Assembly: GCF_902506655.1 (NCBI RefSeq)
Contig: NZ_LR734812.1
Location: forward strand, 1-64,000
Direction: 5' to 3'
Length of the DNA: 64,000 nucleotides
Source: Marinoscillum sp. 108
GTDB lineage: Bacteria; Bacteroidota; Bacteroidia; Cytophagales; Cyclobacteriaceae
The position numbers and the translations under genes were made by a program. Every line of letters begins with the position of its first letter. Position 1 is the stretch's first letter. Below the pieces are notes generated by a model. The model ran no database searches. It was not told the DNA's origin and saw nothing but the letters and a program-made list of their open reading frames with translations. Below, one piece after another: positions 1 through 64,000 of this stretch.

Positions 1-209
1 TTGGCTTTTTGCGTTTTATGGCCTGGATGAGAACCAGCGGGGGGTCGGTTCGAAATCGGAGCGCAGCGTAGATTCACGAGGGGTTTGCGCGCATGGCTGT
101 GCGTATGAGTAATCCAGTCACCTCGACCAGCAAAGCCAACCTGTTTAGGTTGGCTTTTTGCGTTTTATGGCCTGGATGAGAACCAGCGGGGGGTTGGTTC
201 GAAATCGGA
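1..209. repeat. 149-bp-spaced direct repeat with terminator core
   Basis: Bases 1-60 and 150-209 are identical except for one position (C46 versus T195), giving a direct repeat of 60 bp with a 149 bp period. The first copy begins inside a terminator arm, so more units may lie left of the window. The second copy is followed by unrelated sequence leading to the stop of the minus-strand gene at 223. Bases 121-130 look like a tRNA acceptor end with CCA, and the repeat carries a GGTTCGAA string like a T-loop, but no cloverleaf can be completed. It is probably an intergenic duplication behind a gene outside the window. Confidence 0.7.
132..159 (+). terminator. Rho-independent terminator
   Basis: A perfect 10 bp stem (132-141 with 148-157) with a 6-base loop is followed by a T run to 159. 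It is oriented to end plus-strand transcripts entering from the left edge. On the minus strand the stem is followed by a shorter T tract, so it may also stop the gene that ends at 223. The first bases of the window are the right arm of another copy. Confidence 0.8.
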
Positions 210-222
210 GGGAGGTGTTCTC

Positions 223-1356
223 CTAATTACTACTCACCCTACAGGTGTTTTTAATGTACTGATCTTTGAGGACAAAGGTCTTGGTGTAATTCATCGCCAG
301 TCGGCTGGTGGTCAGTTGACAATTGAAGCTCATTTCATCTCCATCCTTGATCAAATGTATGTTTGAAGAGGGTACTTGTGCGGGCTCACAGGTTATTGGT
401 CTGGAAAAATCTTCCAGCCGGTTGGTAGCTATTCTGTTTAACTCACTTAAAATATCTTTGATCAAGTTTTTACTAGAAAAGAGCTCTTCCAACTCCTCCT
501 GATCGGTAAATTCGAGATCGCGTCCGATCACCTTTCCTGAACGATGGATGACCAATGAGTCAATTTCAAATTCATTTCTAAAGAAGGTATGTACTGTGGC
601 CACTTTCACAAAGTTATTGTCAAGGCTGAAGTCTAGTTGCTTATAAAAGTCCTTGAGGGCCAGGTCTTTCCTGATGAAAGAATCAATCGGAAGCTCCCTT
701 CTGTCATACCAGATTTCATGCTTTTGGTATTCGTAGCCTTCTATGATTTTTCCCTTGGGGTCTTTCTCACTCATACAGCGGGCATACATATTCACCTCGG
801 TAGCAGAGTAGTGGAATCCATTTCTTTCCCTGAAAAAAGGAATTTTATATCCTTCCTTCAGTTCCCATTTGCCCTGATACTTATAGCATGGATAATTGCA
901 GTCTTCCGGTAAGTCATCCAGTTTAACATATGGATTGATAAATGCCGTTTCGAAAGTCCATTTGAGCATGTTGTCCCTGGGAGACTTCTCAGAGTCTGGT
1001 AGCTCCTGATAGCTGCCAGGTCGCCAAATGATTGTCAGGATGAGTAAGAGTACGACAAGCACGGTGGCACCAAGCCAACCGGGGTGCTTTTTCCAATCTT
1101 GGGTGCCACCCAGCTTGCGTCCAAGCTCAGATTCTAGTTGCACCACCATCAATATCCTGTCTATGCTTTGGATGGCACGCTGATATTCCCCTGCGGTGGC
1201 CGATTCGTTGATCAATCTGGAAAACTGTGCATCACTATATCCAAGCTCCCGTGCAATTTCAGAATTGCTCGATTTCTCGAACCTCTTATGGCTTTCATCA
1301 AATTTTCCAAAGAGTTTCTTGAGCTTATGGATGAAATCACTGTAGAGTTCCGTCAT
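223..1356 (-). CDS. Membrane-anchored helix-turn-helix protein with cysteine-rich exported domain
   Basis: The protein has 377 aa and I do not recognise a named family. Residues about 28-70 read like a helix-turn-helix (SNSEIARELGYSDAQFSRL), followed by one hydrophobic segment at about 94-111. About 265 residues then probably lie outside the cytoplasm, with six cysteines (including CNYPC and an NTC near the C-terminus) that could form disulphides. There is no export signal before the helix-turn-helix, so the N-terminus should stay inside. The layout suggests a one-component transmembrane regulator. It is divergent from the SusC gene at 1596, so it could sense something and regulate that locus, but this is inference from position. 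ATG start at 1356. Confidence 0.75.
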   Translation of the reverse strand: MTELYSDFIHKLKKLFGKFDESHKRFEKSSNSEIARELGYSDAQFSRLINESATAGEYQRAIQSIDRILMVVQLESELGRKLGGTQDWKKHPGWLGATVLVVLLLILTIIWRPGSYQELPDSEKSPRDNMLKWTFETAFINPYVKLDDLPEDCNYPCYKYQGKWELKEGYKIPFFRERNGFHYSATEVNMYARCMSEKDPKGKIIEGYEYQKHEIWYDRRELPIDSFIRKDLALKDFYKQLDFSLDNNFVKVATVHTFFRNEFEIDSLVIHRSGKVIGRDLEFTDQEELEELFSSKNLIKDILSELNRIATNRLEDFSRPITCEPAQVPSSNIHLIKDGDEMSFNCQLTTSRLAMNYTKTFVLKDQYIKNTCRVSSN

Positions 1357-1595
1357 TATGGTGTAATTCTAATAAATTCCTGCAAATAGGCTCCGATTCT
1401 TTTTGGCCGGATTTGTTGAAATCGCATAAAATTCCTTGAAAAAGGATATAATCTCTCAAAGTATGTATTTCGCAAAAAAATGCCCCTATAATTACGAATC
1501 ACTCATTTTTAAACCTATACGAATGCGATATATTATGAATATGTTGCTTTCGAGGGCTGCTGGCGAGTGGTTTTATACTTTTTATCAACCAAAAA

Positions 1596-4500
1596 ATGAC
1601 ACCTATGCCAAAAAACAAACTAATTCTAATCCTCTGCGCCTTGTGGCTATCCAGTCTGGGGGCAATTGCGCAGCAGACCATCAGTGGTACTGTGAAGGAC
1701 CCGGATGGTGAGCCCATCATAGGGGCCACTATTATGGTAGAGGGCACCAACTACGGAACCACTTCAGATGTTGATGGCAGATTTAGCATCAAGGCGCAGA
1801 ATGGTTCATTCCTCACTTTTAGTTTTGTGGGATTTGAAACCCTCAGGAAAACGGTCAATGGGCCTGAGTCGATTGATGTATCCTTAGAGATTGACCTGGA
1901 AGAGTTGGATGAGGTGATTGTGACAGCATTGGGTTTCAAGGAAAATCGTGATAACCTCGGATATGCCAATTCGGTGGTCAATAGTGAATCCGTGAGCAAA
2001 GCTGCTGAGAGCACTCTGCTGAATTCGCTCTCAGGAAAGTCTTCTGGGGTGAGGGTTTCCCGAAACTCTGGAGACCCGGGTGCCGGGGCGTACATTCAGA
2101 TACGTGGACTGTCTACGATCACGCGTGATGCCCAGCCGCTGATCGTTGTAGATGGAGTGCCTATTAGCAACGATGTGCGTGGCAACGGTGCTGGTCGAAT
2201 AGCCCAGCAGTCGAGGCTGAATGACATCAACCCCAACGACATTGAAAATATTACGGTGTTGAAGGGCGCATCGGCGGCAGCACTATGGGGCACTCAGGCA
2301 CTTGGAGGGGTCATTATGATTACGACCAAGAGTGGCAAATACAATCAAGACCTGAAAGTGACTATTAAGTCGAGCTATTCAGTAGATCAAATCAATCGGA
2401 AATACCCGCTCCAAAACACTTTTGGTCAGGGCAACGATGGCGTGTATAATGGGCGGGCACGGGATTCCTGGGGAGACAAAATATCCGAAAGGGCTGGCGG
2501 GCAAGATGAGTTTGAAACTTCTGGCGAGTACTTTGTGGATCAGGATGGCAAAATCTGGTACCCGATCAGTGACAAAAAATCTCAGGAAACATACGATGAC
2601 TCCAATTTCGATCAGGTTTTTCAAAATGGTCATTTTCTCGAAAACAACATTAGCTTGTCCGCAGGGAATGCTAACAGCACTGCGTTCTTTAGCGTGAGCG
2701 ATCTGAATCAGGAGGGAATTATTCGCAATAATTCTGATTATCGGAGAACGAGCGTAAGATTCAATGGTGAGCACATGCTCAATGAAAAATTTAGAATAAA
2801 TGCTAACCTGACTTACGCCAAAACTAATTCTAACAGGATAAGAAGAGGGGCGAGCTCATCAGGTCTTTATCTCGGCCTATTGCGGAATCCCACAGACTTT
2901 GATATCTCGGGGTACCGAGGAGATTATTATGCAGGGCCGGATGCGGCACCAGTGTCTAACAGACACAGGTCGTATCGGGAGCCATTAGCCGCAGACGCTA
3001 CTCCTACCTATAATAATCCGCTCTGGACCATTAATGAACAAGAGAATCTGGCTACCGTCAATCGTTTTATCAATACCCTGAAGCTGACTTACTCACCCAC
3101 AAGCTGGATTGATCTCATCGGTCGGGTGGGCATAGATCATTATAGTGAGGAAAGACAGGAGTTCAATACGCCCGGATCTGCGGCCGGAGAATACCGCACA
3201 GGCACTTTCAGTTCCAACCTTGCCTCCAATCTTATTTTTAATATGGATTATATCGCCAAGGCAACCAAATCCATTGGTGGTGATTTTGATTTGTCCCTTC
3301 TGGTTGGTTTCAATTTCAACCATAAGCAGCTGAAAGTAGATGGCAGTGAGATTTCTAACTTTATACAATTTACTGATGTGGCCAGCCCCACCAGAGATAT
3401 AGACAACGCCCTGCCTGAGAACAGGACGGTAGAGAGCTCCTTTGGACAGGAAAGAACGGTGGGTTTATATTCCTCCATGACGTTTTCTGCATTTGATGCC
3501 CTCTTTATCAATGGAACCATACGGGCAGAATCTGCGTCAACTTTCGGTAGCCAGGCAGATAATACTTTTATTTTCCCTTCAGTATCGGCGGCATGGCAGT
3601 TTCATCAACTGTTGGACGTGGAAGGCGTTTCTTTTGGTAAGCTTCGCGCATCTTATGGTGAGGTGGGTGTGCAGCCTGCCCGGTATAATACCAGCAATGT
3701 ATTTGTGTCTCCTACTTACTCTGATCAATTCGGTGGTGGGCTCAACCTGGGACTCTATGGCAACGGAGGTTTTGTTCCAAGCACTTCTCGTGGAAACCCT
3801 AACCTTCAGCCAGAAAGAAAAAAGGAATTTGAACTGGGAGGCGACCTGAGGTTCCTCAAAGACAGACTTTCCCTGAGTGCAACTTATTTTCAAAACACTA
3901 CCGAAAATGTGCTCCTCGATTTTCCTATTGCAAATTCAAGAGGCTACGATCGGATTTATTCGAATGGCGCTGAAATTGAAAATAAAGGAGTAGAACTTGA
4001 CCTGGGTTATACCATTATTGAGACGAAGGATTTTGGTTGGCAAGCCAATGTAATCTACACGGATGTGCAAAACAAAGTGACAGATCTGGCCGGTGTGGAG
4101 TCCCTCGCACTAGGAGGATTGGATGCTGTAAACAACCGAGCGGTGGAAGGCAAGTCACTCGGAGTACTCTGGGGATCCAGAACGCTCAGAGATGATGCCG
4201 GAAATATCGTCTATGACAAAAACGGATTTCCAGAGCAGGATCAACTGGAAGGCGTGATCGGTGATCCTAATCCAGACTGGCAAGGATCTGTGTCCACCAC
4301 CATTCGCTACAAAAACTTCGCACTTTCTGCACTTCTTGAGACATTTCAGGGAGCAGATATCTATGCAGGCACCAAATCTGTCTTATATGACCTGGGCCGA
4401 TGGGAAGGGTCGGCAAAAGAATCAATGTCAACACAGAATTTGCTGGATTACAACGGTAACGTTATTCCGATGGGGACAACCTTCCGGGGAGTGGTACATG

Positions 4501-4838
4501 ATTTCGGCGCAGGGCCTGTGGCCCTCACTGAACCCTGGTATCTGGGAGATGGCGGATTCTTTGGCAATGGAAATGATGAACTCTACATCGAAGATGGTTC
4601 GTGGACCAGGTTAAGAGAGCTTGGCCTGAGTTATCAAATGTCTAATTCACTTCTGAAAAAACTCGGGGTGAAATCCGCAGAGATCTCGGCCACAGGAAGA
4701 AATCTCTTCCTCTGGACCAAGTTTGAAGGAAATGATCCCGATACCAATTTGAACGGAGTGAGCGCTGCCAGGGGAATTGATTACTTCAATAACCCCAGCA
4801 CAAAATCCTATGTATTCACCCTACTTCTCAACCTCTAA
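1596..4838 (+). CDS. SusC/RagA-like TonB-dependent outer-membrane transporter
   Basis: 1080 aa. A signal peptide ending near AIAQQ is followed by a carboxypeptidase-regulatory-like beta domain (about 28-115, starting ISGTVKDPDGEPIIGA). The TonB plug (about 130-245) carries the SusC signatures IQIRGLSTI, PLIVVDGVPI and VLKGASAAALWG. A long beta-barrel follows, ending in an aromatic/hydrophobic last strand. SusC proteins form the TonB-driven channel under a SusD lipoprotein lid and import oligomers too large for porins. There is no N-terminal signalling domain of the FecA type, so control by a surface-signalling sigma factor is not indicated. The start could also be the in-frame ATG at 1605. 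The SusD partner follows after 11 bases. The substrate cannot be read from the sequence; no glycosidase is encoded nearby. Confidence 0.95.
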   Translation: MTPMPKNKLILILCALWLSSLGAIAQQTISGTVKDPDGEPIIGATIMVEGTNYGTTSDVDGRFSIKAQNGSFLTFSFVGFETLRKTVNGPESIDVSLEIDLEELDEVIVTALGFKENRDNLGYANSVVNSESVSKAAESTLLNSLSGKSSGVRVSRNSGDPGAGAYIQIRGLSTITRDAQPLIVVDGVPISNDVRGNGAGRIAQQSRLNDINPNDIENITVLKGASAAALWGTQALGGVIMITTKSGKYNQDLKVTIKSSYSVDQINRKYPLQNTFGQGNDGVYNGRARDSWGDKISERAGGQDEFETSGEYFVDQDGKIWYPISDKKSQETYDDSNFDQVFQNGHFLENNISLSAGNANSTAFFSVSDLNQEGIIRNNSDYRRTSVRFNGEHMLNEKFRINANLTYAKTNSNRIRRGASSSGLYLGLLRNPTDFDISGYRGDYYAGPDAAPVSNRHRSYREPLAADATPTYNNPLWTINEQENLATVNRFINTLKLTYSPTSWIDLIGRVGIDHYSEERQEFNTPGSAAGEYRTGTFSSNLASNLIFNMDYIAKATKSIGGDFDLSLLVGFNFNHKQLKVDGSEISNFIQFTDVASPTRDIDNALPENRTVESSFGQERTVGLYSSMTFSAFDALFINGTIRAESASTFGSQADNTFIFPSVSAAWQFHQLLDVEGVSFGKLRASYGEVGVQPARYNTSNVFVSPTYSDQFGGGLNLGLYGNGGFVPSTSRGNPNLQPERKKEFELGGDLRFLKDRLSLSATYFQNTTENVLLDFPIANSRGYDRIYSNGAEIENKGVELDLGYTIIETKDFGWQANVIYTDVQNKVTDLAGVESLALGGLDAVNNRAVEGKSLGVLWGSRTLRDDAGNIVYDKNGFPEQDQLEGVIGDPNPDWQGSVSTTIRYKNFALSALLETFQGADIYAGTKSVLYDLGRWEGSAKESMSTQNLLDYNGNVIPMGTTFRGVVHDFGAGPVALTEPWYLGDGGFFGNGNDELYIEDGSWTRLRELGLSYQMSNSLLKKLGVKSAEISATGRNLFLWTKFEGNDPDTNLNGVSAARGIDYFNNPSTKSYVFTLLLNL

Positions 4839-4849
4839 ACGATAAAGAC

Positions 4850-6280
4850 ATGAAATTACCTAGCATATTCATATTATCACTATTGGGCGTGGGCATTCTG
4901 ATCTCATGTGAAGGACTGGTGGAAGGCCTAAACGATGACCCCAATAACCCTACAACAGCATCTTATCAAAACATCCTTACAGGTGCGGAAGTGGGAAACA
5001 TCATTTTACAGACAGGTGAAACAGCACGAAGGGCTGGTATCTTCTGTGGATATTATACGGGGATACAGCGGCAGCACCAGGGGTTTGACTCCTATACTGT
5101 CACTACCAGTGACTTTGACAACTTGTGGGATGATGCTTTTGTGAACACACTTCGGAATGCCAAGGAGGCTCAGGAAGCAGCAGCTCAGGAGGGCATAGAG
5201 GGCGTTACTGCCGGGATTGCTCAGGTTATCCAGGCCATGGCCTATGGTACAGAGGCATCTCTATTTGGTGATATCCCTTTTGATGAAGCAGCGGACATTT
5301 CCATAGAGCATCCAAAGTTTGAAGCACAGGTTCAGGTTTATCAGAAAATACATTTGCTTTTGGATGAAGCCATTCTCAACCTATCCACTGGTACAGGCAG
5401 GCCTACCAGCGGATCCGACATCTTCTTCGATGGGAACCCTGATGCCTGGACTGAGGTGGCATATACGCTTAAGGCGAGATATTTCCTGCATGTGAAGAAT
5501 TATGAAGCAGCTTATGCGGCGGCAGCCAATGGCATTCAGTCTATGGCCAGCTCACTCTATGCCCCGCATGGGAGTGGTGCCGATGAGTCTAATCTCACTT
5601 ATCAGTTTTTTGCCGTGCAGGTGAGAGGAGCCGACCTGATCACCTCAGACTTTATGACTAGTCTGGTGGCACCAGACCCTGCTACAAACCCGCAGATCGC
5701 TAACTATCGGGGCAATACCAAGACCAACGAAACGGGGAGGTATAAATTTTATTTCCAAATTAATGATGTAGGTACCCAACCTAATACCATTAGTGGGTTG
5801 GCCGCCCAAGAGGCCTCCGCTCCGATGGTCACCTATCAAGAAAACCTATTGATCCTGGCTGAGGCGGGCCTTAGATCCCAGAGTTTTGGCATTGGCCTTA
5901 GTCATCTCAACGAGTTCAGGGCCTTTATGTCTACAGGTGGTTACCTGACTAGTGCGAGCCCTGCCGACATCCTTTACGATCCTTATGTTTCTGCTGACTT
6001 TGATAATGGAGGCATGGAAAATCCTGATGGACTGTCTTCAGAAAATGCTTTGCTACGGGAAATTCTGCAGGAGCGATATGTAACCCTTTTTGGGCAGATA
6101 GAGGGCTTTTGTGATACTCGGCGCACTTTGGGTGAGGGTACGGTGCGGGTGCCGGTGGCTCCCAATACAGGCAATGAATTGCCCCAGAGGTTTATTTATC
6201 CACAGTCAGAAATAGATAGAAATAAAAATGTGCCGAATCCCATTCCCGGGTTTTTTGAGGCCACAATGGTAAATCAATAA
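4850..6280 (+). CDS. SusD/RagB-family outer-membrane lipoprotein
   Basis: 476 aa. The N-terminus is a lipoprotein signal with the lipid-modified Cys at residue 20 (GILISC). The early stretch GLNDDPNNPTTA and the tetratricopeptide-like helical pattern are typical of the SusD-like_2 group. Near the C-terminus LREILQERYVTLFGQIEGF and PQSEIDRN match the usual SusD ending. SusD proteins sit on the cell surface, bind the ligand and act as the lid of the SusC channel. The gene lies 11 bases after susC and 4 bases before the SGNH hydrolase, so all three are almost certainly co-transcribed. Ligand unknown. Confidence 0.95.
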   Translation: MKLPSIFILSLLGVGILISCEGLVEGLNDDPNNPTTASYQNILTGAEVGNIILQTGETARRAGIFCGYYTGIQRQHQGFDSYTVTTSDFDNLWDDAFVNTLRNAKEAQEAAAQEGIEGVTAGIAQVIQAMAYGTEASLFGDIPFDEAADISIEHPKFEAQVQVYQKIHLLLDEAILNLSTGTGRPTSGSDIFFDGNPDAWTEVAYTLKARYFLHVKNYEAAYAAAANGIQSMASSLYAPHGSGADESNLTYQFFAVQVRGADLITSDFMTSLVAPDPATNPQIANYRGNTKTNETGRYKFYFQINDVGTQPNTISGLAAQEASAPMVTYQENLLILAEAGLRSQSFGIGLSHLNEFRAFMSTGGYLTSASPADILYDPYVSADFDNGGMENPDGLSSENALLREILQERYVTLFGQIEGFCDTRRTLGEGTVRVPVAPNTGNELPQRFIYPQSEIDRNKNVPNPIPGFFEATMVNQ

Positions 6281-6284
6281 TATT

Positions 6285-7067
6285 ATGATGCAGTTTCGAT
6301 ATAGGCAGAATCTCTCTGTTTTGTTGGTCTTTTTCTTTTGTCTGGTAGCCAGCCGTCTGGATGCTCAGCCTAAGGATACCCTCCGAGTGCTTTTTGTAGG
6401 CAATAGTTATACCTACTTCTGGAACCTTCCCCAGATGGTGGCTGCGATGGGAGCATCGCGGGATTTCCCGGTGATGGCAAGAAAATCCACTGCCGGTGGC
6501 GCTTCACTTAGGCAACACTGGGATGGTGAAAAGGGACTAAAAACCAGACAACTCATAACACAAAGTCAATGGGACGTGGTGGTCATTCAAAACCACAGCC
6601 TGAGCAGCATCGATACACCTGAAGAATTTTTATCCTATGGCCAAAAGTTTATTGATCTGATCAGAGAGTCAGGCGCCAGGCCGATGCTGTATGAAACGTG
6701 GGCCAGAGCATATAACCCACTGATGCAGGAAAAGATTTCTGCAGGTTATAGCAATCTGGGTAAGGTGAGCACTACGGAGGTCGCGCCTGTTGGGCAGGTG
6801 TGGGCACAGGTGAGAAGTCTGCGACCGGATTTGGAGTTGTTTCATGATGATGGAAGTCATCCATCTACAGCGGGGACATATCTGACGGCCTGCGTTTTTT
6901 ACGCCATGCTCACTGGCGAGAGCCCTATCGGTTTAGCAGATCGGATCAAAATTACAGATAAGAATGGAGAAGAGCTGTACCTGGCGATGATGGGCAAGGA
7001 TAACGCAGAGTTTCTGCAAACGGTAGTGGAGGCTCACATCCTCAACCCAGAACACATTAAGAAATGA
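6285..7067 (+). CDS. Secreted SGNH/GDSL-type hydrolase (DUF4886-like)
   Basis: 260 aa with an N-terminal signal peptide ending near RLDAQ. The block I motif is VLFVGNSYTYFW, placing the nucleophile at Ser41. The catalytic Asp/His pair appears as DDGSHPS (about 188-193). SGNH hydrolases cleave carboxylic esters, often acetyl groups on sugars or lipid and polyester esters. Location is probably periplasmic or surface. The gene starts 4 bases after the SusD stop, and its stop overlaps the start of the downstream transporter (ATGA), so it is a working part of this locus. An esterase next to an anion transporter suggests that release of an organic acid matters here. Exact substrate unknown. Confidence 0.85.
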   Translation: MMQFRYRQNLSVLLVFFFCLVASRLDAQPKDTLRVLFVGNSYTYFWNLPQMVAAMGASRDFPVMARKSTAGGASLRQHWDGEKGLKTRQLITQSQWDVVVIQNHSLSSIDTPEEFLSYGQKFIDLIRESGARPMLYETWARAYNPLMQEKISAGYSNLGKVSTTEVAPVGQVWAQVRSLRPDLELFHDDGSHPSTAGTYLTACVFYAMLTGESPIGLADRIKITDKNGEELYLAMMGKDNAEFLQTVVEAHILNPEHIKK

Positions 7068-8569
7068 TCAGAAAGTATAACAAAACATTTGCTTTGATTT
7101 TGGGGCCGCTCTCTTTCCTGATCATGGAGATGGTGGGGCCACCGGAGTCCATGAATATAGAAGCCTATCATGTGCTGGCCTCTACCGTCTGGATAGCTAT
7201 CTGGTGGGTGATGGAAGCTGTACCGATAGCGGTGACAGCCCTGCTGCCTATTTTACTTTTCCCAATGACCGGCGCACTGGATATTGGCAGTACCACAGAG
7301 TCATTCGGGCACAAGTACATATTCCTGTATATGGGTGGGTTTATTTTGGCCATTGCCATAGAAAAATGGGGCCTTCATAGACGTATAGCCTTGAACATCA
7401 TTCGAATTATAGGTTCAAATGTTTCCAACATCATTCTGGGATTTATGGTAGCTACGGCTTTCCTCTCCATGTGGATATCCAATACAGCGACTTCTGTGAT
7501 GATGCTCCCGATAGGCACGGCCATTGTTTCTCAGTTTAAGAAAAATACCAATGGCTCGGCACATGATGGAAATGCTCTGGGAAAAGCTTTAATGCTGGGG
7601 ATTGCTTACAGTGCATCGATCGGTGGCATTGCCACATTGATCGGCACACCTCCCAACCTGGTGTTGGCCGGCATTTTGGAGGAAATCTACAATGTGAAAC
7701 TGAGCTTCTTTGAATGGATGATGTTTGGTTTGCCGACTTCCGCTATTCTCACGGTGATTTGCTGGAGATATCTTACCAAATATGCTTTTCGATTTGATGA
7801 AATCGAGTTTCCGGGAGGCAAAGGGGAGATTAGAGACATGATTCGGGCACTGGGCAAAATCAGCTTTGAAGAAAAGGCCGTTTTGGTGGTATTTATCTGT
7901 ACAGCGTTCGCATGGATTTTCAGGTCACTGCTCCAAAAGGTTATTCCCGGACTTGATGATACCATCATTGCCATGACTTCTGCGGTGGTCCTCTTTATGA
8001 TCCCGGACAAAACAAGGTCAAGAAAACTGATCAAATGGAAAGAGGCTGTGAAACTGCCCTGGGGCATCATTTTGCTCTTTGGTGGTGGAATGGCTCTGGC
8101 CAAAGGATTTACTTCTACCGGTCTGGCTGAGTGGATTGCCAATCAAATGACCAGAATGGATGGACTTACATTGATTGTGTTGATTTTGGTACTGGTGACC
8201 ATTGTGAATTTTCTGACGGAAATCACCTCCAACCTGGCCACTACGGCCATGCTTTTACCAGTACTTGCCCCTATGGCTCTGTCTTTCAATTTGCATCCAT
8301 TTATGATCATGGTACCTGTAACTCTGGCAGCTTCATGTGCTTTTATGCTCCCGGTGGCCACACCCCCTAATGCAGTGGTCTTCGGGTCTGGCTACCTCCG
8401 AATTCCTGATATGATCAGCTCAGGGTTCTGGATGAACCTCATTTCCATAATGCTGATCACCATAGCTACCTATTTCGCGCTGCCTTACTTGTGGGACATT
8501 GATCCCAACCTTTTCCCGGAAGGGTTTAAGCAATTTCAAAATCTAAATAGTACTAACCTCAATCGTTGA
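7064..8569 (+). CDS. DASS-family (SLC13) sodium-coupled dicarboxylate/anion symporter
   Basis: 501 aa inner-membrane protein with about a dozen hydrophobic segments. Both halves carry the DASS hallmarks: SNTATSVMMLP followed by GTPPNLVLAG in the first half, and TSNLATTAMLLP with PVATPPNAVVFGSGY in the second. Family members import succinate, malate, fumarate, citrate or sulfate with sodium. The start codon overlaps the stop of the SGNH hydrolase by 4 bases, and the stop overlaps the region of the next gene start, so expression is coupled. In this locus it is the natural inner-membrane step after an outer-membrane SusCD pair and a secreted esterase, which favours an organic acid over sulfate, but specificity is inferred. 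Confidence 0.92.
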   Translation: MIRKYNKTFALILGPLSFLIMEMVGPPESMNIEAYHVLASTVWIAIWWVMEAVPIAVTALLPILLFPMTGALDIGSTTESFGHKYIFLYMGGFILAIAIEKWGLHRRIALNIIRIIGSNVSNIILGFMVATAFLSMWISNTATSVMMLPIGTAIVSQFKKNTNGSAHDGNALGKALMLGIAYSASIGGIATLIGTPPNLVLAGILEEIYNVKLSFFEWMMFGLPTSAILTVICWRYLTKYAFRFDEIEFPGGKGEIRDMIRALGKISFEEKAVLVVFICTAFAWIFRSLLQKVIPGLDDTIIAMTSAVVLFMIPDKTRSRKLIKWKEAVKLPWGIILLFGGGMALAKGFTSTGLAEWIANQMTRMDGLTLIVLILVLVTIVNFLTEITSNLATTAMLLPVLAPMALSFNLHPFMIMVPVTLAASCAFMLPVATPPNAVVFGSGYLRIPDMISSGFWMNLISIMLITIATYFALPYLWDIDPNLFPEGFKQFQNLNSTNLNR

Positions 8570-8574
8570 TGATC

Positions 8575-10338
8575 ATGAAAAATATAAACTCTAATATCAA
8601 ATACCTGATTGCTTTGCTGGTAGTCTCGATGACCTTGCTGACTGCCTGCACAGAGGAAGAAAACCCAGCCATCTCGAACGACCTGCGGGTGATTTCTATT
8701 ACTTATAATGCTACGGCACTGGAGGAGGGTAGTGAAGTGGAAACAGAAAACCCACAGATTGAAATGGTCTTTTCACACTCATTGAACACTACGGCTCTGG
8801 AGGAGGCTTTGTCCATTAGCAATGTGACTGACTATGTGTTCAGTTACGACGAAACCAATTCATTTGTCACCATCGCATTTTCCTCACCTCTTGATTATGA
8901 GACAAGTTATACCCTCAGTTTGCCTGGAGGAAGCTATGGTGCCAGCGGAGAGGCTCTGGTAGACGACTATGCTCTTACTTTTTCCACCAAAGCATTTGTT
9001 CCATCGCAGGTCACGCTATCGGTGGATAAAACAGGCCTTCTTGAAGGAGAGTCTGCATCGATCAGCGCTACAATTAATCAACCTACCACAGTGGATGTGA
9101 CGGTGAGTTTGTCTTTTGCAGGGAATGCGATACACGGTATGGACTATTCTCTCAGTGCTGAAAGTTTAAGTATCCCCAAAGGGAGCACAAGTAGCACTGT
9201 GACCCTTACAGCCATTAACGATTCGGACATTGAGGGAGAGGAGAGTGTTCAGGTTACCATTGGTGAGCTCATCAATGCCGTAGAGAGTGGAACACAACAA
9301 ATCAACCTGACGATCAATGATGAACTGCCAGCCTTGATCATTAAAGGGGTGATGGCGTTGCGATGGGCTACTGAAACTGACGGCAACAGCGGTAAGGCTG
9401 TACACCTGAAGGCCGTTGAGGATATTGCCGATCTTAGCCTGTATAGCCTGGGGGTCGCCAATAATGGAGGTGGAACCGACAGCATAGAGTTCAACCTACC
9501 CACTATGTCGGTATTGGCGGGTGAGGATATCCTGATAGCTCGTGAACCATCGGCGCTCGAGAGCTATTTTGAAACTACATGTTATGGGGAGTTTGAGCAC
9601 ATCATTCAAACCGATGAAATGAGCCAGAACGGGGATGATGCCATTGAGTTATTCAAGGGTACAGCGGTGATAGAGACTTACGGAGATGCTGATGTAGATG
9701 GAACAGACCAGTCTTGGGAATATGCCGGGTCATGGGCATATAAGTTGGGTGGCAATTGGACTACAGGATTAGTTAATTGCAGCGAGGGGTCTTCCAGTAC
9801 CTTGGAGTCGGACTGCATATATCCATTGTGTGACAATCCACTTATTCTCAAGGGGGTTTTGGCCATTTCGTGGGATGGTTCTGGTACCAATGGAGGAAAG
9901 GCCGTGCACCTTTTGGCAAATCGAGACATAGCCGATCTGGGAGTATATGGTGTAGGTGTAGCAAATAATGGCGGAGGCACCGATGGGCTGGAGTATTCTC
10001 TAACATCCATGTCTGTGTCTGAGGGAGATCACATTCTTCTGGCAAGGGAAGTAAACACGCTGAGCACCTATTTTGGCACCTGCTTTAGTGGATTCAATCA
10101 TGTCTTTGAGACGGATGCCATGAATCAAAATGGAGATGATGCCATTGAGCTATTTGAGGGATCTACGATTATTGAGGTATTCGGAGATTCTGATGTGGAC
10201 GGCACAGGTCAGCCTTGGGAGTATGCCGGATCATGGGCTTACAAAGTAGGCAGTAAATGGACCCATGGAGGGGTGGATTGTGCAGCAACATCCACCACCA
10301 CTCAAAATTCTGCCTGTCCATATACTTTTTGTGATTAA
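8575..10338 (+). CDS. Surface lipoprotein with Ig-like, Calx-beta and two lamin-tail-like repeats
   Basis: 587 aa from the ATG at 8575, which gives the cleanest lipoprotein signal (TLLTAC, Cys25). An ATG at 8569 that overlaps the transporter stop is also possible. Domains in order: a Big_5-type Ig-like domain (about 30-145), a Calx-beta-like domain (about 150-250, with GMDYSLSAESLSIPKGS and EGEESVQVTI), then two tandem repeats of about 165 residues. The repeats share IADLxxYxxGVANNGGGTD, ILLAREVNTL, NQNGDDAIELFEGS and DVDGTxQxWEYAGSWAYK, and resemble bacterial lamin-tail domains. Such proteins usually bind ligands or tether enzymes at the surface. No catalytic motif is visible. The gene is the fifth of the SusC locus and ends before a good terminator. 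Confidence 0.8.
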   Translation: MKNINSNIKYLIALLVVSMTLLTACTEEENPAISNDLRVISITYNATALEEGSEVETENPQIEMVFSHSLNTTALEEALSISNVTDYVFSYDETNSFVTIAFSSPLDYETSYTLSLPGGSYGASGEALVDDYALTFSTKAFVPSQVTLSVDKTGLLEGESASISATINQPTTVDVTVSLSFAGNAIHGMDYSLSAESLSIPKGSTSSTVTLTAINDSDIEGEESVQVTIGELINAVESGTQQINLTINDELPALIIKGVMALRWATETDGNSGKAVHLKAVEDIADLSLYSLGVANNGGGTDSIEFNLPTMSVLAGEDILIAREPSALESYFETTCYGEFEHIIQTDEMSQNGDDAIELFKGTAVIETYGDADVDGTDQSWEYAGSWAYKLGGNWTTGLVNCSEGSSSTLESDCIYPLCDNPLILKGVLAISWDGSGTNGGKAVHLLANRDIADLGVYGVGVANNGGGTDGLEYSLTSMSVSEGDHILLAREVNTLSTYFGTCFSGFNHVFETDAMNQNGDDAIELFEGSTIIEVFGDSDVDGTGQPWEYAGSWAYKVGSKWTHGGVDCAATSTTTQNSACPYTFCD

Positions 10339-10349
10339 AATGAAATTAA

Positions 10350-10393
10350 GGGTGTCTCATTAAGTGTGAATTGAGACATCCTTGGTTTTTTTT
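10350..10393 (+). terminator. Rho-independent terminator between lipoprotein genes
   Basis: A 10 bp stem with one G-T pair (10350-10359 with 10372-10381) and a 12-base loop is followed by a T-rich stretch, TTGG plus eight T. It lies 12 bases after the stop at 10338 and 16 bases before the next ATG. It may end or attenuate the SusC transcript before the esterase gene. Confidence 0.75.
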
Positions 10394-10408
10394 ACTAAAA
10401 AACGTTCG

Positions 10409-11761
10409 ATGAAGTTAAAATTAATGCTGCTAGTGATACTGAGCATGGCTTTAGTGTCTTGCGGAGATCAAACTCCTGCACCGAAGAACCTCATCATTAT
10501 TTCTGCCACTATAAATGGAGCAGCTTTGACGGATGGGTTGTCAGGGGTGCAGATAGATTCTGAGATTTCACTTGTGTTTGATGCTTCTGTGGATTTGGAC
10601 CAGCTGAAGGCTCACCTTTCCCTGGAGGCAGAGGACACGATGGTTCCGGTGGAGGTTTTACTGTCCAATGCACAGTCAAAGGCTCAGATCACCGCAGATC
10701 TGAGCTACAAGACTCAATATACGCTCACACTGTCAGTAGGAGAAATAGGAGCCAGCGGCGAATCACTTCAGGAAGGGTTCATGGTCAACTTCACCACAGC
10801 CGAAGACGAAATCATCCGCGAATTGGCTCCCTGTACTAACCTCTCGTGTATCGAGACATTGGAGGTAGAGGATCAGGGACAATCGGCAAGCTTTGACTTT
10901 TATAGCAGCCACCCCATCCTTCTGGAAAACGCTCAATGGGAAACACTTCGAAATGCTGTCATTGTGGTGCATGGACAAAACAGGGACGCTGATAATTACT
11001 TCACCTACCTCACAACTGCACTCAGAAATACGGAACTTCAAAACAATACGGTACTCCTGGCTCCATGGTTCAAAGAAGAATCCGACGCTAATGATCAGGA
11101 TTTTTACTGGAATACTTCCAGTTGGCGGGAAGGGCAACCCTCCAATGGCCATGTAAGGATCAGCTCGTTTGCTTTAGTAGATAACTTGATCAATATCTTA
11201 GTGGACAAGTCACGGTTTCCAGTTTTGGAAAAAATACTGGTTACGGGTCATTCTTCCGGGGGCCTTTTCACCCATGTTTATGCAGGGGCCAATTTCTCAC
11301 AAAGCATTCATAGCGCCATCGATTTCGAATATGTGGTAGCTAACAGTCAGTACTTGTATTATCCCAATAACTATCGATACAATGAACAGGCCGGAACCTT
11401 TTTTGAGCCATCAGATTGTGCAGGATACAATTACTGGCCGCTTGGCTTTCAGAGTGCTCCATCTTATCTGAATGGACTTTCCCCAGAAGACTTCAATGGT
11501 CAGTTTGCTGGCAGAAAAGTGGTTTACTTTTTGGGCAATAACACGAGCAACGATGGCGCCCTAAACACCTCTGACTGCAGCGCAACACTGCTTGGGTCCA
11601 CCAGGTATCAGCGCGGAGAGAATATCTTCACTTTTATGAATGCTTATTATCCGGGTCAGCATGCACATACCCGTAGCATTGTGGACGGGATAGGACACGA
11701 TGGACAAGGGATGTTCCTGTCACAGGAATTCTCCATACTTCTGAGCGAAAAACTCAATTAA
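10409..11761 (+). CDS. Lipoprotein alpha/beta-hydrolase (esterase) with N-terminal Ig-like domain
   Basis: 450 aa from the ATG at 10409; a TTG further upstream lies in the terminator T tract and is rejected. A lipoprotein signal (MALVSC) precedes a Big_5-like Ig domain (about 25-140) similar in layout to the one in the preceding gene, with the shared phrase GASGE. The rest is an alpha/beta hydrolase: an oxyanion strand VIVVHGQNRDA, the nucleophile elbow GHSSGG (Ser282) and a likely catalytic His430 in GIGHDG. Family relatives include PHB-depolymerase-like and other extracellular esterases. It is probably surface-exposed and works with the SusCD locus, adding a second ester-cleaving activity. 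Substrate not determined. Confidence 0.82.
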   Translation: MKLKLMLLVILSMALVSCGDQTPAPKNLIIISATINGAALTDGLSGVQIDSEISLVFDASVDLDQLKAHLSLEAEDTMVPVEVLLSNAQSKAQITADLSYKTQYTLTLSVGEIGASGESLQEGFMVNFTTAEDEIIRELAPCTNLSCIETLEVEDQGQSASFDFYSSHPILLENAQWETLRNAVIVVHGQNRDADNYFTYLTTALRNTELQNNTVLLAPWFKEESDANDQDFYWNTSSWREGQPSNGHVRISSFALVDNLINILVDKSRFPVLEKILVTGHSSGGLFTHVYAGANFSQSIHSAIDFEYVVANSQYLYYPNNYRYNEQAGTFFEPSDCAGYNYWPLGFQSAPSYLNGLSPEDFNGQFAGRKVVYFLGNNTSNDGALNTSDCSATLLGSTRYQRGENIFTFMNAYYPGQHAHTRSIVDGIGHDGQGMFLSQEFSILLSEKLN

Positions 11762-11786
11762 TCAACCACTAATAATTTATATAACC

Positions 11787-13412
11787 ATGCTAGAGTTTGG
11801 TATTAAGTCCAAAAAATCGGGGCTCACAGAATCAGGAATCAAACAGGTAAAAGAGGCCTGGTGGAATCTGGATCCCTCTCAACTCACCGAAATCGCACTA
11901 CAAAACCGCGAAGGGACACTTTCGGACACAGGTGCCCTCATGTGCGATACGGGTCAGTTTACCGGGCGCTCACCCAAAGACAGATTTATAGTCAGGGATT
12001 CTAAAACTGAAAATGCCGTGTGGTGGGGGGATATTAACATTCCAATCTCTCCGGATAGTTTTGACCGATTGTATGCCAAAATGCTTGGCTATCTGGCTGA
12101 TAAGAAAGTCTATGTACGAGACGCTTATGCTGGAGCAGATAAGACCCATCGCATCAAATTGAGGGTGATTAATACTGTGGCCTGGCATAATCTTTTTTGC
12201 TTCAACATGTTTATCCGACCAGAGCGGTACCAACTGGAGACTTTCGTACCAAACTTTACCATCATCAACTGCCCGGGGTTCTTGGCAGATCCCGAAACAG
12301 ATGGGACACGACAGGAAAATTTTTCAGTCATTGACCTGACCCGTCGGATCATCCTTATTGGAGGTACAGGCTACTCTGGAGAAATGAAAAAGGGAATTTT
12401 TTCTGTGCTCAATTTTCTCCTGCCCCTTGAGGAGGGAGTCTTCCCCATGCACTGCTCTGCCAATATGGGTATAAAGGATCGGGATACGGCTATCTTTTTT
12501 GGACTGTCCGGAACCGGTAAAACCACCCTTTCGGCTGATCCGGAAAGACTATTGATTGGTGATGACGAGCATGGCTGGACTATGCGCAATGTATTCAACT
12601 TCGAAGGAGGATGCTATGCCAAGACAGTTGGTTTGAGTCATGAGAAGGAACCCGAAATATTCAATGCCATAAAGTTCGGAGCCATTTTGGAAAACACCCG
12701 ATTTTTGCCAGAATCACGCGAGGTGGATTATGACAATGTAGAGGTCACTGAAAACACGAGGGTTTCTTATCCTATTAGTTACATTCCTAATGCAGTGGAG
12801 CCCTCTATAGGAGGTATTCCGAAAAACATTTTTTTCCTGACTTGCGATGCTTTTGGGGTAATGCCCCCTATCCAGCGATTGTCCACTGCTCAAGCGATGT
12901 ATCATTTTGTATCCGGGTATACCTCAAAAGTAGCTGGTACTGAGGATGGTGTGAAAGAGCCAACGCCTGTGTTTTCTGCCTGCTTCGGTGCACCTTTCAT
13001 GCCCCTCCACCCGGCTGAGTATGCCAAGCTGCTCGGGCGCAAATTGGAGGAAAATCATACTAACGTGTGGCTCATCAATACAGGATGGACAGGAGGGCCT
13101 TATGGAGTGGGTTCCAGAATTAAACTCAAATATACCCGAGCCATGATCTCAGCTGCGCTTTCCGGCATTTTGGACAATGTCGGATATCGAACCCACTCAC
13201 TATTTGGTGCGGAGATTCCTACCAGCTGCCCTGGTGTGCCGGCAGAAATTCTAAGTCCACGAGAAACCTGGAAGAACGACCAGGCATTTTACCAAATGGC
13301 TAATAAGCTGGTCTTGAAGTTCCATAAGAACTTTGACCAATTCAGAGGGAATACCGGAGCGGACATTCTGTTGGGAGAACCCAAAGTGAACGAGCAGTAC
13401 CAGAAGGCCTGA
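11787..13412 (+). CDS. pckA: Phosphoenolpyruvate carboxykinase (ATP)
   Basis: 541 aa, the usual length for the ATP-dependent enzyme. It catalyses oxaloacetate + ATP to PEP + CO2 + ADP, the entry step of gluconeogenesis. Visible motifs are TGRSPKDRF near the N-terminus, the P-loop GLSGTGKTT (from residue 239), the metal/ATP block LIGDDEHGW and FEGGCYAKT. It starts 26 bases after the esterase stop, so it could be read with the upstream genes. Its position at the end of a locus with two esterases and a dicarboxylate-type transporter makes metabolic sense: imported C4 acids would be converted to PEP. No clear terminator follows. Confidence 0.97.
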   Translation: MLEFGIKSKKSGLTESGIKQVKEAWWNLDPSQLTEIALQNREGTLSDTGALMCDTGQFTGRSPKDRFIVRDSKTENAVWWGDINIPISPDSFDRLYAKMLGYLADKKVYVRDAYAGADKTHRIKLRVINTVAWHNLFCFNMFIRPERYQLETFVPNFTIINCPGFLADPETDGTRQENFSVIDLTRRIILIGGTGYSGEMKKGIFSVLNFLLPLEEGVFPMHCSANMGIKDRDTAIFFGLSGTGKTTLSADPERLLIGDDEHGWTMRNVFNFEGGCYAKTVGLSHEKEPEIFNAIKFGAILENTRFLPESREVDYDNVEVTENTRVSYPISYIPNAVEPSIGGIPKNIFFLTCDAFGVMPPIQRLSTAQAMYHFVSGYTSKVAGTEDGVKEPTPVFSACFGAPFMPLHPAEYAKLLGRKLEENHTNVWLINTGWTGGPYGVGSRIKLKYTRAMISAALSGILDNVGYRTHSLFGAEIPTSCPGVPAEILSPRETWKNDQAFYQMANKLVLKFHKNFDQFRGNTGADILLGEPKVNEQYQKA

Positions 13413-13556
13413 ATATCCGAAAGGGACAAAACGTATTCTAAAATACTTGCAAAAGGTTACGGTGTACGTCGTAATTCAGGAATGTACAGGTATAAAGGAG
13501 GATTGGTGCCAGGCCTTGTCGGACCAGTGAGGTTAGTGCTTTTTTGGGATCACTAC
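13413..13556. other. Non-coding spacer after pckA
   Basis: Start of a 1.39 kb gene-free stretch (13413-14806). These 144 bases hold no ORF, repeat or convincing hairpin that I can see. The rest of the stretch is described in the following entries. Confidence 0.5.
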
Positions 13557-13916
13557 GGATCAAGCAATATTCGTGTGGGGTAACACTATATAGTTATATT
13601 TTGTAAGGAAGAATTAATTCACTCCGGATTCAGAACATAGTGACGCAAATGAGGGCGGGGCATCCAAGTCTTGCCCGCCTGGGATAAGCGTGAATCATTT
13701 TGACTCTAACAATTCCTAAAAACCCTAGCACGATTAGTCAAAATGATTTTTTGCGTGCGACCGGCTAAGTTGGTGCCCTTCTGTAGTATCACTAAATGCT
13801 TTCTTTGTCCACGCCGCCTAGGGCAAGCAAAGAAATGAAGATAGGTAGCCAATCAGTTGGATTGAGTCACATGAGGTGCCAGATTACGGATCACTATCCA
13901 CTTTTAATACAATCTC
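13557..13916. mobile_element. Repeat unit 1, MITE-like, with IS-type left end
   Basis: This ~360 bp non-coding unit is followed immediately by a second, clearly homologous copy. Its first 24 bases (13557-13580) begin GGATCAAGC and end TGTGGGG. About 20 of 24 match the reverse complement of the terminal repeat at 14288-14311, so the unit begins with what looks like an insertion-sequence inverted repeat. Inside is a perfect 13 bp inverted repeat (13693-13705 with 13736-13748) followed by a T run, and a second stem TTTCTTTG / CAAAGAAA. The unit ends with ACAATCT directly before the second unit; its own right terminal repeat is missing. Confidence 0.6.
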
Positions 13917-14311
13917 GGATCAAGCAATATTGGTGTGTGGTAACTCTATATAGTTATATTTTGTAAAGCCCAATTAATGGACTGTGAATTTCGAAAAGTA
14001 GGAACGCTCAGGAGGGTGGGGCATCCAAGCCTTGCCCGGCCGGGACAAGTGTGAATCATTTTGACTCCAATAAAATTCCAAAAAAAGGCTGAAACACGAT
14101 GAGTTAAAATGATTTTTTGCGTGCGACCGGCCAGGTTGGTGCCCTTCTGTAGGACGACCACCAATTGTTTTCTTTGCCTACGCGGCCCGGGGCAAGCAAA
14201 GAAAATGAAGGGTAAGTGGCCAATCAACTAGATTGAGGTATATAAGGTATCAGATCACAACTTCACCATCCATCTTTAATGCAATCTCCCCACAGGAATT
14301 CCGCTTGATCC
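13917..14311. mobile_element. Repeat unit 2, MITE-like, with both terminal inverted repeats
   Basis: Second copy of the unit, at roughly three-quarters identity by eye. It is bounded on the left (13917-13940) and right (14288-14311) by inverted 24-base ends, as in a non-autonomous element of about 395 bp. The internal hairpin is kept: 14053-14065 pairs with 14101-14113, where a C-to-T change relative to unit 1 turns one pair into a G-U wobble rather than breaking it. The conserved flanks AGGGYGGGGCATCCAAG and GCGTGCGACCGGC can also pair in part. No credible protein is encoded on either strand. Confidence 0.55.
14288..14311 (+). repeat. IS terminal repeat, copy 1
   Basis: This 24-base sequence beginning CCCCACAGGAATTCC and ending TTGATCC is identical to bases 14458-14481 and is preceded by CAATC in both places. 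In inverted, degenerate form it also opens the two 360 bp units at 13557 and 13917. It serves here as the right end of unit 2 and abuts the truncated transposase. Confidence 0.8.
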
Positions 14312-14449
14312 CTCAATTACTTCAATCAAAGAAGTACCAATGCTGCTGCCGAATCTTTCAATGCCAAAATCAAAGCTCTAAGGGCTCAGTTTAGAGGCGT
14401 AAGAAAAGTATGTTTCTTCCTATATCGACTCTCTAAAATCTATGCATAG
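14312..14449 (+). pseudogene. Transposase remnant (C-terminal 45 codons, ISL3/ISAon1-like)
   Basis: The frame runs from 14312 to the TAG at 14447-14449. It reads YFNQRSTNAAAESFNAK, then KALRAQFRGVRK, then FFLYRLSKIYA before the stop, which I recognise as the C-terminal end of Bacteroidota transposases of the ISL3/ISAon1 type. There is no start codon or upstream coding sequence, because the fragment is joined directly to terminal repeat copy 1. The element is a dead relic left by deletion or recombination between terminal repeats. The family assignment is from memory of the conserved ending. Confidence 0.75.
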
Positions 14450-14457
14450 TACAATCC

Positions 14458-14481
14458 CCCCACAGGAATTCCGCTTGATCC
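14458..14481 (+). repeat. IS terminal repeat, copy 2 (right end of relic)
   Basis: Exact second copy of the 24-base repeat at 14288-14311, in the same orientation, 8 bases after the transposase stop. That is where the right end of the insertion sequence should be. It is followed by TAATTTCCGTTTGATCGGG, which repeats the TTGATC element, as in subterminal repeats. The two copies flanking the remnant are direct rather than inverted, so this is not an intact element. Confidence 0.8.
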
Positions 14482-14514
14482 CTAATTTCCGTTTGATCGG
14501 GTTTAGACGGGCAC

Positions 14515-14542
14515 AAAAAAAGGGGGCAAGAAACTTGCCCCC
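14515..14542 (-). terminator. Strong minus-strand intrinsic terminator
   Basis: A perfect 9 bp G/C-rich stem (14534-14542 with 14522-14530) has a 3-base loop. On the minus strand it is followed directly by seven T (14521-14515). On the plus strand the stem is followed by AGTTTAAG, so it would be a poor terminator in that direction. Confidence 0.75.
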
Positions 14543-14640
14543 AGTTTAAGATCGATCCATAACTGGTTGGAATCGAATCTTAGGATCTGGCTTTCGCCAG
14601 ATCAATCACCGCCTAAAATTTACTCGCCTTTGCGAATTAA
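14515..14640 (-). ncRNA. Candidate structured small RNA, minus strand
   Basis: Read on the minus strand, this stretch folds into consecutive hairpins and ends in an intrinsic terminator. First, an 8 bp stem with a GAAA tetraloop (14596-14603 with 14584-14591), extendable by TTAG/CTAA pairs. Second, an 11 bp stem with two single-base bulges (14569-14581 with 14548-14558). Third, the terminator at 14515-14542. No protein-coding gene lies on this strand before 17657, so the terminator needs another explanation. The 5' end is not defined, and no known RNA family was recognised. It could instead be a leader or a decayed element tail. Confidence 0.4.
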
Positions 14641-14806
14641 TTAGGTAAATGTATTGAAAACACTTAAAAAGCAATAAGTCAAATGAATAAACGGAGCAAA
14701 TTGCGTTTAAACGGGAATATTCTTTGACTCAATAAACAGGGACTCAATTTTTTGAGGGAGGTCGTAAATATTTGTTATTATTTTGCGCAGCTGGCAGCAT
14801 AGAAAG
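14641..14806. other. Leader region of the WG-repeat gene
   Basis: AT-rich spacer before the ATG at 14807. It contains TTTG strings (14722-14725, 14751-14754) and TATTTTGC at 14779-14786, which resemble parts of a Bacteroidota promoter. No pair has the expected 19-21 base spacing, so I do not call a promoter. Confidence 0.4.
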
Positions 14807-17404
14807 ATGGCGAAGAAAATTTTAATTATTGTTTTATTGACGGCCCATTTTGGGGCAACTCTTTGGGCTGGTCCTTTGGAAAAACTCCAAAAACTGATGG
14901 AAAAGGGGGATTACGAAAAAGCCGAAAAGGTGGCGCGTAAATCCCTGGAGAAGGAGCGTGTGAATCCCGGATCCAGATACTATATGTCGCTCCTTTTTTT
15001 GGAGGAGAGGTATCACCTTTATCAGGTGGATTCAGCATATGCCTATATCACCAACGCACTGTCTGATCTGGGGGTGGCGACTGCTGAGGTCAGGGAGGAA
15101 CTCATGGAGGCCGGGTTGGATTCCTCAAGATTTGTAGCCCAAAGACAACAGGTAGAATTGGCTGCTTTTGCACGGACGGAGAGCGAGATGTCAATTGCGG
15201 CTTTTGAACAATACCTAGCGAAATTCCCTGAGGCAGTGAAGAAGGGAAGGGCCATTTTCATGCGTGATAGCCTGGCGTTTGGACAGGCTTCTGAGCAGGA
15301 CACCTGGCAGGCTTATGAGCGATTTTTTGAGGAATATCCGCAATCCACCTTTGTGCCAGACGCACGCAGCAGGTACCAGTCCTTAATTTTTAAAGACTAC
15401 ACCAAAGATGATAAGCTGGAGAGCTACATCAAGTTTTTGGAGGATCATCCGGATACCCCCTTTCGGAAAATGGCAGAGGAGATCATTTTTGAGCGGCGTA
15501 CCATTCTGAATCAGTGGTCAGATTATAGCTGGTTTGTGAAGACTTATCCAGCCTCCCATCTGAGAAAAAAAGCAGTGGACATGCTGTATTACCTGGGCGC
15601 TCCTGACTCCCTTCAACGGCTCGCGAGTTTGCATCCGCAGCCTGATTCATTACGGAGCATCGCTGGTGTGCAGGATAAGCTTCTGTTGCCATTTTTGGAA
15701 GGGAATAAATTTGGACTAATGGATCTGAAGGGAGTAACCATTATCCCGCCTGCTTATCATGAGATTTCTGAAGACTATATATGCGGGGGTATCACCAGCG
15801 ATTGGCTGCAGGTGCGGGCAGACAAGACAACTGCTGTGGTCAATAGGTTGGGGCAGGTGATTGTCTCTGACGTTGAGGACATTAAAGAGATCAGCGCAGC
15901 TGTCAGGATTGTGTATCGTGATGGCGAAGGGTTTTTGTACCACAGTTCGGGCTATCAAATTTCAGGACTGACTGTTGATGATGCACAAGAACTGTCCAAT
16001 GGATGGATCGCTTTTAAACATAATTATGAGTGGGGGTTGATTACGCCTGGCGGTTATCTTTTGGCCAAGCCTGGCTATACTTCTATTGCCTCTCAGGGAT
16101 CATTCATCCTATTTGAATCGGACGGCCTTTTTGCTATTTCTGACGTGAGCGAGGTGGCACAGGGAATCTCTTCCGGATTGTCATTTGTATATGATGACTA
16201 TGAAATGATTGGTGATAGTCTGGTGCAGGTGTTTCGGGAAGATCAGGAAAGTTTAATTGGCCGGAACCTGGAGGTATTGGTGCCTTTGGCGGCTCACCAG
16301 ATTTATTTTGATGGTTCGTTTTGGTATGTGAAGGATTCTGAGGGGTATTACCTCCTGGATGAATTTCACAAGAGGAAAGCACCGGTATTTGCAGAAATCG
16401 AGGTAAACGATGGGTGGCTGGCTTTCAGAAAGCCAGATGCCTGGATGTTGCTCTCACGTCTGGGTCAGGAGTCGGTGGACCTGCTGACGGGCCTGGATTC
16501 AGTCAAACTGCTATCGCAGCATGCCGCCTATGTACAAAGAGGAGATCAGGGTCAGCTTTTGTTTCAGAATGGTTTAACAAGGACGTTGGGCGCAGGTGAT
16601 GGCATTAGGGTCATTGGGCCGCAGGCACGGGAATCAAAGGCGAGCTATCTGCTACTGAGTCAGGCCAAAAAACAATCAGTGATTGGTGCGTCTGGAGACG
16701 TGATTCTGGAAAAACAACTGGACGAAGTGGCTCTGCTGACGGATTCATTGTTTCGTGTGAAAAAAGGAAAAAAGATAGGCCTCATGAATACCAAAGGCAA
16801 GGAAGTCCTTCCTTTCAAATATGAAGTGATTGATGAAAAGAATGGCCTCGTTTTTCTCTTGCAAGATGGAAAGATCGGATGCCTGGATCTGAACAATGGC
16901 GTACTCCTGCCCTCTGAGTATGAGACTCGAATCCAGACATTCGGTCAGTACTATGAGGTTAAAAAAGGGGGCAAAGTGGGGCTGGTGAATGGGGCCAATA
17001 AATGGATGCTTCCGGCTGAATTTGATCAGCTTTTGAAGTGGAATGATACCACCTGCTGGGTGCGGTCAGGGACCATCTGGTCGCTTAGGACCTTTGAAAA
17101 TGAAGTGGTAATGGATGCCATTCGGTCGGTGCGTCCATGGTTTTCGGTGGATGGTCAGTCTTTGGCCATCGTGGTGGGAGAAGACGGCCATGGGTTGATG
17201 ACCGATACCAGGGGCATTTTGCTTCCTATGCAATACAATGACATTCTCAACCTGGGAACAAAGGAGGCTCCTTTGTTTTTTGCTGAGCAACATCTTAAAA
17301 CGGCAGCCTTTTTCGTGGTAACTTATTTTGACCTGGCCGGTGCGCCCATTCGGTCTCAGGCCTTTCGCCCGGAAGAATATGAACGGATTTACTGTGATCA
17401 GTAA
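14807..17404 (+). CDS. Exported TPR/WG-repeat protein
   Basis: 865 aa from the ATG at 14807; a TTG eight codons upstream would spoil the signal peptide. The signal (LTAHFGATLWAG) is followed by helical, tetratricopeptide-like sequence (about 20-290) with repeated YPQSTFVPDA / FEDHPDTPF-style segments, as in outer-membrane assembly TPR proteins. From about 295 the protein carries many WG-type beta repeats, for example NKFGLMDLKGVTIIPPAY, KKIGLMNTKGKEVLPFKY and GKVGLVNGANKWMLPAEF. WG-repeat proteins are common in Bacteroidota but their biochemical role is mostly unknown; a scaffold or binding role at the envelope is likely. The gene stands alone, with the small gene at 17426 only 21 bases downstream. 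Confidence 0.85.
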   Translation: MAKKILIIVLLTAHFGATLWAGPLEKLQKLMEKGDYEKAEKVARKSLEKERVNPGSRYYMSLLFLEERYHLYQVDSAYAYITNALSDLGVATAEVREELMEAGLDSSRFVAQRQQVELAAFARTESEMSIAAFEQYLAKFPEAVKKGRAIFMRDSLAFGQASEQDTWQAYERFFEEYPQSTFVPDARSRYQSLIFKDYTKDDKLESYIKFLEDHPDTPFRKMAEEIIFERRTILNQWSDYSWFVKTYPASHLRKKAVDMLYYLGAPDSLQRLASLHPQPDSLRSIAGVQDKLLLPFLEGNKFGLMDLKGVTIIPPAYHEISEDYICGGITSDWLQVRADKTTAVVNRLGQVIVSDVEDIKEISAAVRIVYRDGEGFLYHSSGYQISGLTVDDAQELSNGWIAFKHNYEWGLITPGGYLLAKPGYTSIASQGSFILFESDGLFAISDVSEVAQGISSGLSFVYDDYEMIGDSLVQVFREDQESLIGRNLEVLVPLAAHQIYFDGSFWYVKDSEGYYLLDEFHKRKAPVFAEIEVNDGWLAFRKPDAWMLLSRLGQESVDLLTGLDSVKLLSQHAAYVQRGDQGQLLFQNGLTRTLGAGDGIRVIGPQARESKASYLLLSQAKKQSVIGASGDVILEKQLDEVALLTDSLFRVKKGKKIGLMNTKGKEVLPFKYEVIDEKNGLVFLLQDGKIGCLDLNNGVLLPSEYETRIQTFGQYYEVKKGGKVGLVNGANKWMLPAEFDQLLKWNDTTCWVRSGTIWSLRTFENEVVMDAIRSVRPWFSVDGQSLAIVVGEDGHGLMTDTRGILLPMQYNDILNLGTKEAPLFFAEQHLKTAAFFVVTYFDLAGAPIRSQAFRPEEYERIYCDQ

Positions 17405-17425
17405 ATTCTTTAGTAACTTAAATGC

Positions 17426-17680
17426 ATGACCAAAAATCGTTTTCTCGGACTTTCATTCCCTGAAAGGGCCAAGTGGCTCTACTTTAATGGACAGTTGATT
17501 ACTTCCATCAGATATTATCGGCACAAAATCAATTTGTACCTGCTGGACAGGGTATATGTGGAGGTATTTTACAACAACAGCGAGGATCGTGTGGACCGGA
17601 TAGAGCCCCTGGATGTGCGGTCCAAGAGAATGAATTTTTATGCAGATCAGATCAAATTACCCAGAGATCTTACCCAATAA
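17426..17680 (+). CDS. Small conserved hypothetical protein
   Basis: 84 aa, rich in Arg, Lys, Tyr and Asp, with no signal peptide or membrane segment. The central part (YRHKINLYLLDRVYVEVFY) suggests a small beta-rich fold. The gene lies 21 bases after the WG-repeat gene on the same strand. Its last 24 bases overlap the end of coaE on the other strand, so the two transcripts meet tail to tail. I do not recognise the family; similar short proteins are found as hypotheticals in Cytophagales. The ATG at 17426 fits the codon use of its neighbours. Confidence 0.7.
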   Translation: MTKNRFLGLSFPERAKWLYFNGQLITSIRYYRHKINLYLLDRVYVEVFYNNSEDRVDRIEPLDVRSKRMNFYADQIKLPRDLTQ

Positions 17681-18265
17681 TTGCTCATGTATTTTTAAGA
17701 CCTGAGGGATGACAGCCGTGGTTTCATCATTGGTGATGATGTATTGGGAGCGAGCTACTTTTTTATCCTCTGCCCATTGGGCGGCCATCATTTTTTTCAC
17801 ATCCTGTTCGGTTCTATGGGCATCTCTTTTGAGTACGCGACGCATTCTCAGAGATTCGTCTGCAGTCACTGTGATTATGGCACTCAGCGATTGGTACGAT
17901 CCCGATTCGAAAAGCAGAGCAGCTTCTTTCAGGACATACGGAGTGGCTTGCTTTCCAGCCCAATGGTCAAAATCTTTGGCTACTGCCGGATGTACCAGGG
18001 CGTTCAGGCTTGATAGTAGAGACTGATCAGAAAAGGCCAGCCGGGCAATGTGCGTTCGATTGATTTGCTGGTGATCATAGGCTTCAGTCCCGAATAAGGA
18101 CACAATGCCTTCCTTTAATTCCCGATCATTGTTCATGAGCCACTTGGCGCGGCTGTCTGCATCATACACGGGAATACCGAGGGTTTTGAATATGCGGGCT
18201 ACTGTGCTTTTTCCTGCCCCTATCCCGCCAGTAATACCAACGAGAGCGGGTCTATTTCCGGACAT
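17657..18265 (-). CDS. coaE: Dephospho-CoA kinase
   Basis: 202 aa, normal family length. It phosphorylates the 3'-hydroxyl of the ribose in dephospho-CoA, the last step of coenzyme A synthesis, in the cytoplasm. The Walker A motif GGIGAGKST is at residues 13-21, followed by the family signature GIPVYDADSRAKWLM, and LVHPAV with the LID region VLKRDAHR further on. Its ATG lies within the last 14 bases of the upstream ybbR-like gene, so the two are translationally coupled. Confidence 0.97.
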   Translation of the reverse strand: MSGNRPALVGITGGIGAGKSTVARIFKTLGIPVYDADSRAKWLMNNDRELKEGIVSLFGTEAYDHQQINRTHIARLAFSDQSLLSSLNALVHPAVAKDFDHWAGKQATPYVLKEAALLFESGSYQSLSAIITVTADESLRMRRVLKRDAHRTEQDVKKMMAAQWAEDKKVARSQYIITNDETTAVIPQVLKIHEQLLGKISG

Positions 18266-19181
18266 GAATCACTTTTATGTTCTCCGGGATCACATCTATA
18301 TCCATGGCTTCCTCCGGTTGGTAAACCAGGATGGCGAGTACAGTAGAGTCAGCCCGATCCAGCATGTGGAGGTCCGCCGTGATGGCAAAATCGCGGGTAC
18401 TGTAGTCCTCTTCTTTTGATTGCTGTATGGTATAGAAAATCTGCACAAAATCGGTGGAGAGTACCACGGATGAATCCTCAGGGAAATTTTCCTTTTCGAT
18501 GGGGATTTGAATACTTCGTCGCTCGAATTTATCAACCTGAAACTGAATTCTAACCTGATCAGGAATACTGGAGGTGAGTCTGCCACCCTTTAGTTTCACA
18601 TCGATCTCCCGATTGAAATTGCTACTGATTCCACGGCTTTCTATCCAGACCTGGTGGGATGTACCCAGCGTATCGTAGAAACTCTGTGGTCCTACCAGGA
18701 TGACGCTATCCGGGGCAAGAGAAATGGGTGAGGTGATCCGGTGATTTTCTGCCAGGTCTATACCCAGGGAATCGATAAAGAGCGCCACTTTTTTCTGTCG
18801 CTTTCTTTCGATGTTGATGTAGATCGTATCAGTGGCCAGGTAGTTGATTTTGAGCTCGTCCAGCTGATCAGACACAATCGGCATGAGCGAATTGCGGGTG
18901 TAAAATCCTATTTCCGTAGGGTTTTCCAGTACGATCTGGATAGGCGTGACATTGAACCAAAAGGTTTTTCTAAGAAGATTCCACCCTCCGCTGGATACAT
19001 CTATGGACAAAGTAGTGGGGAGTGGTTGCATGATCACTACACTGTCCCGGTCAAACTGGAACTCTATGGGGTAGCTGATCCTTGCGTCGTAATCTTTGTT
19101 CAGGGCATTAAAAAACCAAAAGGTAGTCGCCCCAATGATTGAGAGCAGGACTACCTTCCAGTTGTTGAATGCCTTTAACAC
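18252..19181 (-). CDS. YbbR-like domain protein
   Basis: 309 aa. A short cytoplasmic N-terminus and one membrane segment (VVLLSIIGATTFWFFNAL, about 10-27) are followed by repeated beta-rich YbbR-like domains outside the membrane (for example DSVILVGPQSFYDTL). In Firmicutes a YbbR protein (CdaR) regulates the diadenylate cyclase CdaA. In Bacteroidota the gene commonly sits beside coaE and yajC, as here, and its role is less clear. The start is GTG at 19181; no in-frame ATG precedes it. It overlaps coaE by 14 bases and lies 25 bases after yajC. Confidence 0.9.
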   Translation of the reverse strand: MLKAFNNWKVVLLSIIGATTFWFFNALNKDYDARISYPIEFQFDRDSVVIMQPLPTTLSIDVSSGGWNLLRKTFWFNVTPIQIVLENPTEIGFYTRNSLMPIVSDQLDELKINYLATDTIYINIERKRQKKVALFIDSLGIDLAENHRITSPISLAPDSVILVGPQSFYDTLGTSHQVWIESRGISSNFNREIDVKLKGGRLTSSIPDQVRIQFQVDKFERRSIQIPIEKENFPEDSSVVLSTDFVQIFYTIQQSKEEDYSTRDFAITADLHMLDRADSTVLAILVYQPEEAMDIDVIPENIKVIHVRK

Positions 19182-19206
19182 TTATTGGTATATTTTATAT
19201 ACTTGT

Positions 19207-19515
19207 TTATTGTGCCAATCTTTTGCTGGCATCGAGAGAAATGGATGACTTTTCAATGGTCAGCTTATTGCCTTTATCCACATCCAGGGTAACAGTGGTA
19301 TCTTCTACAGAAACAATTTTTCCGTGAATTCCACCTACTGTGATTACCTGATCTCCTTTTTTAACAGCCTCTATAAACTTCTTCTGATCCTTTTGCTTTT
19401 TTTGCTGAGGTCTGATGAAGAAAAAATAGAAAATAGCTATCATGCCCGCCAGCATGATGAATTGCGTATAATTGGTACCTCCAGCATCTACCTGGAGTAA
19501 AAGTGCTTTTATCAT
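19207..19515 (-). CDS. yajC: Preprotein translocase subunit YajC
   Basis: 102 aa. One N-terminal membrane helix (FIMLAGMIAIFYFFFIRPQ) is followed by the family hallmark RPQQKKQKDQKKF and a small cytoplasmic domain with VKKGDQVITVGGIHGKI. YajC associates with SecD and SecF and is an accessory of the Sec translocase. It is the second gene of the run DUF1573 - yajC - YbbR - coaE, 16 bases after the DUF1573 gene. Confidence 0.96.
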   Translation of the reverse strand: MIKALLLQVDAGGTNYTQFIMLAGMIAIFYFFFIRPQQKKQKDQKKFIEAVKKGDQVITVGGIHGKIVSVEDTTVTLDVDKGNKLTIEKSSISLDASKRLAQ

Positions 19516-19531
19516 TTCAGTTTATTCGAGA

Positions 19532-20059
19532 TTATGAGGGATTAGCCTCTTTGGTTACGTTCGCTTTGATCTTTACCCTGTTGATTTTAGGATAGGTATT
19601 GGCCGTAATGGTTACCGTTTTGTTCTGGATACCCGGCTTGCCTTTACTGTTGAACCTTACCTGAATTTCTGCTTCCTCACCTACTGCAATAGGCTCTTTA
19701 GGCCAAACTGGTACAGTACAACCACATGAAGCTGTAGCAGAAGAAATAATCAAAGGAGCATCTCCGGTGTTTTTGAATTTGAACATGTGCTCAACGATCT
19801 CACCTTCTTTGATGGTACCAAAGTCATGGTCTTCTTCAGCAAACTCGATAGCAGGTAGCGGACCTTCTGGTTTTACCTCAGGTTCGGCAGCTTCCGGAGC
19901 TGGGTTGGCTGCAGGACGGGCAGGAGAGCCCTTAGATTCCAATTCTGCAATTTTTCCTTCCAGCTTGGCAATTCTTGATTCCAATTCTTTGTTGCCACAG
20001 CTCAGTGCTACTACGCCCAATATGGCAACGAGTAAAATGTTAATGGTATGTCTTTTCAT
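19532..20059 (-). CDS. DUF1573 lipoprotein with N-terminal coiled coil
   Basis: 175 aa. The lipoprotein signal ends at Cys22 (GVVALSC). A short coiled coil (LESRIAKLEGKIAELE) and a Pro/Ala/Glu-rich linker lead to a DUF1573 domain (about 75-170), an Ig-like fold with FKFKNTGDAPLIISSATASC and the CGCT motif. Family members are common in Bacteroidota; the fold resembles the ASPM/SPD-2/hydin type and the function is unknown. It probably faces the periplasm. It heads the yajC - ybbR - coaE operon and has a perfect -7 box about 37 bases upstream of its ATG. Confidence 0.9.
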   Translation of the reverse strand: MKRHTINILLVAILGVVALSCGNKELESRIAKLEGKIAELESKGSPARPAANPAPEAAEPEVKPEGPLPAIEFAEEDHDFGTIKEGEIVEHMFKFKNTGDAPLIISSATASCGCTVPVWPKEPIAVGEEAEIQVRFNSKGKPGIQNKTVTITANTYPKINRVKIKANVTKEANPS

Positions 20060-20095
20060 AATAATAAAACTTAGTTTTTATTGCTAAAATCATTA

Positions 20096-20103
20096 CAAAC
20101 TTA
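20096..20103 (-). promoter_or_regulatory. Candidate Bacteroidota -7 box for DUF1573-yajC-coaE operon
   Basis: On the minus strand the bases read TAAGTTTG, a full match to TAnnTTTG, 36 bases before the ATG at 20059. No good -33 TTTG is found at the usual distance, so the call rests on the -7 box and position. Confidence 0.4.
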
Positions 20104-20188
20104 AAGAACAATAAGGATTTTCAGGCCCTAATAATTCCTAATGATTTGTTAACGATGACCCTCTAAACCTGGGTCTTTAGCCACTTGA

Positions 20189-20485
20189 TTATTTGGTTTT
20201 GATCTGATCGATGAGTCCGTTGACGTCATCCAGAAGCTTTTCGGCTTTTACCTTGGCGTCCTTCACGATTTTTTCACCTTCTGACTTTGCTTCGTTTTCC
20301 ACCATGTCTGCACCTTCTACCAGATCTTCCACGATCTCTTCAAGCCGCTTCTTATACTTGTCCAGACGATAGGTAAGTTTATCTCTGGTATTGGTGCCTT
20401 TGTCTGGGGCAAAAAGAACACCCAGAACACCTCCTGTGATGGCTCCTAAGATGAATGCAAAAAATGAATTTCCTCGACTGCTCAT
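20189..20485 (-). CDS. YtxH-domain protein
   Basis: 98 aa. It has an N-terminal membrane segment (FFAFILGAITGGVLGVLFAPDKG) ending in the YtxH signature APDKGTNTRDKL, then an amphipathic, highly charged helix. YtxH proteins are small, often stress-related membrane-associated proteins of unknown mechanism. The gene follows nusB by 12 bases and is probably co-transcribed with it. Confidence 0.9.
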   Translation of the reverse strand: MSSRGNSFFAFILGAITGGVLGVLFAPDKGTNTRDKLTYRLDKYKKRLEEIVEDLVEGADMVENEAKSEGEKIVKDAKVKAEKLLDDVNGLIDQIKTK

Positions 20486-20497
20486 ATTATTCTGAAT

Positions 20498-21667
20498 TTA
20501 TTTGTTGTCGATAAGTCCACGACCACTTTTTCTTATAACGCCATCCGAAGTTAGTTCGTTTGCCAATACATCCAAAATGCCGTTCACAAATTGTTTGCTT
20601 TTCGGGGTGCTGTACAACTTGGATATTTCTATGAACTCGTTGATGGTCACTTTCACTGGAATGCTGTGAAACTGCATCATTTCGGTAAGGGCCATTTTCA
20701 GGATAATTCTATCCATCAGAGCCACTCTGGAGATGTCCCAGTTTTTCACTTTTTTCACAATCAAATCATCCCATTCCTTGCTCTTCTTGAGTGTTTCGTC
20801 AAAAAGAACCTCAAAGAATTCCATGTCATCTTCTTTGTTGGTGATGACTTCTTTCATCTCATAGGATGGATCCAGGTCTTTTTCATAATCCTGAAAAGTC
20901 TTCACGACGAGGCTCTTGAGCACCGCCTTGTTTTCGGTCCAGCGAAGGTCAGACTCTGACAAGAACTCATTGATGGACTCATTTTTGAAAATGATTTTTT
21001 TGAAGAGATGCAGAATGGCTTCTTTATGCTCATCGTCCGTCGGCTGCTCCTTGGTTTGGTATTCGATCAAAACAGGGTCCGCTTTCAGAATGTCCTTGTA
21101 CCAGGTTCTGATCTGATCCGCATCCTCGTCCCAGGAGATTTTAAGCTCGATCAGCCCTTTGGTGAAGGGTTCGTGCTTGGTAAGTGCATCGATGACCGGA
21201 TTTTGAATGAAGTGCCACCTCCATGCACTCTCTTTGTGAATGTGGGCTTTTTCCTTCTTATCCTTCTCCAGCTTTTCCTGATGGGCAAACTCCAGAGGGA
21301 GGGCCACCAGCTTGAAATAAAGCTTATGAATATCCGCAATGTCATTGATCATGACGTTGCGAATATTTCTTTGCTCCTTTCTGAGCTCTGTGTGGTAAGC
21401 CTCTATGCTTCTCTCAGCGGCATCTTTCACATCTTCTTCGGTCTCTTCAGTCACAGATCTGTGCTGGAGGTTTTCGGTGAAAAGGCGCGCCGCTGTCTTT
21501 CGACGAGCAGTGAACTTATCTGATTCGGCAAAGTCATCCTTGGCCGGGTCCGGGTAAAACTGACTTTCCAGTCTTTCTCTGACTACATCTTTCAGCGATT
21601 CCTGTGCCGTGAAATAACTGTAAAGTGCCTGCATGGCTTTGACACGAAGAATCCTACGATTAAGCAT
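20498..21667 (-). CDS. nusB: Transcription antitermination factor NusB, extended form
   Basis: 389 aa, against about 140 in E. coli. The N-terminus has the NusB start (LNRRILRVKAMQALYSYF). A long insertion of about 240 residues, rich in Lys and Glu, is followed by the C-terminal NusB helices (WDISRVALMDRIILKMALTEM, PVKVTINEFIEISKLYSTP, FVNGILD). NusB with NusE forms the boxA-binding complex for rRNA antitermination. Long forms like this are known in Bacteroidota; the role of the insertion is not established. The ytxH-like gene lies 12 bases downstream and leucine dehydrogenase 14 bases upstream on the same strand. Confidence 0.92.
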   Translation of the reverse strand: MLNRRILRVKAMQALYSYFTAQESLKDVVRERLESQFYPDPAKDDFAESDKFTARRKTAARLFTENLQHRSVTEETEEDVKDAAERSIEAYHTELRKEQRNIRNVMINDIADIHKLYFKLVALPLEFAHQEKLEKDKKEKAHIHKESAWRWHFIQNPVIDALTKHEPFTKGLIELKISWDEDADQIRTWYKDILKADPVLIEYQTKEQPTDDEHKEAILHLFKKIIFKNESINEFLSESDLRWTENKAVLKSLVVKTFQDYEKDLDPSYEMKEVITNKEDDMEFFEVLFDETLKKSKEWDDLIVKKVKNWDISRVALMDRIILKMALTEMMQFHSIPVKVTINEFIEISKLYSTPKSKQFVNGILDVLANELTSDGVIRKSGRGLIDNK

Positions 21668-21681
21668 ATATTGACTTTATT

Positions 21682-22779
21682 TTAGTAAGCGAGCTTTACT
21701 TTCCCTACATCCTTGATCCGGTTGAGGGCTAGTTGCAAAGCTGCCTGGTGTGTTGTTGTTTCGTTATTTTCAGCGTATTCGAGTACTTCCTGGCAAACTT
21801 CATAAATCCGTTCTGTCTGTTCGTAGACTCTCTGTCGGTTGTAGTTGCCTTGTTGTTCGTAATATACGTTGGTTATCCCTCCCGAATTAATCAGGAAATC
21901 GGGAGCATAAATAATCCCTCTGCTTTTCAGCATTTCGGCGTGCTGATCCTCTTCGTCCAGTTGGTTATTGGCCGCTCCGGCTACTATGGCACATTTGAGT
22001 TGAGGGATGGTGATATCATTCAGTGTGGCACCCAGGGCACATGGCGCATAGATGTCCATATCCATGGTGTAGAGGTCTTTGGGATCTACTACCGACACGT
22101 TAAATTTCTTGGTCACCGCAGCAAGTTTGTCTTCGAAAATGTCGGAAACGAATACTGTGGCTTCTTCCTTGAGGAGGTGCTCAATGAGGTAGGTGCCCAC
22201 ATTTCCGGCACCTTGCACCACTATTTTCTTGCCCTTCAGGTTATCAGATCCATAGGCCTTTTTGGCACTGGCTTTCATGCCTATGTATACACCATATGCC
22301 GTCACCGGGCTGGGGTCTCCTGATCCACCCATGCTCTCTGGGATACCAGTGACATACGGGGTTTCCATACGGATATACTCCATGTCGCGGGCACTCATGT
22401 TCACATCTTCTGCGGTCCAGTATTTTCCATTCAGGCTGTGCACAAACTTGCCAAACCTGCGCATCAGGGCCTCAGTTTTGATTTTCTTGGCGTCACCGAT
22501 AATTACGGCTTTTCCTCCCCCGATATTCAGTCCGGCGATGGCATTTTTGAAAGTCATCCCACGCGAAAGTCTCAAGGCATCCTTTACGGCTTCCTCTTCC
22601 GACTGATAATTCCACATTCGTGTGCCGCCCATGGCAGGGCCGAGTACGGTATTGTGCACCGCTATGATGGCTTTCAGGCCTAATACTTCATCGTGGCAAA
22701 ACACAAGCTGCTCGTGTTCCATACGAGCCATTGTGCTGAAAATCTCACTGTTTTTTACTTGGGGCTGGGTATCTATCAT
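21682..22779 (-). CDS. Leucine dehydrogenase (Glu/Leu/Phe/Val dehydrogenase family)
   Basis: 365 aa from the ATG at 22779; an upstream in-frame extension (MLRFLVGATKVAKTTR) lacks family similarity. It catalyses NAD-dependent reversible oxidative deamination of branched-chain amino acids to 2-oxo acids. Motifs: GPAMGGTRMW, GGGKAVIIGD with the substrate/catalytic Lys region, and the Rossmann loop GAGNVGTYLIEHL. Length and the GPAMGGTR block fit leucine dehydrogenase better than glutamate dehydrogenase. It precedes nusB by 14 bases on the same strand and is divergent from the ABC transporter at 22902. Confidence 0.9.
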   Translation of the reverse strand: MIDTQPQVKNSEIFSTMARMEHEQLVFCHDEVLGLKAIIAVHNTVLGPAMGGTRMWNYQSEEEAVKDALRLSRGMTFKNAIAGLNIGGGKAVIIGDAKKIKTEALMRRFGKFVHSLNGKYWTAEDVNMSARDMEYIRMETPYVTGIPESMGGSGDPSPVTAYGVYIGMKASAKKAYGSDNLKGKKIVVQGAGNVGTYLIEHLLKEEATVFVSDIFEDKLAAVTKKFNVSVVDPKDLYTMDMDIYAPCALGATLNDITIPQLKCAIVAGAANNQLDEEDQHAEMLKSRGIIYAPDFLINSGGITNVYYEQQGNYNRQRVYEQTERIYEVCQEVLEYAENNETTTHQAALQLALNRIKDVGKVKLAY

Positions 22780-22844
22780 TCTTGTTGTTTTAGCTACTTT
22801 TGTTGCCCCGACTAAAAAACGGAGCACCCGGAATTATGGGGCCT

Positions 22845-22852
22845 CAAAATTA
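22845..22852 (-). promoter_or_regulatory. Candidate -7 box for leucine dehydrogenase
   Basis: The minus strand reads TAATTTTG, a full TAnnTTTG match, 65 bases before the ATG at 22779. No clear -33 box is present at 19-21 bases. Confidence 0.3.
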
Positions 22853-22901
22853 GTTGTTTTTAAGTAAATAACCATTTGGTGTACTCACCGTTTTATTCCT
22901 A

Positions 22902-24698
22902 GTGAAAGACTTAGCTCATCTCAATAAATACTTCCGAAAATACAAATGGCATTTGATTCTTGGGACAATTTTCATCATTGTCTCCAACTTATTTGGCATT
23001 GTGCCTGCCGTAGTAGTCAGATATTCTTTTGATCTGCTTCAGCGCAGCTATGATATTTTTAAAGCCTTTAGTGGTTTTGAGCTCCAGTCTGAGACGTATG
23101 ACGTGTTTGCTTCCAGTATTTTTATACTCGGTCTGCTCATTTTGATCTCCGCGCTCCTCAAAGGTGTGTTCATGTTTTTTATGCGCCAGACGATCATTGT
23201 GATGTCCCGGCATATCGAGTATGACCTGAAAAATGAAATTTATGAGCATTATCAGTCGCTGCCGCTGAGTTTCTACCGAAGAAACAACACGGGTGACCTG
23301 ATGGCGCGTATTTCAGAGGATGTGAGTAAAGTGAGAATGTATGTGGGCCCGGCCATCATGTACGGAATCAGTCTGTTCACACTGTTTGCCATGGTGATCC
23401 CCTTTATGTTTTCGATCAATCCAAGGCTCACGCTTTATTCGTTGATTCCACTGCCGCTGCTGTCGCTGAGTATTTATTTTGTCAATAACATCATCGACAA
23501 GCGATCCGAAGAGATTCAGAAGAGCTTGTCAGACCTTTCGACCTATGTACAGGAGGCTTTTTCGGGTATCCGGGTGGTGAAGGCATTTGTGCGTGAGCGC
23601 GACATGGATCAGGAGTTTGATAAAGCGAGCGAAAATTACAAAGACAAATCGCTGAAGCTGGCCAATGTGCAGGCGCTGTTTTTCCCCCTCATCATGGGGC
23701 TGATTGGTCTGAGTGTGATCCTGACGGTGTACATCGGATCGGTGGAGGTTTTCAACGGCTCCATCAGTACCGGAGTGATCGCTGAGTTTATTATTTATGT
23801 GAATATGCTCACCTGGCCGGTGGCCTCTCTGGGATGGATCACCAGTATTATTCAGCGGGCAGCGGCTTCTCAGCGCAGGATCAATGAGTTTTTGGATACC
23901 AAAAGCGAGATTGTTTCCACAGAGAATCTTTCCAGAGAAATTGAAGGCCACATCCGGTTTGAAGATGTTTCTTTCAACTACCCCGACTCAGGTATCACCG
24001 CGCTGAAGCATGTATCCTTTGAGATCAGCCCGGGTCAGTCATTGGCCATTATTGGTACCACGGGATCTGGCAAAAGCACCATTGCTAACCTCATCTGCCG
24101 GATGTATGACACCACGGAGGGCACTCTGACCATAGATGGAGAGGACATTCGAAAATACTCCCTTGACTCTGTCAGGAGCCAGATAGGATATGTACCACAG
24201 GACGTTTTCCTGTTTTCGGACACCATTGCTGAAAATATTGCTTTTGGGGCTGACTCTATGGAGACAGCGGATGTTCACAAAGCTGCTGCTGATGCGGATT
24301 TACTGGAAAACATTGACCGTTTCCCCAATGGCTTTGACACCAGAGTGGGCGAACGAGGGATCACTCTTTCTGGAGGACAAAAGCAAAGGGTGTCTATTGC
24401 CAGGGCTATCGCCAGGGAGCCCAAAATTCTGATTTTGGATGACGCCCTCTCTGCGGTGGATACCAAAACAGAGAATGCCATCCTGAACGCCATGGCCCGA
24501 ATCATGAAGGGGCGTACTTCTGTGATTATTTCTCACAGGGTATCGTCTGCCAAGCTGGCTGATAAAGTGATCATGCTGGATGACGGGGTAGTACTGGAAA
24601 GTGGCACTCATGAAGAACTTCTCGCACGAGGTGGTGCCTACAGAGAGCTGCACGACAAGCAGTTGGTCAGTGAATCTGAGGAAAAGCTGGAGATCTGA
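22902..24698 (+). CDS. ABC exporter half-transporter, degenerate-site subunit (TM287-like)
   Basis: 598 aa. An N-terminal transmembrane domain with six helices (about 15-310) is followed by an ATPase domain. Walker A GTTGSGKST is at 385-393, the Q-loop is YVPQDVFLF, the signature LSGGQ at 489-493 and the H-loop IISHRVS. Walker B ends ILDDALSAVD, so the usual catalytic Glu is Asp514, while the signature is intact. That pattern is typical of the degenerate-site subunit of heterodimeric exporters such as TM287/288. A matching partner with the reciprocal pattern is encoded convergently at 25236-27002. The start is GTG at 22902. Substrate unknown (drugs, lipids or peptides are usual). Confidence 0.92.
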   Translation: MKDLAHLNKYFRKYKWHLILGTIFIIVSNLFGIVPAVVVRYSFDLLQRSYDIFKAFSGFELQSETYDVFASSIFILGLLILISALLKGVFMFFMRQTIIVMSRHIEYDLKNEIYEHYQSLPLSFYRRNNTGDLMARISEDVSKVRMYVGPAIMYGISLFTLFAMVIPFMFSINPRLTLYSLIPLPLLSLSIYFVNNIIDKRSEEIQKSLSDLSTYVQEAFSGIRVVKAFVRERDMDQEFDKASENYKDKSLKLANVQALFFPLIMGLIGLSVILTVYIGSVEVFNGSISTGVIAEFIIYVNMLTWPVASLGWITSIIQRAAASQRRINEFLDTKSEIVSTENLSREIEGHIRFEDVSFNYPDSGITALKHVSFEISPGQSLAIIGTTGSGKSTIANLICRMYDTTEGTLTIDGEDIRKYSLDSVRSQIGYVPQDVFLFSDTIAENIAFGADSMETADVHKAAADADLLENIDRFPNGFDTRVGERGITLSGGQKQRVSIARAIAREPKILILDDALSAVDTKTENAILNAMARIMKGRTSVIISHRVSSAKLADKVIMLDDGVVLESGTHEELLARGGAYRELHDKQLVSESEEKLEI

Positions 24699-24699
24699 T

Positions 24700-25239
24700 C
24701 TACCTGGTCCAGCCTTCCACAGTCAGTGAATTGTCCGGAAAACGGATCTCCATAAAGAAATCATCAAGTTCATCGCCTTCTTCCTGTGCCTTTGCGTGAA
24801 GCATCGCCTCAATTTTGTGCGGCCTTGGCTGTACCAGCACGTGCATGCTGAGAAACACTGCATAGCGTGAGTTTGATTGAAATTGACGCACTTCGAAATT
24901 CTCAGGAATCTCAGACATCTCTGCGGCCAAACTAATGCCTATAAACCTGGCGATCTTATTTTTTGGGAGTGTGTCGTTTTGAAAAGTAATGATGGTAAGT
25001 GTTCCGTCTATGTCGCCATTGGCAACCATCTCCCTACATTCGGTGCCAAAGTCTATCGGAGCCTGGTCGGTATAGTGGGTGATAAACATTTTACCAGCCA
25101 CAGTTCTGTTGATGGGGTCTAGCTTATACACTTTTACCTCTTCAAAACCGCCCAGCATATAATAGACGGAACCGATGATGATGGTGAGAAATAAAATGAT
25201 AAGGCTCAGGTAGAAATACCTGCTCAGGGTCACATTCAT
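24700..25239 (-). CDS. Single-pass membrane protein between the two ABC exporter genes
   Basis: 179 aa. One N-terminal transmembrane helix (FYLSLIILFLTIIIGSVYYML, about 9-29) is followed by about 150 residues with regular alternating hydrophobic beta segments (for example GTLTIITFQND, RYAVFLSMHVLVQ). The family is not recognised. Its ATG overlaps the stop of the ABC subunit at 25236 by 4 bases, so it is translationally coupled to it. It ends 2 bases from the stop of the other ABC half on the opposite strand. An accessory or substrate-related role for the exporter is plausible but only from position. Confidence 0.75.
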   Translation of the reverse strand: MNVTLSRYFYLSLIILFLTIIIGSVYYMLGGFEEVKVYKLDPINRTVAGKMFITHYTDQAPIDFGTECREMVANGDIDGTLTIITFQNDTLPKNKIARFIGISLAAEMSEIPENFEVRQFQSNSRYAVFLSMHVLVQPRPHKIEAMLHAKAQEEGDELDDFFMEIRFPDNSLTVEGWTR

Positions 25240-27002
25240 GATACTACTTCTTTGTACTGCATTTGGTGAAGTTGCGTATAAAAGCCGTCTAATTCAAGCA
25301 GAGTTTCGTGGGTTCCTTCTTCTACAATCTCTCCTTTATCCAGCACCAGGATTTTATCGGCGTTTTGGATGGTAGAGAGCCTGTGGGCTATCACGATGGA
25401 CGTCCGGCCTTTCATGAGCTTCTGTATGGCCTCCTGGATGAGCTCTTCGGTCTCTGTATCCACAGAGCTGGTAGCTTCATCCAGCACGATGATTTTCGGA
25501 TCATATACCATGGCGCGTACAAATGAAATTAATTGTCGCTGGCCTACCGAAAGGGTGGCGCCACGTTCCATGACATTGTAGTCAAATCCACCCGGAAGGC
25601 GTTCGATGAATGACTTGGCGCCCACCAGCTCAGCCGCTTCTTTCACCTTTTCCAGGGTGATGTCAGGATTGCGCAGGGTGATGTTATTGTAGATGGTGTC
25701 AGAAAACAGGAACACATCCTGCAGCACCACCGCAATGTGATTTCTGAGATTTCCCAGTTCAAACTCACGGATATTGGTCTCATCAATGGCGATCGTTCCT
25801 TTGTTGATCTCATAAAACCGGGTGAGTAGATTGATCACCGATGACTTACCCGCGCCTGTAGCTCCCACCAGGGCCAAAGCCTCGCCTTTTTGCACCTCAA
25901 AATTGATGTCTTTCAAGACCCAGTCTTCATCGTTGTAGGCAAACCAGACATTTTCAAATTTCACGGTGCCTTCTATGTCTTCCGGGTGGTGGCTTCCATT
26001 ATCTTCTATGTACTCCTTGCTATCCATGAGATCCAGAATCCTGTTGGAGGCCACTATCCCCATCTGCAGGGTATTGAACCGATCCGCAATCATTCGGATG
26101 GGTCTGAAAAACATCTGAATGTACATGATGAAGGCAATGAGTACCCCGAGGGTCAGTTGCTCCTGGATGACACTGCCCGCCCCGTACCACACGATGAGTC
26201 CGATACCTCCGGCCTGAATGATTTCTGCCACCGGGAAATAGGTGGCATAATAAAAGACCCCTTTGATATTGGCTTTGCGGTGCTCGCGGTTGATTTCTTT
26301 GAATTTTTCCAGCTCTCTCTTCTCCGCATTGAAAATCTGCACAATGTTCATCCCGGTAATGTGCTCCTGCACAAAAGCGTTAAGGTTGGAAACGGCAGTT
26401 CGCACTTCATTGAAAGATACCTTCACCTTTTCCTTGAAAACATAAGTGGCAAAGAGGAGGATCGGCAATAGGGCCAGGCTGACGAGCGTGAGTTGCCAGC
26501 TCAGAGCAAACATAAACACCAGGATGACGAGCAGCTGGAGGATGTCGGCAATGATGCCTGCAATACCCGTACTGAATACTTCTGAGAGGGTTTCTATATC
26601 ACTTACACTTCTGGTGACCAGTCGGCCGATGGGCGTTTTATCAAAAAAACGGAGACGAAGGTTTTGGAGGTGGTTGAAAAGTTTAACCCGTATATCCTTG
26701 ATAATGTACTGCCCCAGCCATCCAGACATATAGGTGTGGAAGTACTGCACAATGGCCTGCGCAACGAGTAGCACAATCAGTACAATGACCCAAAATACCA
26801 GGCCGTTGTAGTTTCCGATTGCCACGTCATTATCTATGGTATACTGGATGATCCACGGGCGTAAAGGTGTGAGCACCGCCAAGGCAATGGTGAGAAACAC
26901 CACCAGATAAAATTGCTTTTGATAGGGTTTTGCGAAGACAAAGAGTCTCCTCAATATCTGCAAATCCAATATATTCCCACTAATCGTCTTTTCTTTCTCC
27001 AA
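25236..27002 (-). CDS. ABC exporter half-transporter, consensus-site subunit (TM288-like)
   Basis: 588 aa. A six-helix transmembrane domain (about 20-320) and an ATPase domain with Walker A GATGAGKSS are present. Walker B is IIVLDEATSSVD with the catalytic Glu509 present, and the switch region is IVIAHRLST. The signature is LSVGQ (484-488) rather than LSGGQ. A normal Walker B with a changed signature is the reciprocal of the subunit at 22902, as expected for a heterodimer with one degenerate site. The start is TTG at 27002: the truA stop codon lies just upstream and no early ATG exists. It follows truA by 3 bases and overlaps the membrane protein at 24700 by 4. Confidence 0.92.
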   Translation of the reverse strand: MEKEKTISGNILDLQILRRLFVFAKPYQKQFYLVVFLTIALAVLTPLRPWIIQYTIDNDVAIGNYNGLVFWVIVLIVLLVAQAIVQYFHTYMSGWLGQYIIKDIRVKLFNHLQNLRLRFFDKTPIGRLVTRSVSDIETLSEVFSTGIAGIIADILQLLVILVFMFALSWQLTLVSLALLPILLFATYVFKEKVKVSFNEVRTAVSNLNAFVQEHITGMNIVQIFNAEKRELEKFKEINREHRKANIKGVFYYATYFPVAEIIQAGGIGLIVWYGAGSVIQEQLTLGVLIAFIMYIQMFFRPIRMIADRFNTLQMGIVASNRILDLMDSKEYIEDNGSHHPEDIEGTVKFENVWFAYNDEDWVLKDINFEVQKGEALALVGATGAGKSSVINLLTRFYEINKGTIAIDETNIREFELGNLRNHIAVVLQDVFLFSDTIYNNITLRNPDITLEKVKEAAELVGAKSFIERLPGGFDYNVMERGATLSVGQRQLISFVRAMVYDPKIIVLDEATSSVDTETEELIQEAIQKLMKGRTSIVIAHRLSTIQNADKILVLDKGEIVEEGTHETLLELDGFYTQLHQMQYKEVVS

Positions 27003-27005
27003 TGC

Positions 27006-27755
27006 TTAAATGTCTAGGTATATGGACTCGGGGTATTTTACTTCAGTAAGGAAAAGCCCTTCGGCAGGCACAGCCCGCCCTGCGCGTGATCTTTCACCGC
27101 TTTCTAATATGTTCTTAAGGTCTGTCTGGTTAAGTCTGCCCTGCCCTACTTCGAGCAATGTGCCCACCATGGCCCTGATCATGCCTCTCAAAAATCTATT
27201 GGCACTTACGGAAAATACGTAACCCTCGTTGGTTTCTTGCCAGTTTATCTCGTAAATATCACAATCAAAATGATTGACATCAGTATGAACCTTGCTGAAA
27301 GCCTGAAAGTTCTTCCAATTCTTCATCAAGCCAATGGCCTCCTGTATGGGCGCGGCTTCCAGGCTTCTTGAAAAAAAATAGGAGACCCCCGTTTTGAAGG
27401 GATCTTTCTGACGGTGCAGATGATAATGATAAGTACGCCGTACGGCATCAAAGCGGGCGTGTGCTTCCGGTTTTACCGGTCGGATGGAGTTGATACTGAC
27501 CTCAGCCGGGAGTAATCCGTTCAGTCGATACTGAAGTTGATCCAGCGTATCAGAAAGCTCCGCATCAAAGTGTGCAATTTGCTGGAGGGCATGCACGCCA
27601 GTGTCCGTTCGGCCGCTGCCCAGACAGCTGATGTCCTGCTGTAAGATGATGCTCAGCGCCCGGTTGATTTCTTCCTGCACAGTATGAGCATTCGGCTGTA
27701 TTTGCCATCCATGAAATGCCGTGCCGCGATATGAAATGTCCAGGAAATATCTCAT
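27006..27755 (-). CDS. truA: tRNA pseudouridine(38-40) synthase TruA
   Basis: 249 aa, normal size. It isomerises uridines 38-40 in the tRNA anticodon arm. The catalytic Asp lies in GSGRTDTGVHAL, and the C-terminal block FLRGMIRAMVGTLLEVGQGR is conserved. It is the first gene of a three-gene minus-strand operon with the ABC exporter subunit (3-base gap) and the single-pass membrane protein. A perfect -7 box lies only 5 bases before the ATG, so the mRNA may be leaderless. Confidence 0.96.
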   Translation of the reverse strand: MRYFLDISYRGTAFHGWQIQPNAHTVQEEINRALSIILQQDISCLGSGRTDTGVHALQQIAHFDAELSDTLDQLQYRLNGLLPAEVSINSIRPVKPEAHARFDAVRRTYHYHLHRQKDPFKTGVSYFFSRSLEAAPIQEAIGLMKNWKNFQAFSKVHTDVNHFDCDIYEINWQETNEGYVFSVSANRFLRGMIRAMVGTLLEVGQGRLNQTDLKNILESGERSRAGRAVPAEGLFLTEVKYPESIYLDI

Positions 27756-27760
27756 GGCTG

Positions 27761-27768
27761 CAAAAGTA
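27761..27768 (-). promoter_or_regulatory. Candidate -7 box for truA (possibly leaderless mRNA)
   Basis: The minus strand reads TACTTTTG, a full TAnnTTTG match, ending 5 bases before the truA ATG. Transcription would begin at or next to the start codon. The -33 region is poor (TTTA rather than TTTG and too close), so this is tentative. Confidence 0.3.
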
Positions 27769-27852
27769 AGACTTTACCTTGTAAAGAATTTGTAAGGATT
27801 CGATTGGCTTTGTGGGGAGGTATCGGCATTTTTGCGGGAAATATTAGAAATT

Positions 27853-28341
27853 ATGATTCAAAGAATCCAATCTGTCTTTTTGTTTCTGGTAGCCGCTATC
27901 ATGGTGACCGTGCTTTTTTTACCTATCTGGAACAAACTGGATCTTGATGCCCAGGAGAAAGTGACCCTCAATGCTTTTAAAATGGTGTACTCCTCTTACG
28001 ATGAGGCTGGGGAACCTACAGTGATGGCTTCTGTGGATACTTTTTGGATTTCGGCGCTGGCTATTTTAGCGGCTGGTATTGCCTTGTTTTCTATTTTTCA
28101 ATACAAAGCCAGGCTAAGGCAGATGAAACTCGGTGCGCTGAATTCCCTGATCATGGGCGGCTGCCTGGGTATGACGTATTACTACTCCACCAAGGGTGAC
28201 CAAATGCTAAATCCGAATACGGCAGGCAACTTTGAAATTGGCTTTTATATTATCGCTGCAGCCCTTTTGTTCAACTCTTTGGCCAACCGCTTTATTCGTA
28301 AGGATGAGAAGCTGGTGAGAAGTGCTGATAGGATCAGATAA
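27853..28341 (+). CDS. DUF4293-family four-helix membrane protein
   Basis: 162 aa from the ATG at 27853 (MIQRIQSVFLFL, the usual start of the family); a TTG seven codons upstream is rejected. Four membrane segments are visible at about 7-25, 65-83, 95-115 and 130-150. DUF4293 proteins are conserved in Bacteroidota and have no known function. The gene is divergent from truA and followed by a terminator 24 bases downstream, so it is monocistronic. Confidence 0.88.
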   Translation: MIQRIQSVFLFLVAAIMVTVLFLPIWNKLDLDAQEKVTLNAFKMVYSSYDEAGEPTVMASVDTFWISALAILAAGIALFSIFQYKARLRQMKLGALNSLIMGGCLGMTYYYSTKGDQMLNPNTAGNFEIGFYIIAAALLFNSLANRFIRKDEKLVRSADRIR

Positions 28342-28365
28342 TATTTCACGACATAGTAACATTCC

Positions 28366-28390
28366 AAATCCGTCTTCAGACGGATTTTTT
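28366..28390 (+). terminator. Rho-independent terminator after the DUF4293 gene
   Basis: A 9 bp stem (28366-28374 with 28379-28387) with a TTCA loop runs into a six-T tract. Confidence 0.85.
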
Positions 28391-28413
28391 GTTTGGAGCC
28401 AGGTCACCTGGAG

Positions 28414-28461
28414 CTGTCAACGTTCTGCCATCTTGACAGTCTTTAGCCTCTGGAATAGTAT
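28414..28461 (+). promoter_or_regulatory. Candidate htpG promoter with overlapping inverted repeat
   Basis: TTGACA at 28433-28438 and TAGTAT at 28456-28461 are separated by 17 bases, a classic sigma70-like arrangement that is unusual in Bacteroidota. The same bases also read TTGA-N19-TAGTATTTG, close to the Bacteroidota consensus. A perfect 7 bp inverted repeat (CTGTCAA at 28414-28420, TTGACAG at 28433-28439) covers the upstream box and could be an operator. The ATG is 45 bases downstream. Confidence 0.4.
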
Positions 28462-28505
28462 TTGATTTCAAGGACTCTCAGAATTAAAAAAATTACAATA
28501 ACGAT

Positions 28506-30398
28506 ATGCAAGAGAAAGGTACTATTTCAATCCACACGGAGAATATCTTCCCGATCATCAAGAAGTTTTTATACTCCGATCATGAGATATTCCTACGCGA
28601 GCTGACCTCCAACGCCGTAGACGCCACCCAGAAGATCAAGAGATTGGCTTCCCTGGGAGAATACAAAGGTGAGCTTGGAGACCTGACCATTGATGTCAGC
28701 GTTGACAAAAAGAAAAAAACGATCACGATTTCTGACAAAGGGATCGGAATGACTGCCGATGAAATCAAGAAGTACATCAACCAGATAGCTTTTTCTGGCG
28801 CCACAGAGTTTGTGGAGAAATACAAAGACAAGGGTGATGAGCAGCAGATCATTGGTCATTTTGGGTTGGGTTTTTACTCAGCATTCATGGTGGCTAAGCA
28901 GGTGGAAATCCAGACACTCTCTTATCAGGAAGGCGCAGAGCCCGCCGCCTGGCTGTGCGATGGAAACACAGAGTTTGAGATCAAAACCAGCAAGAAAAAG
29001 GAACGCGGCACAGACATTATCCTGCACATTGCTGATGACTCAGAGGAATTTTTAGAAGAACACAGAATCCAGGGGATTCTGGACAAATACTCCAAATTTT
29101 TGCCTGTACCGATCCGATTCGGACAAAAGGACAGACAAGTAGAGGATGGAGAAGACAAAGACGGTAAGAAAAAATGGAAAACCGTCAAAGAAGATAACAT
29201 TATCAACAATCCTGAGCCGCTCTGGGCCAAGTCACCAAGCGAACTGAAGGATGAAGATTATCTCGAATTCTACAAGGAACTGTATCCTTTTTCAGAAGAG
29301 CCACTATTCTGGATTCATTTGAATGTGGATTATCCTTTCAACCTTACCGGAATCCTCTATTTCCCAAAATTGAAAAAAGATTTCGAGGTGCAGCGGAATA
29401 AGATCCAGCTGTACTCGCGTCAGGTGTTTATCACCGATGAGGTGAAGGACATAGTGCCGGACTTTTTGCAGTTGCTCCATGGGGTGATTGACTCTCCGGA
29501 CATCCCGCTAAACGTATCTCGTAGCTATCTGCAGTCAGACAGCAACGTGAAGAAGATCAACGGGTACATTACCAAAAAAGTAGCAGATAAGCTTGGTGAC
29601 TTGTTCAAAAAAGACAGACCGAGCTATGAGCAAAAATGGAGTGATATTGGTGTTTTCGTGAAATACGGAATGATCTCCGAGGAGAAATTTGAAGAAAAAG
29701 CCAAGGATTTCACTTTGGTGAAAAACGTGGAGGGAAAGTTCTTCAACATAGAGGAGTACAAAACAGAGGTGGCCACTAACCAGACCAACAAGGACAAGAG
29801 TGTGGTTTTCCTTTATACCACGGATGAAGAAAAGCAGCACAGCTACCTCGAAACTGCGAAGAAGCGAAGCTATGATGTACTGGTACTGGACGGACCTGTG
29901 GACAGCCACTTTATCAACCACGTGGAGCAGAAATATGAAGGCGTTACCCTCAAGCGGGTGGATGCCGACGTGATAGACAAGCTCATCGATAAAGATGAGA
30001 AAAAGGAATCTGTATTATCTGATGCTGAAAAAGAGAAAGTATCGGCGGCCTTCAAGAAAGCCATTGGGGATGATAAAAACAATGTGACCGTGGAGCCTAT
30101 GGCCACCGATGACATGCCGGTGACGATCACCCTGCCTGAGTTTATCCGAAGGATGAGAGACATGCAGGCGCAGGGCGGTGGAGGCCCGATGATGTTCGGT
30201 GAGATGCCGCTCAACCTTGCGGTATCGGTGAATGCCAACCATGCGTTTACCCGCAAGATTGTGGAGGCCGAAAGTGAAGAAGATCAGATTGCGCTGGCTA
30301 AGCAGGCTTATGACTGGGCGCTCCTCTCACAGGGGATGCTGAGTGGTAAAAACCTGACCAACTTCATCAACAGGAGTGTGGAGTTGGCGGTAAAATAA
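28506..30398 (+). CDS. htpG: Molecular chaperone HtpG (Hsp90)
   Basis: 630 aa, normal for bacterial Hsp90. The N-terminal GHKL ATPase has ELTSNAVDA (Glu32 for hydrolysis, Asn36 for magnesium), SDKGIGMTADE and GHFGLGFYSAFMV. The middle domain carries YSRQVFITDEV and NVSRSYLQSD, and the C-terminal dimerisation domain ends the protein. It acts in the cytoplasm as a dimeric ATP-dependent chaperone under stress. The gene is monocistronic, with its own candidate promoter and a terminator. Confidence 0.98.
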   Translation: MQEKGTISIHTENIFPIIKKFLYSDHEIFLRELTSNAVDATQKIKRLASLGEYKGELGDLTIDVSVDKKKKTITISDKGIGMTADEIKKYINQIAFSGATEFVEKYKDKGDEQQIIGHFGLGFYSAFMVAKQVEIQTLSYQEGAEPAAWLCDGNTEFEIKTSKKKERGTDIILHIADDSEEFLEEHRIQGILDKYSKFLPVPIRFGQKDRQVEDGEDKDGKKKWKTVKEDNIINNPEPLWAKSPSELKDEDYLEFYKELYPFSEEPLFWIHLNVDYPFNLTGILYFPKLKKDFEVQRNKIQLYSRQVFITDEVKDIVPDFLQLLHGVIDSPDIPLNVSRSYLQSDSNVKKINGYITKKVADKLGDLFKKDRPSYEQKWSDIGVFVKYGMISEEKFEEKAKDFTLVKNVEGKFFNIEEYKTEVATNQTNKDKSVVFLYTTDEEKQHSYLETAKKRSYDVLVLDGPVDSHFINHVEQKYEGVTLKRVDADVIDKLIDKDEKKESVLSDAEKEKVSAAFKKAIGDDKNNVTVEPMATDDMPVTITLPEFIRRMRDMQAQGGGGPMMFGEMPLNLAVSVNANHAFTRKIVEAESEEDQIALAKQAYDWALLSQGMLSGKNLTNFINRSVELAVK

Positions 30399-30420
30399 AT
30401 TTCTGTCGAGGTAGAATCAG

Positions 30421-30485
30421 AAAGCTGTCCTGAATAAATCCCGGCTAATTCCAGTCGCGGGTTACATTTCGGGACAGCTTTTTTA
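30421..30485 (+). terminator. Terminator after htpG, possibly bidirectional
   Basis: A perfect 10 bp stem (30421-30430 with 30472-30481) runs into TTTTTT. The 41-base loop holds a second short hairpin. The convergent protease gene ends at 30490, so the same structure may also stop minus-strand transcripts, although the T tract on that side is interrupted. Confidence 0.75.
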
Positions 30486-30489
30486 ATTG

Positions 30490-33057
30490 CTAGTATTTGA
30501 TAAATTTTCCTGTATCCACTACTTTTTTCCCTTCCAGGAGTCTGTAGAGGTACAGGCCCTCCCGAAAGTCCTGCACGATGATGTATTCAAAGGACTCCAC
30601 CAACTTCTTTTCCAGCACCAATTTGCCCTGGTCGTCTGTGATCTGTAGTAGTTGCCCATTGCCAGAGGACAGCAGGTTGATGTAGGGGTCGGTCGCGGGA
30701 TTTGGGAATAGGAGCAGCTTCCCGGGAATCTCTATATAAAGAGAGCTCTCGTCCGACCTTAAGGTAGTTCCGTCTTTGAAATACAATATCGCCTGATAAG
30801 TCATGAGGCCAGGATCTAAATCAGGGTCTGAAAGCACAAAAGAAGTTTGCCCCTCGGGTACTATATCGGTCAATAATTCCTCGGAAGCATTCACGGATTT
30901 GAGCACTTCCACGTGCTCTATGTTGGCCGACGTGCTCAGGTTGAGTGTGATCCGTACGGTTTCTTCATTTGCACGCTCTGCCGCAAAGAAATTGAAATAG
31001 CAAAAGGTCCCCTGAAATGTGTAATTGAGTGCCTGGCTCCGCAAACCACCGGCATTGCCAATCACCGGAGCTACTGAGTAATATACACTGGCAGACTTCT
31101 CGATGGTATAGATAGTGTCTGTTGTTGTCCCGATCAGGTGGAGGGAAGTGGCCCCCATCTCGTACACCTCATAAGACTGTGCTGCCTCGATTTGTGGCCA
31201 CTGAAGCCCAAAAGTTTCTTCGCAGTTAAATGCTACAGACACCTTTGGTAATTCAGAGATGGAAAAATTGTTGGAAACAAACTCGTTGACCCCCACGGTC
31301 ATTTTCAGCCGGGCCGCGGCAGAGATTTTTGGAGTTGCCCACCTGAAGGGCTCATTCAGCTTCACCGTGCCAATGTCCACCCACTCCCCATCGTTCAGCT
31401 GATAAGCCATCAGGCCTTCGTTGGCATTGAAAGTTGAATTCCAGCTGAGCCATTCAGCAGTATTGGCAGCCAGAATATCACTGGAGGTTGGAAAGTCCCA
31501 CTCAAAAGTGTCGGCCATTTCGAAATACCAGGCGACGGACACCTCCTGACTGGCCGAACTAAGATTTGCGCCGGATAATTCCAGATGATAGGTTCCGGCC
31601 TCTGGAGACTCCAGAGAGATGAATTCTACATTGTTCAGGTGATCCATTGCTCTTTGGGGAGGTTCATTCAGCGCGGCCTCCGAGGGACTATGATTGAGAA
31701 CCCATGGCAGCCAGGTAGCACCACCATGAGAGAGTTGGGCATCCACATCGTTGATCAAGGCCCGGGTGACATTGAGTTCAGCAGCAGGGTCCACCCAGCT
31801 GACTGCCAGTTTGATTTGTTTTACACCTGTGGGGATTTCTATTTCCAATGTGGTATTCTCTCCTTTGGTGACAACCACTTCATCGTGCCAGCCGCTTTCC
31901 AGAATTTGCAGCGATTTGGAGGCATTTGCACTACCATATCCGGAGTAGAAATCAATTCCTTCCGGCCCTATATCTTCAGCACCAGCTATGAGCACTGTTT
32001 TGATCAAAGCCGAAGAAGGCAAGTGCAGGGTCTTTTTTTGAAAGGATTCCTGAAGCAATGTCACTATGCCTGAAACAATCGCTGCAGCATCTGAGGTGCC
32101 CCCACCACCATAGGCCGTCAACTCAGGCTTGATACGTCCGTCAAAGGCAGGCCCTCTGGAGTTGTAGGGGCTTATGGCCAGACTGGTATCTACAGCGCTT
32201 ACGATCAGGGTGTTTTTGGCTTGCTTAAATGTACCAGTGAGATTGGCAAAAGAGAGACCGCTGTAAGTACCATCCTCAGGGCTGGAGGTGCCGGCATTAC
32301 CTGCCGAAAACACATGCACGATTTCAGGTTCGGAAAAGATGGACTGATCATAGGCGTATGCTTCTACCCCGTAATAGTTTTCAATGCCCACTCCATAGGA
32401 GTGGTTTTGAAGATAAATGCCATTTTGAGTCAGTACCGTTTCATCATCGGGGAGCAGGTTGTTAAAGTCTGAGGAGGCCACCAGGGCCCCCGGAGCGATC
32501 CCTTTATAAAAGGGAGAAGTGTTGCCTGCACCCAGGATGATTGTAGCCATGTCCGTGGCATGTTGCGACACGTCTTCGGCTTCCAGACCTATGGAAAAGG
32601 TATTGCCAGTCAGGTCGATATCTGCTTCATCAAATTTTCGCTCTTTGAGCGACAACCTGAGACCGCTGCCGCTGTTGTCGGGATATTGATGTTGTGCTTT
32701 TCGGATTCTGTTGTATTGAAAGTTCGGCACATCCAGTACCGATTCTTCTCTGGGCTGATCGGGGGCATCAATGAAGAGAATATTTTCGTCCTCTATTAAT
32801 TCACCGAAGATCAGACTTTGAGTGGCATAGAAAGTGAGCGTGGATGAAGCCGAATGCCAGGTGAGTATCTTCACCCGACCCCCATATTGCCTCACAAAAA
32901 GAGGCCGGTTCTGCACTGCAATTGTAAATGTATCCATGGTGCTGAGGTGTGCGCGCCTCTGAGACTCTTCTATCAGTTTAGGAGAGAGCTTGGACTGAGC
33001 CAAAACCGTATTCACACACATCAGGGAGACCAAAAGCACCCAAAACAGCCACTTCAT
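30490..33057 (-). CDS. Secreted S8 subtilisin-like protease with T9SS sorting domain
   Basis: 855 aa from the ATG at 33057, which begins the signal peptide (VNTVLAQS). The S8 domain spans about 110-420: His166 in QHATDMATI, the oxyanion Asn in FSAGNAG and the Ser in GGGTSDAAA. The first catalytic block reads LSLKERKFDEADIDL, with Glu139 where subtilisins have Asp; this looks like a Bacteroidota subfamily trait. Beta-rich domains follow, and the last 75 residues (LLFPNPATDPYINL to GKFIKY) are a type A sorting domain for export by the type IX system and surface attachment. Likely role: digestion of external protein. It stands alone. Confidence 0.92.
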   Translation of the reverse strand: MKWLFWVLLVSLMCVNTVLAQSKLSPKLIEESQRRAHLSTMDTFTIAVQNRPLFVRQYGGRVKILTWHSASSTLTFYATQSLIFGELIEDENILFIDAPDQPREESVLDVPNFQYNRIRKAQHQYPDNSGSGLRLSLKERKFDEADIDLTGNTFSIGLEAEDVSQHATDMATIILGAGNTSPFYKGIAPGALVASSDFNNLLPDDETVLTQNGIYLQNHSYGVGIENYYGVEAYAYDQSIFSEPEIVHVFSAGNAGTSSPEDGTYSGLSFANLTGTFKQAKNTLIVSAVDTSLAISPYNSRGPAFDGRIKPELTAYGGGGTSDAAAIVSGIVTLLQESFQKKTLHLPSSALIKTVLIAGAEDIGPEGIDFYSGYGSANASKSLQILESGWHDEVVVTKGENTTLEIEIPTGVKQIKLAVSWVDPAAELNVTRALINDVDAQLSHGGATWLPWVLNHSPSEAALNEPPQRAMDHLNNVEFISLESPEAGTYHLELSGANLSSASQEVSVAWYFEMADTFEWDFPTSSDILAANTAEWLSWNSTFNANEGLMAYQLNDGEWVDIGTVKLNEPFRWATPKISAAARLKMTVGVNEFVSNNFSISELPKVSVAFNCEETFGLQWPQIEAAQSYEVYEMGATSLHLIGTTTDTIYTIEKSASVYYSVAPVIGNAGGLRSQALNYTFQGTFCYFNFFAAERANEETVRITLNLSTSANIEHVEVLKSVNASEELLTDIVPEGQTSFVLSDPDLDPGLMTYQAILYFKDGTTLRSDESSLYIEIPGKLLLFPNPATDPYINLLSSGNGQLLQITDDQGKLVLEKKLVESFEYIIVQDFREGLYLYRLLEGKKVVDTGKFIKY

Positions 33058-33347
33058 AGCAGCGAATATAATTAAGATAATGTGAGTACACATCCGGCCA
33101 GATTTGCGAGGTAATTCGGCTCTGAGGGCTTGTTTTGAGGGTTTACCTCGACAAAGTCATCGCACGACAGAATTTTCGGACAAAATTCTATTTTTTGACG
33201 GAATTATATTTTGTAAAAAAACATAAATTCATGAATACATTCTAATTCGAAAGAATATTTTGCTCAAATCAACTTTTTGGATACTTTAGGGGAATTCTTG
33301 GTGAGGTATCAAGAATCTTTCAAACCTAATTCAAAACTTATTACACA
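33058..33347. other. Divergent intergenic region
   Basis: 290 bases between the divergent protease and metalloprotease genes. It contains the candidate promoter at 33259-33289 for the plus-strand gene and AT-rich sequence, with no hairpin or repeat that I can support for the minus-strand gene. Confidence 0.5.
33259..33289 (+). promoter_or_regulatory. Candidate Bacteroidota promoter for the M57 protease pair
   Basis: TTTG at 33259-33262 is followed after exactly 19 bases by TACTTTAG (33282-33289), one mismatch from TAnnTTTG. The predicted transcript would have a leader of about 50 bases. This is the best two-box match seen in the window. Confidence 0.5.
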
Positions 33348-34187
33348 ATGAGAAAAACTAATTACCTAGCGGTGTTTACTCTGGCAGTGAGCATGCTATT
33401 TGTTTCTTGTGAACAGCAGAACGATGCTGTGGTTGCACAGGATGAAGTTTCTGAATCAGTACTTGCGGCCCTAACCAATGCTGGATTTGATGTAACACAA
33501 CAAGCACCCATCAAATTCGATGACGGTTATCTCGTAGAGGGAGATATCTACATCCCTGCAGCTGATCTTGCTTCTTTGAAAGAAGGCACAAGACTGGCCG
33601 TAGAAGAGCAGTACAGCACCAACAATCTGGTATCTACTGGCGGATCAAGAACCATCACCATGTACGCTCCTGAGGGCGGAAGAAATGGTTATAGCTCTGG
33701 AATGATCGCTGGCTTGGATTTGGCCATCTCTCGTTACAATGCTCAGAACCTGGCCATCTCTTTTCAGAGAGTGACTTCTTCAAGCAATGCTGACATTGTG
33801 ATGACGAGACTTAAAAAGGGAGAAGAGCGTCAAGGTATCCTTGGCTCAGCCGGATTTCCTACTTCTTCGGGTGATCCTTACGGCGAAATCAAAATGAGTG
33901 GTATTTTGGAGTCTTCTTACGGTCTGAGCACTGCAGGAATCGCTACCATCATCGCTCACGAAATGGGTCATTGCATAGGTTTCCGTCACACAGATTACTT
34001 CAACAGGAGTATTTCATGTGGAGGGTCTGCTTCAAATGAGGGAACCGCTGGTGTAGGTGCCAACCATATCCCTGGCACACCTACTGGCGCTACAGCAGCT
34101 GCCAAGTCCTGGATGCTTGCCTGTACAGATGGTGGTGACAGACCTTTCAACAACGACGACAGAACAGCACTTAATTACCTGTATTGA
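33348..34187 (+). CDS. M57-family (HEIGH-type) zinc metalloprotease lipoprotein, copy 1
   Basis: 279 aa. A lipoprotein signal ends at Cys21 (MLFVSC). After about 75 residues with the shared phrase VEGDIYIPAADL comes the peptidase domain with the metzincin-like motif HEMGHCIGFRH (His204, Glu205, His208, His214). It ends with conserved GVGANHIPGTPTGA, SWMLACTDGGDRPFNNDD and three cysteines. The family is known as dual-action HEIGH metallo-peptidase. It is probably anchored at the surface and may act on protein or on other bacteria; the target is unknown. A close paralogue follows after a hairpin. Confidence 0.9.
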   Translation: MRKTNYLAVFTLAVSMLFVSCEQQNDAVVAQDEVSESVLAALTNAGFDVTQQAPIKFDDGYLVEGDIYIPAADLASLKEGTRLAVEEQYSTNNLVSTGGSRTITMYAPEGGRNGYSSGMIAGLDLAISRYNAQNLAISFQRVTSSSNADIVMTRLKKGEERQGILGSAGFPTSSGDPYGEIKMSGILESSYGLSTAGIATIIAHEMGHCIGFRHTDYFNRSISCGGSASNEGTAGVGANHIPGTPTGATAAAKSWMLACTDGGDRPFNNDDRTALNYLY

Positions 34188-34209
34188 TATTTTTAGTATG
34201 ACATATTGG

Positions 34210-34239
34210 AAGGACATCTCAAAAGGATGTCCTTTCCGT
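34210..34239 (+). terminator. Hairpin between the two M57 genes
   Basis: A 9 bp stem (34210-34218 with 34226-34234) with a 7-base loop is followed by TCCGTTTTA. The T tract is weak, so it may act as a processing or partial termination site inside the pair. Confidence 0.5.
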
Positions 34240-34296
34240 TTTATAGCTATTCCAACTGGCTGATTTTACTTATTTAAACACTTAAATCTTACAACA

Positions 34297-35166
34297 ATGA
34301 AAAAGCTCAATTATTTCACAGCATGTATGCTTCTTGCAAGCGCAACATTCTTTGCATGTGAGTCCGATCAAGTGATGAAAGAAGAAACTGTTTCACCTGA
34401 AGTAATGGCCAGATTGACCGACCTTGGATTTGACGTCACCGACCAGGCTCCCCTGATTTTTGAAGAGGGTTATTTGGTAGAAGGAGATATTTATCTGACC
34501 GACGCTGATTTGGCTAGAATGAAAGCGGGAGTACGTGTACCTGTAGAGGAGCAGTACAGCACCAACAATCTGGTGACTACTGGTGGTAACAGAGTGATCA
34601 CCGTTTACGCTCCAGAGGAAAGCTCCGGAGGAGGAGGTAAAGGCAAAAAAGGTGGCGGTTCAGGAGGCTATAGCCCAGGAATGATCGCGGGCCTTGATTT
34701 AGCCATTTCCCGCTACAATGCTCAAAACCTGGAGATTTCTTTTCAAAGGGTCACTTCGTCTAGCAATGCGGATATCGTAATGACCAGACTGAACAAAAGA
34801 GATGAGCGAAGAGGTGTTTTGGGATCTGCCGGATTCCCAACAGCTTCTGGTGATCCTTACGGAGAAATCAAAATGAGTGGTGTGCTGGAGTCTTCTTATG
34901 GTTTGAGTACTGCTGGTATTGCTACCATTATTGCGCACGAGATGGGCCACTGTGTTGGTTTCCGTCATACAGATTATTTTGACAGAAGCATCTCTTGTGG
35001 AGGAGGAACCTCCAATGAAGGTGACGGTGGAGTAGGTGCCAACCACATCCCTGGCACGCCTACTGGAGCTACTGCTTCTGCTAAGTCCTGGATGCTGGCC
35101 TGTACAGATGGTGGTGACAGACCTTTCAACAACGATGACAGAACCGCACTGAATTACCTCTATTGA
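34297..35166 (+). CDS. M57-family zinc metalloprotease lipoprotein, copy 2
   Basis: 289 aa, a tandem paralogue of the gene at 33348. The lipobox is FFAC (Cys21). The catalytic motif is HEMGHCVGFRH (from His214). The last ~150 residues are nearly identical to copy 1, while the N-terminal third differs more. A Gly/Lys-rich loop of about 17 residues (GGGGKGKKGGGSGG) is inserted just before YSPGMIAGLDLAISRYNAQ; copy 1 has a short NGYSSG there. The duplication looks recent in the catalytic half or homogenised by conversion. A strong terminator follows. Confidence 0.9.
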   Translation: MKKLNYFTACMLLASATFFACESDQVMKEETVSPEVMARLTDLGFDVTDQAPLIFEEGYLVEGDIYLTDADLARMKAGVRVPVEEQYSTNNLVTTGGNRVITVYAPEESSGGGGKGKKGGGSGGYSPGMIAGLDLAISRYNAQNLEISFQRVTSSSNADIVMTRLNKRDERRGVLGSAGFPTASGDPYGEIKMSGVLESSYGLSTAGIATIIAHEMGHCVGFRHTDYFDRSISCGGGTSNEGDGGVGANHIPGTPTGATASAKSWMLACTDGGDRPFNNDDRTALNYLY

Positions 35167-35189
35167 TAGAAAAAAACATAACAGAGGAG

Positions 35190-35217
35190 AAGGCACCCCA
35201 CCGGGGTGCCTTTTTTT
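35190..35217 (+). terminator. Rho-independent terminator after the M57 pair
   Basis: A perfect 10 bp G/C-rich stem (35190-35199 with 35203-35212) with a 3-base loop runs into seven T. Confidence 0.9.
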
Positions 35218-35238
35218 ATGGTCTTATGGAACCAATGA

Positions 35239-35246
35239 TACTTTTG
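35239..35246 (+). promoter_or_regulatory. Candidate -7 box for the aldose epimerase-like gene
   Basis: TACTTTTG is a full match to TAnnTTTG, 53 bases before the ATG at 35300 and just after the preceding terminator. The -33 position is T-rich but has no TTTG. Confidence 0.4.
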
Positions 35247-35299
35247 AGATAAAGGCTGAAAATAGCACTCAAGAAGCTACCTTTTTTTATTTTTAGTGA

Positions 35300-36163
35300 A
35301 TGAAGATTTCAAACAATCACCTCAAAGCGACTTTCAATGTTAGGGGAGCAGAGATCACGAGTTTGACACATAATGCCACCGGCCGGGAATATATCTGGCA
35401 GGCTCGAACCAAATATTGGGGACGGCATGCTCCTGTGCTTTTTCCTTTTGTGGGCAAGTTGAAAAAGGATCAGTATCGGCATGAGGGTAAAACCTATGAG
35501 ATGGGACAGCATGGATTTGCTCGGGATTTGGATTTTGAAATTGTAGAACACACTTCAGATCAAATTATTTTTCAGCTGGATGCGGATTCAAATACTTTGA
35601 AGAAATACCCTTTCAGATTCGAATTGAGGATCATCTACCAGTTGGAGGGGCACTCTTTGCGAACCACCTATGAAGTAAAAAATAAAGGAAAACAAGTCAT
35701 GTACTTTTCCATTGGTGGACACCCGGCATTTGATTGCCCTCTTAATCCGGAGGAGTTTCGATCTGACTACTGGCTGGAGTTTGATCAGCAAGAAACTTTA
35801 TTTACACACAGGCTTGATGGGGGATTATTTACAGGCAAGAAGGAAGCCATTGACCTGGATGGGCAACGTCTTCATATTACAGATCATCTTTTTGACCAAG
35901 ATGCGCTCGTCTTTAAGCAGCTCAATTCTACCCGCGTCAGCCTGTCCAGTCTCTCTCAGAAATGGCTGACTTTTCATTTCGAAGGATTTCCCTACCTGGG
36001 AATTTGGTCGAAAAGCCAGGAATCCCCATTTGTGTGTATAGAGCCCTGGTATGGGTTGGCTGACTATGGGGACCACTCGGGAGAGCTAAGCGCCAAAGAA
36101 GGGATCAGGAAACTGGATGCTTCTGCCATTTTTAGCTGCCATTACACCATGGAAATTCATTAG
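35300..36163 (+). CDS. Aldose 1-epimerase family protein (LacX-like)
   Basis: 287 aa. A galactose-mutarotase beta-sandwich is indicated by FSIGGHPAFDCP (active-site His) and CIEPWYGLADY (catalytic Glu). The size and the lack of the longer GalM motifs place it with the LacX-like or unassigned mutarotase proteins, so the sugar may not be galactose. It is cytoplasmic, with no signal peptide. The carboxypeptidase gene starts only 1 base after its stop, so the two are co-transcribed, although no functional link is evident. Confidence 0.88.
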   Translation: MKISNNHLKATFNVRGAEITSLTHNATGREYIWQARTKYWGRHAPVLFPFVGKLKKDQYRHEGKTYEMGQHGFARDLDFEIVEHTSDQIIFQLDADSNTLKKYPFRFELRIIYQLEGHSLRTTYEVKNKGKQVMYFSIGGHPAFDCPLNPEEFRSDYWLEFDQQETLFTHRLDGGLFTGKKEAIDLDGQRLHITDHLFDQDALVFKQLNSTRVSLSSLSQKWLTFHFEGFPYLGIWSKSQESPFVCIEPWYGLADYGDHSGELSAKEGIRKLDASAIFSCHYTMEIH

Positions 36164-36164
36164 T

Positions 36165-38714
36165 ATGAAGAAATTAATATTGTCATCGGTGCTTCTTTTC
36201 CTGGCTTGGATTACGCTGGGACAGACACCCATCGAAGACTACCTCCCGCAAAACGTAAGCTATGATTTGGCGATCCCTACACCGGAAGAAATATTGGGTT
36301 ATGAGGTGGGGGAATGGCATGTGAGTCACGACCAGTTGGTCTCATACATGCGCGAACTGGCCCGGGTATCTGATCGCATCGCCTTACAGGAATACGGCTA
36401 CAGCTATGAGCACAGACCTCTGATGGTACTAGTAATCACCAGCCCTGAAAACCACCTGAACCTTGAGGCCATCCGCTCCGAGCATGTTCAGCTGGTGAAT
36501 ACAAAAGGCTCCCCCAATAGTGACTCAAAACTCGTCCATTATATGGGCTACAGTGTTCATGGCAATGAGGCCAGTGGCTCCAATGCTGCTTTGTTGGCCG
36601 CCTACTACCTGGCAGCAGCTCAGGGCCCATGGGTGGACCGCCTGCTTTCTGAAACGGTCATCTTACTCGATCCCTCATTTAACCCGGATGGGCTTCAGCG
36701 ATTTTCCACCTGGGTGAACATGCATAAATCTGCCAACCTGGTGTCTGATCCCAGCTCCAGGGAATTTGACGAGGCCTGGCCGGGAGGACGAACCAATCAT
36801 TACTGGTTTGATCTGAACAGAGACTGGATGCCTGTGCAGCACCCCGAGTCAAAGGGCAGGCTCTCTCTCTATCATCGGTGGAAACCTAACATTCTTACAG
36901 ACCATCACGAGATGGGGAGTAATAGTACCTTCTTTTTTCAGCCGGGTGTACCCTCCCGGAAGTATCCCCTGACTCCTCAGAACAATGTTACCCTGACAGA
37001 AAAAATCGCACAATACCATGCCGCCGCGCTGGATAGCGTTGGTTCACTATACTACTCCAAGGAGGGATTTGATGATTTTTATGTAGGCAAGGGATCCACA
37101 TATCCGGATATGAATGGAGCAGTGGGTATATTGTTTGAGCAGGCCAGTGCCAGAGGCCATCTGCAGGAGAATCAGTTCGGGAGCATAGGATTTCCTGAGG
37201 CCATCAGGAATCATTTTGTCACATCATTGTCCACCCTCAAAGCAGCCAACGATCTGCGAGCGGACCTGCTCAAACACCAGAGTCTTTTCTACCAGGAGTC
37301 GATAAAGCTGGCGGGAGCTGACCCGGTAAAGGCCTATGTTTTTGGTTCTGAGGGTGACCCTGCCAGGGCATTTCACCTAATGGAAATACTCCATCGGCAC
37401 GATATCCTCATTTATCCTGTAGAAAAAAACATTAAAAAAGGAACACAGGCATACAGCACTGGTAGCTACGTGATCCCCACTAATCAGCCACAGTACCGGC
37501 TGATCAAGGCACTATTTGAGACCCGCACTTCATTTCAGGACAGCCTGTTCTATGACGTGTCTACCTGGACGCTGCCCCTGGCTTTCAACCTCAAGTATGA
37601 TGAGCTCGGCGCCAGGGATTACGTGCAGACCCAGTTGGGTGAGGTGATTGCCACGCCTCAGTTTCCTAAGGGACGGGTCGTTGGTAGTTCAGACTATGCT
37701 TACCTGTTTGAGCCCAATGGGTATTATACTCCAAGGGCGATTATGCGGTTGTTAAAGGCGGGAATTGTCACGGAAGTGAATCATTCCATACATACAGATC
37801 GCGACCGATCATATGTCCGGGGATCTATTGTTATTCCTGTGGGCCTGCAGCGGGAGAAAAGGGACGTCATAGAAGCGATTATTCAGGAGATTGCCGTACT
37901 GGATGGCATCAATGTTTATGGGCTTAATACCGGCTTAGCCATTGGAGGATCGGATCTGGGCACCAGGCAGGCCGAAGTGTTGACCATGCCGAAGGTAGCT
38001 GTACTGGTGGGAGATGGTGTGGATAGTAATGAGGCCGGGGAGGTATGGCATTTGCTGGATCAGCGAATGGATATGCAGGTGACCCTTTTGCCAGTAGAAG
38101 CGCTCAACCGGACCGATCTGAGCCGATACAATAGAATCGTGATGACAGATGGTAATTACCGTGCCATATCTGACACGGGAGTGGAAAACCTGAAACAATG
38201 GGTCACAAGAGGTGGAGTAATAGTGACATGGAAACGAGGAGGTAAATGGTTGTCGGACAAGGAGATTTCCAAAGTCCAGTATGCGAAGGCCGTACCGGAC
38301 ACCACCGGCTACAAAAAGTACCTGGAGCTGGATCAAAATCGTGGAGCACAGGTGGTTGGCGGAGCTATTTTTGAGGCCCGTGTGGATCTGGGGCACCCCC
38401 TCAGCTACGGACTCGAATCTGCTCAAATTCCGCTTTTTAGAGACCATAGCCTTATGATGAAAAAAGCATCAAATCCATATGCTTATCCTATGGTCTACCT
38501 GGATACCCCGCTGCTCAGTGGCTATATTTCTGATGAAAGACTGAAGCAAATCTCCGCTACTCCGGCAGTGACCATTTCAGCACTGAGAAAGGGGCGGATT
38601 ATCACCTTTGCTGACAACCCCAATTTCAGGGCCTTTTGGTACGGAACCAATAAGCTTTTTCTGAATGCACTTTTCTTTGGACAAACGATCAGCAGCGCAG
38701 CGGCAGAAGAATGA
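36165..38714 (+). CDS. M14-family zinc carboxypeptidase, secreted
   Basis: 849 aa from the ATG at 36165, which starts a clear signal peptide (LFLAWITLGQ); an in-frame upstream start lies inside the previous gene and is rejected. The M14 domain (about 45-370) shows the zinc motif GYSVHGNEASG (HxxE), LNRDWMPVQHPE, the third ligand region TDHHEMGSNSTF and the catalytic Glu in GILFEQASARG. The ~480-residue C-terminal part resembles the class I amidotransferase-like and beta domains found in large Bacteroidota M14 proteins. There is no T9SS sorting domain. It probably trims peptides in the periplasm or outside the cell. Confidence 0.9.
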   Translation: MKKLILSSVLLFLAWITLGQTPIEDYLPQNVSYDLAIPTPEEILGYEVGEWHVSHDQLVSYMRELARVSDRIALQEYGYSYEHRPLMVLVITSPENHLNLEAIRSEHVQLVNTKGSPNSDSKLVHYMGYSVHGNEASGSNAALLAAYYLAAAQGPWVDRLLSETVILLDPSFNPDGLQRFSTWVNMHKSANLVSDPSSREFDEAWPGGRTNHYWFDLNRDWMPVQHPESKGRLSLYHRWKPNILTDHHEMGSNSTFFFQPGVPSRKYPLTPQNNVTLTEKIAQYHAAALDSVGSLYYSKEGFDDFYVGKGSTYPDMNGAVGILFEQASARGHLQENQFGSIGFPEAIRNHFVTSLSTLKAANDLRADLLKHQSLFYQESIKLAGADPVKAYVFGSEGDPARAFHLMEILHRHDILIYPVEKNIKKGTQAYSTGSYVIPTNQPQYRLIKALFETRTSFQDSLFYDVSTWTLPLAFNLKYDELGARDYVQTQLGEVIATPQFPKGRVVGSSDYAYLFEPNGYYTPRAIMRLLKAGIVTEVNHSIHTDRDRSYVRGSIVIPVGLQREKRDVIEAIIQEIAVLDGINVYGLNTGLAIGGSDLGTRQAEVLTMPKVAVLVGDGVDSNEAGEVWHLLDQRMDMQVTLLPVEALNRTDLSRYNRIVMTDGNYRAISDTGVENLKQWVTRGGVIVTWKRGGKWLSDKEISKVQYAKAVPDTTGYKKYLELDQNRGAQVVGGAIFEARVDLGHPLSYGLESAQIPLFRDHSLMMKKASNPYAYPMVYLDTPLLSGYISDERLKQISATPAVTISALRKGRIITFADNPNFRAFWYGTNKLFLNALFFGQTISSAAAEE

Positions 38715-38762
38715 AATTTTTTGGTAGGTTTGATCGTTGAAGTGAGCAAGAAGTATCCCGAA

Positions 38763-39614
38763 ATGAAGAAAATATTATCGCTACTTGTATTCTTTTTTGT
38801 GGCCTTTGCCTTGATGGGGCAAGATGGCGAGTCCATCGATGAGCTTTTCAAGGTGAATTACGAAACTCCTCTGACTCTGGATATGAAAGCCGATCTGGAG
38901 AAAGACCCTCTGGATAAGGCGGAGACCAAGAAGAAGGAAAAGAAGAAAAACCCTAAAATCTACTATAAGATCAAAGCCAAGCGTGGTTTTGCCAAGCAGG
39001 GCTTTGGCGACCGAACCGTGGTGGAGCTTTTTTACTACCTCAAAGACAAAGACTATGAGGGTCCTGATCCATATGCCCGGGACTTCTACTGGTATGATTT
39101 TAAGAAAAAGAAGATCGTGAACTCCCTACGTGTGAAACGTGAGAATGCAGGGGTGCTGCACGGCCATTACGAAAAGAAGATGGGTGATCAGGTGATTGAG
39201 GAGGGCTACTTCTATAAGGGAATGAAGCACGGCCGATGGGTCAGGTACAACCGACACGATATCCTGCAAGAAAAGGAAATTTACTGGAAGGGGTGGCCGA
39301 AAGAGTCACTTTTGGCCTACTATGACTTTGATCGCACGCAGCTCAAGGAAATGATTCCGGTGCATTTTGGCGAAAGACAAGGGGAGTACTACGCTTACCA
39401 TCCGAACGGGAAGCTTGCTGTGGTGGGTCATTATCAGTTTGACCATCGGGTAGGTGTCTGGCGCGAATATTATGACAATGAGCGCGTGAAAAGAGAAGTG
39501 ACTTACCCGTTGGAGGCCTTTGATAAGAAAGCCAAACCCGTCATCACCAAAGAGTGGGACAGGGAGGGGCATATCATCTATGACCGCAAAAAGTACGAGG
39601 CGAGGGTCAACTAG
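38763..39614 (+). CDS. Exported MORN-like repeat protein
   Basis: 283 aa from the ATG at 38763 (signal peptide ending near LMGQDG). A Lys-rich segment follows, then MORN-variant repeats such as GYFYKGMKHGRWVRYN, GERQGEYYAYHPNGKLAVVG and DHRVGVWREYYDNERVK. These repeats are widespread in Bacteroidota envelope proteins (often annotated YwqK-like); they form beta-hairpin solenoids and have no assigned activity. The last 4 bases overlap the acyltransferase gene on the other strand. It follows the carboxypeptidase by 48 bases. Confidence 0.8.
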   Translation: MKKILSLLVFFFVAFALMGQDGESIDELFKVNYETPLTLDMKADLEKDPLDKAETKKKEKKKNPKIYYKIKAKRGFAKQGFGDRTVVELFYYLKDKDYEGPDPYARDFYWYDFKKKKIVNSLRVKRENAGVLHGHYEKKMGDQVIEEGYFYKGMKHGRWVRYNRHDILQEKEIYWKGWPKESLLAYYDFDRTQLKEMIPVHFGERQGEYYAYHPNGKLAVVGHYQFDHRVGVWREYYDNERVKREVTYPLEAFDKKAKPVITKEWDREGHIIYDRKKYEARVN

Positions 39615-40657
39615 AATTTGATGAGCGACTGACGCGCCATAGCCACCATAATGGCCGTAAAGGCAAACAGAAGTCCTGCCTCCCAGCCAATCCAGATAAC
39701 ACCAGCGGCAAAGAGAAACGACCACCATAAGATGTGGAGGAATGACCCTACCATGTACTTGATGGAGACGTAAAACACGTGATCTTTGATGCCACGGATG
39801 ATTTTGCTGAGGCCCAGCATTGGAGGCAGGTTGAATATGGATAATATCCAGATAAGCGCCTTTCGCACAGGCCCTTTTTTCATTGGCTCACGTGCTTCAA
39901 AGTGATCCCCCTCGGCCATGGTCTTGAGCTCATCAAATGACAGATGCTCATGTTTGGGCTGGAAAATCCAGTCTCTTTTCTGGGTATAGTCTGTTCCATC
40001 TTCAGCCAGAATCAGGGTCTTTTTCATCGCCTCGGCCAGGTCTTGCTTCAGCTGATTATATCCCTTTTGTTTATGCTCGTGGTACTGCGCCATGTAGTCC
40101 TCCAGCTCGATGGGCTCACCAAACTTGATCAGTACTTTCGCCAATGGACGGTAATGCGAAAAATAGTTGATGCCCGTGGGGATGATGTATATTTTGGTAT
40201 TGGGATCCACCTGCGCCCGTGCATCCAGCGCCAGTCGTGCAGTTCCTTTGGAGAGAGGTCTCAGATAATATTCTATTCCGTGATTTCCTTCCGGGAAAAT
40301 GAGGATCGCACGTTTCTCAGAGAGCATCCTGAAGCAGGTGTCAAATACTGCATCGTTTTGAGAAAGACTGGCAATTCCATCCCTAATGCGATAGATCGGC
40401 ATCATGTTCAGCGCCTTCAAAAAGGGCATGGACCATTTGTTAAACACATCAGATCGGGTGAGAAAAGAGACTGGCACTCTGTTGAATGTACCCACCAGCA
40501 CCGCATCCATGAAGGCACCCTGATGGTTGGGGGTGAATATTAGCGCTGCATCCCTGGGGATGTTTTTAGCGCCATAGATTTTTACCCCGCCAAAGAATAA
40601 TTTTAACCCAATCCAACTCGCAACCTTTACTAAATAATAAAACCAGTGTGCTCTCAT
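39611..40657 (-). CDS. 1-acylglycerol-3-phosphate O-acyltransferase family protein
   Basis: 348 aa. The PlsC-type acyltransferase domain lies in the N-terminal two-thirds, with the catalytic NHQGAFMD (NHxxxxD) and the substrate block FPEGNHGIEYYL. The C-terminal part has two to three hydrophobic segments (for example ALIWILSIFNLPPML and ILWWSFLFAAGVIWIGW), so it is an inner-membrane enzyme. It would acylate lysophosphatidic acid or a related lipid with acyl-CoA or acyl-ACP. Its ATG overlaps the stop of the upstream BASS symporter by 4 bases. It is the last gene of the long minus-strand run from 53124. Confidence 0.9.
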   Translation of the reverse strand: MRAHWFYYLVKVASWIGLKLFFGGVKIYGAKNIPRDAALIFTPNHQGAFMDAVLVGTFNRVPVSFLTRSDVFNKWSMPFLKALNMMPIYRIRDGIASLSQNDAVFDTCFRMLSEKRAILIFPEGNHGIEYYLRPLSKGTARLALDARAQVDPNTKIYIIPTGINYFSHYRPLAKVLIKFGEPIELEDYMAQYHEHKQKGYNQLKQDLAEAMKKTLILAEDGTDYTQKRDWIFQPKHEHLSFDELKTMAEGDHFEAREPMKKGPVRKALIWILSIFNLPPMLGLSKIIRGIKDHVFYVSIKYMVGSFLHILWWSFLFAAGVIWIGWEAGLLFAFTAIMVAMARQSLIKF

Positions 40658-41562
40658 TTTAATGCTACTGCTACCCTATAGTTCCACCAATAAGCCAGGG
40701 ACAAGCCTGACAGTATGTGCCAGATGCCCCACCAGGCGGCGACAATGGCCATGCCACCCAGGCCTTGAAAAAACGCAAATATAAGGAGTAATCCGAGTCC
40801 TGAATTTTGAATGCCGGTTTCTATGGCCAGAGAGCGTCTGTCGGCCTCTGGCAGCCCGAAAATTCTCCCCAACTGATATCCGGAAATGAGGGCGATGGCA
40901 TTGTGAAGAAAGACCAAAAAGACCACCAGATAAATGTAATTGAGGAAGATGTCCAGGTTGGCAGAAAAAGCCAGGATGACGATCGCTGCGAAAATAACGA
41001 TGGACCCAAAGTGCATATAAGGGTGAAGTTTTTCAGCTGTTTTAGGGTACTTGTGTCTGAAGCTCATGCCCAGCACGATTGGAATTCCCAAAATGGTAAC
41101 AATGGTTTTGAAGACATCCCAAAAGTCGAGGCTCACCTCAGTGAGTAGCGCGGCAGTGGGTGCATACATACTGGCCCAAAAAGACAGGTTGATGGGGGTC
41201 ATGAAGATGGCTAAAATGCTGGAAATGGCCGTAAGGCTGACTGAAAGGGCGATATTTCCACGAGCCAGGGCAGAGAAGAAGTTGGAGATGTTGCCGCCAG
41301 GGCAGGCCGCCACCATCATCATTCCCAGGGCGAAAGTGGGGTGCGGCTCCAGAATCCATACCAGCACAAACGTGAGAAAAGGCAGGATGATGAACTGTGA
41401 AAGCACTCCGGCCAGGGTGCCCAGCGGCTGTGCCAGCACCATTTTAAAATCAGCAGGAGTTAGTTTGAGCGCCACACCAAACATGATAAACCCTAAACTG
41501 AGGTTGAGGATAAAAATGTTTTGGTCTGAGAAGTTGATGGTGATATTGTCTATTGATTCCAT
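40654..41562 (-). CDS. Bile acid:sodium symporter (BASS) family transporter
   Basis: 302 aa with nine or ten hydrophobic segments. Conserved signatures include GFIMFGVALKLTPADF near the N-terminus, the unwound-helix block MMVAACPGGNISNFFSALARGN and GIQNSGLGLLLIFAFF in the second half. Bacterial members move organic acids such as pantoate, pyruvate or other carboxylates with sodium. It lies 39 bases downstream of the aldehyde dehydrogenase and overlaps the acyltransferase, so it may belong to the amine-catabolism operon as a carboxylate carrier. Confidence 0.92.
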   Translation of the reverse strand: MESIDNITINFSDQNIFILNLSLGFIMFGVALKLTPADFKMVLAQPLGTLAGVLSQFIILPFLTFVLVWILEPHPTFALGMMMVAACPGGNISNFFSALARGNIALSVSLTAISSILAIFMTPINLSFWASMYAPTAALLTEVSLDFWDVFKTIVTILGIPIVLGMSFRHKYPKTAEKLHPYMHFGSIVIFAAIVILAFSANLDIFLNYIYLVVFLVFLHNAIALISGYQLGRIFGLPEADRRSLAIETGIQNSGLGLLLIFAFFQGLGGMAIVAAWWGIWHILSGLSLAYWWNYRVAVALK

Positions 41563-41601
41563 ATTTCAGCCTCGAAAGATAATGGTTTTGGTGAAAATGG
41601 T

Positions 41602-42966
41602 CTACCCCCGCCAATGATACGCTTTGGGCTGGGTGAAAGCGCGAATGCCCATATACGAAAGGGTGGCCCCAAGCCCTGAGTTTTTTCTTCCCGACCAGGG
41701 TAAATTGGGGCTCACACGGTCGCAGCAGTTCCAGTATACGGTGCCAACATTCATTTGATCCAATACTTTGCGGGCTCTGGCCTCATCTTCGGAAAACACC
41801 GCTGCAGTCAGGCCATACGGGGTGTCTCGCATCAGATCGGTAGCTTCTTCATCGGAGCTTACTTTCTGGATTCCGATGATCGGCCCGAAAGATTCCTCCC
41901 GCATGAGTTCCATGGTGTGATTTACACCGGTAAGTACAGCCGGGCTCATAAAATATCCTTTTCTGCTGAGGGACTCTCCTCCCAGCACCAGTTGGGCACC
42001 TTTGGCAACAGCATCTTTAATTTGGTCTGAGAGGACCGCTATTTGCTGTGGCCTGGTCAGTGGCCCGGTGAAGGTGTCCTCCTCCATGGGATCACCCAGT
42101 TTGTAGGATTTTACCTCTTCCGTGAAGTGCTGCACAAACTCCTCATAAATGTCTTCCTGCACATAGATGCGCTCTACGGCGCAGCAGCTCTGACCATTGT
42201 TGTAGAAAGCACCTTCTGCCGCATTGATAGCCGCCTGCCGAACATCCACCACATCATCCATCACATAAAGGGGATCTTTGCCACCCAGCTCCAGCTGGAC
42301 TGGCACCAGCTTGTGTGCGACAGTTTGGGTGATGTGTACTCCGGTCTTGTATGAGCCCGTGAAAAAATACCCATCCAGATCGGCTTCCAGCAAGTACTGG
42401 CCCACAGCACCTGAGCCAATGACTACTTCAAACACATTGGCGGGGACTCCGGCTTCATGTAAGAGGGCTTTAAATTTTAATCCTGTCAGGGATGCAAACT
42501 CCGAAGGCTTATAGAGCACGGCATTGCCAGCCACCAGGGCATATAGGAATACATTGTAGCCTACATTGTAAGGAAAATTCCAGGCAGAAATGTTGGCAAT
42601 GACTCCCAGTGGCTCATGGGTGATGAACTCCACTGTAGCATCCTTTGGCGTGATCATTTCACTTTCCAGCCATTTTTCGGCATTGGTCTTCAGGTGCTGG
42701 ATTCGGCCCAGTGAGCCATTGATCTCATTGATGGATTGTGAGATGGGCTTGCCCGTTTCGCTGGTCAGAATCCGGGCCAGTTCGGGTTTGTTTTCCATGA
42801 CCAGTTCACCAAATCGCTCAATGATGGCCAGCCGCTCTTCCACACTATGATTTTGCCAGTCCTTTTGACCAGCCCTGAGTGCCTTGAGTTTTGCAGCGAC
42901 CGTAGCGGCCGTGTCTGGTGTCAGCACGGAGATGACTTCTTCCGTTGCAGGATTGATGACGTTCAT
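41602..42966 (-). CDS. NAD(P)-dependent aldehyde dehydrogenase
   Basis: 454 aa, slightly short for the family but complete. The cofactor site is ISAWNFPYNVGYN, the general-base Glu is in QLELGGKDP and the catalytic Cys in NNGQSCCAVERIY. It resembles the succinate-semialdehyde/gamma-glutamylaminobutyraldehyde type. It oxidises an aldehyde to the acid. The gene is 4 bases after a gamma-glutamyl amide hydrolase, which is 2 bases after an iron alcohol dehydrogenase, so the three form a tight catabolic unit. In that setting the substrate is likely the aldehyde made by the alcohol dehydrogenase. Confidence 0.94.
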   Translation of the reverse strand: MNVINPATEEVISVLTPDTAATVAAKLKALRAGQKDWQNHSVEERLAIIERFGELVMENKPELARILTSETGKPISQSINEINGSLGRIQHLKTNAEKWLESEMITPKDATVEFITHEPLGVIANISAWNFPYNVGYNVFLYALVAGNAVLYKPSEFASLTGLKFKALLHEAGVPANVFEVVIGSGAVGQYLLEADLDGYFFTGSYKTGVHITQTVAHKLVPVQLELGGKDPLYVMDDVVDVRQAAINAAEGAFYNNGQSCCAVERIYVQEDIYEEFVQHFTEEVKSYKLGDPMEEDTFTGPLTRPQQIAVLSDQIKDAVAKGAQLVLGGESLSRKGYFMSPAVLTGVNHTMELMREESFGPIIGIQKVSSDEEATDLMRDTPYGLTAAVFSEDEARARKVLDQMNVGTVYWNCCDRVSPNLPWSGRKNSGLGATLSYMGIRAFTQPKAYHWRG

Positions 42967-42970
42967 AGGG

Positions 42971-43729
42971 TTAGCTTTTCAGCGATTTTACATGTTCCAG
43001 AAAATAGAGATAAAGTTTGTCGGCATTGATGACCTGACTACCCAGGGTATGAGAAAACTCAGGATGCCACTGCACCCCCATTACCCAGCCGTCTGGGGCT
43101 TTGGTATAGCCAATGGCCTCAATCACCCCATCTTCAGGGCTTTCGGCCAGGACCTCCAGATTTTTGCCCAGGTTCTTGATGGATTGGTGGTGTACACTGT
43201 TCACCCGGGTGCTTTGGGCGTTTTTGTAGATTTTCGATAGGATCTTTTTTTCCGTAAAGGAAATTTCATGGGAGACGGTATCGTACTGTTCGGCATCACG
43301 GTGTACCAATACTTCTGGTCGCTGGGTTTTGGTGTCCTGATAGAGCGTGCCACCGAAATATACATTCATGAGCTGCATCCCACGGCAGATCCCCAGGATG
43401 GGTTTATCACTCTCCATAGCCAAATTCATGAGTTTGAGTTCATACTTGTCTCTTACGGGATCACCCTTCCAACGACCATTTTCTATCGGCTTTTCACCGT
43501 AAGACTCTGGTGCCAGATCAGTGCCGCCCTGGAAAATGAAGCCATCCATTTCCTCTACGAGTGGAAGGAGAAGTTTATCTTCCACATCGGGAATGAGTAC
43601 AGGGATCACTCCTTCTTTGGTAAGGTACCTGGCCATGTCATTTTCAAGATAACTCAGGGTCTTTGGTCCAAAAACCGAACGTTGGGGGTCGGGATAGAGA
43701 AAGCAGGCAGAAATGCCGATTTTTAACAT
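42971..43729 (-). CDS. Class I glutamine amidotransferase-like hydrolase (PuuD type)
   Basis: 252 aa from the ATG at 43729. The nucleophile elbow is GICRGMQLMN, the catalytic His/Glu are in VQWHPEFS, and the N-terminal FIFQGGTDLAPESYGEKP is typical of gamma-glutamyl-gamma-aminobutyrate hydrolases. PuuD releases glutamate from gamma-glutamyl amides and so ends glutamylated amine pathways. Here it is sandwiched between alcohol and aldehyde dehydrogenases (2- and 4-base gaps), which points to a gamma-glutamyl-protected amine or amino alcohol as the pathway intermediate. Confidence 0.9.
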   Translation of the reverse strand: MLKIGISACFLYPDPQRSVFGPKTLSYLENDMARYLTKEGVIPVLIPDVEDKLLLPLVEEMDGFIFQGGTDLAPESYGEKPIENGRWKGDPVRDKYELKLMNLAMESDKPILGICRGMQLMNVYFGGTLYQDTKTQRPEVLVHRDAEQYDTVSHEISFTEKKILSKIYKNAQSTRVNSVHHQSIKNLGKNLEVLAESPEDGVIEAIGYTKAPDGWVMGVQWHPEFSHTLGSQVINADKLYLYFLEHVKSLKS

Positions 43730-43731
43730 GC

Positions 43732-44874
43732 TCAAAGTGCATTTTGATACAAGGTATGAAAGTCATCCCAGCTCACAGGCTTGGGATTGTTGGGATGAGC
43801 AAAGTCTGCCACCGCCATGTTCGAAAGTTCTTCGATATGTTCTGGCCGTACGCCGATTTCACTCAGCTTGGTTGGCAGTTCCAGCCGCTGATTGAGCTCA
43901 AAGAGGAAATCTACCACGCGCGCTCCGTCTGCGTCCACCACACCCAGAAACTCCGCCATTTTATCAAATCGGGACTCCAAACCAGCATAGTTAAATTCCA
44001 TGCCATAGGGCAGATTCACGGCGTTGGCCAGTCCATGGTGAGTGTCCAGCAGACTGGAAAGCGGATGTGCCAGGCTATGCACCACACCCAGGCCTTTCTG
44101 GAAAGCTACGGCACCCATGAGGGATCCCAGGAGCATATTTGAGCGGGCTTCCAGGTCGGGGTGGTGTGTAGCTTTTTCTATGGATTTGGCTATGAGGGCC
44201 ATGCCCTCCAGGGCGATTCCATCGCACATGGGGTGGTAGTTTTTGGCCAGGTAAGCCTCCATGTTATGCGTGAGAGCATCCATACCCGTAGCGGCTGTGA
44301 CAAAGGGGGGCAACTCCATGGTGAGCATGGGATCGGCAAACACCTGTCGGGCCATCAGTTTAGGAGCAAAGAGGATTCTTTTTTTCTTGGAAATATCCTC
44401 CGAAATAATGGCACTGCGCCCCACTTCACTTCCGGTACCGGCCGTGGTGGGAACCGTCACAAAATAAGGCACTTCTTCGGTTACATACTGGTCGCCACCT
44501 ATCAGGTCATCATAGTCAAAGAGGGGCCGATGATGATGAATGCGGAGCACAATGGCCCGGGCTACATCCAATGCTACACCCCCGCCGATGCCCACAATAC
44601 AATCACATCCGGAGCGGTGATAATGATCTCCACCTTTGAGCACATCTGATTCGATCGGATTTTTGTGCATTTCTGTATGCACCTCAGGGGTCATGTTTTT
44701 TGACCTCAACCCATTCAGGATATCCTGAAAAAACTCCAGCTCAGATACCACTGGGTCCGTCACCAGAAGTGGATGACTAAGCCCCTGAGCCAGCAGGTGA
44801 TCGGGTAGTTCATCGATTACCCCGGCCCCAAACCGGATGGGCGTAGGAAAGTTAAAGTTCAGCCTGTTTTGCAT
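43732..44874 (-). CDS. Iron-containing (type III) alcohol dehydrogenase
   Basis: 380 aa. The NAD site is GIGGGVALDVARA, followed by TVPTTAGTGSEV. The metal-binding His residues appear in VVHSLAHPLSSLLDTHHGLANA. The enzyme interconverts a primary alcohol and aldehyde using Fe or Zn and NAD(P). It follows the ethanolamine-type permease by 45 bases and precedes the PuuD-like hydrolase by 2. If the permease brings in an amino alcohol, this enzyme would oxidise its hydroxyl group, probably after the amine has been protected. Confidence 0.93.
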   Translation of the reverse strand: MQNRLNFNFPTPIRFGAGVIDELPDHLLAQGLSHPLLVTDPVVSELEFFQDILNGLRSKNMTPEVHTEMHKNPIESDVLKGGDHYHRSGCDCIVGIGGGVALDVARAIVLRIHHHRPLFDYDDLIGGDQYVTEEVPYFVTVPTTAGTGSEVGRSAIISEDISKKKRILFAPKLMARQVFADPMLTMELPPFVTAATGMDALTHNMEAYLAKNYHPMCDGIALEGMALIAKSIEKATHHPDLEARSNMLLGSLMGAVAFQKGLGVVHSLAHPLSSLLDTHHGLANAVNLPYGMEFNYAGLESRFDKMAEFLGVVDADGARVVDFLFELNQRLELPTKLSEIGVRPEHIEELSNMAVADFAHPNNPKPVSWDDFHTLYQNAL

Positions 44875-44919
44875 AAAGGAAACTCCGTGATGTGATGGAA
44901 CGAAATGACATAGATCAAA

Positions 44920-46242
44920 TTAATTCTTTTTCTCTGTAAAGAGAAACCATAAGTAAGCGGCCAACATAATCAGCCCGTAAATCAATGCCAGCTTCAGGTT
45001 ATAAATGGTCATAGCCACCAGCGCCAGACTGGCTATGATGAGGGCACAGGCTGGGAAAAAGGGGTAAAGTGGCACCTTAAACGGACGAGCAAGGTCGGGC
45101 TCATTTTTGCGCAGCGCAAAAAATGAGAACATGGATACTATATACAAAGTCAAAGCCCCAAAGCAGGCAATGGTGATGATTTCGCCTGTTTTTCCGGTTA
45201 GAAGGGCCACAATCCCTATGAGCATATTTACCACCAGGGCATTGGCCGGAGTGAGGGTTTTAGGATGCACTTTGCCCAGCGATTTGGGGATATAGCCTAC
45301 CCGGCCAAACTCGAACGTGGAACGCCCTGCCGCCAGGATGATCCCGTGAAAGGAAGCTACCAGACCAAACAGGCCTACGGTGATCAGCAGGTGATACAGC
45401 AGGTGGCTGTCGCCGACTATTTTGGCCAGAGCCAAAGGCAAAGGAGAGTCGGAAGCTTCAGTGCTCCCTGGAGGGTAGACAATAGATTCCCAGCCATCCA
45501 CACCGACTGCCGACACGAAGGTGAGCAGACACAGCACCACCAGTGTGAAAATGGCAGAGCCAAAGCCAATCAAAATACTTCGTTGTGGGTTTTTGGCTTC
45601 TTCAGCAACATTGGCCACTCCCTCTATGGCCAGGAAAAACCAGATGGCAAATGGGATGGCTGCGAACGCCCCCTGAAACCCATTGGGTAGGGCATTGAGG
45701 GTGAGGTTTTCAACTTTCATGTGAGGCAGGCAAACCCCTGCAAAGATCAACAGCTCCAGCACGGCAAGGACGGTGATGACCAGCTCGAAGATGGCGGCAG
45801 CCCTCACACCGAGGATATTCAGGCCGGTAAACAGCAGGTAAGCCAGAATGGCAATGTAGAGCGTATCGACCTGCGGGAAGAAAATATTGAAGTAGGCACC
45901 AATGGCTGCGGCTATGGCTGGAGGTGCAAAGATGAACTCTACATTCTGAGCCATACCGGCCAGAAATCCCAGTTTCTTACCCAGGGCTCTGTCCGCATAA
46001 TCAAAAGCTCCTCCGGCTTTGGGAATGGCACAAGCAAGCTCCGTGTAGCTAAAGGTGAAGGTGAGGTACATGATGATAATGAAGAACGTGGCGATAGCCA
46101 GCCCCAGCGTGCCCCCCTCAGCCAGGCCAAGGTTCCAGCCAAAGTACATGCCGGAGATCACATAGCCTACGCCCAGTCCCCAGAGCATCAGCGGACCTAA
46201 TGTTTTCTTAAGCTGGGGAGTCTGAGGATTTTGGTCTGCCAT
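44920..46242 (-). CDS. eat: APC-family ethanolamine permease
   Basis: 440 aa with twelve hydrophobic segments. The N-terminal block LGVGYVISGMYFGWNLGLAEGG is the signature of ethanolamine permeases within the amino acid-polyamine-organocation superfamily, followed by TELACAIPKAGGAFDYA and GFLAGMAQNVEFIFAPPA. It sits in the inner membrane and imports ethanolamine or a close amino alcohol. No ethanolamine ammonia-lyase (EutBC) or microcompartment gene lies in the window, so a different route of use is implied. It is 77 bases downstream of the transglutaminase gene on the same strand. Confidence 0.88.
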   Translation of the reverse strand: MADQNPQTPQLKKTLGPLMLWGLGVGYVISGMYFGWNLGLAEGGTLGLAIATFFIIIMYLTFTFSYTELACAIPKAGGAFDYADRALGKKLGFLAGMAQNVEFIFAPPAIAAAIGAYFNIFFPQVDTLYIAILAYLLFTGLNILGVRAAAIFELVITVLAVLELLIFAGVCLPHMKVENLTLNALPNGFQGAFAAIPFAIWFFLAIEGVANVAEEAKNPQRSILIGFGSAIFTLVVLCLLTFVSAVGVDGWESIVYPPGSTEASDSPLPLALAKIVGDSHLLYHLLITVGLFGLVASFHGIILAAGRSTFEFGRVGYIPKSLGKVHPKTLTPANALVVNMLIGIVALLTGKTGEIITIACFGALTLYIVSMFSFFALRKNEPDLARPFKVPLYPFFPACALIIASLALVAMTIYNLKLALIYGLIMLAAYLWFLFTEKKN

Positions 46243-46319
46243 AGCCTGAAATTTATTCTAAAATAGTCAGAGACGGTCAGGTTTGGCGGGTGGATTAGAC
46301 AGAATTATTGAATAAGATC

Positions 46320-47201
46320 CTACACATTATCCAGATTGCGTACATCCACGCTGACCTTCATGGTTTGTTTACCCACACTGTAGACAATCCCTTTGAGGGG
46401 CGTAATGTCTGCAAAGTCTCTGCCTACGGCCACCCGCACGTGCTTGTCATCCACCAGCAGGTTGTTGGTGGCATCAAACTCCACCCATTCCAACTCTGGA
46501 ATGTAGAGGGCTACCCAGGCATGAGATGCATCTGCACCTACCAGTTTAGGCTTGCCTGGAGGAGGCAATGTTTCTATATAGCCACTCACATACCTGGCGG
46601 CCAGATTGATGGAGCGCAGGCAGGCCAGGGCAAAGTGAGCAAAGTCCTGACAAACCCCTTTTTTAGTTTCAAAAACCTTTTCAAGGGGAGTACTGATGTC
46701 TGTAAAGCCAGGAGTGAAACTAAAATCATGAAAGATCCTGGAGTTGAGTTCCATCATGGCCTCCATGATGGGTCGGCCGGGGGTGAAGGACTGAAGGGTA
46801 TAGGCTTTAATCCCTTCTACGAAATGCACATGCTTGGACTCCAGATAAAACTGGCGAATGTCATTCAGGGCATCCGTGGTTCGGAGCCATTTCACCACTT
46901 CTTCCCACGGGCTGGTGCTCGCCGGGTCCACTCCCATCCATTTTGGTGATTTCAGAGTTACTCTGGTTCTGGAGGTTACCGTAAGTTTTTTGTGCGCCCT
47001 TTCTATGGAAAAATAGAGGTACTGATTGTCAAAAAAATCCTTTCGCTCGCCCAGAAAGCTGGGTTCCGGATCTATCTCATAACTGCTTTCCTCTACGGTC
47101 TGGCACTCTGAGTCTTTTGGCAGCTGCACCATGATGTTGTGACACAGAGAGGCAGTGTTTTGATAAATGTAGTCGGTAATGTGGGTGACCTGATATCTCA
47201 T
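46320..47201 (-). CDS. Transglutaminase-like cysteine protein (bacterial COG1305 type)
   Basis: 293 aa. An N-terminal beta domain (about 1-85, starting YQVTHITDYIYQN) precedes a transglutaminase core with Cys184 in GVCQDFAH, His227 in ASHAWVALY and Asp243 in EFDATNN. There is no signal peptide. Such proteins are consistently encoded beside circularly permuted ATP-grasp/alpha-E proteins; they may act as amide hydrolases or transferases on a peptide-like product rather than as protein crosslinkers. The ATG overlaps the stop of the ATP-grasp gene by 4 bases. Confidence 0.9.
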   Translation of the reverse strand: MRYQVTHITDYIYQNTASLCHNIMVQLPKDSECQTVEESSYEIDPEPSFLGERKDFFDNQYLYFSIERAHKKLTVTSRTRVTLKSPKWMGVDPASTSPWEEVVKWLRTTDALNDIRQFYLESKHVHFVEGIKAYTLQSFTPGRPIMEAMMELNSRIFHDFSFTPGFTDISTPLEKVFETKKGVCQDFAHFALACLRSINLAARYVSGYIETLPPPGKPKLVGADASHAWVALYIPELEWVEFDATNNLLVDDKHVRVAVGRDFADITPLKGIVYSVGKQTMKVSVDVRNLDNV

Positions 47202-49744
47202 ATTTCCGGGAGGAGAGAGGTTTGAATCATGTGGTAGCGATTGCTGGTATGGCTGAAATACTTTTGGTAGATCAGGTCTGAAGTGTCGCTCAGTAGCGCG
47301 GTGATTTCATCCAGAAAGGTTTTCAAATGAGTGTAATTCCCTTTCTTTCCATCGGCAGTGGCCAGTAGGTCTATGTCGCACAGGCGAATTTTGGTCACAG
47401 CCTCCAGCAGTTTTTTCCGTGCTGGGCTGAGAAACTCCTCCACCTCCTGATCCTGCGGAGGCATACTACTTAGGTGTTTTTCTATCCGCATGATCTGGTA
47501 GATGACAGATCGGGGATTCTCCTCGTGCAAAATGAGCAGACTGAGCACACCTTTCATTTCCATCACAGATCGATAGCGATACCGATAGGTGACCAGACTT
47601 TCGCTACAGCGGAGGGTATCCTCCATCAGGGATTTGTCGGTCTCTGATCCAAAGCGCTTGCCAAGCATCGACCCCAGGACCGTACAATTGTTGATGGCGG
47701 ACTCTATGAATCGTCCCACATTCAGTAAATGCCACGTAGGTTCCCTGGTCATGTTGTCAATGTTGAGCCCGTAGAATGCCATGAGCTTTATGACCATACT
47801 ATCCAGCCCGTCATATATCTGAGTAAGATCGGAGCCCATTTTTTTCATTCGGGAAAGCTCCTCAGAAATGCTGTCGAGGATTCTCCAGGTATCCAGACTC
47901 AGCCGGTCACGCACGGCATAGCCATTAGATAGAAAAGCATTGAGTGAGTAGGCCAGACTTCCTACACGACTGGAGTCGAGGACCAGCGAAATCAGTTCTT
48001 CTTCGGGATGTCTGAGGATTTTTTTGTCTTTAAATCCCGGCTGTGTACCGGTAAGTTTGGTCAGGGTTCTTAGCAGGGTGGATACTACAGGGTTTTCTTT
48101 AATATGAATGTCTTCATCTACCTCATTGTAGGTCATGAGCACCATCCTCATCAGACGCACCGTGTATACGGAGCGCTCCATGTATCTCCCGATCCAGAAA
48201 AGGTGTTCACCAGTTCGGCTGGGAAGCACGCTTTTGAGTTCGGGCCGAAGACCAGCCTCTGTTACAGGTGTGACTTTGGATTCCTCCCGCTTGCCGAGTA
48301 CCCAGGTGTCTTTGCTGATGCCCCCCTGCTGGTTGGATACAATAAAGGCTCCTTTTTGCGCAGAGCTACGAGAAAGGCCACCCGGCATCACCGAGTACGT
48401 GCTGCTTTGAGTATCCGCCACAATGTAGCTTCTGAACACCGCGTTTCTCGCCTCCATCTTCTGATTGATCCAGGACGGAGTAGTGGAGAAGTTGACCAAC
48501 TCCTGCCCCACGTAGAGGTAGGGGCTCCTGTCTATTTGTGCTCTTAGCTGGTTTAGTTCCTCTTTGGAAAGGGAGCCTCCGTATATCGACCGGTTATCTG
48601 CACTCCGATAAATCTTGCGGATAATCAGCGTCTCCAGGTGATCGAGCACATATTTTTTCTCTTTGTCCTGCCCACACCACCACGTGGCCACAGAGGGGAG
48701 GATGAGTTCTTCACCCAGGATATGTCGGGAAAGCCTTGGCAAAAAGGCCATCAAACCAGGATTTTCAAGTATTCTACAACCCAGGGGATTGATCACGATC
48801 ACCTTTTTTTGGCGCACGGCCTCCATGAGTCCCACTACGCCCAGGTGTGAATTGCTTCGAAACTCAAGGGGATCACAAAACACATCATCTACCCGCCGGA
48901 TGATCACGTCTACTTTTTCTAATCCTTTGATGGTTTTTAGCCATACGTACCCATCACTCACGGTGAGGTCTTCACCCAGGGCCAGTGTGAAGCCCATGAA
49001 AGAAGAAAGGTAGGCGTGCTCAAAATAAGTTTCGTTGGTTGGCCCGGGGGAGAGGAGCACAATTCGCGGGTTCTCTTTGTTTCGGGATGAAAGATTGACC
49101 AGTGTATTTTTGAGGGTCTGATAGTAGGTAGAAATCTTCCTGACCTCATTTTCTCTGATCAGATCCGGGAAAACACGTGTCATGGCTGCCCGGTTTTCAA
49201 AGGTATAGCCTGCACCTGACGGGGCATCTGTTCGGTCGTGTAGTACCCACATTTTACCATCTGGTCCGCGAGCCAGGTCCGCTGCGTACTGGATCAGCTG
49301 CTGTTCGCCGTCCAGCTTGATTTTATCGACCTGCCGCAAAAATCCCTGATGATTGTAGATCAGCTCGAAGGGAATGAACCCGTCTTTGATGAGGCTTCGG
49401 CTCCCGTAGATATCCGAAAGGATATGATTGAGGAGCTCGGCGCGCTGAATAAGCCCTTTTTCTATCACAGCCCAGTCCTGTCCACTGAAAATCATCGGAA
49501 CCGGATCGAGCGTCCAGGGCCTGTTCATCCCTTCCGGATCGCCATAGATGTTATAGGTCACACCATTTTCACGGAGCTGCCTGCTCACCTCATCATGATA
49601 CTGACCGAGCTTTTCAGGGCCGAGCCGGTCATAGTACATGGCCAGTTTTTGCCACTGTGAGGAGACTTTATTTTCAGATGTAGCCAGCTCGTCCAGAAAC
49701 GGCTCATTGTTGAACATTCGATCAACAAGATATGATTCGATCAT
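47198..49744 (-). CDS. Fused circularly permuted ATP-grasp / alpha-E protein
   Basis: 848 aa. Residues about 1-490 are a circularly permuted ATP-grasp domain (COG2308 type), with ARGPDGKMWVLHDRTDAPSGAGY, VIIRRVDDVFCDPLEF, VINPLGCRILENPGLMAFLP and SVMPGGLSR. From about residue 515 (SRTGEHLFWIGRYMERS) to the end it is an all-helical alpha-E domain (COG2307 type). In many bacteria these are two separate genes. ATP-grasp enzymes join a carboxylate to an amine through an acyl phosphate. The genomic group was predicted to make peptides or amide conjugates, but no product is known. It overlaps the transglutaminase at 46320 and lies 35 bases after the DUF2126 gene. Confidence 0.92.
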   Translation of the reverse strand: MIESYLVDRMFNNEPFLDELATSENKVSSQWQKLAMYYDRLGPEKLGQYHDEVSRQLRENGVTYNIYGDPEGMNRPWTLDPVPMIFSGQDWAVIEKGLIQRAELLNHILSDIYGSRSLIKDGFIPFELIYNHQGFLRQVDKIKLDGEQQLIQYAADLARGPDGKMWVLHDRTDAPSGAGYTFENRAAMTRVFPDLIRENEVRKISTYYQTLKNTLVNLSSRNKENPRIVLLSPGPTNETYFEHAYLSSFMGFTLALGEDLTVSDGYVWLKTIKGLEKVDVIIRRVDDVFCDPLEFRSNSHLGVVGLMEAVRQKKVIVINPLGCRILENPGLMAFLPRLSRHILGEELILPSVATWWCGQDKEKKYVLDHLETLIIRKIYRSADNRSIYGGSLSKEELNQLRAQIDRSPYLYVGQELVNFSTTPSWINQKMEARNAVFRSYIVADTQSSTYSVMPGGLSRSSAQKGAFIVSNQQGGISKDTWVLGKREESKVTPVTEAGLRPELKSVLPSRTGEHLFWIGRYMERSVYTVRLMRMVLMTYNEVDEDIHIKENPVVSTLLRTLTKLTGTQPGFKDKKILRHPEEELISLVLDSSRVGSLAYSLNAFLSNGYAVRDRLSLDTWRILDSISEELSRMKKMGSDLTQIYDGLDSMVIKLMAFYGLNIDNMTREPTWHLLNVGRFIESAINNCTVLGSMLGKRFGSETDKSLMEDTLRCSESLVTYRYRYRSVMEMKGVLSLLILHEENPRSVIYQIMRIEKHLSSMPPQDQEVEEFLSPARKKLLEAVTKIRLCDIDLLATADGKKGNYTHLKTFLDEITALLSDTSDLIYQKYFSHTSNRYHMIQTSLLPEI

Positions 49745-49779
49745 ACCAGTAAAATTATCCTTTTCCTGAATATAAAAGA

Positions 49780-52700
49780 CTACTTCACGCTTTTGTATCT
49801 TCTGAGGTCCATGGTGTGTGGAAACTCCGGGTTCACTACCTCACCGGTTGCTTCATAGTTGGTGAGGATATTCACTTTGGTGATAAATCTGCCTACCGAA
49901 GTGGGTTGCTCCACTGTGGGCTCCACCAGGTTGATAGAATGTCCAAAGTCAAAAAATCTGGAGATCCTTCGTGACTCTGCCTCAAAGCTATTGACCGGGA
50001 AGGTGTTGTAATTTCTACCTCCTGGATGGGCCACATGGTATTTGCAGGCGGCCACAGATTTTTTTGTCCAGGTGTCGTATAGGTCTATGACCAGCGGAGT
50101 ATCCACACCCAGGGTGGGGTGGAGCGCAGATGGTGGCTGCCATGCCCGATAGCGAATACCCGACACATACTCTCCCTGCACGCCAGTGTTTTTCAGTGGA
50201 ATCCTCAGGCCATTGCACATGAGCTGGTAGCGCGAGTCTGTCATCCCCGAAATTTTCACTTGCAGTCGCTCCAGAGAGCTGTCCACAAAGCGGGCTGTAC
50301 CTGAGCTGGACATTTCCTCACCCAGTACATGCCAGGGCTCTATCGCCATTTTCAGTTCGATATGGATGTCATCTACCTGTAGCTCCCCAACAAATGGAAA
50401 GCGGAAACTGAAAAACGGATCGAACCATGAAATGTCAAAGTCATACCCGGCATTGCGCAGGTCATTGACCACCTCGGTCATGTCTTTATAGCAATAGTGA
50501 GGCAGCAAAAACCGGTCGTGGAGCTGCGTGCCCCACCTGACCAGCTTGTGGTCATATGGGTTTTTCCAAAACCAACTAAGCAGGGCTCTGATCAGCAGAA
50601 ACTGCACCATCCCCATGCGGTAGTGTGGTGGCATATCGAAGCCCCGAAACTCCAAAATTCCCAAACGCCCCGTGCTGGAGTCTGGCGAGTAAAGTTTGTC
50701 TATACAGAACTCCGCCCGATGGGTATTGCCTGTGATGTCCACCAGCAGGTTTCTGAAAATGCGATCTACGAGCCAATATGGCACATCGTCTTCTTTGTGG
50801 TTGGGTACTTGCTGAAAAGCCAACTCTAGTTCATAGAGGATATCATCCCGGCCTTCATCCACACGTGGGGCCTGACTGGTGGGCCCAATAAATTGCGTGG
50901 AGAACAGATAGGAAAGTGCCGGATGGTGCTGCCAGTAGGTGATAAAACTCTTCAACACATCGGGCCTGCGAAGGATTGGACTTTCTGCGGGCTTGCTGCC
51001 CCCAATGGTTACATGATTTCCGCCACCAGTGCCGGTGTGCCTGCCATCCAGGTTAAATTTTTCAGTAGTCAGGCGCGACTCGCGGGCTTTGTCATAAAGG
51101 ATTTCGTAGTTGCTGAGGAGCTCTCGCCATGTTTTGGCCGGATGGATATTCACCTCTATCACCCCCGGATCGGGTGTGATCATGAGCTTTTGCACCCGGT
51201 TGTCGGCAGGCGGGTCATACCCTTCTATCAAAACCGGAATTTGCAGCTTTTCGGCTGTTCGCTCTACAGCCCCTACCAGGTCCAGGTAGTGCTCAAAATG
51301 AGTGACCGGCGGGAAAAAGACAAAGAGTTTGCCGTCCCGAATTTCAGTAAGCAATGAGGTTTTAAAGATTTTGTCGGAGTTGTTGAACGGCCTGCTGTCG
51401 GGTTCGAAAGAAGCAGCTTCACCCGATAAGGGCAAGGCGTCGGTTTCTTCAAAAAGGTCTCGCTCCGGACGGATTTCCTCGTCTTCCGGGTCGGTATATT
51501 GGATAGAGTCCAGTGGTAGCCGGAGCCCGATGGGTGAGTTTCCAGGTACAAGGAATAGGTTCTTTTTGCGAAAGCTCCACTTGCAGCTCTGCCAGGATGT
51601 GTGCTCCAAATCCCATGACAAAGGCACGGCATAGCCCACAGGTTTGTCCAGTCCATCTTGTAGCAGCTGGGCCAGTTTTTGCCTTTCCAGTGGAGATTTC
51701 AGGTCTATTTTAAGGAGATCCACATTCACGGGCACTTTGCTTTCCTCCCAGATGAAATAGAAGGGGTCTTCATAGGCCGGAGTGATATTGGTCTTGTCAA
51801 CATTCAGTTCGGAGGTGAGTGCTTCTATGAATTTAGCGGCATCTGTGTGTTTGAGGTCATAATCTTTGGAGATATCTGCCAGCAGGGCGTCATTGTGCCA
51901 GATGGGTTGGCCATCCAGGCGCCAGTAGCAGGCCAGTTTCCAGCGAGGCAGTGGCTCTCCGGGATACCATTTACCTTGTCCGTACTGCATCAACGCTCCC
52001 TTTCCATAGGATTCTTTCAGTTGGTGAAATAGCTGATTGGAGAGCTTTCTCTTGTGCTCACCATCTGCTTCGGAGTTCCATTCAGGGGCGTCGTTGTTAT
52101 CTATGGACACAAAGGTGGGCTCGCCACCCATTGTCATTTTCACGTTGTTTGCATTCAGATCCGCATCTACCTGATCTCCTACTGCCATGATCTGGGCCCA
52201 TTGCTCTTCGGAATAGGGCTTAGTCACCCTGGGTGTCTCTTCAATTCGTTTGACGGTATTCTCAAAGTAAAATTCTGTTTTGGCGGGTTCTGCAAATCCT
52301 GAAATGGGGGCTGCGCTTTGCGGCTCTGGTGTGCAGGCGAGGGGTATGTGACCTTCTCCGGCAAAGAGACCTGAAGTGGAGTCCAACCCTACCCACCCGG
52401 CACCTGGCAGGTACACTTCCGCCCAGGCATGCAGGTCGGTGAAGTCTTCTTCGGTGCCCGAAGGTCCGTCCAGGGCTTTTTGGTCAGCTTTGAGCTGGAT
52501 GAGGTAGCCAGATACAAACCGGGAGGCCAGTCCGACATGCCGCAGGAGCTGCACAAGAACCCATGAAAAGTCACGGCAAGAACCGGAAGCCAGCTGGAGT
52601 GTTTCCTCACAGGATTGTACCCCGGGCTCCATGCGTATGTTATAGGAGAGCGCCTGATTGACCATCTGATTGAGGGCGACCAGATAATCCACGGTGTTCA

Positions 52701-53124
52701 TCTCTTCCAGTTTTTTCTCTTTGGCGCGTGTCACCAGTTCCATCAGGAGGGGCCCATTTTCAGTGACCTCCAGGTAGGGAGAGAGTTGCCTTTTCAGGTA
52801 TTCTTCATACTGAAAAGGAAATTTTTCCGCATACTCTTCAATGAAAAAGTCAAACGGATTGATCACCACCATGTCAGCAATCACCTCAACGTCTACTTCA
52901 AAGTGATCTACCTTTTCTGGAAAGACAATCCGCGCCAGGTAGTTGCCAAAGGGGTCCTGCTGCCAGTTGATGAAATGCCCCTCCGGCTTGATGTTGAGCG
53001 AATACCCCTTGATGAAAGTACGCGAATGCGGAGCAGGGCGAAGACGGATCACTTGCGGGCTCAGCTCGATGTGCTTGTCGTAGGTGTATTTGGTGTAATG
53101 CCTGACTGCTACTTTTATGGACAT
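49780..53124 (-). CDS. Transglutaminase-DUF2126 fusion protein
   Basis: 1114 aa. Residues about 1-290 are a transglutaminase-like module with its N-terminal beta domain and the triad Cys183 (SGSCRDFSW), His232 (LHAWAEVY) and Asp248 (GLDSTSG). The remaining ~800 residues are DUF2126, with marks such as VKMTMGGEPTFVS, GQGKWYPGEPLPRW, GGGNHVTIGG and EFRGFDMPPH; parts of it recall glutamine-synthetase/amidoligase folds. It is cytoplasmic. This is the first gene of the ATP-grasp module, and a nested dyad plus a -7 box lie upstream. Its partner domains suggest a role in making or breaking amide bonds. Confidence 0.92.
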   Translation of the reverse strand: MSIKVAVRHYTKYTYDKHIELSPQVIRLRPAPHSRTFIKGYSLNIKPEGHFINWQQDPFGNYLARIVFPEKVDHFEVDVEVIADMVVINPFDFFIEEYAEKFPFQYEEYLKRQLSPYLEVTENGPLLMELVTRAKEKKLEEMNTVDYLVALNQMVNQALSYNIRMEPGVQSCEETLQLASGSCRDFSWVLVQLLRHVGLASRFVSGYLIQLKADQKALDGPSGTEEDFTDLHAWAEVYLPGAGWVGLDSTSGLFAGEGHIPLACTPEPQSAAPISGFAEPAKTEFYFENTVKRIEETPRVTKPYSEEQWAQIMAVGDQVDADLNANNVKMTMGGEPTFVSIDNNDAPEWNSEADGEHKRKLSNQLFHQLKESYGKGALMQYGQGKWYPGEPLPRWKLACYWRLDGQPIWHNDALLADISKDYDLKHTDAAKFIEALTSELNVDKTNITPAYEDPFYFIWEESKVPVNVDLLKIDLKSPLERQKLAQLLQDGLDKPVGYAVPLSWDLEHTSWQSCKWSFRKKNLFLVPGNSPIGLRLPLDSIQYTDPEDEEIRPERDLFEETDALPLSGEAASFEPDSRPFNNSDKIFKTSLLTEIRDGKLFVFFPPVTHFEHYLDLVGAVERTAEKLQIPVLIEGYDPPADNRVQKLMITPDPGVIEVNIHPAKTWRELLSNYEILYDKARESRLTTEKFNLDGRHTGTGGGNHVTIGGSKPAESPILRRPDVLKSFITYWQHHPALSYLFSTQFIGPTSQAPRVDEGRDDILYELELAFQQVPNHKEDDVPYWLVDRIFRNLLVDITGNTHRAEFCIDKLYSPDSSTGRLGILEFRGFDMPPHYRMGMVQFLLIRALLSWFWKNPYDHKLVRWGTQLHDRFLLPHYCYKDMTEVVNDLRNAGYDFDISWFDPFFSFRFPFVGELQVDDIHIELKMAIEPWHVLGEEMSSSGTARFVDSSLERLQVKISGMTDSRYQLMCNGLRIPLKNTGVQGEYVSGIRYRAWQPPSALHPTLGVDTPLVIDLYDTWTKKSVAACKYHVAHPGGRNYNTFPVNSFEAESRRISRFFDFGHSINLVEPTVEQPTSVGRFITKVNILTNYEATGEVVNPEFPHTMDLRRYKSVK

Positions 53125-53154
53125 ACCTGCTGATTTTTGCTATTTGAAGATTAA

Positions 53155-53162
53155 CAAAAATA
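53155..53162 (-). promoter_or_regulatory. Candidate -7 box for the ATP-grasp/transglutaminase operon
   Basis: The minus strand reads TATTTTTG, a full TAnnTTTG match, 30 bases before the ATG at 53124. The nearest upstream TTTG is 24 bases away (53190-53187), a little beyond the normal spacing. Confidence 0.4.
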
Positions 53163-53176
53163 ATCATTAATCATTC

Positions 53177-53218
53177 AAGATAAGTACAAATAATCAAGCT
53201 GATTATTGAAATTATCTT
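53177..53218. promoter_or_regulatory. Nested dyad upstream of the ATP-grasp/transglutaminase operon
   Basis: A perfect 8 bp inverted repeat with a 3-base centre (53189-53196, 53200-53207) lies inside an outer 7 bp repeat (AAGATAA at 53177, TTATCTT at 53212). It covers the possible -33 TTTG and stands just upstream of the -7 box, so it could be an operator. It could equally be an AT-rich hairpin ending the FtsX-like gene upstream. Confidence 0.4.
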
Positions 53219-53258
53219 AACAGATGCCCAGAAAAAGTGTCTACTCTGTCAAAATAGA

Positions 53259-55622
53259 TTATTCATACTTAAGTGCCTCCACCGGATTGGTATGGCTGGC
53301 CATGAAGGCATGATAGGCCACGGTGACGATGGCTACACTGATGGCAATGGCCGTAGCCACCAACGGAATGAAGAAGGTGACGTCTATCCGAAAAGCAAAA
53401 TCTTCCAACCACATGTCCATGAGGTACCAGGCCACGGGTGATCCAATGAGCGCTGCCATTAGAACCAGTATGGTGAACTCGCGGGTGGTGATCTGAATGA
53501 TGGACAACACCGATGCTCCCAGCACCTTTCGCACCCCTATTTCTTTGGTGCGCTGCTGGATGGTGAAAGCTGCCAGGCCAAACAGGCCAAGGCATGAAAT
53601 GAAAATAGCCACCAGCGCGAAGGTGTTGAACAGGCTGGCCGTGCGGGCTTCATTGTCATAAAACTCCTTCCATTTGTCATCGACAAACTGGTATTCGAAA
53701 GGGTATGCCGGAGCGAATTCCTGATAGATTTCTTCCAATGCCTGAATGGCTGCAGCATTTTGCCCTTCATTGGCCCTCACCACGATGTGATTGTACCAGT
53801 CGGGATCGTGAAGCATGAGGAGCGGTCTGATTTTGCTCTTCGAAGAGCTGAAATTAAAATCCTTGAATACTCCAATGACCTTCCCTTTGCGGTCGCCCCA
53901 GAGGGTGACTGGCTGATCTACCACTTCTTCAGGCTTGAAACCCATGGCTACAGCAGAGGCTTCGTTGATCATGAAGTGGAGGGTGTCGGTGGTGAACTGT
54001 GGGTCGAAGCTTCTGCCCGCTGCCAGTGGGATCCGGAAGGTCTCAGTAAAGGTGTTATCAATGGAGAGGTTGGTAAAGAGAATTTTGGACTGTGGGTCTT
54101 TACCGGGCCAGTCAAAACCCCAGGTGGAACTATTGAAACCCAGCGGTGCCTGACTCATAGCCGCTACAGACTGGATGGCCGGATTTTGCGACAACTGCTG
54201 CTTGATGACCTGGAATTTGTCACGCATGTTTTGGTGCATTTCCACGTAGACCAAGCCTTGTTTGTCAAATCCTGTTTCCTGGTTTTGCACAAAGACCAAC
54301 TGCTGATAGACCACTATGGTGCAGAAAATCATGATGATCGAAAGCACAAACTGGGTGGTGACCAATACTTTTCTAAACCGGGAAGCTCCTTTCCCACTTT
54401 TCATCTGACCCTTCAGCACGCTGGCCGGCTGGAAGCTGGCGATATAGAATGCGGGATAGCTCCCCGATAGTAGCCCGGTGACAAATACCAGGGTGGCGAG
54501 GAGGAGAAGGGCGCTTGGGTTGAGTACGAAGGGGATGGCTTTTTCTGTGAGGGTGTTAAAGGCCGGTAGCAGTAGCAACACCAGCAGCAGGGCGATGACA
54601 CCACCTAAAAATGCAAAGATCACCGACTCACTCAGAAACTGAGCGATCAGGTTGCCTCTGTAGGCGCCGACTACTTTTCTCAAGCCCACCTCCTTGGCAC
54701 GCTTGACGGCCTGTGCGGTGGCCAGGTTCATGAAGTTGATGCAGGCGATCAGGAGAATAAAGAAAGCCACGATGGTAAAAATGCGCACATAGCGAATACG
54801 GCCTCCGTCTGCCACTCCATTGTCCCAGCTGGAGTAGAGGTGTACCCTTTCGAGTGGATGAAGAAAGAGTACAATGGCATTGTCTTCATTCTTTTCATCC
54901 AGCAGGTGGGCGATTTTGCCCTCAAAGTCACTTGATTCAATGTTTTCTTGCAGCTGTATGAAGCAGCGAACGTTGTTGTTGCCCCAGCGGTCCAGCCAGG
55001 TGAGGTTATCCTCCCAGAAGTAGTCAAAATTGATCAGGTAATCAAAATCACCATTGGTGGTATTGGCTGGCCAGCTTTTCACCACGCCTGTCACGGTGAA
55101 GTTGGTCTCATTGTTCATTTTGATCACCTTGCCCACGGCGCTTTCGTTGCCAAAGTACTTCTGCGCCAGCTTCTCTGTGAGCACCATGGAGGTTTTGTCG
55201 GTGAAGGGTGATTGTGGGTTTCCTTCCAAAAACTCGAAGGTGAAGATGTGGAAGAAGTCGGCATCTACGAATCGGCCCTGCTCGTAAAATGACTGCTCTT
55301 GATAAGTGAAAAGATTCTCAGACTCCCAGGTGAGCCTGCTGGAATACTTCACCTCAGGGTACGTTTCTTTGAGGTAGGGTCCCAGTGGCCCGGGGGTAGA
55401 AAAGGTGGTGCCTATGCGGTCTGCATAATGCTGGTTTTCCATCACCTGATAAATACTTTTGACATTTTGGTGGTGGCTGTCGTAGTTCATTTCGTCTTGC
55501 ACCCATAGAAGGATGAGCATGGCGCAGGCCAGTCCAATGGCCAGTCCGAGGATATTCAGCAGACTGTAAACTTTGTTTCGTTGGATGCTTCTGAGGGCTA
55601 CTTTCAGGAAATTCCGTATCAT
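53259..55622 (-). CDS. FtsX/MacB-like ABC transporter permease
   Basis: 787 aa, the long Bacteroidota type with two MacB-periplasmic/FtsX units. The N-terminal helix (SLLNILGLAIGLACAMLILLW) is followed by a periplasmic core, three helices near 285-395 with RAKEVGLRKVVGAYRGN, a second periplasmic core, and the last three helices with RTKEIGVRKVLGAS. No ATPase gene is next to it. Such permeases take part in efflux or in mechanical signalling across the envelope. The promoter region carries a perfect 17 bp palindrome, suggesting control by a dimeric repressor. The DUF2126 gene starts 135 bases downstream on the same strand. Confidence 0.92.
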   Translation of the reverse strand: MIRNFLKVALRSIQRNKVYSLLNILGLAIGLACAMLILLWVQDEMNYDSHHQNVKSIYQVMENQHYADRIGTTFSTPGPLGPYLKETYPEVKYSSRLTWESENLFTYQEQSFYEQGRFVDADFFHIFTFEFLEGNPQSPFTDKTSMVLTEKLAQKYFGNESAVGKVIKMNNETNFTVTGVVKSWPANTTNGDFDYLINFDYFWEDNLTWLDRWGNNNVRCFIQLQENIESSDFEGKIAHLLDEKNEDNAIVLFLHPLERVHLYSSWDNGVADGGRIRYVRIFTIVAFFILLIACINFMNLATAQAVKRAKEVGLRKVVGAYRGNLIAQFLSESVIFAFLGGVIALLLVLLLLPAFNTLTEKAIPFVLNPSALLLLATLVFVTGLLSGSYPAFYIASFQPASVLKGQMKSGKGASRFRKVLVTTQFVLSIIMIFCTIVVYQQLVFVQNQETGFDKQGLVYVEMHQNMRDKFQVIKQQLSQNPAIQSVAAMSQAPLGFNSSTWGFDWPGKDPQSKILFTNLSIDNTFTETFRIPLAAGRSFDPQFTTDTLHFMINEASAVAMGFKPEEVVDQPVTLWGDRKGKVIGVFKDFNFSSSKSKIRPLLMLHDPDWYNHIVVRANEGQNAAAIQALEEIYQEFAPAYPFEYQFVDDKWKEFYDNEARTASLFNTFALVAIFISCLGLFGLAAFTIQQRTKEIGVRKVLGASVLSIIQITTREFTILVLMAALIGSPVAWYLMDMWLEDFAFRIDVTFFIPLVATAIAISVAIVTVAYHAFMASHTNPVEALKYE

Positions 55623-55658
55623 GTGTAGTCAGGGTTTTGTTGGACACTAGATAGAGAA

Positions 55659-55675
55659 AGTACTTGGCAAGTACT
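55659..55675. promoter_or_regulatory. Perfect 17-bp palindrome, likely operator of the FtsX-like gene
   Basis: The sequence AGTACTTG-G-CAAGTACT is an exact inverted repeat of 8 bp with one central base, 37 bases before the ATG at 55622. On the minus strand a TTTG (55688-55685) and TACTTTCT (55662-55655) could be promoter boxes, with the palindrome covering the second. Similar AGTACTT dyads accompany PadR-type repressors in this phylum as far as I recall; no such regulator is in the window. Confidence 0.55.
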
Positions 55676-55728
55676 AAAAGGTTGCAAAGGGTACCGAAAG
55701 AAATTTAAGGCCAGAGGATATCGGAGCG

Positions 55729-56103
55729 CTACATTCGCTGGGCGAGTTCCATCAGCGATTTGACTACCAGCGATTCGAAGGTGAATAATTTGAGCATGAG
55801 GTAGGCGGCTCCTCGAATGGCTATATTATCCGAAATGACAATGACTTTGAGTATTTGTCCCTTTTCACTTTGCATACAGGCGACCCACTCTCGCCGCGCA
55901 GACAGCTCGAATCCGTCCATTTTCAGACAATCCCAGACCATGGTAAATTTCTCAGAAGGAAACTGCCGGGTGTGGGCTTTCCAGGCTTCGGTGGATTCCA
56001 AACTTGCCTGTTCGGTAAATTTTCCTTTGAAAACGAAATGAAGGCAGTGAGGGCCAAATGATGAGTTGGACTTAATGTCGATGTTTTGTGAAGTAAAAAT
56101 CAT
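55729..56103 (-). CDS. STAS/SpoIIAA-like small protein
   Basis: 124 aa, cytoplasmic, without signal or membrane segment. The alternating strands and helices (LHFVFKGKFTEQASL, KFTMVWDCLKMDGFEL, ILKVIVISDNIAIRGAAYLML) fit a STAS or SpoIIAA-like fold as found in anti-sigma antagonists and lipid-binding proteins. The typical phosphorylatable Ser motif is not evident, so a regulatory role is only a suggestion. It is monocistronic, with a -7 box at 56141-56148. Confidence 0.65.
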   Translation of the reverse strand: MIFTSQNIDIKSNSSFGPHCLHFVFKGKFTEQASLESTEAWKAHTRQFPSEKFTMVWDCLKMDGFELSARREWVACMQSEKGQILKVIVISDNIAIRGAAYLMLKLFTFESLVVKSLMELAQRM

Positions 56104-56140
56104 GTTGATTCGGGTTTTGGATGTGAATTAGCGAATGAGA

Positions 56141-56148
56141 CAAACCTA
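56141..56148 (-). promoter_or_regulatory. Candidate -7 box for the STAS-like gene
   Basis: The minus strand reads TAGGTTTG, a full TAnnTTTG match, 37 bases before the ATG at 56103. The next upstream TTTG is 26 bases away, too far for a strong call. Confidence 0.35.
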
Positions 56149-56354
56149 ATCCTACCCGACTCGGTAGAAGACCTCAAATTCAGGCTGAATAGGGGAAAAA
56201 GCCCGGTGAATGCCTGATTTTTAGAAAATAACCAACCCCGTTAATTGGTATGTAGGGCATTGCATATCTCTGCAAACAGGAGGTGTGAAGCGATGTGATG
56301 GGAGTGTTTTTGTTTCTGGTAAAGAGCAGGGAATTATGGGTAACTATAAGGGTT

Positions 56355-56392
56355 AAGAACCGCTACCAAAGGTATCCATGGCAGCGGTTCTT
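56355..56392 (-). terminator. Hairpin after the ECF/DUF4097 operon
   Basis: A perfect 10 bp stem (56355-56364 with 56383-56392) with an 18-base loop lies 15 bases past the stop at 56408 on the minus strand. The T tract is poor (TTAACCC), so it may be a weak terminator or a 3' stabilising structure. Confidence 0.5.
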
Positions 56393-56407
56393 TATTCAAA
56401 TAAAAAC

Positions 56408-57232
56408 TTAATTTCCCTTACGCACAATGATGCTCCCGTGCATGTTTTTGAAGGTAAACTCGGGGCCACCGCCATTGATTTTGCCATAGACCCAGCTATT
56501 GATAGACACTTCATACTCGCCACTCTCTTTTTTCACATTGGTTTTGGATCGCTCCAGCGCCATATCAAAGTCGGTGTAGATCTCACCACGCTCCGAGCGC
56601 AGCTTGGTGGTGGCTTTGGCGTTGGCCGGGAGGGTCACATCCACGTCTCCATTGAGTGTGACAAAGGACATAGGCTCACCAGCGGTCAAAGACTTGAAGG
56701 TGACCTTCACATCCCCATTCACTGTATTGGCCACTACTGACCCGGAGATGTTTTCCAGCGCGATGCCACCATTCACGCCGGAGATTTCCATGGTGCCGTT
56801 GATGCCCTTCACGGTAATGGTACCATGTACAGTGTTCAGGTCCAGGTCGGCTTTGATGGGCGCTTTGATCTCAATGTTCATTCGGCGCTTCCACGAGTCG
56901 GACTCTATGCTCACAACATTGTTGCTTTCCTTGGCTCGGAGTTCCATTGGGTTGGCATTGACCCGCTTCATTCCGGGAGGCGCTGACTTCTTATCTTCAT
57001 GGCAGTCGTCACATCCGTGCTGTAGTGAACTACCAGATGCCGAGGCGGTGATGATCACTTCACTTCCGCTGTAGCCTGTCACCGTGATGTCCCCATTCAG
57101 GTGATCCAGCTCGATGCGGGCGGGTGCGCCCGGCTTACTCAGTGGGATGGTAAACTGCTCTGAGAATTTTTCCTGGGCCAAAGCGGCTACTGCTGCGAAG
57201 AGGCCTATGCATATAATGATTGATTTTTTCAT
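56408..57232 (-). CDS. DUF4097 beta-strand repeat protein, copy 1
   Basis: 274 aa with a signal peptide (GLFAAVAALAQ). The body is a repetitive right-handed beta structure typical of DUF4097: DHLNGDITVTGYSGSEV, LDLNTVHGTITVKGINGTME, ISGVNGGIALENISG and NTVNGDVKVTFKS. A Cys/His cluster HGCDDCHEDKKS near residue 75 is unusual and might bind metal. These proteins are common behind ECF sigma factors in Bacteroidota and are probably envelope-associated, with unknown function. It is the last gene of the operon. Confidence 0.88.
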   Translation of the reverse strand: MKKSIIICIGLFAAVAALAQEKFSEQFTIPLSKPGAPARIELDHLNGDITVTGYSGSEVIITASASGSSLQHGCDDCHEDKKSAPPGMKRVNANPMELRAKESNNVVSIESDSWKRRMNIEIKAPIKADLDLNTVHGTITVKGINGTMEISGVNGGIALENISGSVVANTVNGDVKVTFKSLTAGEPMSFVTLNGDVDVTLPANAKATTKLRSERGEIYTDFDMALERSKTNVKKESGEYEVSINSWVYGKINGGGPEFTFKNMHGSIIVRKGN

Positions 57233-57264
57233 GATGCTATTTTTTTAATGTCTATGAGTCTGGT

Positions 57265-58113
57265 TTAAAGTTTTCTTAGGTAGATGTCCCCATTGAGGGT
57301 TTCAAAGCTGAGCGTAGGTCCGTCTTTTCCTATTTCTATCCCAAAAGTTTCGTTGAGTTGATGAGTGGTGGAAGTGCCTTTTTTGGAAACCACCTTCTTG
57401 AGTTCGGGTTTTTTGGTTTCAAAGTCAAAGGCACTGTAGAGACTCCCATGCATGGTCTTGGCAGTGACCGATGCGCTCAGATCCGATGTACAATACAGGT
57501 TGATCGTACCATTGATGGTGCTGAACCTGCCATCCAGATTGGGACGCTTCTGAAAGGTGACTTCCACATCTCCATTGACTGTAGTAGCTCTGGCGACTGA
57601 ATGAGCCCCTTTGATTTCCACATCTCCGTTGACATTTTCGGCACTTACCATCCCCGTGATCCCTGTGATGGTTACCTTTCCCTGATCCACTGTCTGCACT
57701 TTCAGGTTGGCGGAAGCCGGGATTTGTAGCTGGTAGTCGAAGGTAAAACTGTAATCCTCCGGGCCATCCATCCACCTGCCGCGCTGGTAGCAGCCACTCC
57801 AGTGATCACAGATGAATGGCGCGGTGAGGTAGAAGATGATGGAGTCGTTTCTCTGAACAACCTTCATGTTGACTTCCGAGAGACCCTTTTCCAGTGCCGT
57901 CTCATGATCTGCGTTGATGGTTTTTAACACTTCGTAGCTCACCGTGGGCGCACTGGAGGCGGTCACTTCTATAGCGCCAAATACATTGTCTATCACCACG
58001 GTGATTGGCCTGTCTGGTGCGATGGGTAGCCGATCCTGCAGCTGCATCTCTTTAACCTGTGCCTGACAAAGCAGGCCACCAAGTATGATTAAACTAAATA
58101 ATGATAATTTCAT
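57265..58113 (-). CDS. DUF4097 beta-strand repeat protein, copy 2
   Basis: 282 aa with a signal peptide (LGGLLCQAQ). It has the same repetitive beta pattern as its neighbour: VIDNVFGAIEVTASS, QTVDQGKVTITGITG, SAENVNGDVEIKGAH and FETLNGDIYL. A pair of Cys (CDHWSGC) lies near residue 120. The gene starts 2 bases after the HEAT-repeat gene and 32 bases before copy 1, so it is in the same operon as the sigma factor. Function unknown; an envelope-stress or surface-structure role is inferred from context. Confidence 0.88.
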   Translation of the reverse strand: MKLSLFSLIILGGLLCQAQVKEMQLQDRLPIAPDRPITVVIDNVFGAIEVTASSAPTVSYEVLKTINADHETALEKGLSEVNMKVVQRNDSIIFYLTAPFICDHWSGCYQRGRWMDGPEDYSFTFDYQLQIPASANLKVQTVDQGKVTITGITGMVSAENVNGDVEIKGAHSVARATTVNGDVEVTFQKRPNLDGRFSTINGTINLYCTSDLSASVTAKTMHGSLYSAFDFETKKPELKKVVSKKGTSTTHQLNETFGIEIGKDGPTLSFETLNGDIYLRKL

Positions 58114-58115
58114 GA

Positions 58116-58904
58116 TTAGATTTCTTTTAGTGTTTGAATAGTTGATTCCAGTTTTGACTTGATGCTGTCGTCAACTTTCGATGAACTCAATACTTTGGAG
58201 AACTGTGCTGCAGCGGATTTTTCCTGTAGCAGGACCATCGCATCGGCCAGGGCTACCTGCAGGAGTGGAGAATCCTGTGTGGCAATGGACGACACTAAAG
58301 CTTCACGTACGCTCGAATTACTGCCATAAACCATCAGAGCTTCCAGCGCCGCCAGCCGGACGTTGTTGCTGGGATCCTGGTTGAGGGTGAATACCAGTGC
58401 TTCGATGACTTTTTCATCAGAGCGGGGCATCTCACTGACCATATTCACGGCCTTGATCCGCTCCTGGGCCTGTGGTTTTTCTATGAGGGTGAGCATTAAG
58501 ATTTTTTTCATATCCTGTACCTCGGCCGCCAGTTGGTCAACCTCCTGAGTGGGTTTGGGAATGATCAGGGTGCCGACAACCAGCCCGATGATGAGCGCGG
58601 CAAAGCCCACCTGCCAGTTGGCACGAAACCACTGTGTCAATGGTGCCCAATCAAAAGCCCTTCTGTTGGCAGCAGACTGATACCCCGAGAGCATCGCTTC
58701 AAACTTCAAGTCCATCGCCTCACTGGGAGCCGGGCTTTCCAGGTTTTCCATTTGCGTCCAAAAAGCGGTGGTCTCCCGGAGCTCTGTGGCCAGTTCAGGA
58801 TTTTCCTTCAGGTAGGCATCCAGCTGAAGCTTGCGCTCAGCATCCAGTTGACCTTCCAGATTGTCCATCCACCATTCTGTAGCTAAATCCTTACTCAGTT
58901 TCAT
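58116..58904 (-). CDS. Anti-sigma-like membrane protein with HEAT repeats
   Basis: 262 aa. The N-terminal ~60 residues (TEWWMDNLEGQLDAERKLQLDAYLKENPE) resemble the start of anti-sigma proteins but lack the zinc-finger His/Cys set. A membrane helix (VGFAALIIGLVVGTLII, about 95-111) separates it from a C-terminal part with HEAT-type repeats (DEKVIEALVFTLNQDPSNNVRLAALEAL, VREALVSSIATQDSPLLQVALADAM). Placed 39 bases after the ECF sigma gene, it most likely binds the sigma factor inside and senses the envelope through the HEAT domain. Confidence 0.82.
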   Translation of the reverse strand: MKLSKDLATEWWMDNLEGQLDAERKLQLDAYLKENPELATELRETTAFWTQMENLESPAPSEAMDLKFEAMLSGYQSAANRRAFDWAPLTQWFRANWQVGFAALIIGLVVGTLIIPKPTQEVDQLAAEVQDMKKILMLTLIEKPQAQERIKAVNMVSEMPRSDEKVIEALVFTLNQDPSNNVRLAALEALMVYGSNSSVREALVSSIATQDSPLLQVALADAMVLLQEKSAAAQFSKVLSSSKVDDSIKSKLESTIQTLKEI

Positions 58905-58943
58905 TTCTCTGCGATTTTATTCATCTTAAAACTTCCCATTTGC

Positions 58944-59537
58944 CTAATCTGCACCAGCCTGATTACTCATGGAGCCCAGAGCCGGCCCATCCAGCTTCAG
59001 GTAATTTTCCTTGAGCGCCTTGAGTGCCCGGTGGACACGTACTTTCACAGCACTCTCGGTGATCCCCAGCAGATCACCCACTTTTTCATATTTCATTTTC
59101 TGAAAACGCGTGAGCTCCAAAATTTCCCGTTTGTCTTCAGAGAGTGCTTGCATCGCCCGGGCCAGGTATTCCAGTTCGTCGGTTTTCTGGTGGAAGGTCT
59201 CCTGTGTATCGTTGTGTTTCAGGTGGGCCTCCCATCCCGACATGTCCTCCTGCCAGGAGTAACGCTTGTTTTTACGCAAATGATCTTTGTGCACATTGCG
59301 GGCCATATGAAACGTCCATGCTTCAAAGTTGCCACGCTCCGAATAGCTGTGTTTATACTTTAGCATCCGCATAAAGACATTTTGCACCAGGTCTTCGCTG
59401 GTCGCTGAGTCGCTGGTCATCCGGTAAAAAAAACCAAATAACCTCCGGCTATAGCGGTGATAAAGCAAGCCGAGTTTCTCCACGTCCCCGGCCTTTACTT
59501 TCAGCATGATTGCATGATCATCCAGTGAATTCAACAT
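58944..59537 (-). CDS. ECF-type RNA polymerase sigma factor
   Basis: 197 aa from the ATG at 59537. Region 2 (LYHRYSRRLFGFFYRMTSDSATSEDLVQNVFMRML) and region 4 (KREILELTRFQKMKYEKVGDLLGITESAVKVRVHRALKAL) are both clear, with no region 3, as in extracytoplasmic-function sigma factors. It heads a four-gene operon with a HEAT-repeat anti-sigma-like protein and two DUF4097 proteins. A sequence resembling an ECF promoter lies just upstream, which would make the operon autoregulated. The inducing signal is unknown. Confidence 0.95.
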   Translation of the reverse strand: MLNSLDDHAIMLKVKAGDVEKLGLLYHRYSRRLFGFFYRMTSDSATSEDLVQNVFMRMLKYKHSYSERGNFEAWTFHMARNVHKDHLRKNKRYSWQEDMSGWEAHLKHNDTQETFHQKTDELEYLARAMQALSEDKREILELTRFQKMKYEKVGDLLGITESAVKVRVHRALKALKENYLKLDGPALGSMSNQAGAD

Positions 59538-59560
59538 CAAGTCATAGTTTCAATGAGGCA

Positions 59561-59586
59561 AACCGACCCATATGTAATAGGTTACA
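59561..59586 (-). promoter_or_regulatory. Candidate autoregulated ECF promoter
   Basis: On the minus strand TGTAACC (59586-59580) has the AAC core of ECF -35 elements and is followed after 9 bases by TGGGTCGGTT (59570-59561), which could be the -10. Transcription would start about 15-20 bases before the sigma ATG at 59537. The match is by eye and from memory of similar operons. Confidence 0.35.
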
Positions 59587-59732
59587 AAGGAATTTAAGAA
59601 ATTATTCTGCTCCGTACTCCATTTTTTCGCTGACAGATCACTCATTATAAGCTGACAAAAACACTACTATTCATAAATTTATTCCCTATTATTTGTGAAT
59701 ATTTTAATGAAACACCGTATTTATTTAAAATA

Positions 59733-59764
59733 TTTGCTTCCGCAAGGTCTGATCACTAACTTGC
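59733..59764 (+). promoter_or_regulatory. Candidate promoter of the branching enzyme operon
   Basis: TTTG at 59733-59736 and TAACTTGC at 59757-59764 are separated by 20 bases. The second box departs from TAnnTTTG at its last two positions. The ATG lies 28 bases downstream. Confidence 0.35.
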
Positions 59765-59791
59765 ATGCGCACTTATTTTTAATACAGAGGT

Positions 59792-61810
59792 ATGCCTTCA
59801 AAGAACACACCCATTTTAGTCAAAAATGATCCCTGGCTTGCTCCCTTTGAGTCAGATATTCAGGACAGGATGAAGCGATTTGAAGCTCGCAAAAAGCAGC
59901 TGGAGTCAGAATATGGTAGCATTGATGCTTTTGCCAGTGGTTACAACTACCTGGGGTTTAACTACGATACTAAGAAAAAAGGATGGTGGTATAGAGAGTG
60001 GGCCCCAAATGCCAGCGCTCTCAGTGTGATCGGTGACTTTAACAACTGGGACAGATCTGCTCACCCACTTCAAAAAAATGATCGGGGAATCTGGGAGATT
60101 TTTTTGGAGGACAAACTATATGGCTCCAAACTCACCCATGAGGCTGCGGTGAAGGTACACGTAGTGTCCGACAAAGGCGGGGTAGACCGCATTCCTGCTT
60201 ACGCCAGGTATGTCACTCAGGATGAGAAAACCTATGATTTTACTGCCCGCCTCTGGCATCCCGAGAAACCTTACAAATGGACAGATAAGAAATTTGCTCC
60301 GGATCAGTCCTTCGACAATCCTTATATCTACGAATGTCATGTGGGCATGGCTCAGGAGAAGGAAGGTGTGGGTACCTACCGCGAGTTTGCAGATAAGATA
60401 CTCTCCAAAATAAAAGAGCAGGGCTATAATACCATTCAGGTGATGGCCGTGCAGGAACATCCCTACTACGGATCTTTCGGTTACCATGTGAGTAATTTCT
60501 TTGCTCCAAGTAGTCGGTTTGGTACGCCTCATGATTTGAAATACCTGGTAGACACTGCCCACAAGTTGGGCATTGCCGTGATCATGGACATTGTGCACTC
60601 GCATGCCGTGAAGAACCTGGCCGAAGGGCTGAATGAATTTGACGGGTCTGACGATCAGTACTTCCACCCGGGAGGACGTGGCTTCCATACCCTGTGGGAC
60701 TCCAAGCTTTTCAATTATGGAAAAGAGGAGGTGCTCAGGTTTTTGCTCTCCAATGTAAAATACTGGTTGGAAGAGTTTCATATGGATGGCTTCCGCTACG
60801 ACGGGGTTACCTCTATGCTCTATTTCCACCATGGCGATATATCCTTTGACCACTACGAAAAGTATTTCAAGGATGTAGACTGGGACGTGCTCACCTACTT
60901 TCAGCTAGCCAATGATCTCATCAAGGAGATTAAACCTAAAGGCATTTCCATTGCGGAGGATATGAGCGGAATGCCTGGCCTTTGCCGACCGGTGAGTGAA
61001 GGGGGAATGGGGTTTGATTTCAGACTGGGTATGGGTATACCGGACTATTGGATCAAGTTGCTCAAGCACAAACATGATGAGCAGTGGAATATCCACGAAA
61101 TGTGGGATACCTTGACCAACCGACGGTATGGAGAGCGGACCATTGCCTATGCCGAGTCGCACGACCAGGCACTGGTGGGGGATAAGTCCATTGCCTTTTG
61201 GCTGATGGATAAGGAGATGTATACCCATATGCATAAGGATACTCCCAGCCTGATTATCGATCGGGGCATTGCACTGCACAAAATGATCCGTCTCTTTACG
61301 CTGAGTCTTGGCGGGGAGGGCTGGTTGAATTTTATCGGAAATGAATTTGGCCATCCTGAGTGGGTAGATTTCCCAAGAGAAGGCAATGGCTGGAGCTACA
61401 AATATGCACGGCGACAATGGAATCTGCAGGAACATCCTGACCTGAGGTATAAGCAGCTGTATAACTTTGGCGCGGCAATGGTGCAGATGGCCAATGACGA
61501 GAAAATTGTGGGATCATTGCCTGCTCAGCAGCTCAATATGGACGAGGACAATAAGGCCATCATCTTCGAGCGCAACAACCTGATTTTTGCGTTTAATTTT
61601 TCCCCAACCAATTCCGTTCCGGATTATCGGTTCAAGGTACCAGTACCGGGCAAATACAAAATCATATTAAACTCTGACAAAGGAGAGTTTGGCGGCCATG
61701 ACCGCATTGATGACGAAATGACCTACCCTACAGTGGCTTTGTTTGGGGAGCATTTTTTGAGCGTATATCTACCTAGTAGAGTGGCCATAGTATTGAAAAA
61801 GGTGAAATAA
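59792..61810 (+). CDS. glgB: 1,4-alpha-glucan branching enzyme, eukaryote-type (GH13_8)
   Basis: 672 aa. An N-terminal CBM48 domain (about 55-150, with WWYREWAPNASALSVIGDFN) precedes a GH13 barrel and a C-terminal beta domain. Catalytic residues: Asp337 (GFRYDG), Glu389 (IAEDMSG) and Asp458 (ESHDQ). GFRYDGVTSMLYFHHG and the N-terminal pattern match the GH13_8 branch (eukaryotes and some bacteria) rather than E. coli GlgB (GH13_9). The enzyme makes alpha-1,6 branches in glycogen, in the cytoplasm. No other glycogen gene is in the window. Its stop overlaps the next ATG by one base. Confidence 0.93.
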   Translation: MPSKNTPILVKNDPWLAPFESDIQDRMKRFEARKKQLESEYGSIDAFASGYNYLGFNYDTKKKGWWYREWAPNASALSVIGDFNNWDRSAHPLQKNDRGIWEIFLEDKLYGSKLTHEAAVKVHVVSDKGGVDRIPAYARYVTQDEKTYDFTARLWHPEKPYKWTDKKFAPDQSFDNPYIYECHVGMAQEKEGVGTYREFADKILSKIKEQGYNTIQVMAVQEHPYYGSFGYHVSNFFAPSSRFGTPHDLKYLVDTAHKLGIAVIMDIVHSHAVKNLAEGLNEFDGSDDQYFHPGGRGFHTLWDSKLFNYGKEEVLRFLLSNVKYWLEEFHMDGFRYDGVTSMLYFHHGDISFDHYEKYFKDVDWDVLTYFQLANDLIKEIKPKGISIAEDMSGMPGLCRPVSEGGMGFDFRLGMGIPDYWIKLLKHKHDEQWNIHEMWDTLTNRRYGERTIAYAESHDQALVGDKSIAFWLMDKEMYTHMHKDTPSLIIDRGIALHKMIRLFTLSLGGEGWLNFIGNEFGHPEWVDFPREGNGWSYKYARRQWNLQEHPDLRYKQLYNFGAAMVQMANDEKIVGSLPAQQLNMDEDNKAIIFERNNLIFAFNFSPTNSVPDYRFKVPVPGKYKIILNSDKGEFGGHDRIDDEMTYPTVALFGEHFLSVYLPSRVAIVLKKVK

Positions 61811-62637
61811 TGAAAGCGCTTTTTGTAGTCTGCTTCGCATTTATTTTAGGGACAGGATGGTCCCAGGACCTCTCCGTCATGACCTACAACATCCGGCTGG
61901 ATCATGCTGGTGATGGGGTGAATAGGTGGGACATGCGCAAGGCCAACATGGTGGCACAGCTCGGATTTTATGAGCCTGATATTTTCGGAATTCAGGAGGG
62001 CCTACCCCATCAGGTGAAATACCTCGATTCGGCACTTGCCGACTATGCCTATGTGGGTGTGGGGCGCGACGATGGTGCTGAAAAAGGTGAATTTAGTGCC
62101 ATTTATTACCAGGCAGAGCAATTCAATTTACTTCAAAGTGGTACCTTCTGGTTGTCTACCACACCCGAAAAACCATCAGTAGGCTGGGATGCCGCACTGC
62201 CTCGTGTTTGTACCTATGGGCTCTTCGAAAAGAAATCTGACGGACAAAAATTTTGGGTGTTCAACACCCATTTTGATCACATTGGGGTGGAAGCTCGGGT
62301 GAACTCCATGAAGTTGATTTTGGATCAGATGGAGCGTTTCAACAAGCAAAAACTACCAACTGTACTGATGGGTGATTTGAATGTAGAACCTACCGAAGGA
62401 CCCATTCTGGAGATGACCAGGAAACTTGATGATACACGTGCAGTGGCCAAGCTGACGTTTGGTCCGGATGCCACCTTCAATGGTTTCAGATTTGAAGAAA
62501 CTCCCCAGAAGAGAATTGACTACATCGCTATCAACGAACAGTTTGATGCGCTGAAGTATGCGGTTCTTACGGACTCCAATGATCAAAAGTATATTTCTGA
62601 TCACTTTGCAGTATACTGTGAATTGGCATTTAAGTGA
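61810..62637 (+). CDS. Secreted endonuclease/exonuclease/phosphatase-family protein
   Basis: 275 aa with a signal peptide (ILGTGWSQ). The EEP fold is shown by SVMTYNIRLDHAGDGVNRW, FGIQEGLPHQ (catalytic Glu), VFNTHFDHIGVEAR, MGDLNVEPTEG and the final SDHFAV, all ligands present. This exported group is often annotated as sphingomyelinase/endonuclease-like, and the substrate may be a phosphodiester or sugar phosphate. Its ATG shares one base with the branching enzyme stop, so they are co-translated, yet one acts in the cytoplasm and the other outside; a functional link is not obvious. Confidence 0.9.
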   Translation: MKALFVVCFAFILGTGWSQDLSVMTYNIRLDHAGDGVNRWDMRKANMVAQLGFYEPDIFGIQEGLPHQVKYLDSALADYAYVGVGRDDGAEKGEFSAIYYQAEQFNLLQSGTFWLSTTPEKPSVGWDAALPRVCTYGLFEKKSDGQKFWVFNTHFDHIGVEARVNSMKLILDQMERFNKQKLPTVLMGDLNVEPTEGPILEMTRKLDDTRAVAKLTFGPDATFNGFRFEETPQKRIDYIAINEQFDALKYAVLTDSNDQKYISDHFAVYCELAFK

Positions 62638-62843
62638 GCGATTCTCTTGCGAAGTGAAGCCTTTCAGAAATAATATGTTTCCGACATGCCGAAAAGACAT
62701 TTGAATACCCGCACTTTCTAAGTAACACTCCCTAATTTTGACCGGAAAGTGATTGGCATTAATGGTAAGCCCAAAGCAACACTAATCCGACTGGCCAGAG
62801 ACTGGCACATGGATGTAAAATTGGTATTCTTTAACCTTGTATC

Positions 62844-64000
62844 ATGAATTTTGACCTGCTTGAAAAGCAACTAGAGGGAGAACTCTTCACCGATGAGACC
62901 ACCAGAAAGCTGTATGCTACGGACGCTTCGGCTTACCGTGAGATTCCCCTGGCTGTGGCCATTCCTGAGTCGGATGCGGACATTGTCGCACTTATTCGGT
63001 TTGCCAATGAGCATGGAACCTCGGTCATTCCCCGCACGGCCGGCACCTCTCTCGCCGGTCAGGTGGTGGGCGGAGGCATCGTGGTGGATGTGTCCAAGCA
63101 TTTCAATCAGATACTAGAGATCAACGAAAAAGAAGGCTGGGCCAGGGTGCAGCCAGGCATCGTGCGCGACGACCTGAATGCCGCACTGAAGCCTTACGGC
63201 TATTTCTTTGCGCCGGAAACTTCCACAGCCAACCGAGCCATGATCGGCGGGATGATCGGTAACAACAGCTGTGGCAGCAACTCCATCGTCTACGGCAGTA
63301 CACGCGAACACCTGATGGAAGTGAATACGATTCTGGCAGATGGCAGCCAGGCGTGGTTTGGCCCATTGGATATGAATGCCTTCCTGGCGCGATGCAACGG
63401 CATGAGTACCTCCGGTGAACTGGAGGCATCGATCTACTTTCAGATCAAGGAAATGTTATCGGATCAGGAGAACCTGGGAGCCATCAAAGAGGGCTTCCCG
63501 AAGGCTTCTGTCCCCCGAAGAAATACAGGCTATGCCATCGACATGCTGGCAGAAATGGTTCCATTCAAAGAAAATGGTGCGGTTTTTAATTTTTCAAAGC
63601 TGATAGCAGGCTCAGAGGGAACGCTGGCATTTGTCACATCCGCTAAAATCAAGCTGACGCCCATCGCTCCACCACATAAGCGGCTGGTATGTATCCACTG
63701 CCATACCATCGATGAGTCCTTGCGGGCCAATCTGGTAGCCCTTAAGCATCAGCCCACGGCTTGTGAGCTGATGGATCACTATGTGCTGGAGGCCACCAAA
63801 AGAAATATTACCTATCGCGATTATCGCTTTTTTGTGGAAGGTGATCCACAGGCCATATTGGTGGCAGAGCTCACCCACGATTCGGAGGAGGCTGCTGATG
63901 TGGCAGCCGCTGCCCTGATCAAAGATTTACAGGACGCAGGATATGGATACTCTTTTCCGGTGATTGCCGGAGAGGATATCAAAAAGGTGTGGGGATTGAG
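62844..64000 (+). CDS. FAD-linked oxidase / Fe-S oxidoreductase, N-terminal part (runs off the window)
   Basis: An open frame starts with ATG at 62844 and continues through the last base with no stop, giving 385 codons and 2 bases. It begins MNFDLLEKQLEGELFTDETT and contains the PCMH-type FAD-binding domain: AIPESDADIVALIRFAN, RTAGTSLAGQVVGGG, PGIVRDDLNAAL and MIGGMIGNNSCGSNSIVYG, then the C-terminal FAD-oxidase region (KLIAGSEGTLAFVTSAKIKLTP). This is the start of the long fusion proteins (usually over 900 aa) that add 4Fe-4S and CCG domains, related to D-lactate and glycolate dehydrogenases. A TAATTTTG box at 62733-62740 may be its -7 element. Confidence 0.9.
   Translation, partial: MNFDLLEKQLEGELFTDETTRKLYATDASAYREIPLAVAIPESDADIVALIRFANEHGTSVIPRTAGTSLAGQVVGGGIVVDVSKHFNQILEINEKEGWARVQPGIVRDDLNAALKPYGYFFAPETSTANRAMIGGMIGNNSCGSNSIVYGSTREHLMEVNTILADGSQAWFGPLDMNAFLARCNGMSTSGELEASIYFQIKEMLSDQENLGAIKEGFPKASVPRRNTGYAIDMLAEMVPFKENGAVFNFSKLIAGSEGTLAFVTSAKIKLTPIAPPHKRLVCIHCHTIDESLRANLVALKHQPTACELMDHYVLEATKRNITYRDYRFFVEGDPQAILVAELTHDSEEAADVAAAALIKDLQDAGYGYSFPVIAGEDIKKVWGL

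Follow-up and report, generated by a model that had tools for sequence, protein, structure and literature searches.

In the 64,000-nt window of the Marinoscillum sp. 108 genome analysed here, genes for an Eat-type permease, two dehydrogenases and a PuuD-like hydrolase directly follow an ATP-grasp/transglutaminase module, which raises the question of whether the two sets form one system and which enzyme would attach glutamate to ethanolamine. We consider it likely that they are two neighbouring units: an Eat-FeADH-PuuD-ALDH operon that would act on ethanolamine with an unlinked glutamine-synthetase-like (GS-like) ligase, and a separate ATP-grasp module.

Organization of the locus

The seven genes of the original prediction, spanning 41602-53124, were found intact on the minus strand, with all reading frames open, gaps of 35, -4, 77, 45, -4 and 4 bases, and Pfam families matching the earlier labels (Table 1). 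The run continues past these ends on the same strand, with SBF transporter and PlsC genes downstream; on the upstream side, an FtsX-like gene is 134 bases away. Both downstream genes are retained after the Eat operon in four congeners, and PlsC only in the fifth.

Table 1. Features of the Marinoscillum sp. 108 locus and the unlinked ligase gene
Feature	Position	Strand	Families and remarks
Transglutaminase-DUF2126 protein, 1114 aa	49780..53124	-	Pfam Bact_transglu_N + Transglut_core + DUF2126
Circularly permuted ATP-grasp + alpha-E fusion, 848 aa	47198..49744	-	Pfam CP_ATPgrasp_2 + Alpha-E
Transglutaminase-like protein, 293 aa	46320..47201	-	Pfam transglutaminase
77-base gap	46243..46319	-	Leader at about 46252-46268, just upstream of Eat
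Eat-type ethanolamine permease, 440 aa	44920..46242	-	TIGR00908; Pfam AA_permease_2
Iron-containing alcohol dehydrogenase (FeADH), 380 aa	43732..44874	-	Pfam Fe-ADH
PuuD-like class I amidotransferase-fold hydrolase, 254 aa, TTG start	42971..43735	-	Pfam Peptidase_C26
Aldehyde dehydrogenase (ALDH), 454 aa	41602..42966	-	Pfam Aldedh
SBF transporter	40654-41562	-	Continues run 3' of ALDH, gap 39
PlsC acyltransferase	39611-40657	-	Continues run after SBF transporter, gap -4
GS-like ligase, 447 aa	G000:C1:1611834-1613174		Same genome as run, unlinked to Eat operon

In an alignment judged by eye, the leader in the 77-base gap looks like what precedes Eat in four of five congeners, and it may be a retained promoter. 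A consensus scan listed no terminator-like sites on the minus strand within this gap. By the sigma70 consensus, which is unsuited to Bacteroidota, there is a 9-of-12 site at 46333-46304, and sigma70-like sites in the region number 12 versus 15.4 in shuffles.

Predicted pathway

The cluster contains a predicted ethanolamine transporter, alcohol and aldehyde dehydrogenases, and a putative gamma-glutamyl hydrolase of the Peptidase C26 family, all features of ethanolamine gamma-glutamylation of the GlnA4/Eto type. The Eat permease, found in all six sampled genomes of the genus, scores 466.6 bits against the NCBIfam 'ethanolamine permease' model TIGR00908 (cut-off 381.75) and is probably the importer of the pathway. 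FeADH, in which D199, H203, H270 and H280 (which we take to be the metal ligands) are invariant across nine aligned homologues, is probably a gamma-glutamylethanolamide dehydrogenase. The ALDH, with presumably catalytic ELGGKD (at 226) and NGQSCC (at 257) motifs, probably oxidises the gamma-glutamyl aldehyde to gamma-glutamylglycine. The PuuD-like protein has 3fij and PuuD 6vtv as its nearest solved relatives, carries ICRG (at 116) and HPEF (at 224) motifs that we assume to be catalytic, and is probably a gamma-glutamylglycine hydrolase.

Eat would thus bring ethanolamine into the cell, where the unlinked GS-like ligase would use ATP to join it to glutamate; the alcohol of the gamma-glutamyl conjugate would be converted by FeADH to an aldehyde and by ALDH to gamma-glutamylglycine, from which the PuuD-like hydrolase would release glutamate and glycine. 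We infer ethanolamine as the substrate, as well as each of these reactions. The four genes fit the route to glutamate and glycine that had been proposed for them, and they are conserved together, as an operon, in all five congeners.

Comparison with known systems

Judged by its genes, the Eat-FeADH-PuuD-ALDH set looks like a Bacteroidota version of a known gamma-glutamylation pathway for ethanolamine. Such an operon was reportedly described in Phaeobacter sp. by Vetting et al. in 2015; it resembles the Marinoscillum system in having a ligase, two dehydrogenases, a gamma-glutamylglycine amidohydrolase and an ethanolamine transporter, but Marinoscillum has an Eat permease instead of the TRAP transporter, no adjacent RpiR regulator, and an unlinked ligase gene. 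A plasmid cluster of Paracoccus denitrificans has the same make-up, its GS, ALDH and Fe-ADH being 33, 36 and 38% identical to the Marinoscillum proteins, although it encodes an N-formylglutamate-amidohydrolase-type enzyme where Marinoscillum has the PuuD-like Peptidase C26 protein.

In the Puu pathway of Escherichia coli, putrescine is glutamylated and oxidised, and glutamate is released by a PuuD-type hydrolase. The sequence of glutamylation, oxidation and PuuD-type release is shared, but the substrate there is putrescine, and the Marinoscillum proteins fall under the PuuA, PuuC and PuuD equivalog cut-offs: GS scores 214.1 bits against the gamma-glutamylputrescine synthetase model (cut-off 650), PuuC 248.6 against 850, and PuuD 106.5 against 266. 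No NCBIfam equivalog cut-off was passed by GS, the PuuD-like hydrolase, FeADH or ALDH. As for the EutBC ethanolamine ammonia-lyase route, EutB had no match in the window's genome, nor in any of the 20 FeADH-bearing genomes of the order-level sample.

The GlnA4 cluster of Streptomyces coelicolor is similar in comprising a GS-like gamma-glutamylethanolamide synthetase, an ALDH and a glutamine-amidotransferase-type gene, with a permease in some species (PMC6529630). Its first oxidation is assigned to a short-chain dehydrogenase, in contrast to the iron alcohol dehydrogenase of Marinoscillum, and the permease is reported there as having no similarity to Eat (PMC6529630). Within the accessible portion of the open-licence literature, we found no description of a Bacteroidota form of ethanolamine gamma-glutamylation.

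The ATP-grasp/DUF2126 module

Upstream of Eat, the ATP-grasp, alpha-E and transglutaminase domain families occur in adjacent genes; we take them to be COG2308/COG2307/COG1305, and operons of this type are said to have been described by Iyer et al. in 2009. The nearest solved relative of the ATP-grasp/alpha-E fusion is 3n6x, a 'putative glutathionylspermidine synthase'; no solved relative of the DUF2126 protein was found by sequence, and our literature search found no paper containing the word DUF2126. Anbu operons also bring ATP-grasp, alpha-E and transglutaminase-like genes together (PMC6376114), but in Marinoscillum the first two are fused, a transglutaminase-DUF2126 gene is added, and no Anbu gene was present among the window proteins scanned beside the module.

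It had been suggested that the module may ligate glutamate to ethanolamine, or store the conjugate, so that it and the four catabolic genes would form a single system. It does share their strand, with gaps of 77 bases or less, and across the order unlinked DUF2126 co-occurs above expectation with EutB (16/38 vs 7.2 expected; 10/21 by genus) and with a GS of the trio type described below (9/13 vs 2.5 expected; 5/7 by genus). However, the conserved linkage anticipated in related genomes was absent from every relative examined: the module adjoins FeADH in 0 of 80 related loci, and none of the 20 DUF2126 loci fetched from elsewhere in the order, which cover 20 of its 37 other DUF2126 genomes, has the Eat operon alongside. 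Among the five congeners, the module lies away from the operon in three, with its transglutaminase, ATP-grasp/alpha-E and DUF2126 genes still together, and is missing in the two whose operons occur without DUF2126; M. furvescens (G194), which lacks the module, has no PF14403 ATP-grasp match and retains both the Eat operon and GS. Of the 20 genomes with FeADH, 2 also carry DUF2126, against an expectation of 3.9, and the window's genome holds a GS of the operon family. We rejected the ATP-grasp protein as the ligase since congeners keep the operon without the module and there is no excess of FeADH/DUF2126 co-occurrence, and we regard a ligating or storing role as highly improbable. Adjacency is not functional evidence here, because six genomes of one genus separate the two sets; the module seems to adjoin the Eat operon by accident, in this one species, and would be a separate unit that arrived upstream of eat.

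A GS-like ligase elsewhere in the genome

The run itself contains no GS gene, as originally stated, but the supposed absence of a GS-type ligase did not extend to the genome, which encodes exactly one ligase of the family seen inside homologous operons, within a trio of GS, kinase-like and HAD phosphatase genes. Among the 80 related FeADH loci, 52 had a GS match and 28 had no GS nearby (8 of the 28 fall outside the genome-wide GS check), and the same four genes stand together with a GS-like ligase in 41. Most relatives with both genes have the ligase gene flanked by eat on one side and the alcohol dehydrogenase gene on the other, and it is this usual slot from which GS is missing in Marinoscillum. 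Complete EAT-GS-FeADH-PuuD-ALDH operons were found in four genomes of the order, with a fifth lacking a called ALDH.

In the order-level sample of 194 genomes, GS was present in all 20 with FeADH, compared with 35 overall (by genus, 11/11 and 19/94). Within the family of the window's genome, GS was absent from all 14 sampled genomes without FeADH and present in both of those with it. GS was likewise found in 19/19 further FeADH genomes, one match in each, of which 15 were picked because FeADH had no GS nearby, and in all five congeners (one match each). Genomes G089 and G032 also have GS. We infer that the unlinked GS serves the Eat operon.

Alternative substrates and the origin of the ligase

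The same pathway logic could apply to another substrate, such as 3-aminopropanol or an alkylamine-derived alcohol. Several amines have known GS-like ligases, and FeADH and ALDH match no equivalog above cut-off. The closest plasmid GS proteins are 46-48% identical to Marinoscillum GS, and the clusters around them encode different transporters and oxidases, with no Fe-ADH in view, and proteins annotated as gamma-glutamylisopropylamide synthetase are about 40% identical; another amine is possible because these identities exceed that to the GS of the Paracoccus cluster (33%), which has the published architecture. Against this, the permease scores above the cut-off of the curated ethanolamine-permease model, and genomes of the order with less similar Eat permeases carry EutB in 17/26 cases versus 5/22 for more similar ones, divided at a 57% line set after the data were seen. 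No genome of the order-level sample has both FeADH and EutB, a pattern that would fit two alternative routes for the same substrate. We think a different substrate unlikely.

The trio raises the further question of whether Marinoscillum GS belongs to a separate pathway of the trio, in which case the operon would use an unknown ligase or do without a dedicated one. Trio GS is present in 12 further order genomes that lack this FeADH, most of which have EutB; EutB occurs in 11 of the 13 trio genomes, one by a below-cut-off match, versus 37/194 overall, and DUF2126 in 9 of the 13 versus 38/194. Marinoscillum GS may be either an operon GS that moved or a trio GS of long standing. In a quick tree of 72 chosen GS, drawing on 20 of the 52 FeADH loci that matched GS, it stood beside two pathway GS (support 83), although a tree with all trio GS as one clade scored higher than the free search and was not rejected (p-AU 0.725). 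A careful tree (the same set minus 12 near-duplicates plus four proteobacterial outgroup rows), rooted on three of the four, placed nine trio GS among operon GS, with a weak backbone and one outgroup row, L283, misplaced on a branch of length 10. Every FeADH genome tested holds one GS of the operon family, linked or unlinked, GS and FeADH are jointly present or absent in 16/16 sampled genomes of the family, and the operon persists in 5/5 congeners, all of which makes a GS reserved for the trio quite unlikely.

The kinase-like trio proteins gave weak homoserine-kinase matches in 5/8 members (best 0.00075) and an APH match in one of eight (0.0081); L074:10581-11627 by itself had no Pfam or NCBIfam match at 0.001, and the best E in a PDB profile search was 0.35. 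Loci L095 and L102 show the kinase-like gene alone because they end too soon. The trio may be an undescribed ethanolamine- or phosphoethanolamine-related set of Cytophagales whose Marinoscillum ligase also serves the Eat operon, a reading we hold doubtful; if true, DUF2126 amidoligases would be remotely tied metabolically to amino-alcohol glutamylation.

The pathway proposed earlier is probably right, while ligation by the ATP-grasp protein is unsupported: among the genomes examined, linkage to the module is limited to this species, and the genome contains GS. Overall, these results suggest a widespread ethanolamine gamma-glutamylation route in Bacteroidota that would employ an Eat permease, an iron alcohol dehydrogenase and a PuuD-type hydrolase, and they name a candidate gene for its ligase.

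Gene run and its surroundings

All seven minus-strand genes of the original prediction were intact at the coordinates predicted, with successive gaps of 35, -4, 77, 45, -4 and 4 bases, and their labels were backed by Pfam and NCBIfam; the Eat permease scored over the cut-off of the curated ethanolamine-permease model. The source genome is 5.2 Mb and 99.7% complete, and the window is the beginning of its contig 5. On the same strand, an FtsX-like gene lies 134 bases upstream of the run, and an SBF transporter and then a PlsC acyltransferase lie beyond it. Elsewhere in the window are two tandem ORFs (279 and 289 aa), mutually similar by eye, with an HEMGH motif resembling that of zinc metalloproteases.

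Coordinates of features in Marinoscillum sp. 108 (G000) and of related loci
Feature	Location	Remark
Eat, iron alcohol dehydrogenase (FeADH), PuuD-like, aldehyde dehydrogenase (ALDH)	window 41602-46242	minus strand
Transglutaminase-DUF2126, ATP-grasp/alpha-E, transglutaminase	window 46320-53124	minus strand
Tandem ORFs with HEMGH motif	window 33348-35166	
Glutamine-synthetase-like (GS) gene	G000:C1:1611834-1613174	
GS, kinase-like, HAD trio	L074:9234-12482 (G000:C1)	outside window; also L131, L133, L134, L173-L177
Second circularly permuted ATP-grasp gene	G000:C1:746587-747708	482-codon open frame
MHG1-6 operon	L185:5307-9906 onward	

A GS gene in the operons of relatives

A search of 194 Cytophagales genomes with the window permease gave 49 matches at 1e-60, and up to 20 kb was inspected around 40 of them. 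Four loci (L045-L048) have the gene order permease, a 451-452 aa protein, FeADH, PuuD-like and ALDH, and L055 has the same arrangement without a called ALDH. The extra protein is GS-like, with PF00120 in the L045 copy and 65-93% identity to it in the other four. Nine more genomes of the order (L115-L119, L121-L123, L125) carry GS-FeADH-PuuD-ALDH with Eat not directly adjoining. Unlike these operons, that of the window has no GS gene between Eat and FeADH; a GS homologue on contig C1 of the same genome is 58-66% identical to eight GS proteins encoded in operons or in Eat-GS pairs. The single further PF00120 gene found in the genome encodes a 336 aa GlnII-type synthetase, presumably the housekeeping enzyme, and lies two genes away from a protein judged by eye to be an ammonium transporter.

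For named genomes, we scanned the best 80 of 135 FeADH relatives with flanks of at most 8 kb per side (shorter near contig ends). Record titles in this set were Bacteroidota, bar one MAG labelled Rickettsiales, and PuuD-like genes were found near 72 loci, ALDH near 68, GS near 52 and Eat near 48, with all five genes on a single strand in 41. The contig of this MAG (L182, PBTY01000003.1, 'Rickettsiales bacterium') has the Marinoscillum operon, with proteins 70-85% identical, and the record title looks like a mislabel. The only five of the 80 loci with Eat and FeADH and no nearby GS were those of the five Marinoscillum congeners. Among the 28 loci without nearby GS, a genome-wide look at 20 (the congeners and 15 others) found one GS match each; in 7 of the 15, GS directly adjoins an Eat gene. 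Unlike the six-genome genus set, which includes Marinoscillum sp. 108, Marinoscillum sp. MHG1-6 has the full Eat-GS-FeADH-PuuD-ALDH operon, and the operon copy is its sole GS match.

Co-occurrence across the order

With cut-offs of E up to 1e-110 for window-type FeADH and 1e-100 for GS, the 194 genomes included 20 carriers of FeADH, 35 of GS, 38 of DUF2126 and 37 of EutB (one below the family cut-off). GS was present in 20/20 FeADH genomes, DUF2126 in 2/20 and EutB in 0/20. By genus, GS occurred in 11/11 FeADH genera versus 19/94 overall, DUF2126 in 2/11 versus 21/94, and EutB in 0/11 versus 21/94 (p 0.12), such probabilities being a guide only because related genomes are non-independent. Within the window's family, GS was present in both sampled genomes with FeADH and absent from all 14 without it. 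At a dividing line of 57% identity to the window permease, chosen after the data had been seen, the 22 other genomes at or above it included 15 with GS, 13 with FeADH and 5 with EutB, versus 4, 0 and 17 among the 26 below it.

Candidate ligases

The suggestion that the adjoining ATP-grasp/DUF2126 module supplies the ligase was not supported. Eat-FeADH-PuuD-ALDH is kept in 5/5 congeners; the module lies on a different contig in three (G195, G196, G198), and DUF2126 was not found in the other two, M. furvescens (G194) and G197. The G194 genome had no match to the ATP-grasp family PF14403, and the one match in G197, a 485-codon open frame, resembles the second ATP-grasp gene of Marinoscillum sp. 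108, which has similar genes in four congeners and none in G194. DUF2126, ATP-grasp, transglutaminase, trio and EutBC genes had no match within the flanks of any of the best 80 of 135 FeADH loci, and no pathway genes occurred in the stretches fetched around DUF2126 from 20 of the 37 other DUF2126-bearing genomes of the order. Sixteen genomes of the order have both Eat and DUF2126; in all but the window's genome, the two are on separate contigs or over 500 kb from each other. DUF2126 also co-occurs, unlinked, with EutB and with the trio. L160 and L161 have the same FtsX-like gene upstream of Eat, separated from it by two ORFs on the opposite strand; in the window, the module occupies this interval. 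The stretch just upstream of the window Eat resembles that of four of the five congeners, as expected if the operon has kept a promoter of its own.

Two genes follow the Marinoscillum GS gene, one for a kinase-like protein that has no above-threshold Pfam match, the other for a HAD-IIA phosphatase-like protein. Another 12 genomes of the order, all without window-type FeADH, share the pairing of GS with the kinase-like gene, in most cases together with the HAD gene, and the trio is present in other genomes of the order without the Eat operon. EutB occurs in 11/13 trio genomes when one sub-threshold match is counted (5/7 genera without that match). Because the trio is found without FeADH and mostly with EutB, its GS may have a separate job of its own; trees left its origin unsettled. 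Our reading nevertheless remains that the Marinoscillum GS is the putative ligase serving the Eat-FeADH-PuuD-ALDH operon, given that one member of this GS family was present in every FeADH genome tested, and given the contrast within the window's family.

Relation to known pathways

Streptomyces GlnA4 is reported to produce gamma-glutamylethanolamide, with the later steps proposed (PMC6529630), and a review lists Flavobacterium among ethanolamine users, naming Streptomyces for gamma-glutamylation (PMC9397018). When Phaeobacter grows on phosphatidylethanolamine, it increases the products of a single operon, whose annotations are ethanolamine gamma-glutamylase, two dehydrogenases and gamma-glutamylglycine amidohydrolase; the genes are described there as related to a demonstrated Chromohalobacter and Agrobacterium pathway (PMC10132767). 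A Paracoccus denitrificans plasmid has consecutive genes for RpiR, N-formylglutamate amidohydrolase, a TRAP transporter, GS, ALDH and Fe-ADH, its GS just 33% identical to that of Marinoscillum. The Bacteroidota form differs in its transporter and hydrolase family, and no paper on it was found in the open-licence literature. The closest plasmid GS proteins outside Bacteroidota (46-48% identity to the Marinoscillum GS) are in clusters without a visible Fe-ADH. GS-ALDH clusters with such GS proteins, on plasmids of Rhodobacteraceae bacterium M382 (L280), Rhizobium leguminosarum (L281) and Burkholderia vietnamiensis (L282), each have a hydrolase gene, with varied transporters or oxidases close by, and are perhaps sibling glutamylation pathways.

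Judged from sequence, the gamma-glutamyl ethanolamine route of the original prediction is likely right, given the permease model and the joint conservation of the operon genes. The gamma-glutamylation pathway for ethanolamine is itself already published, and the Bacteroidota form would be a further case of it.
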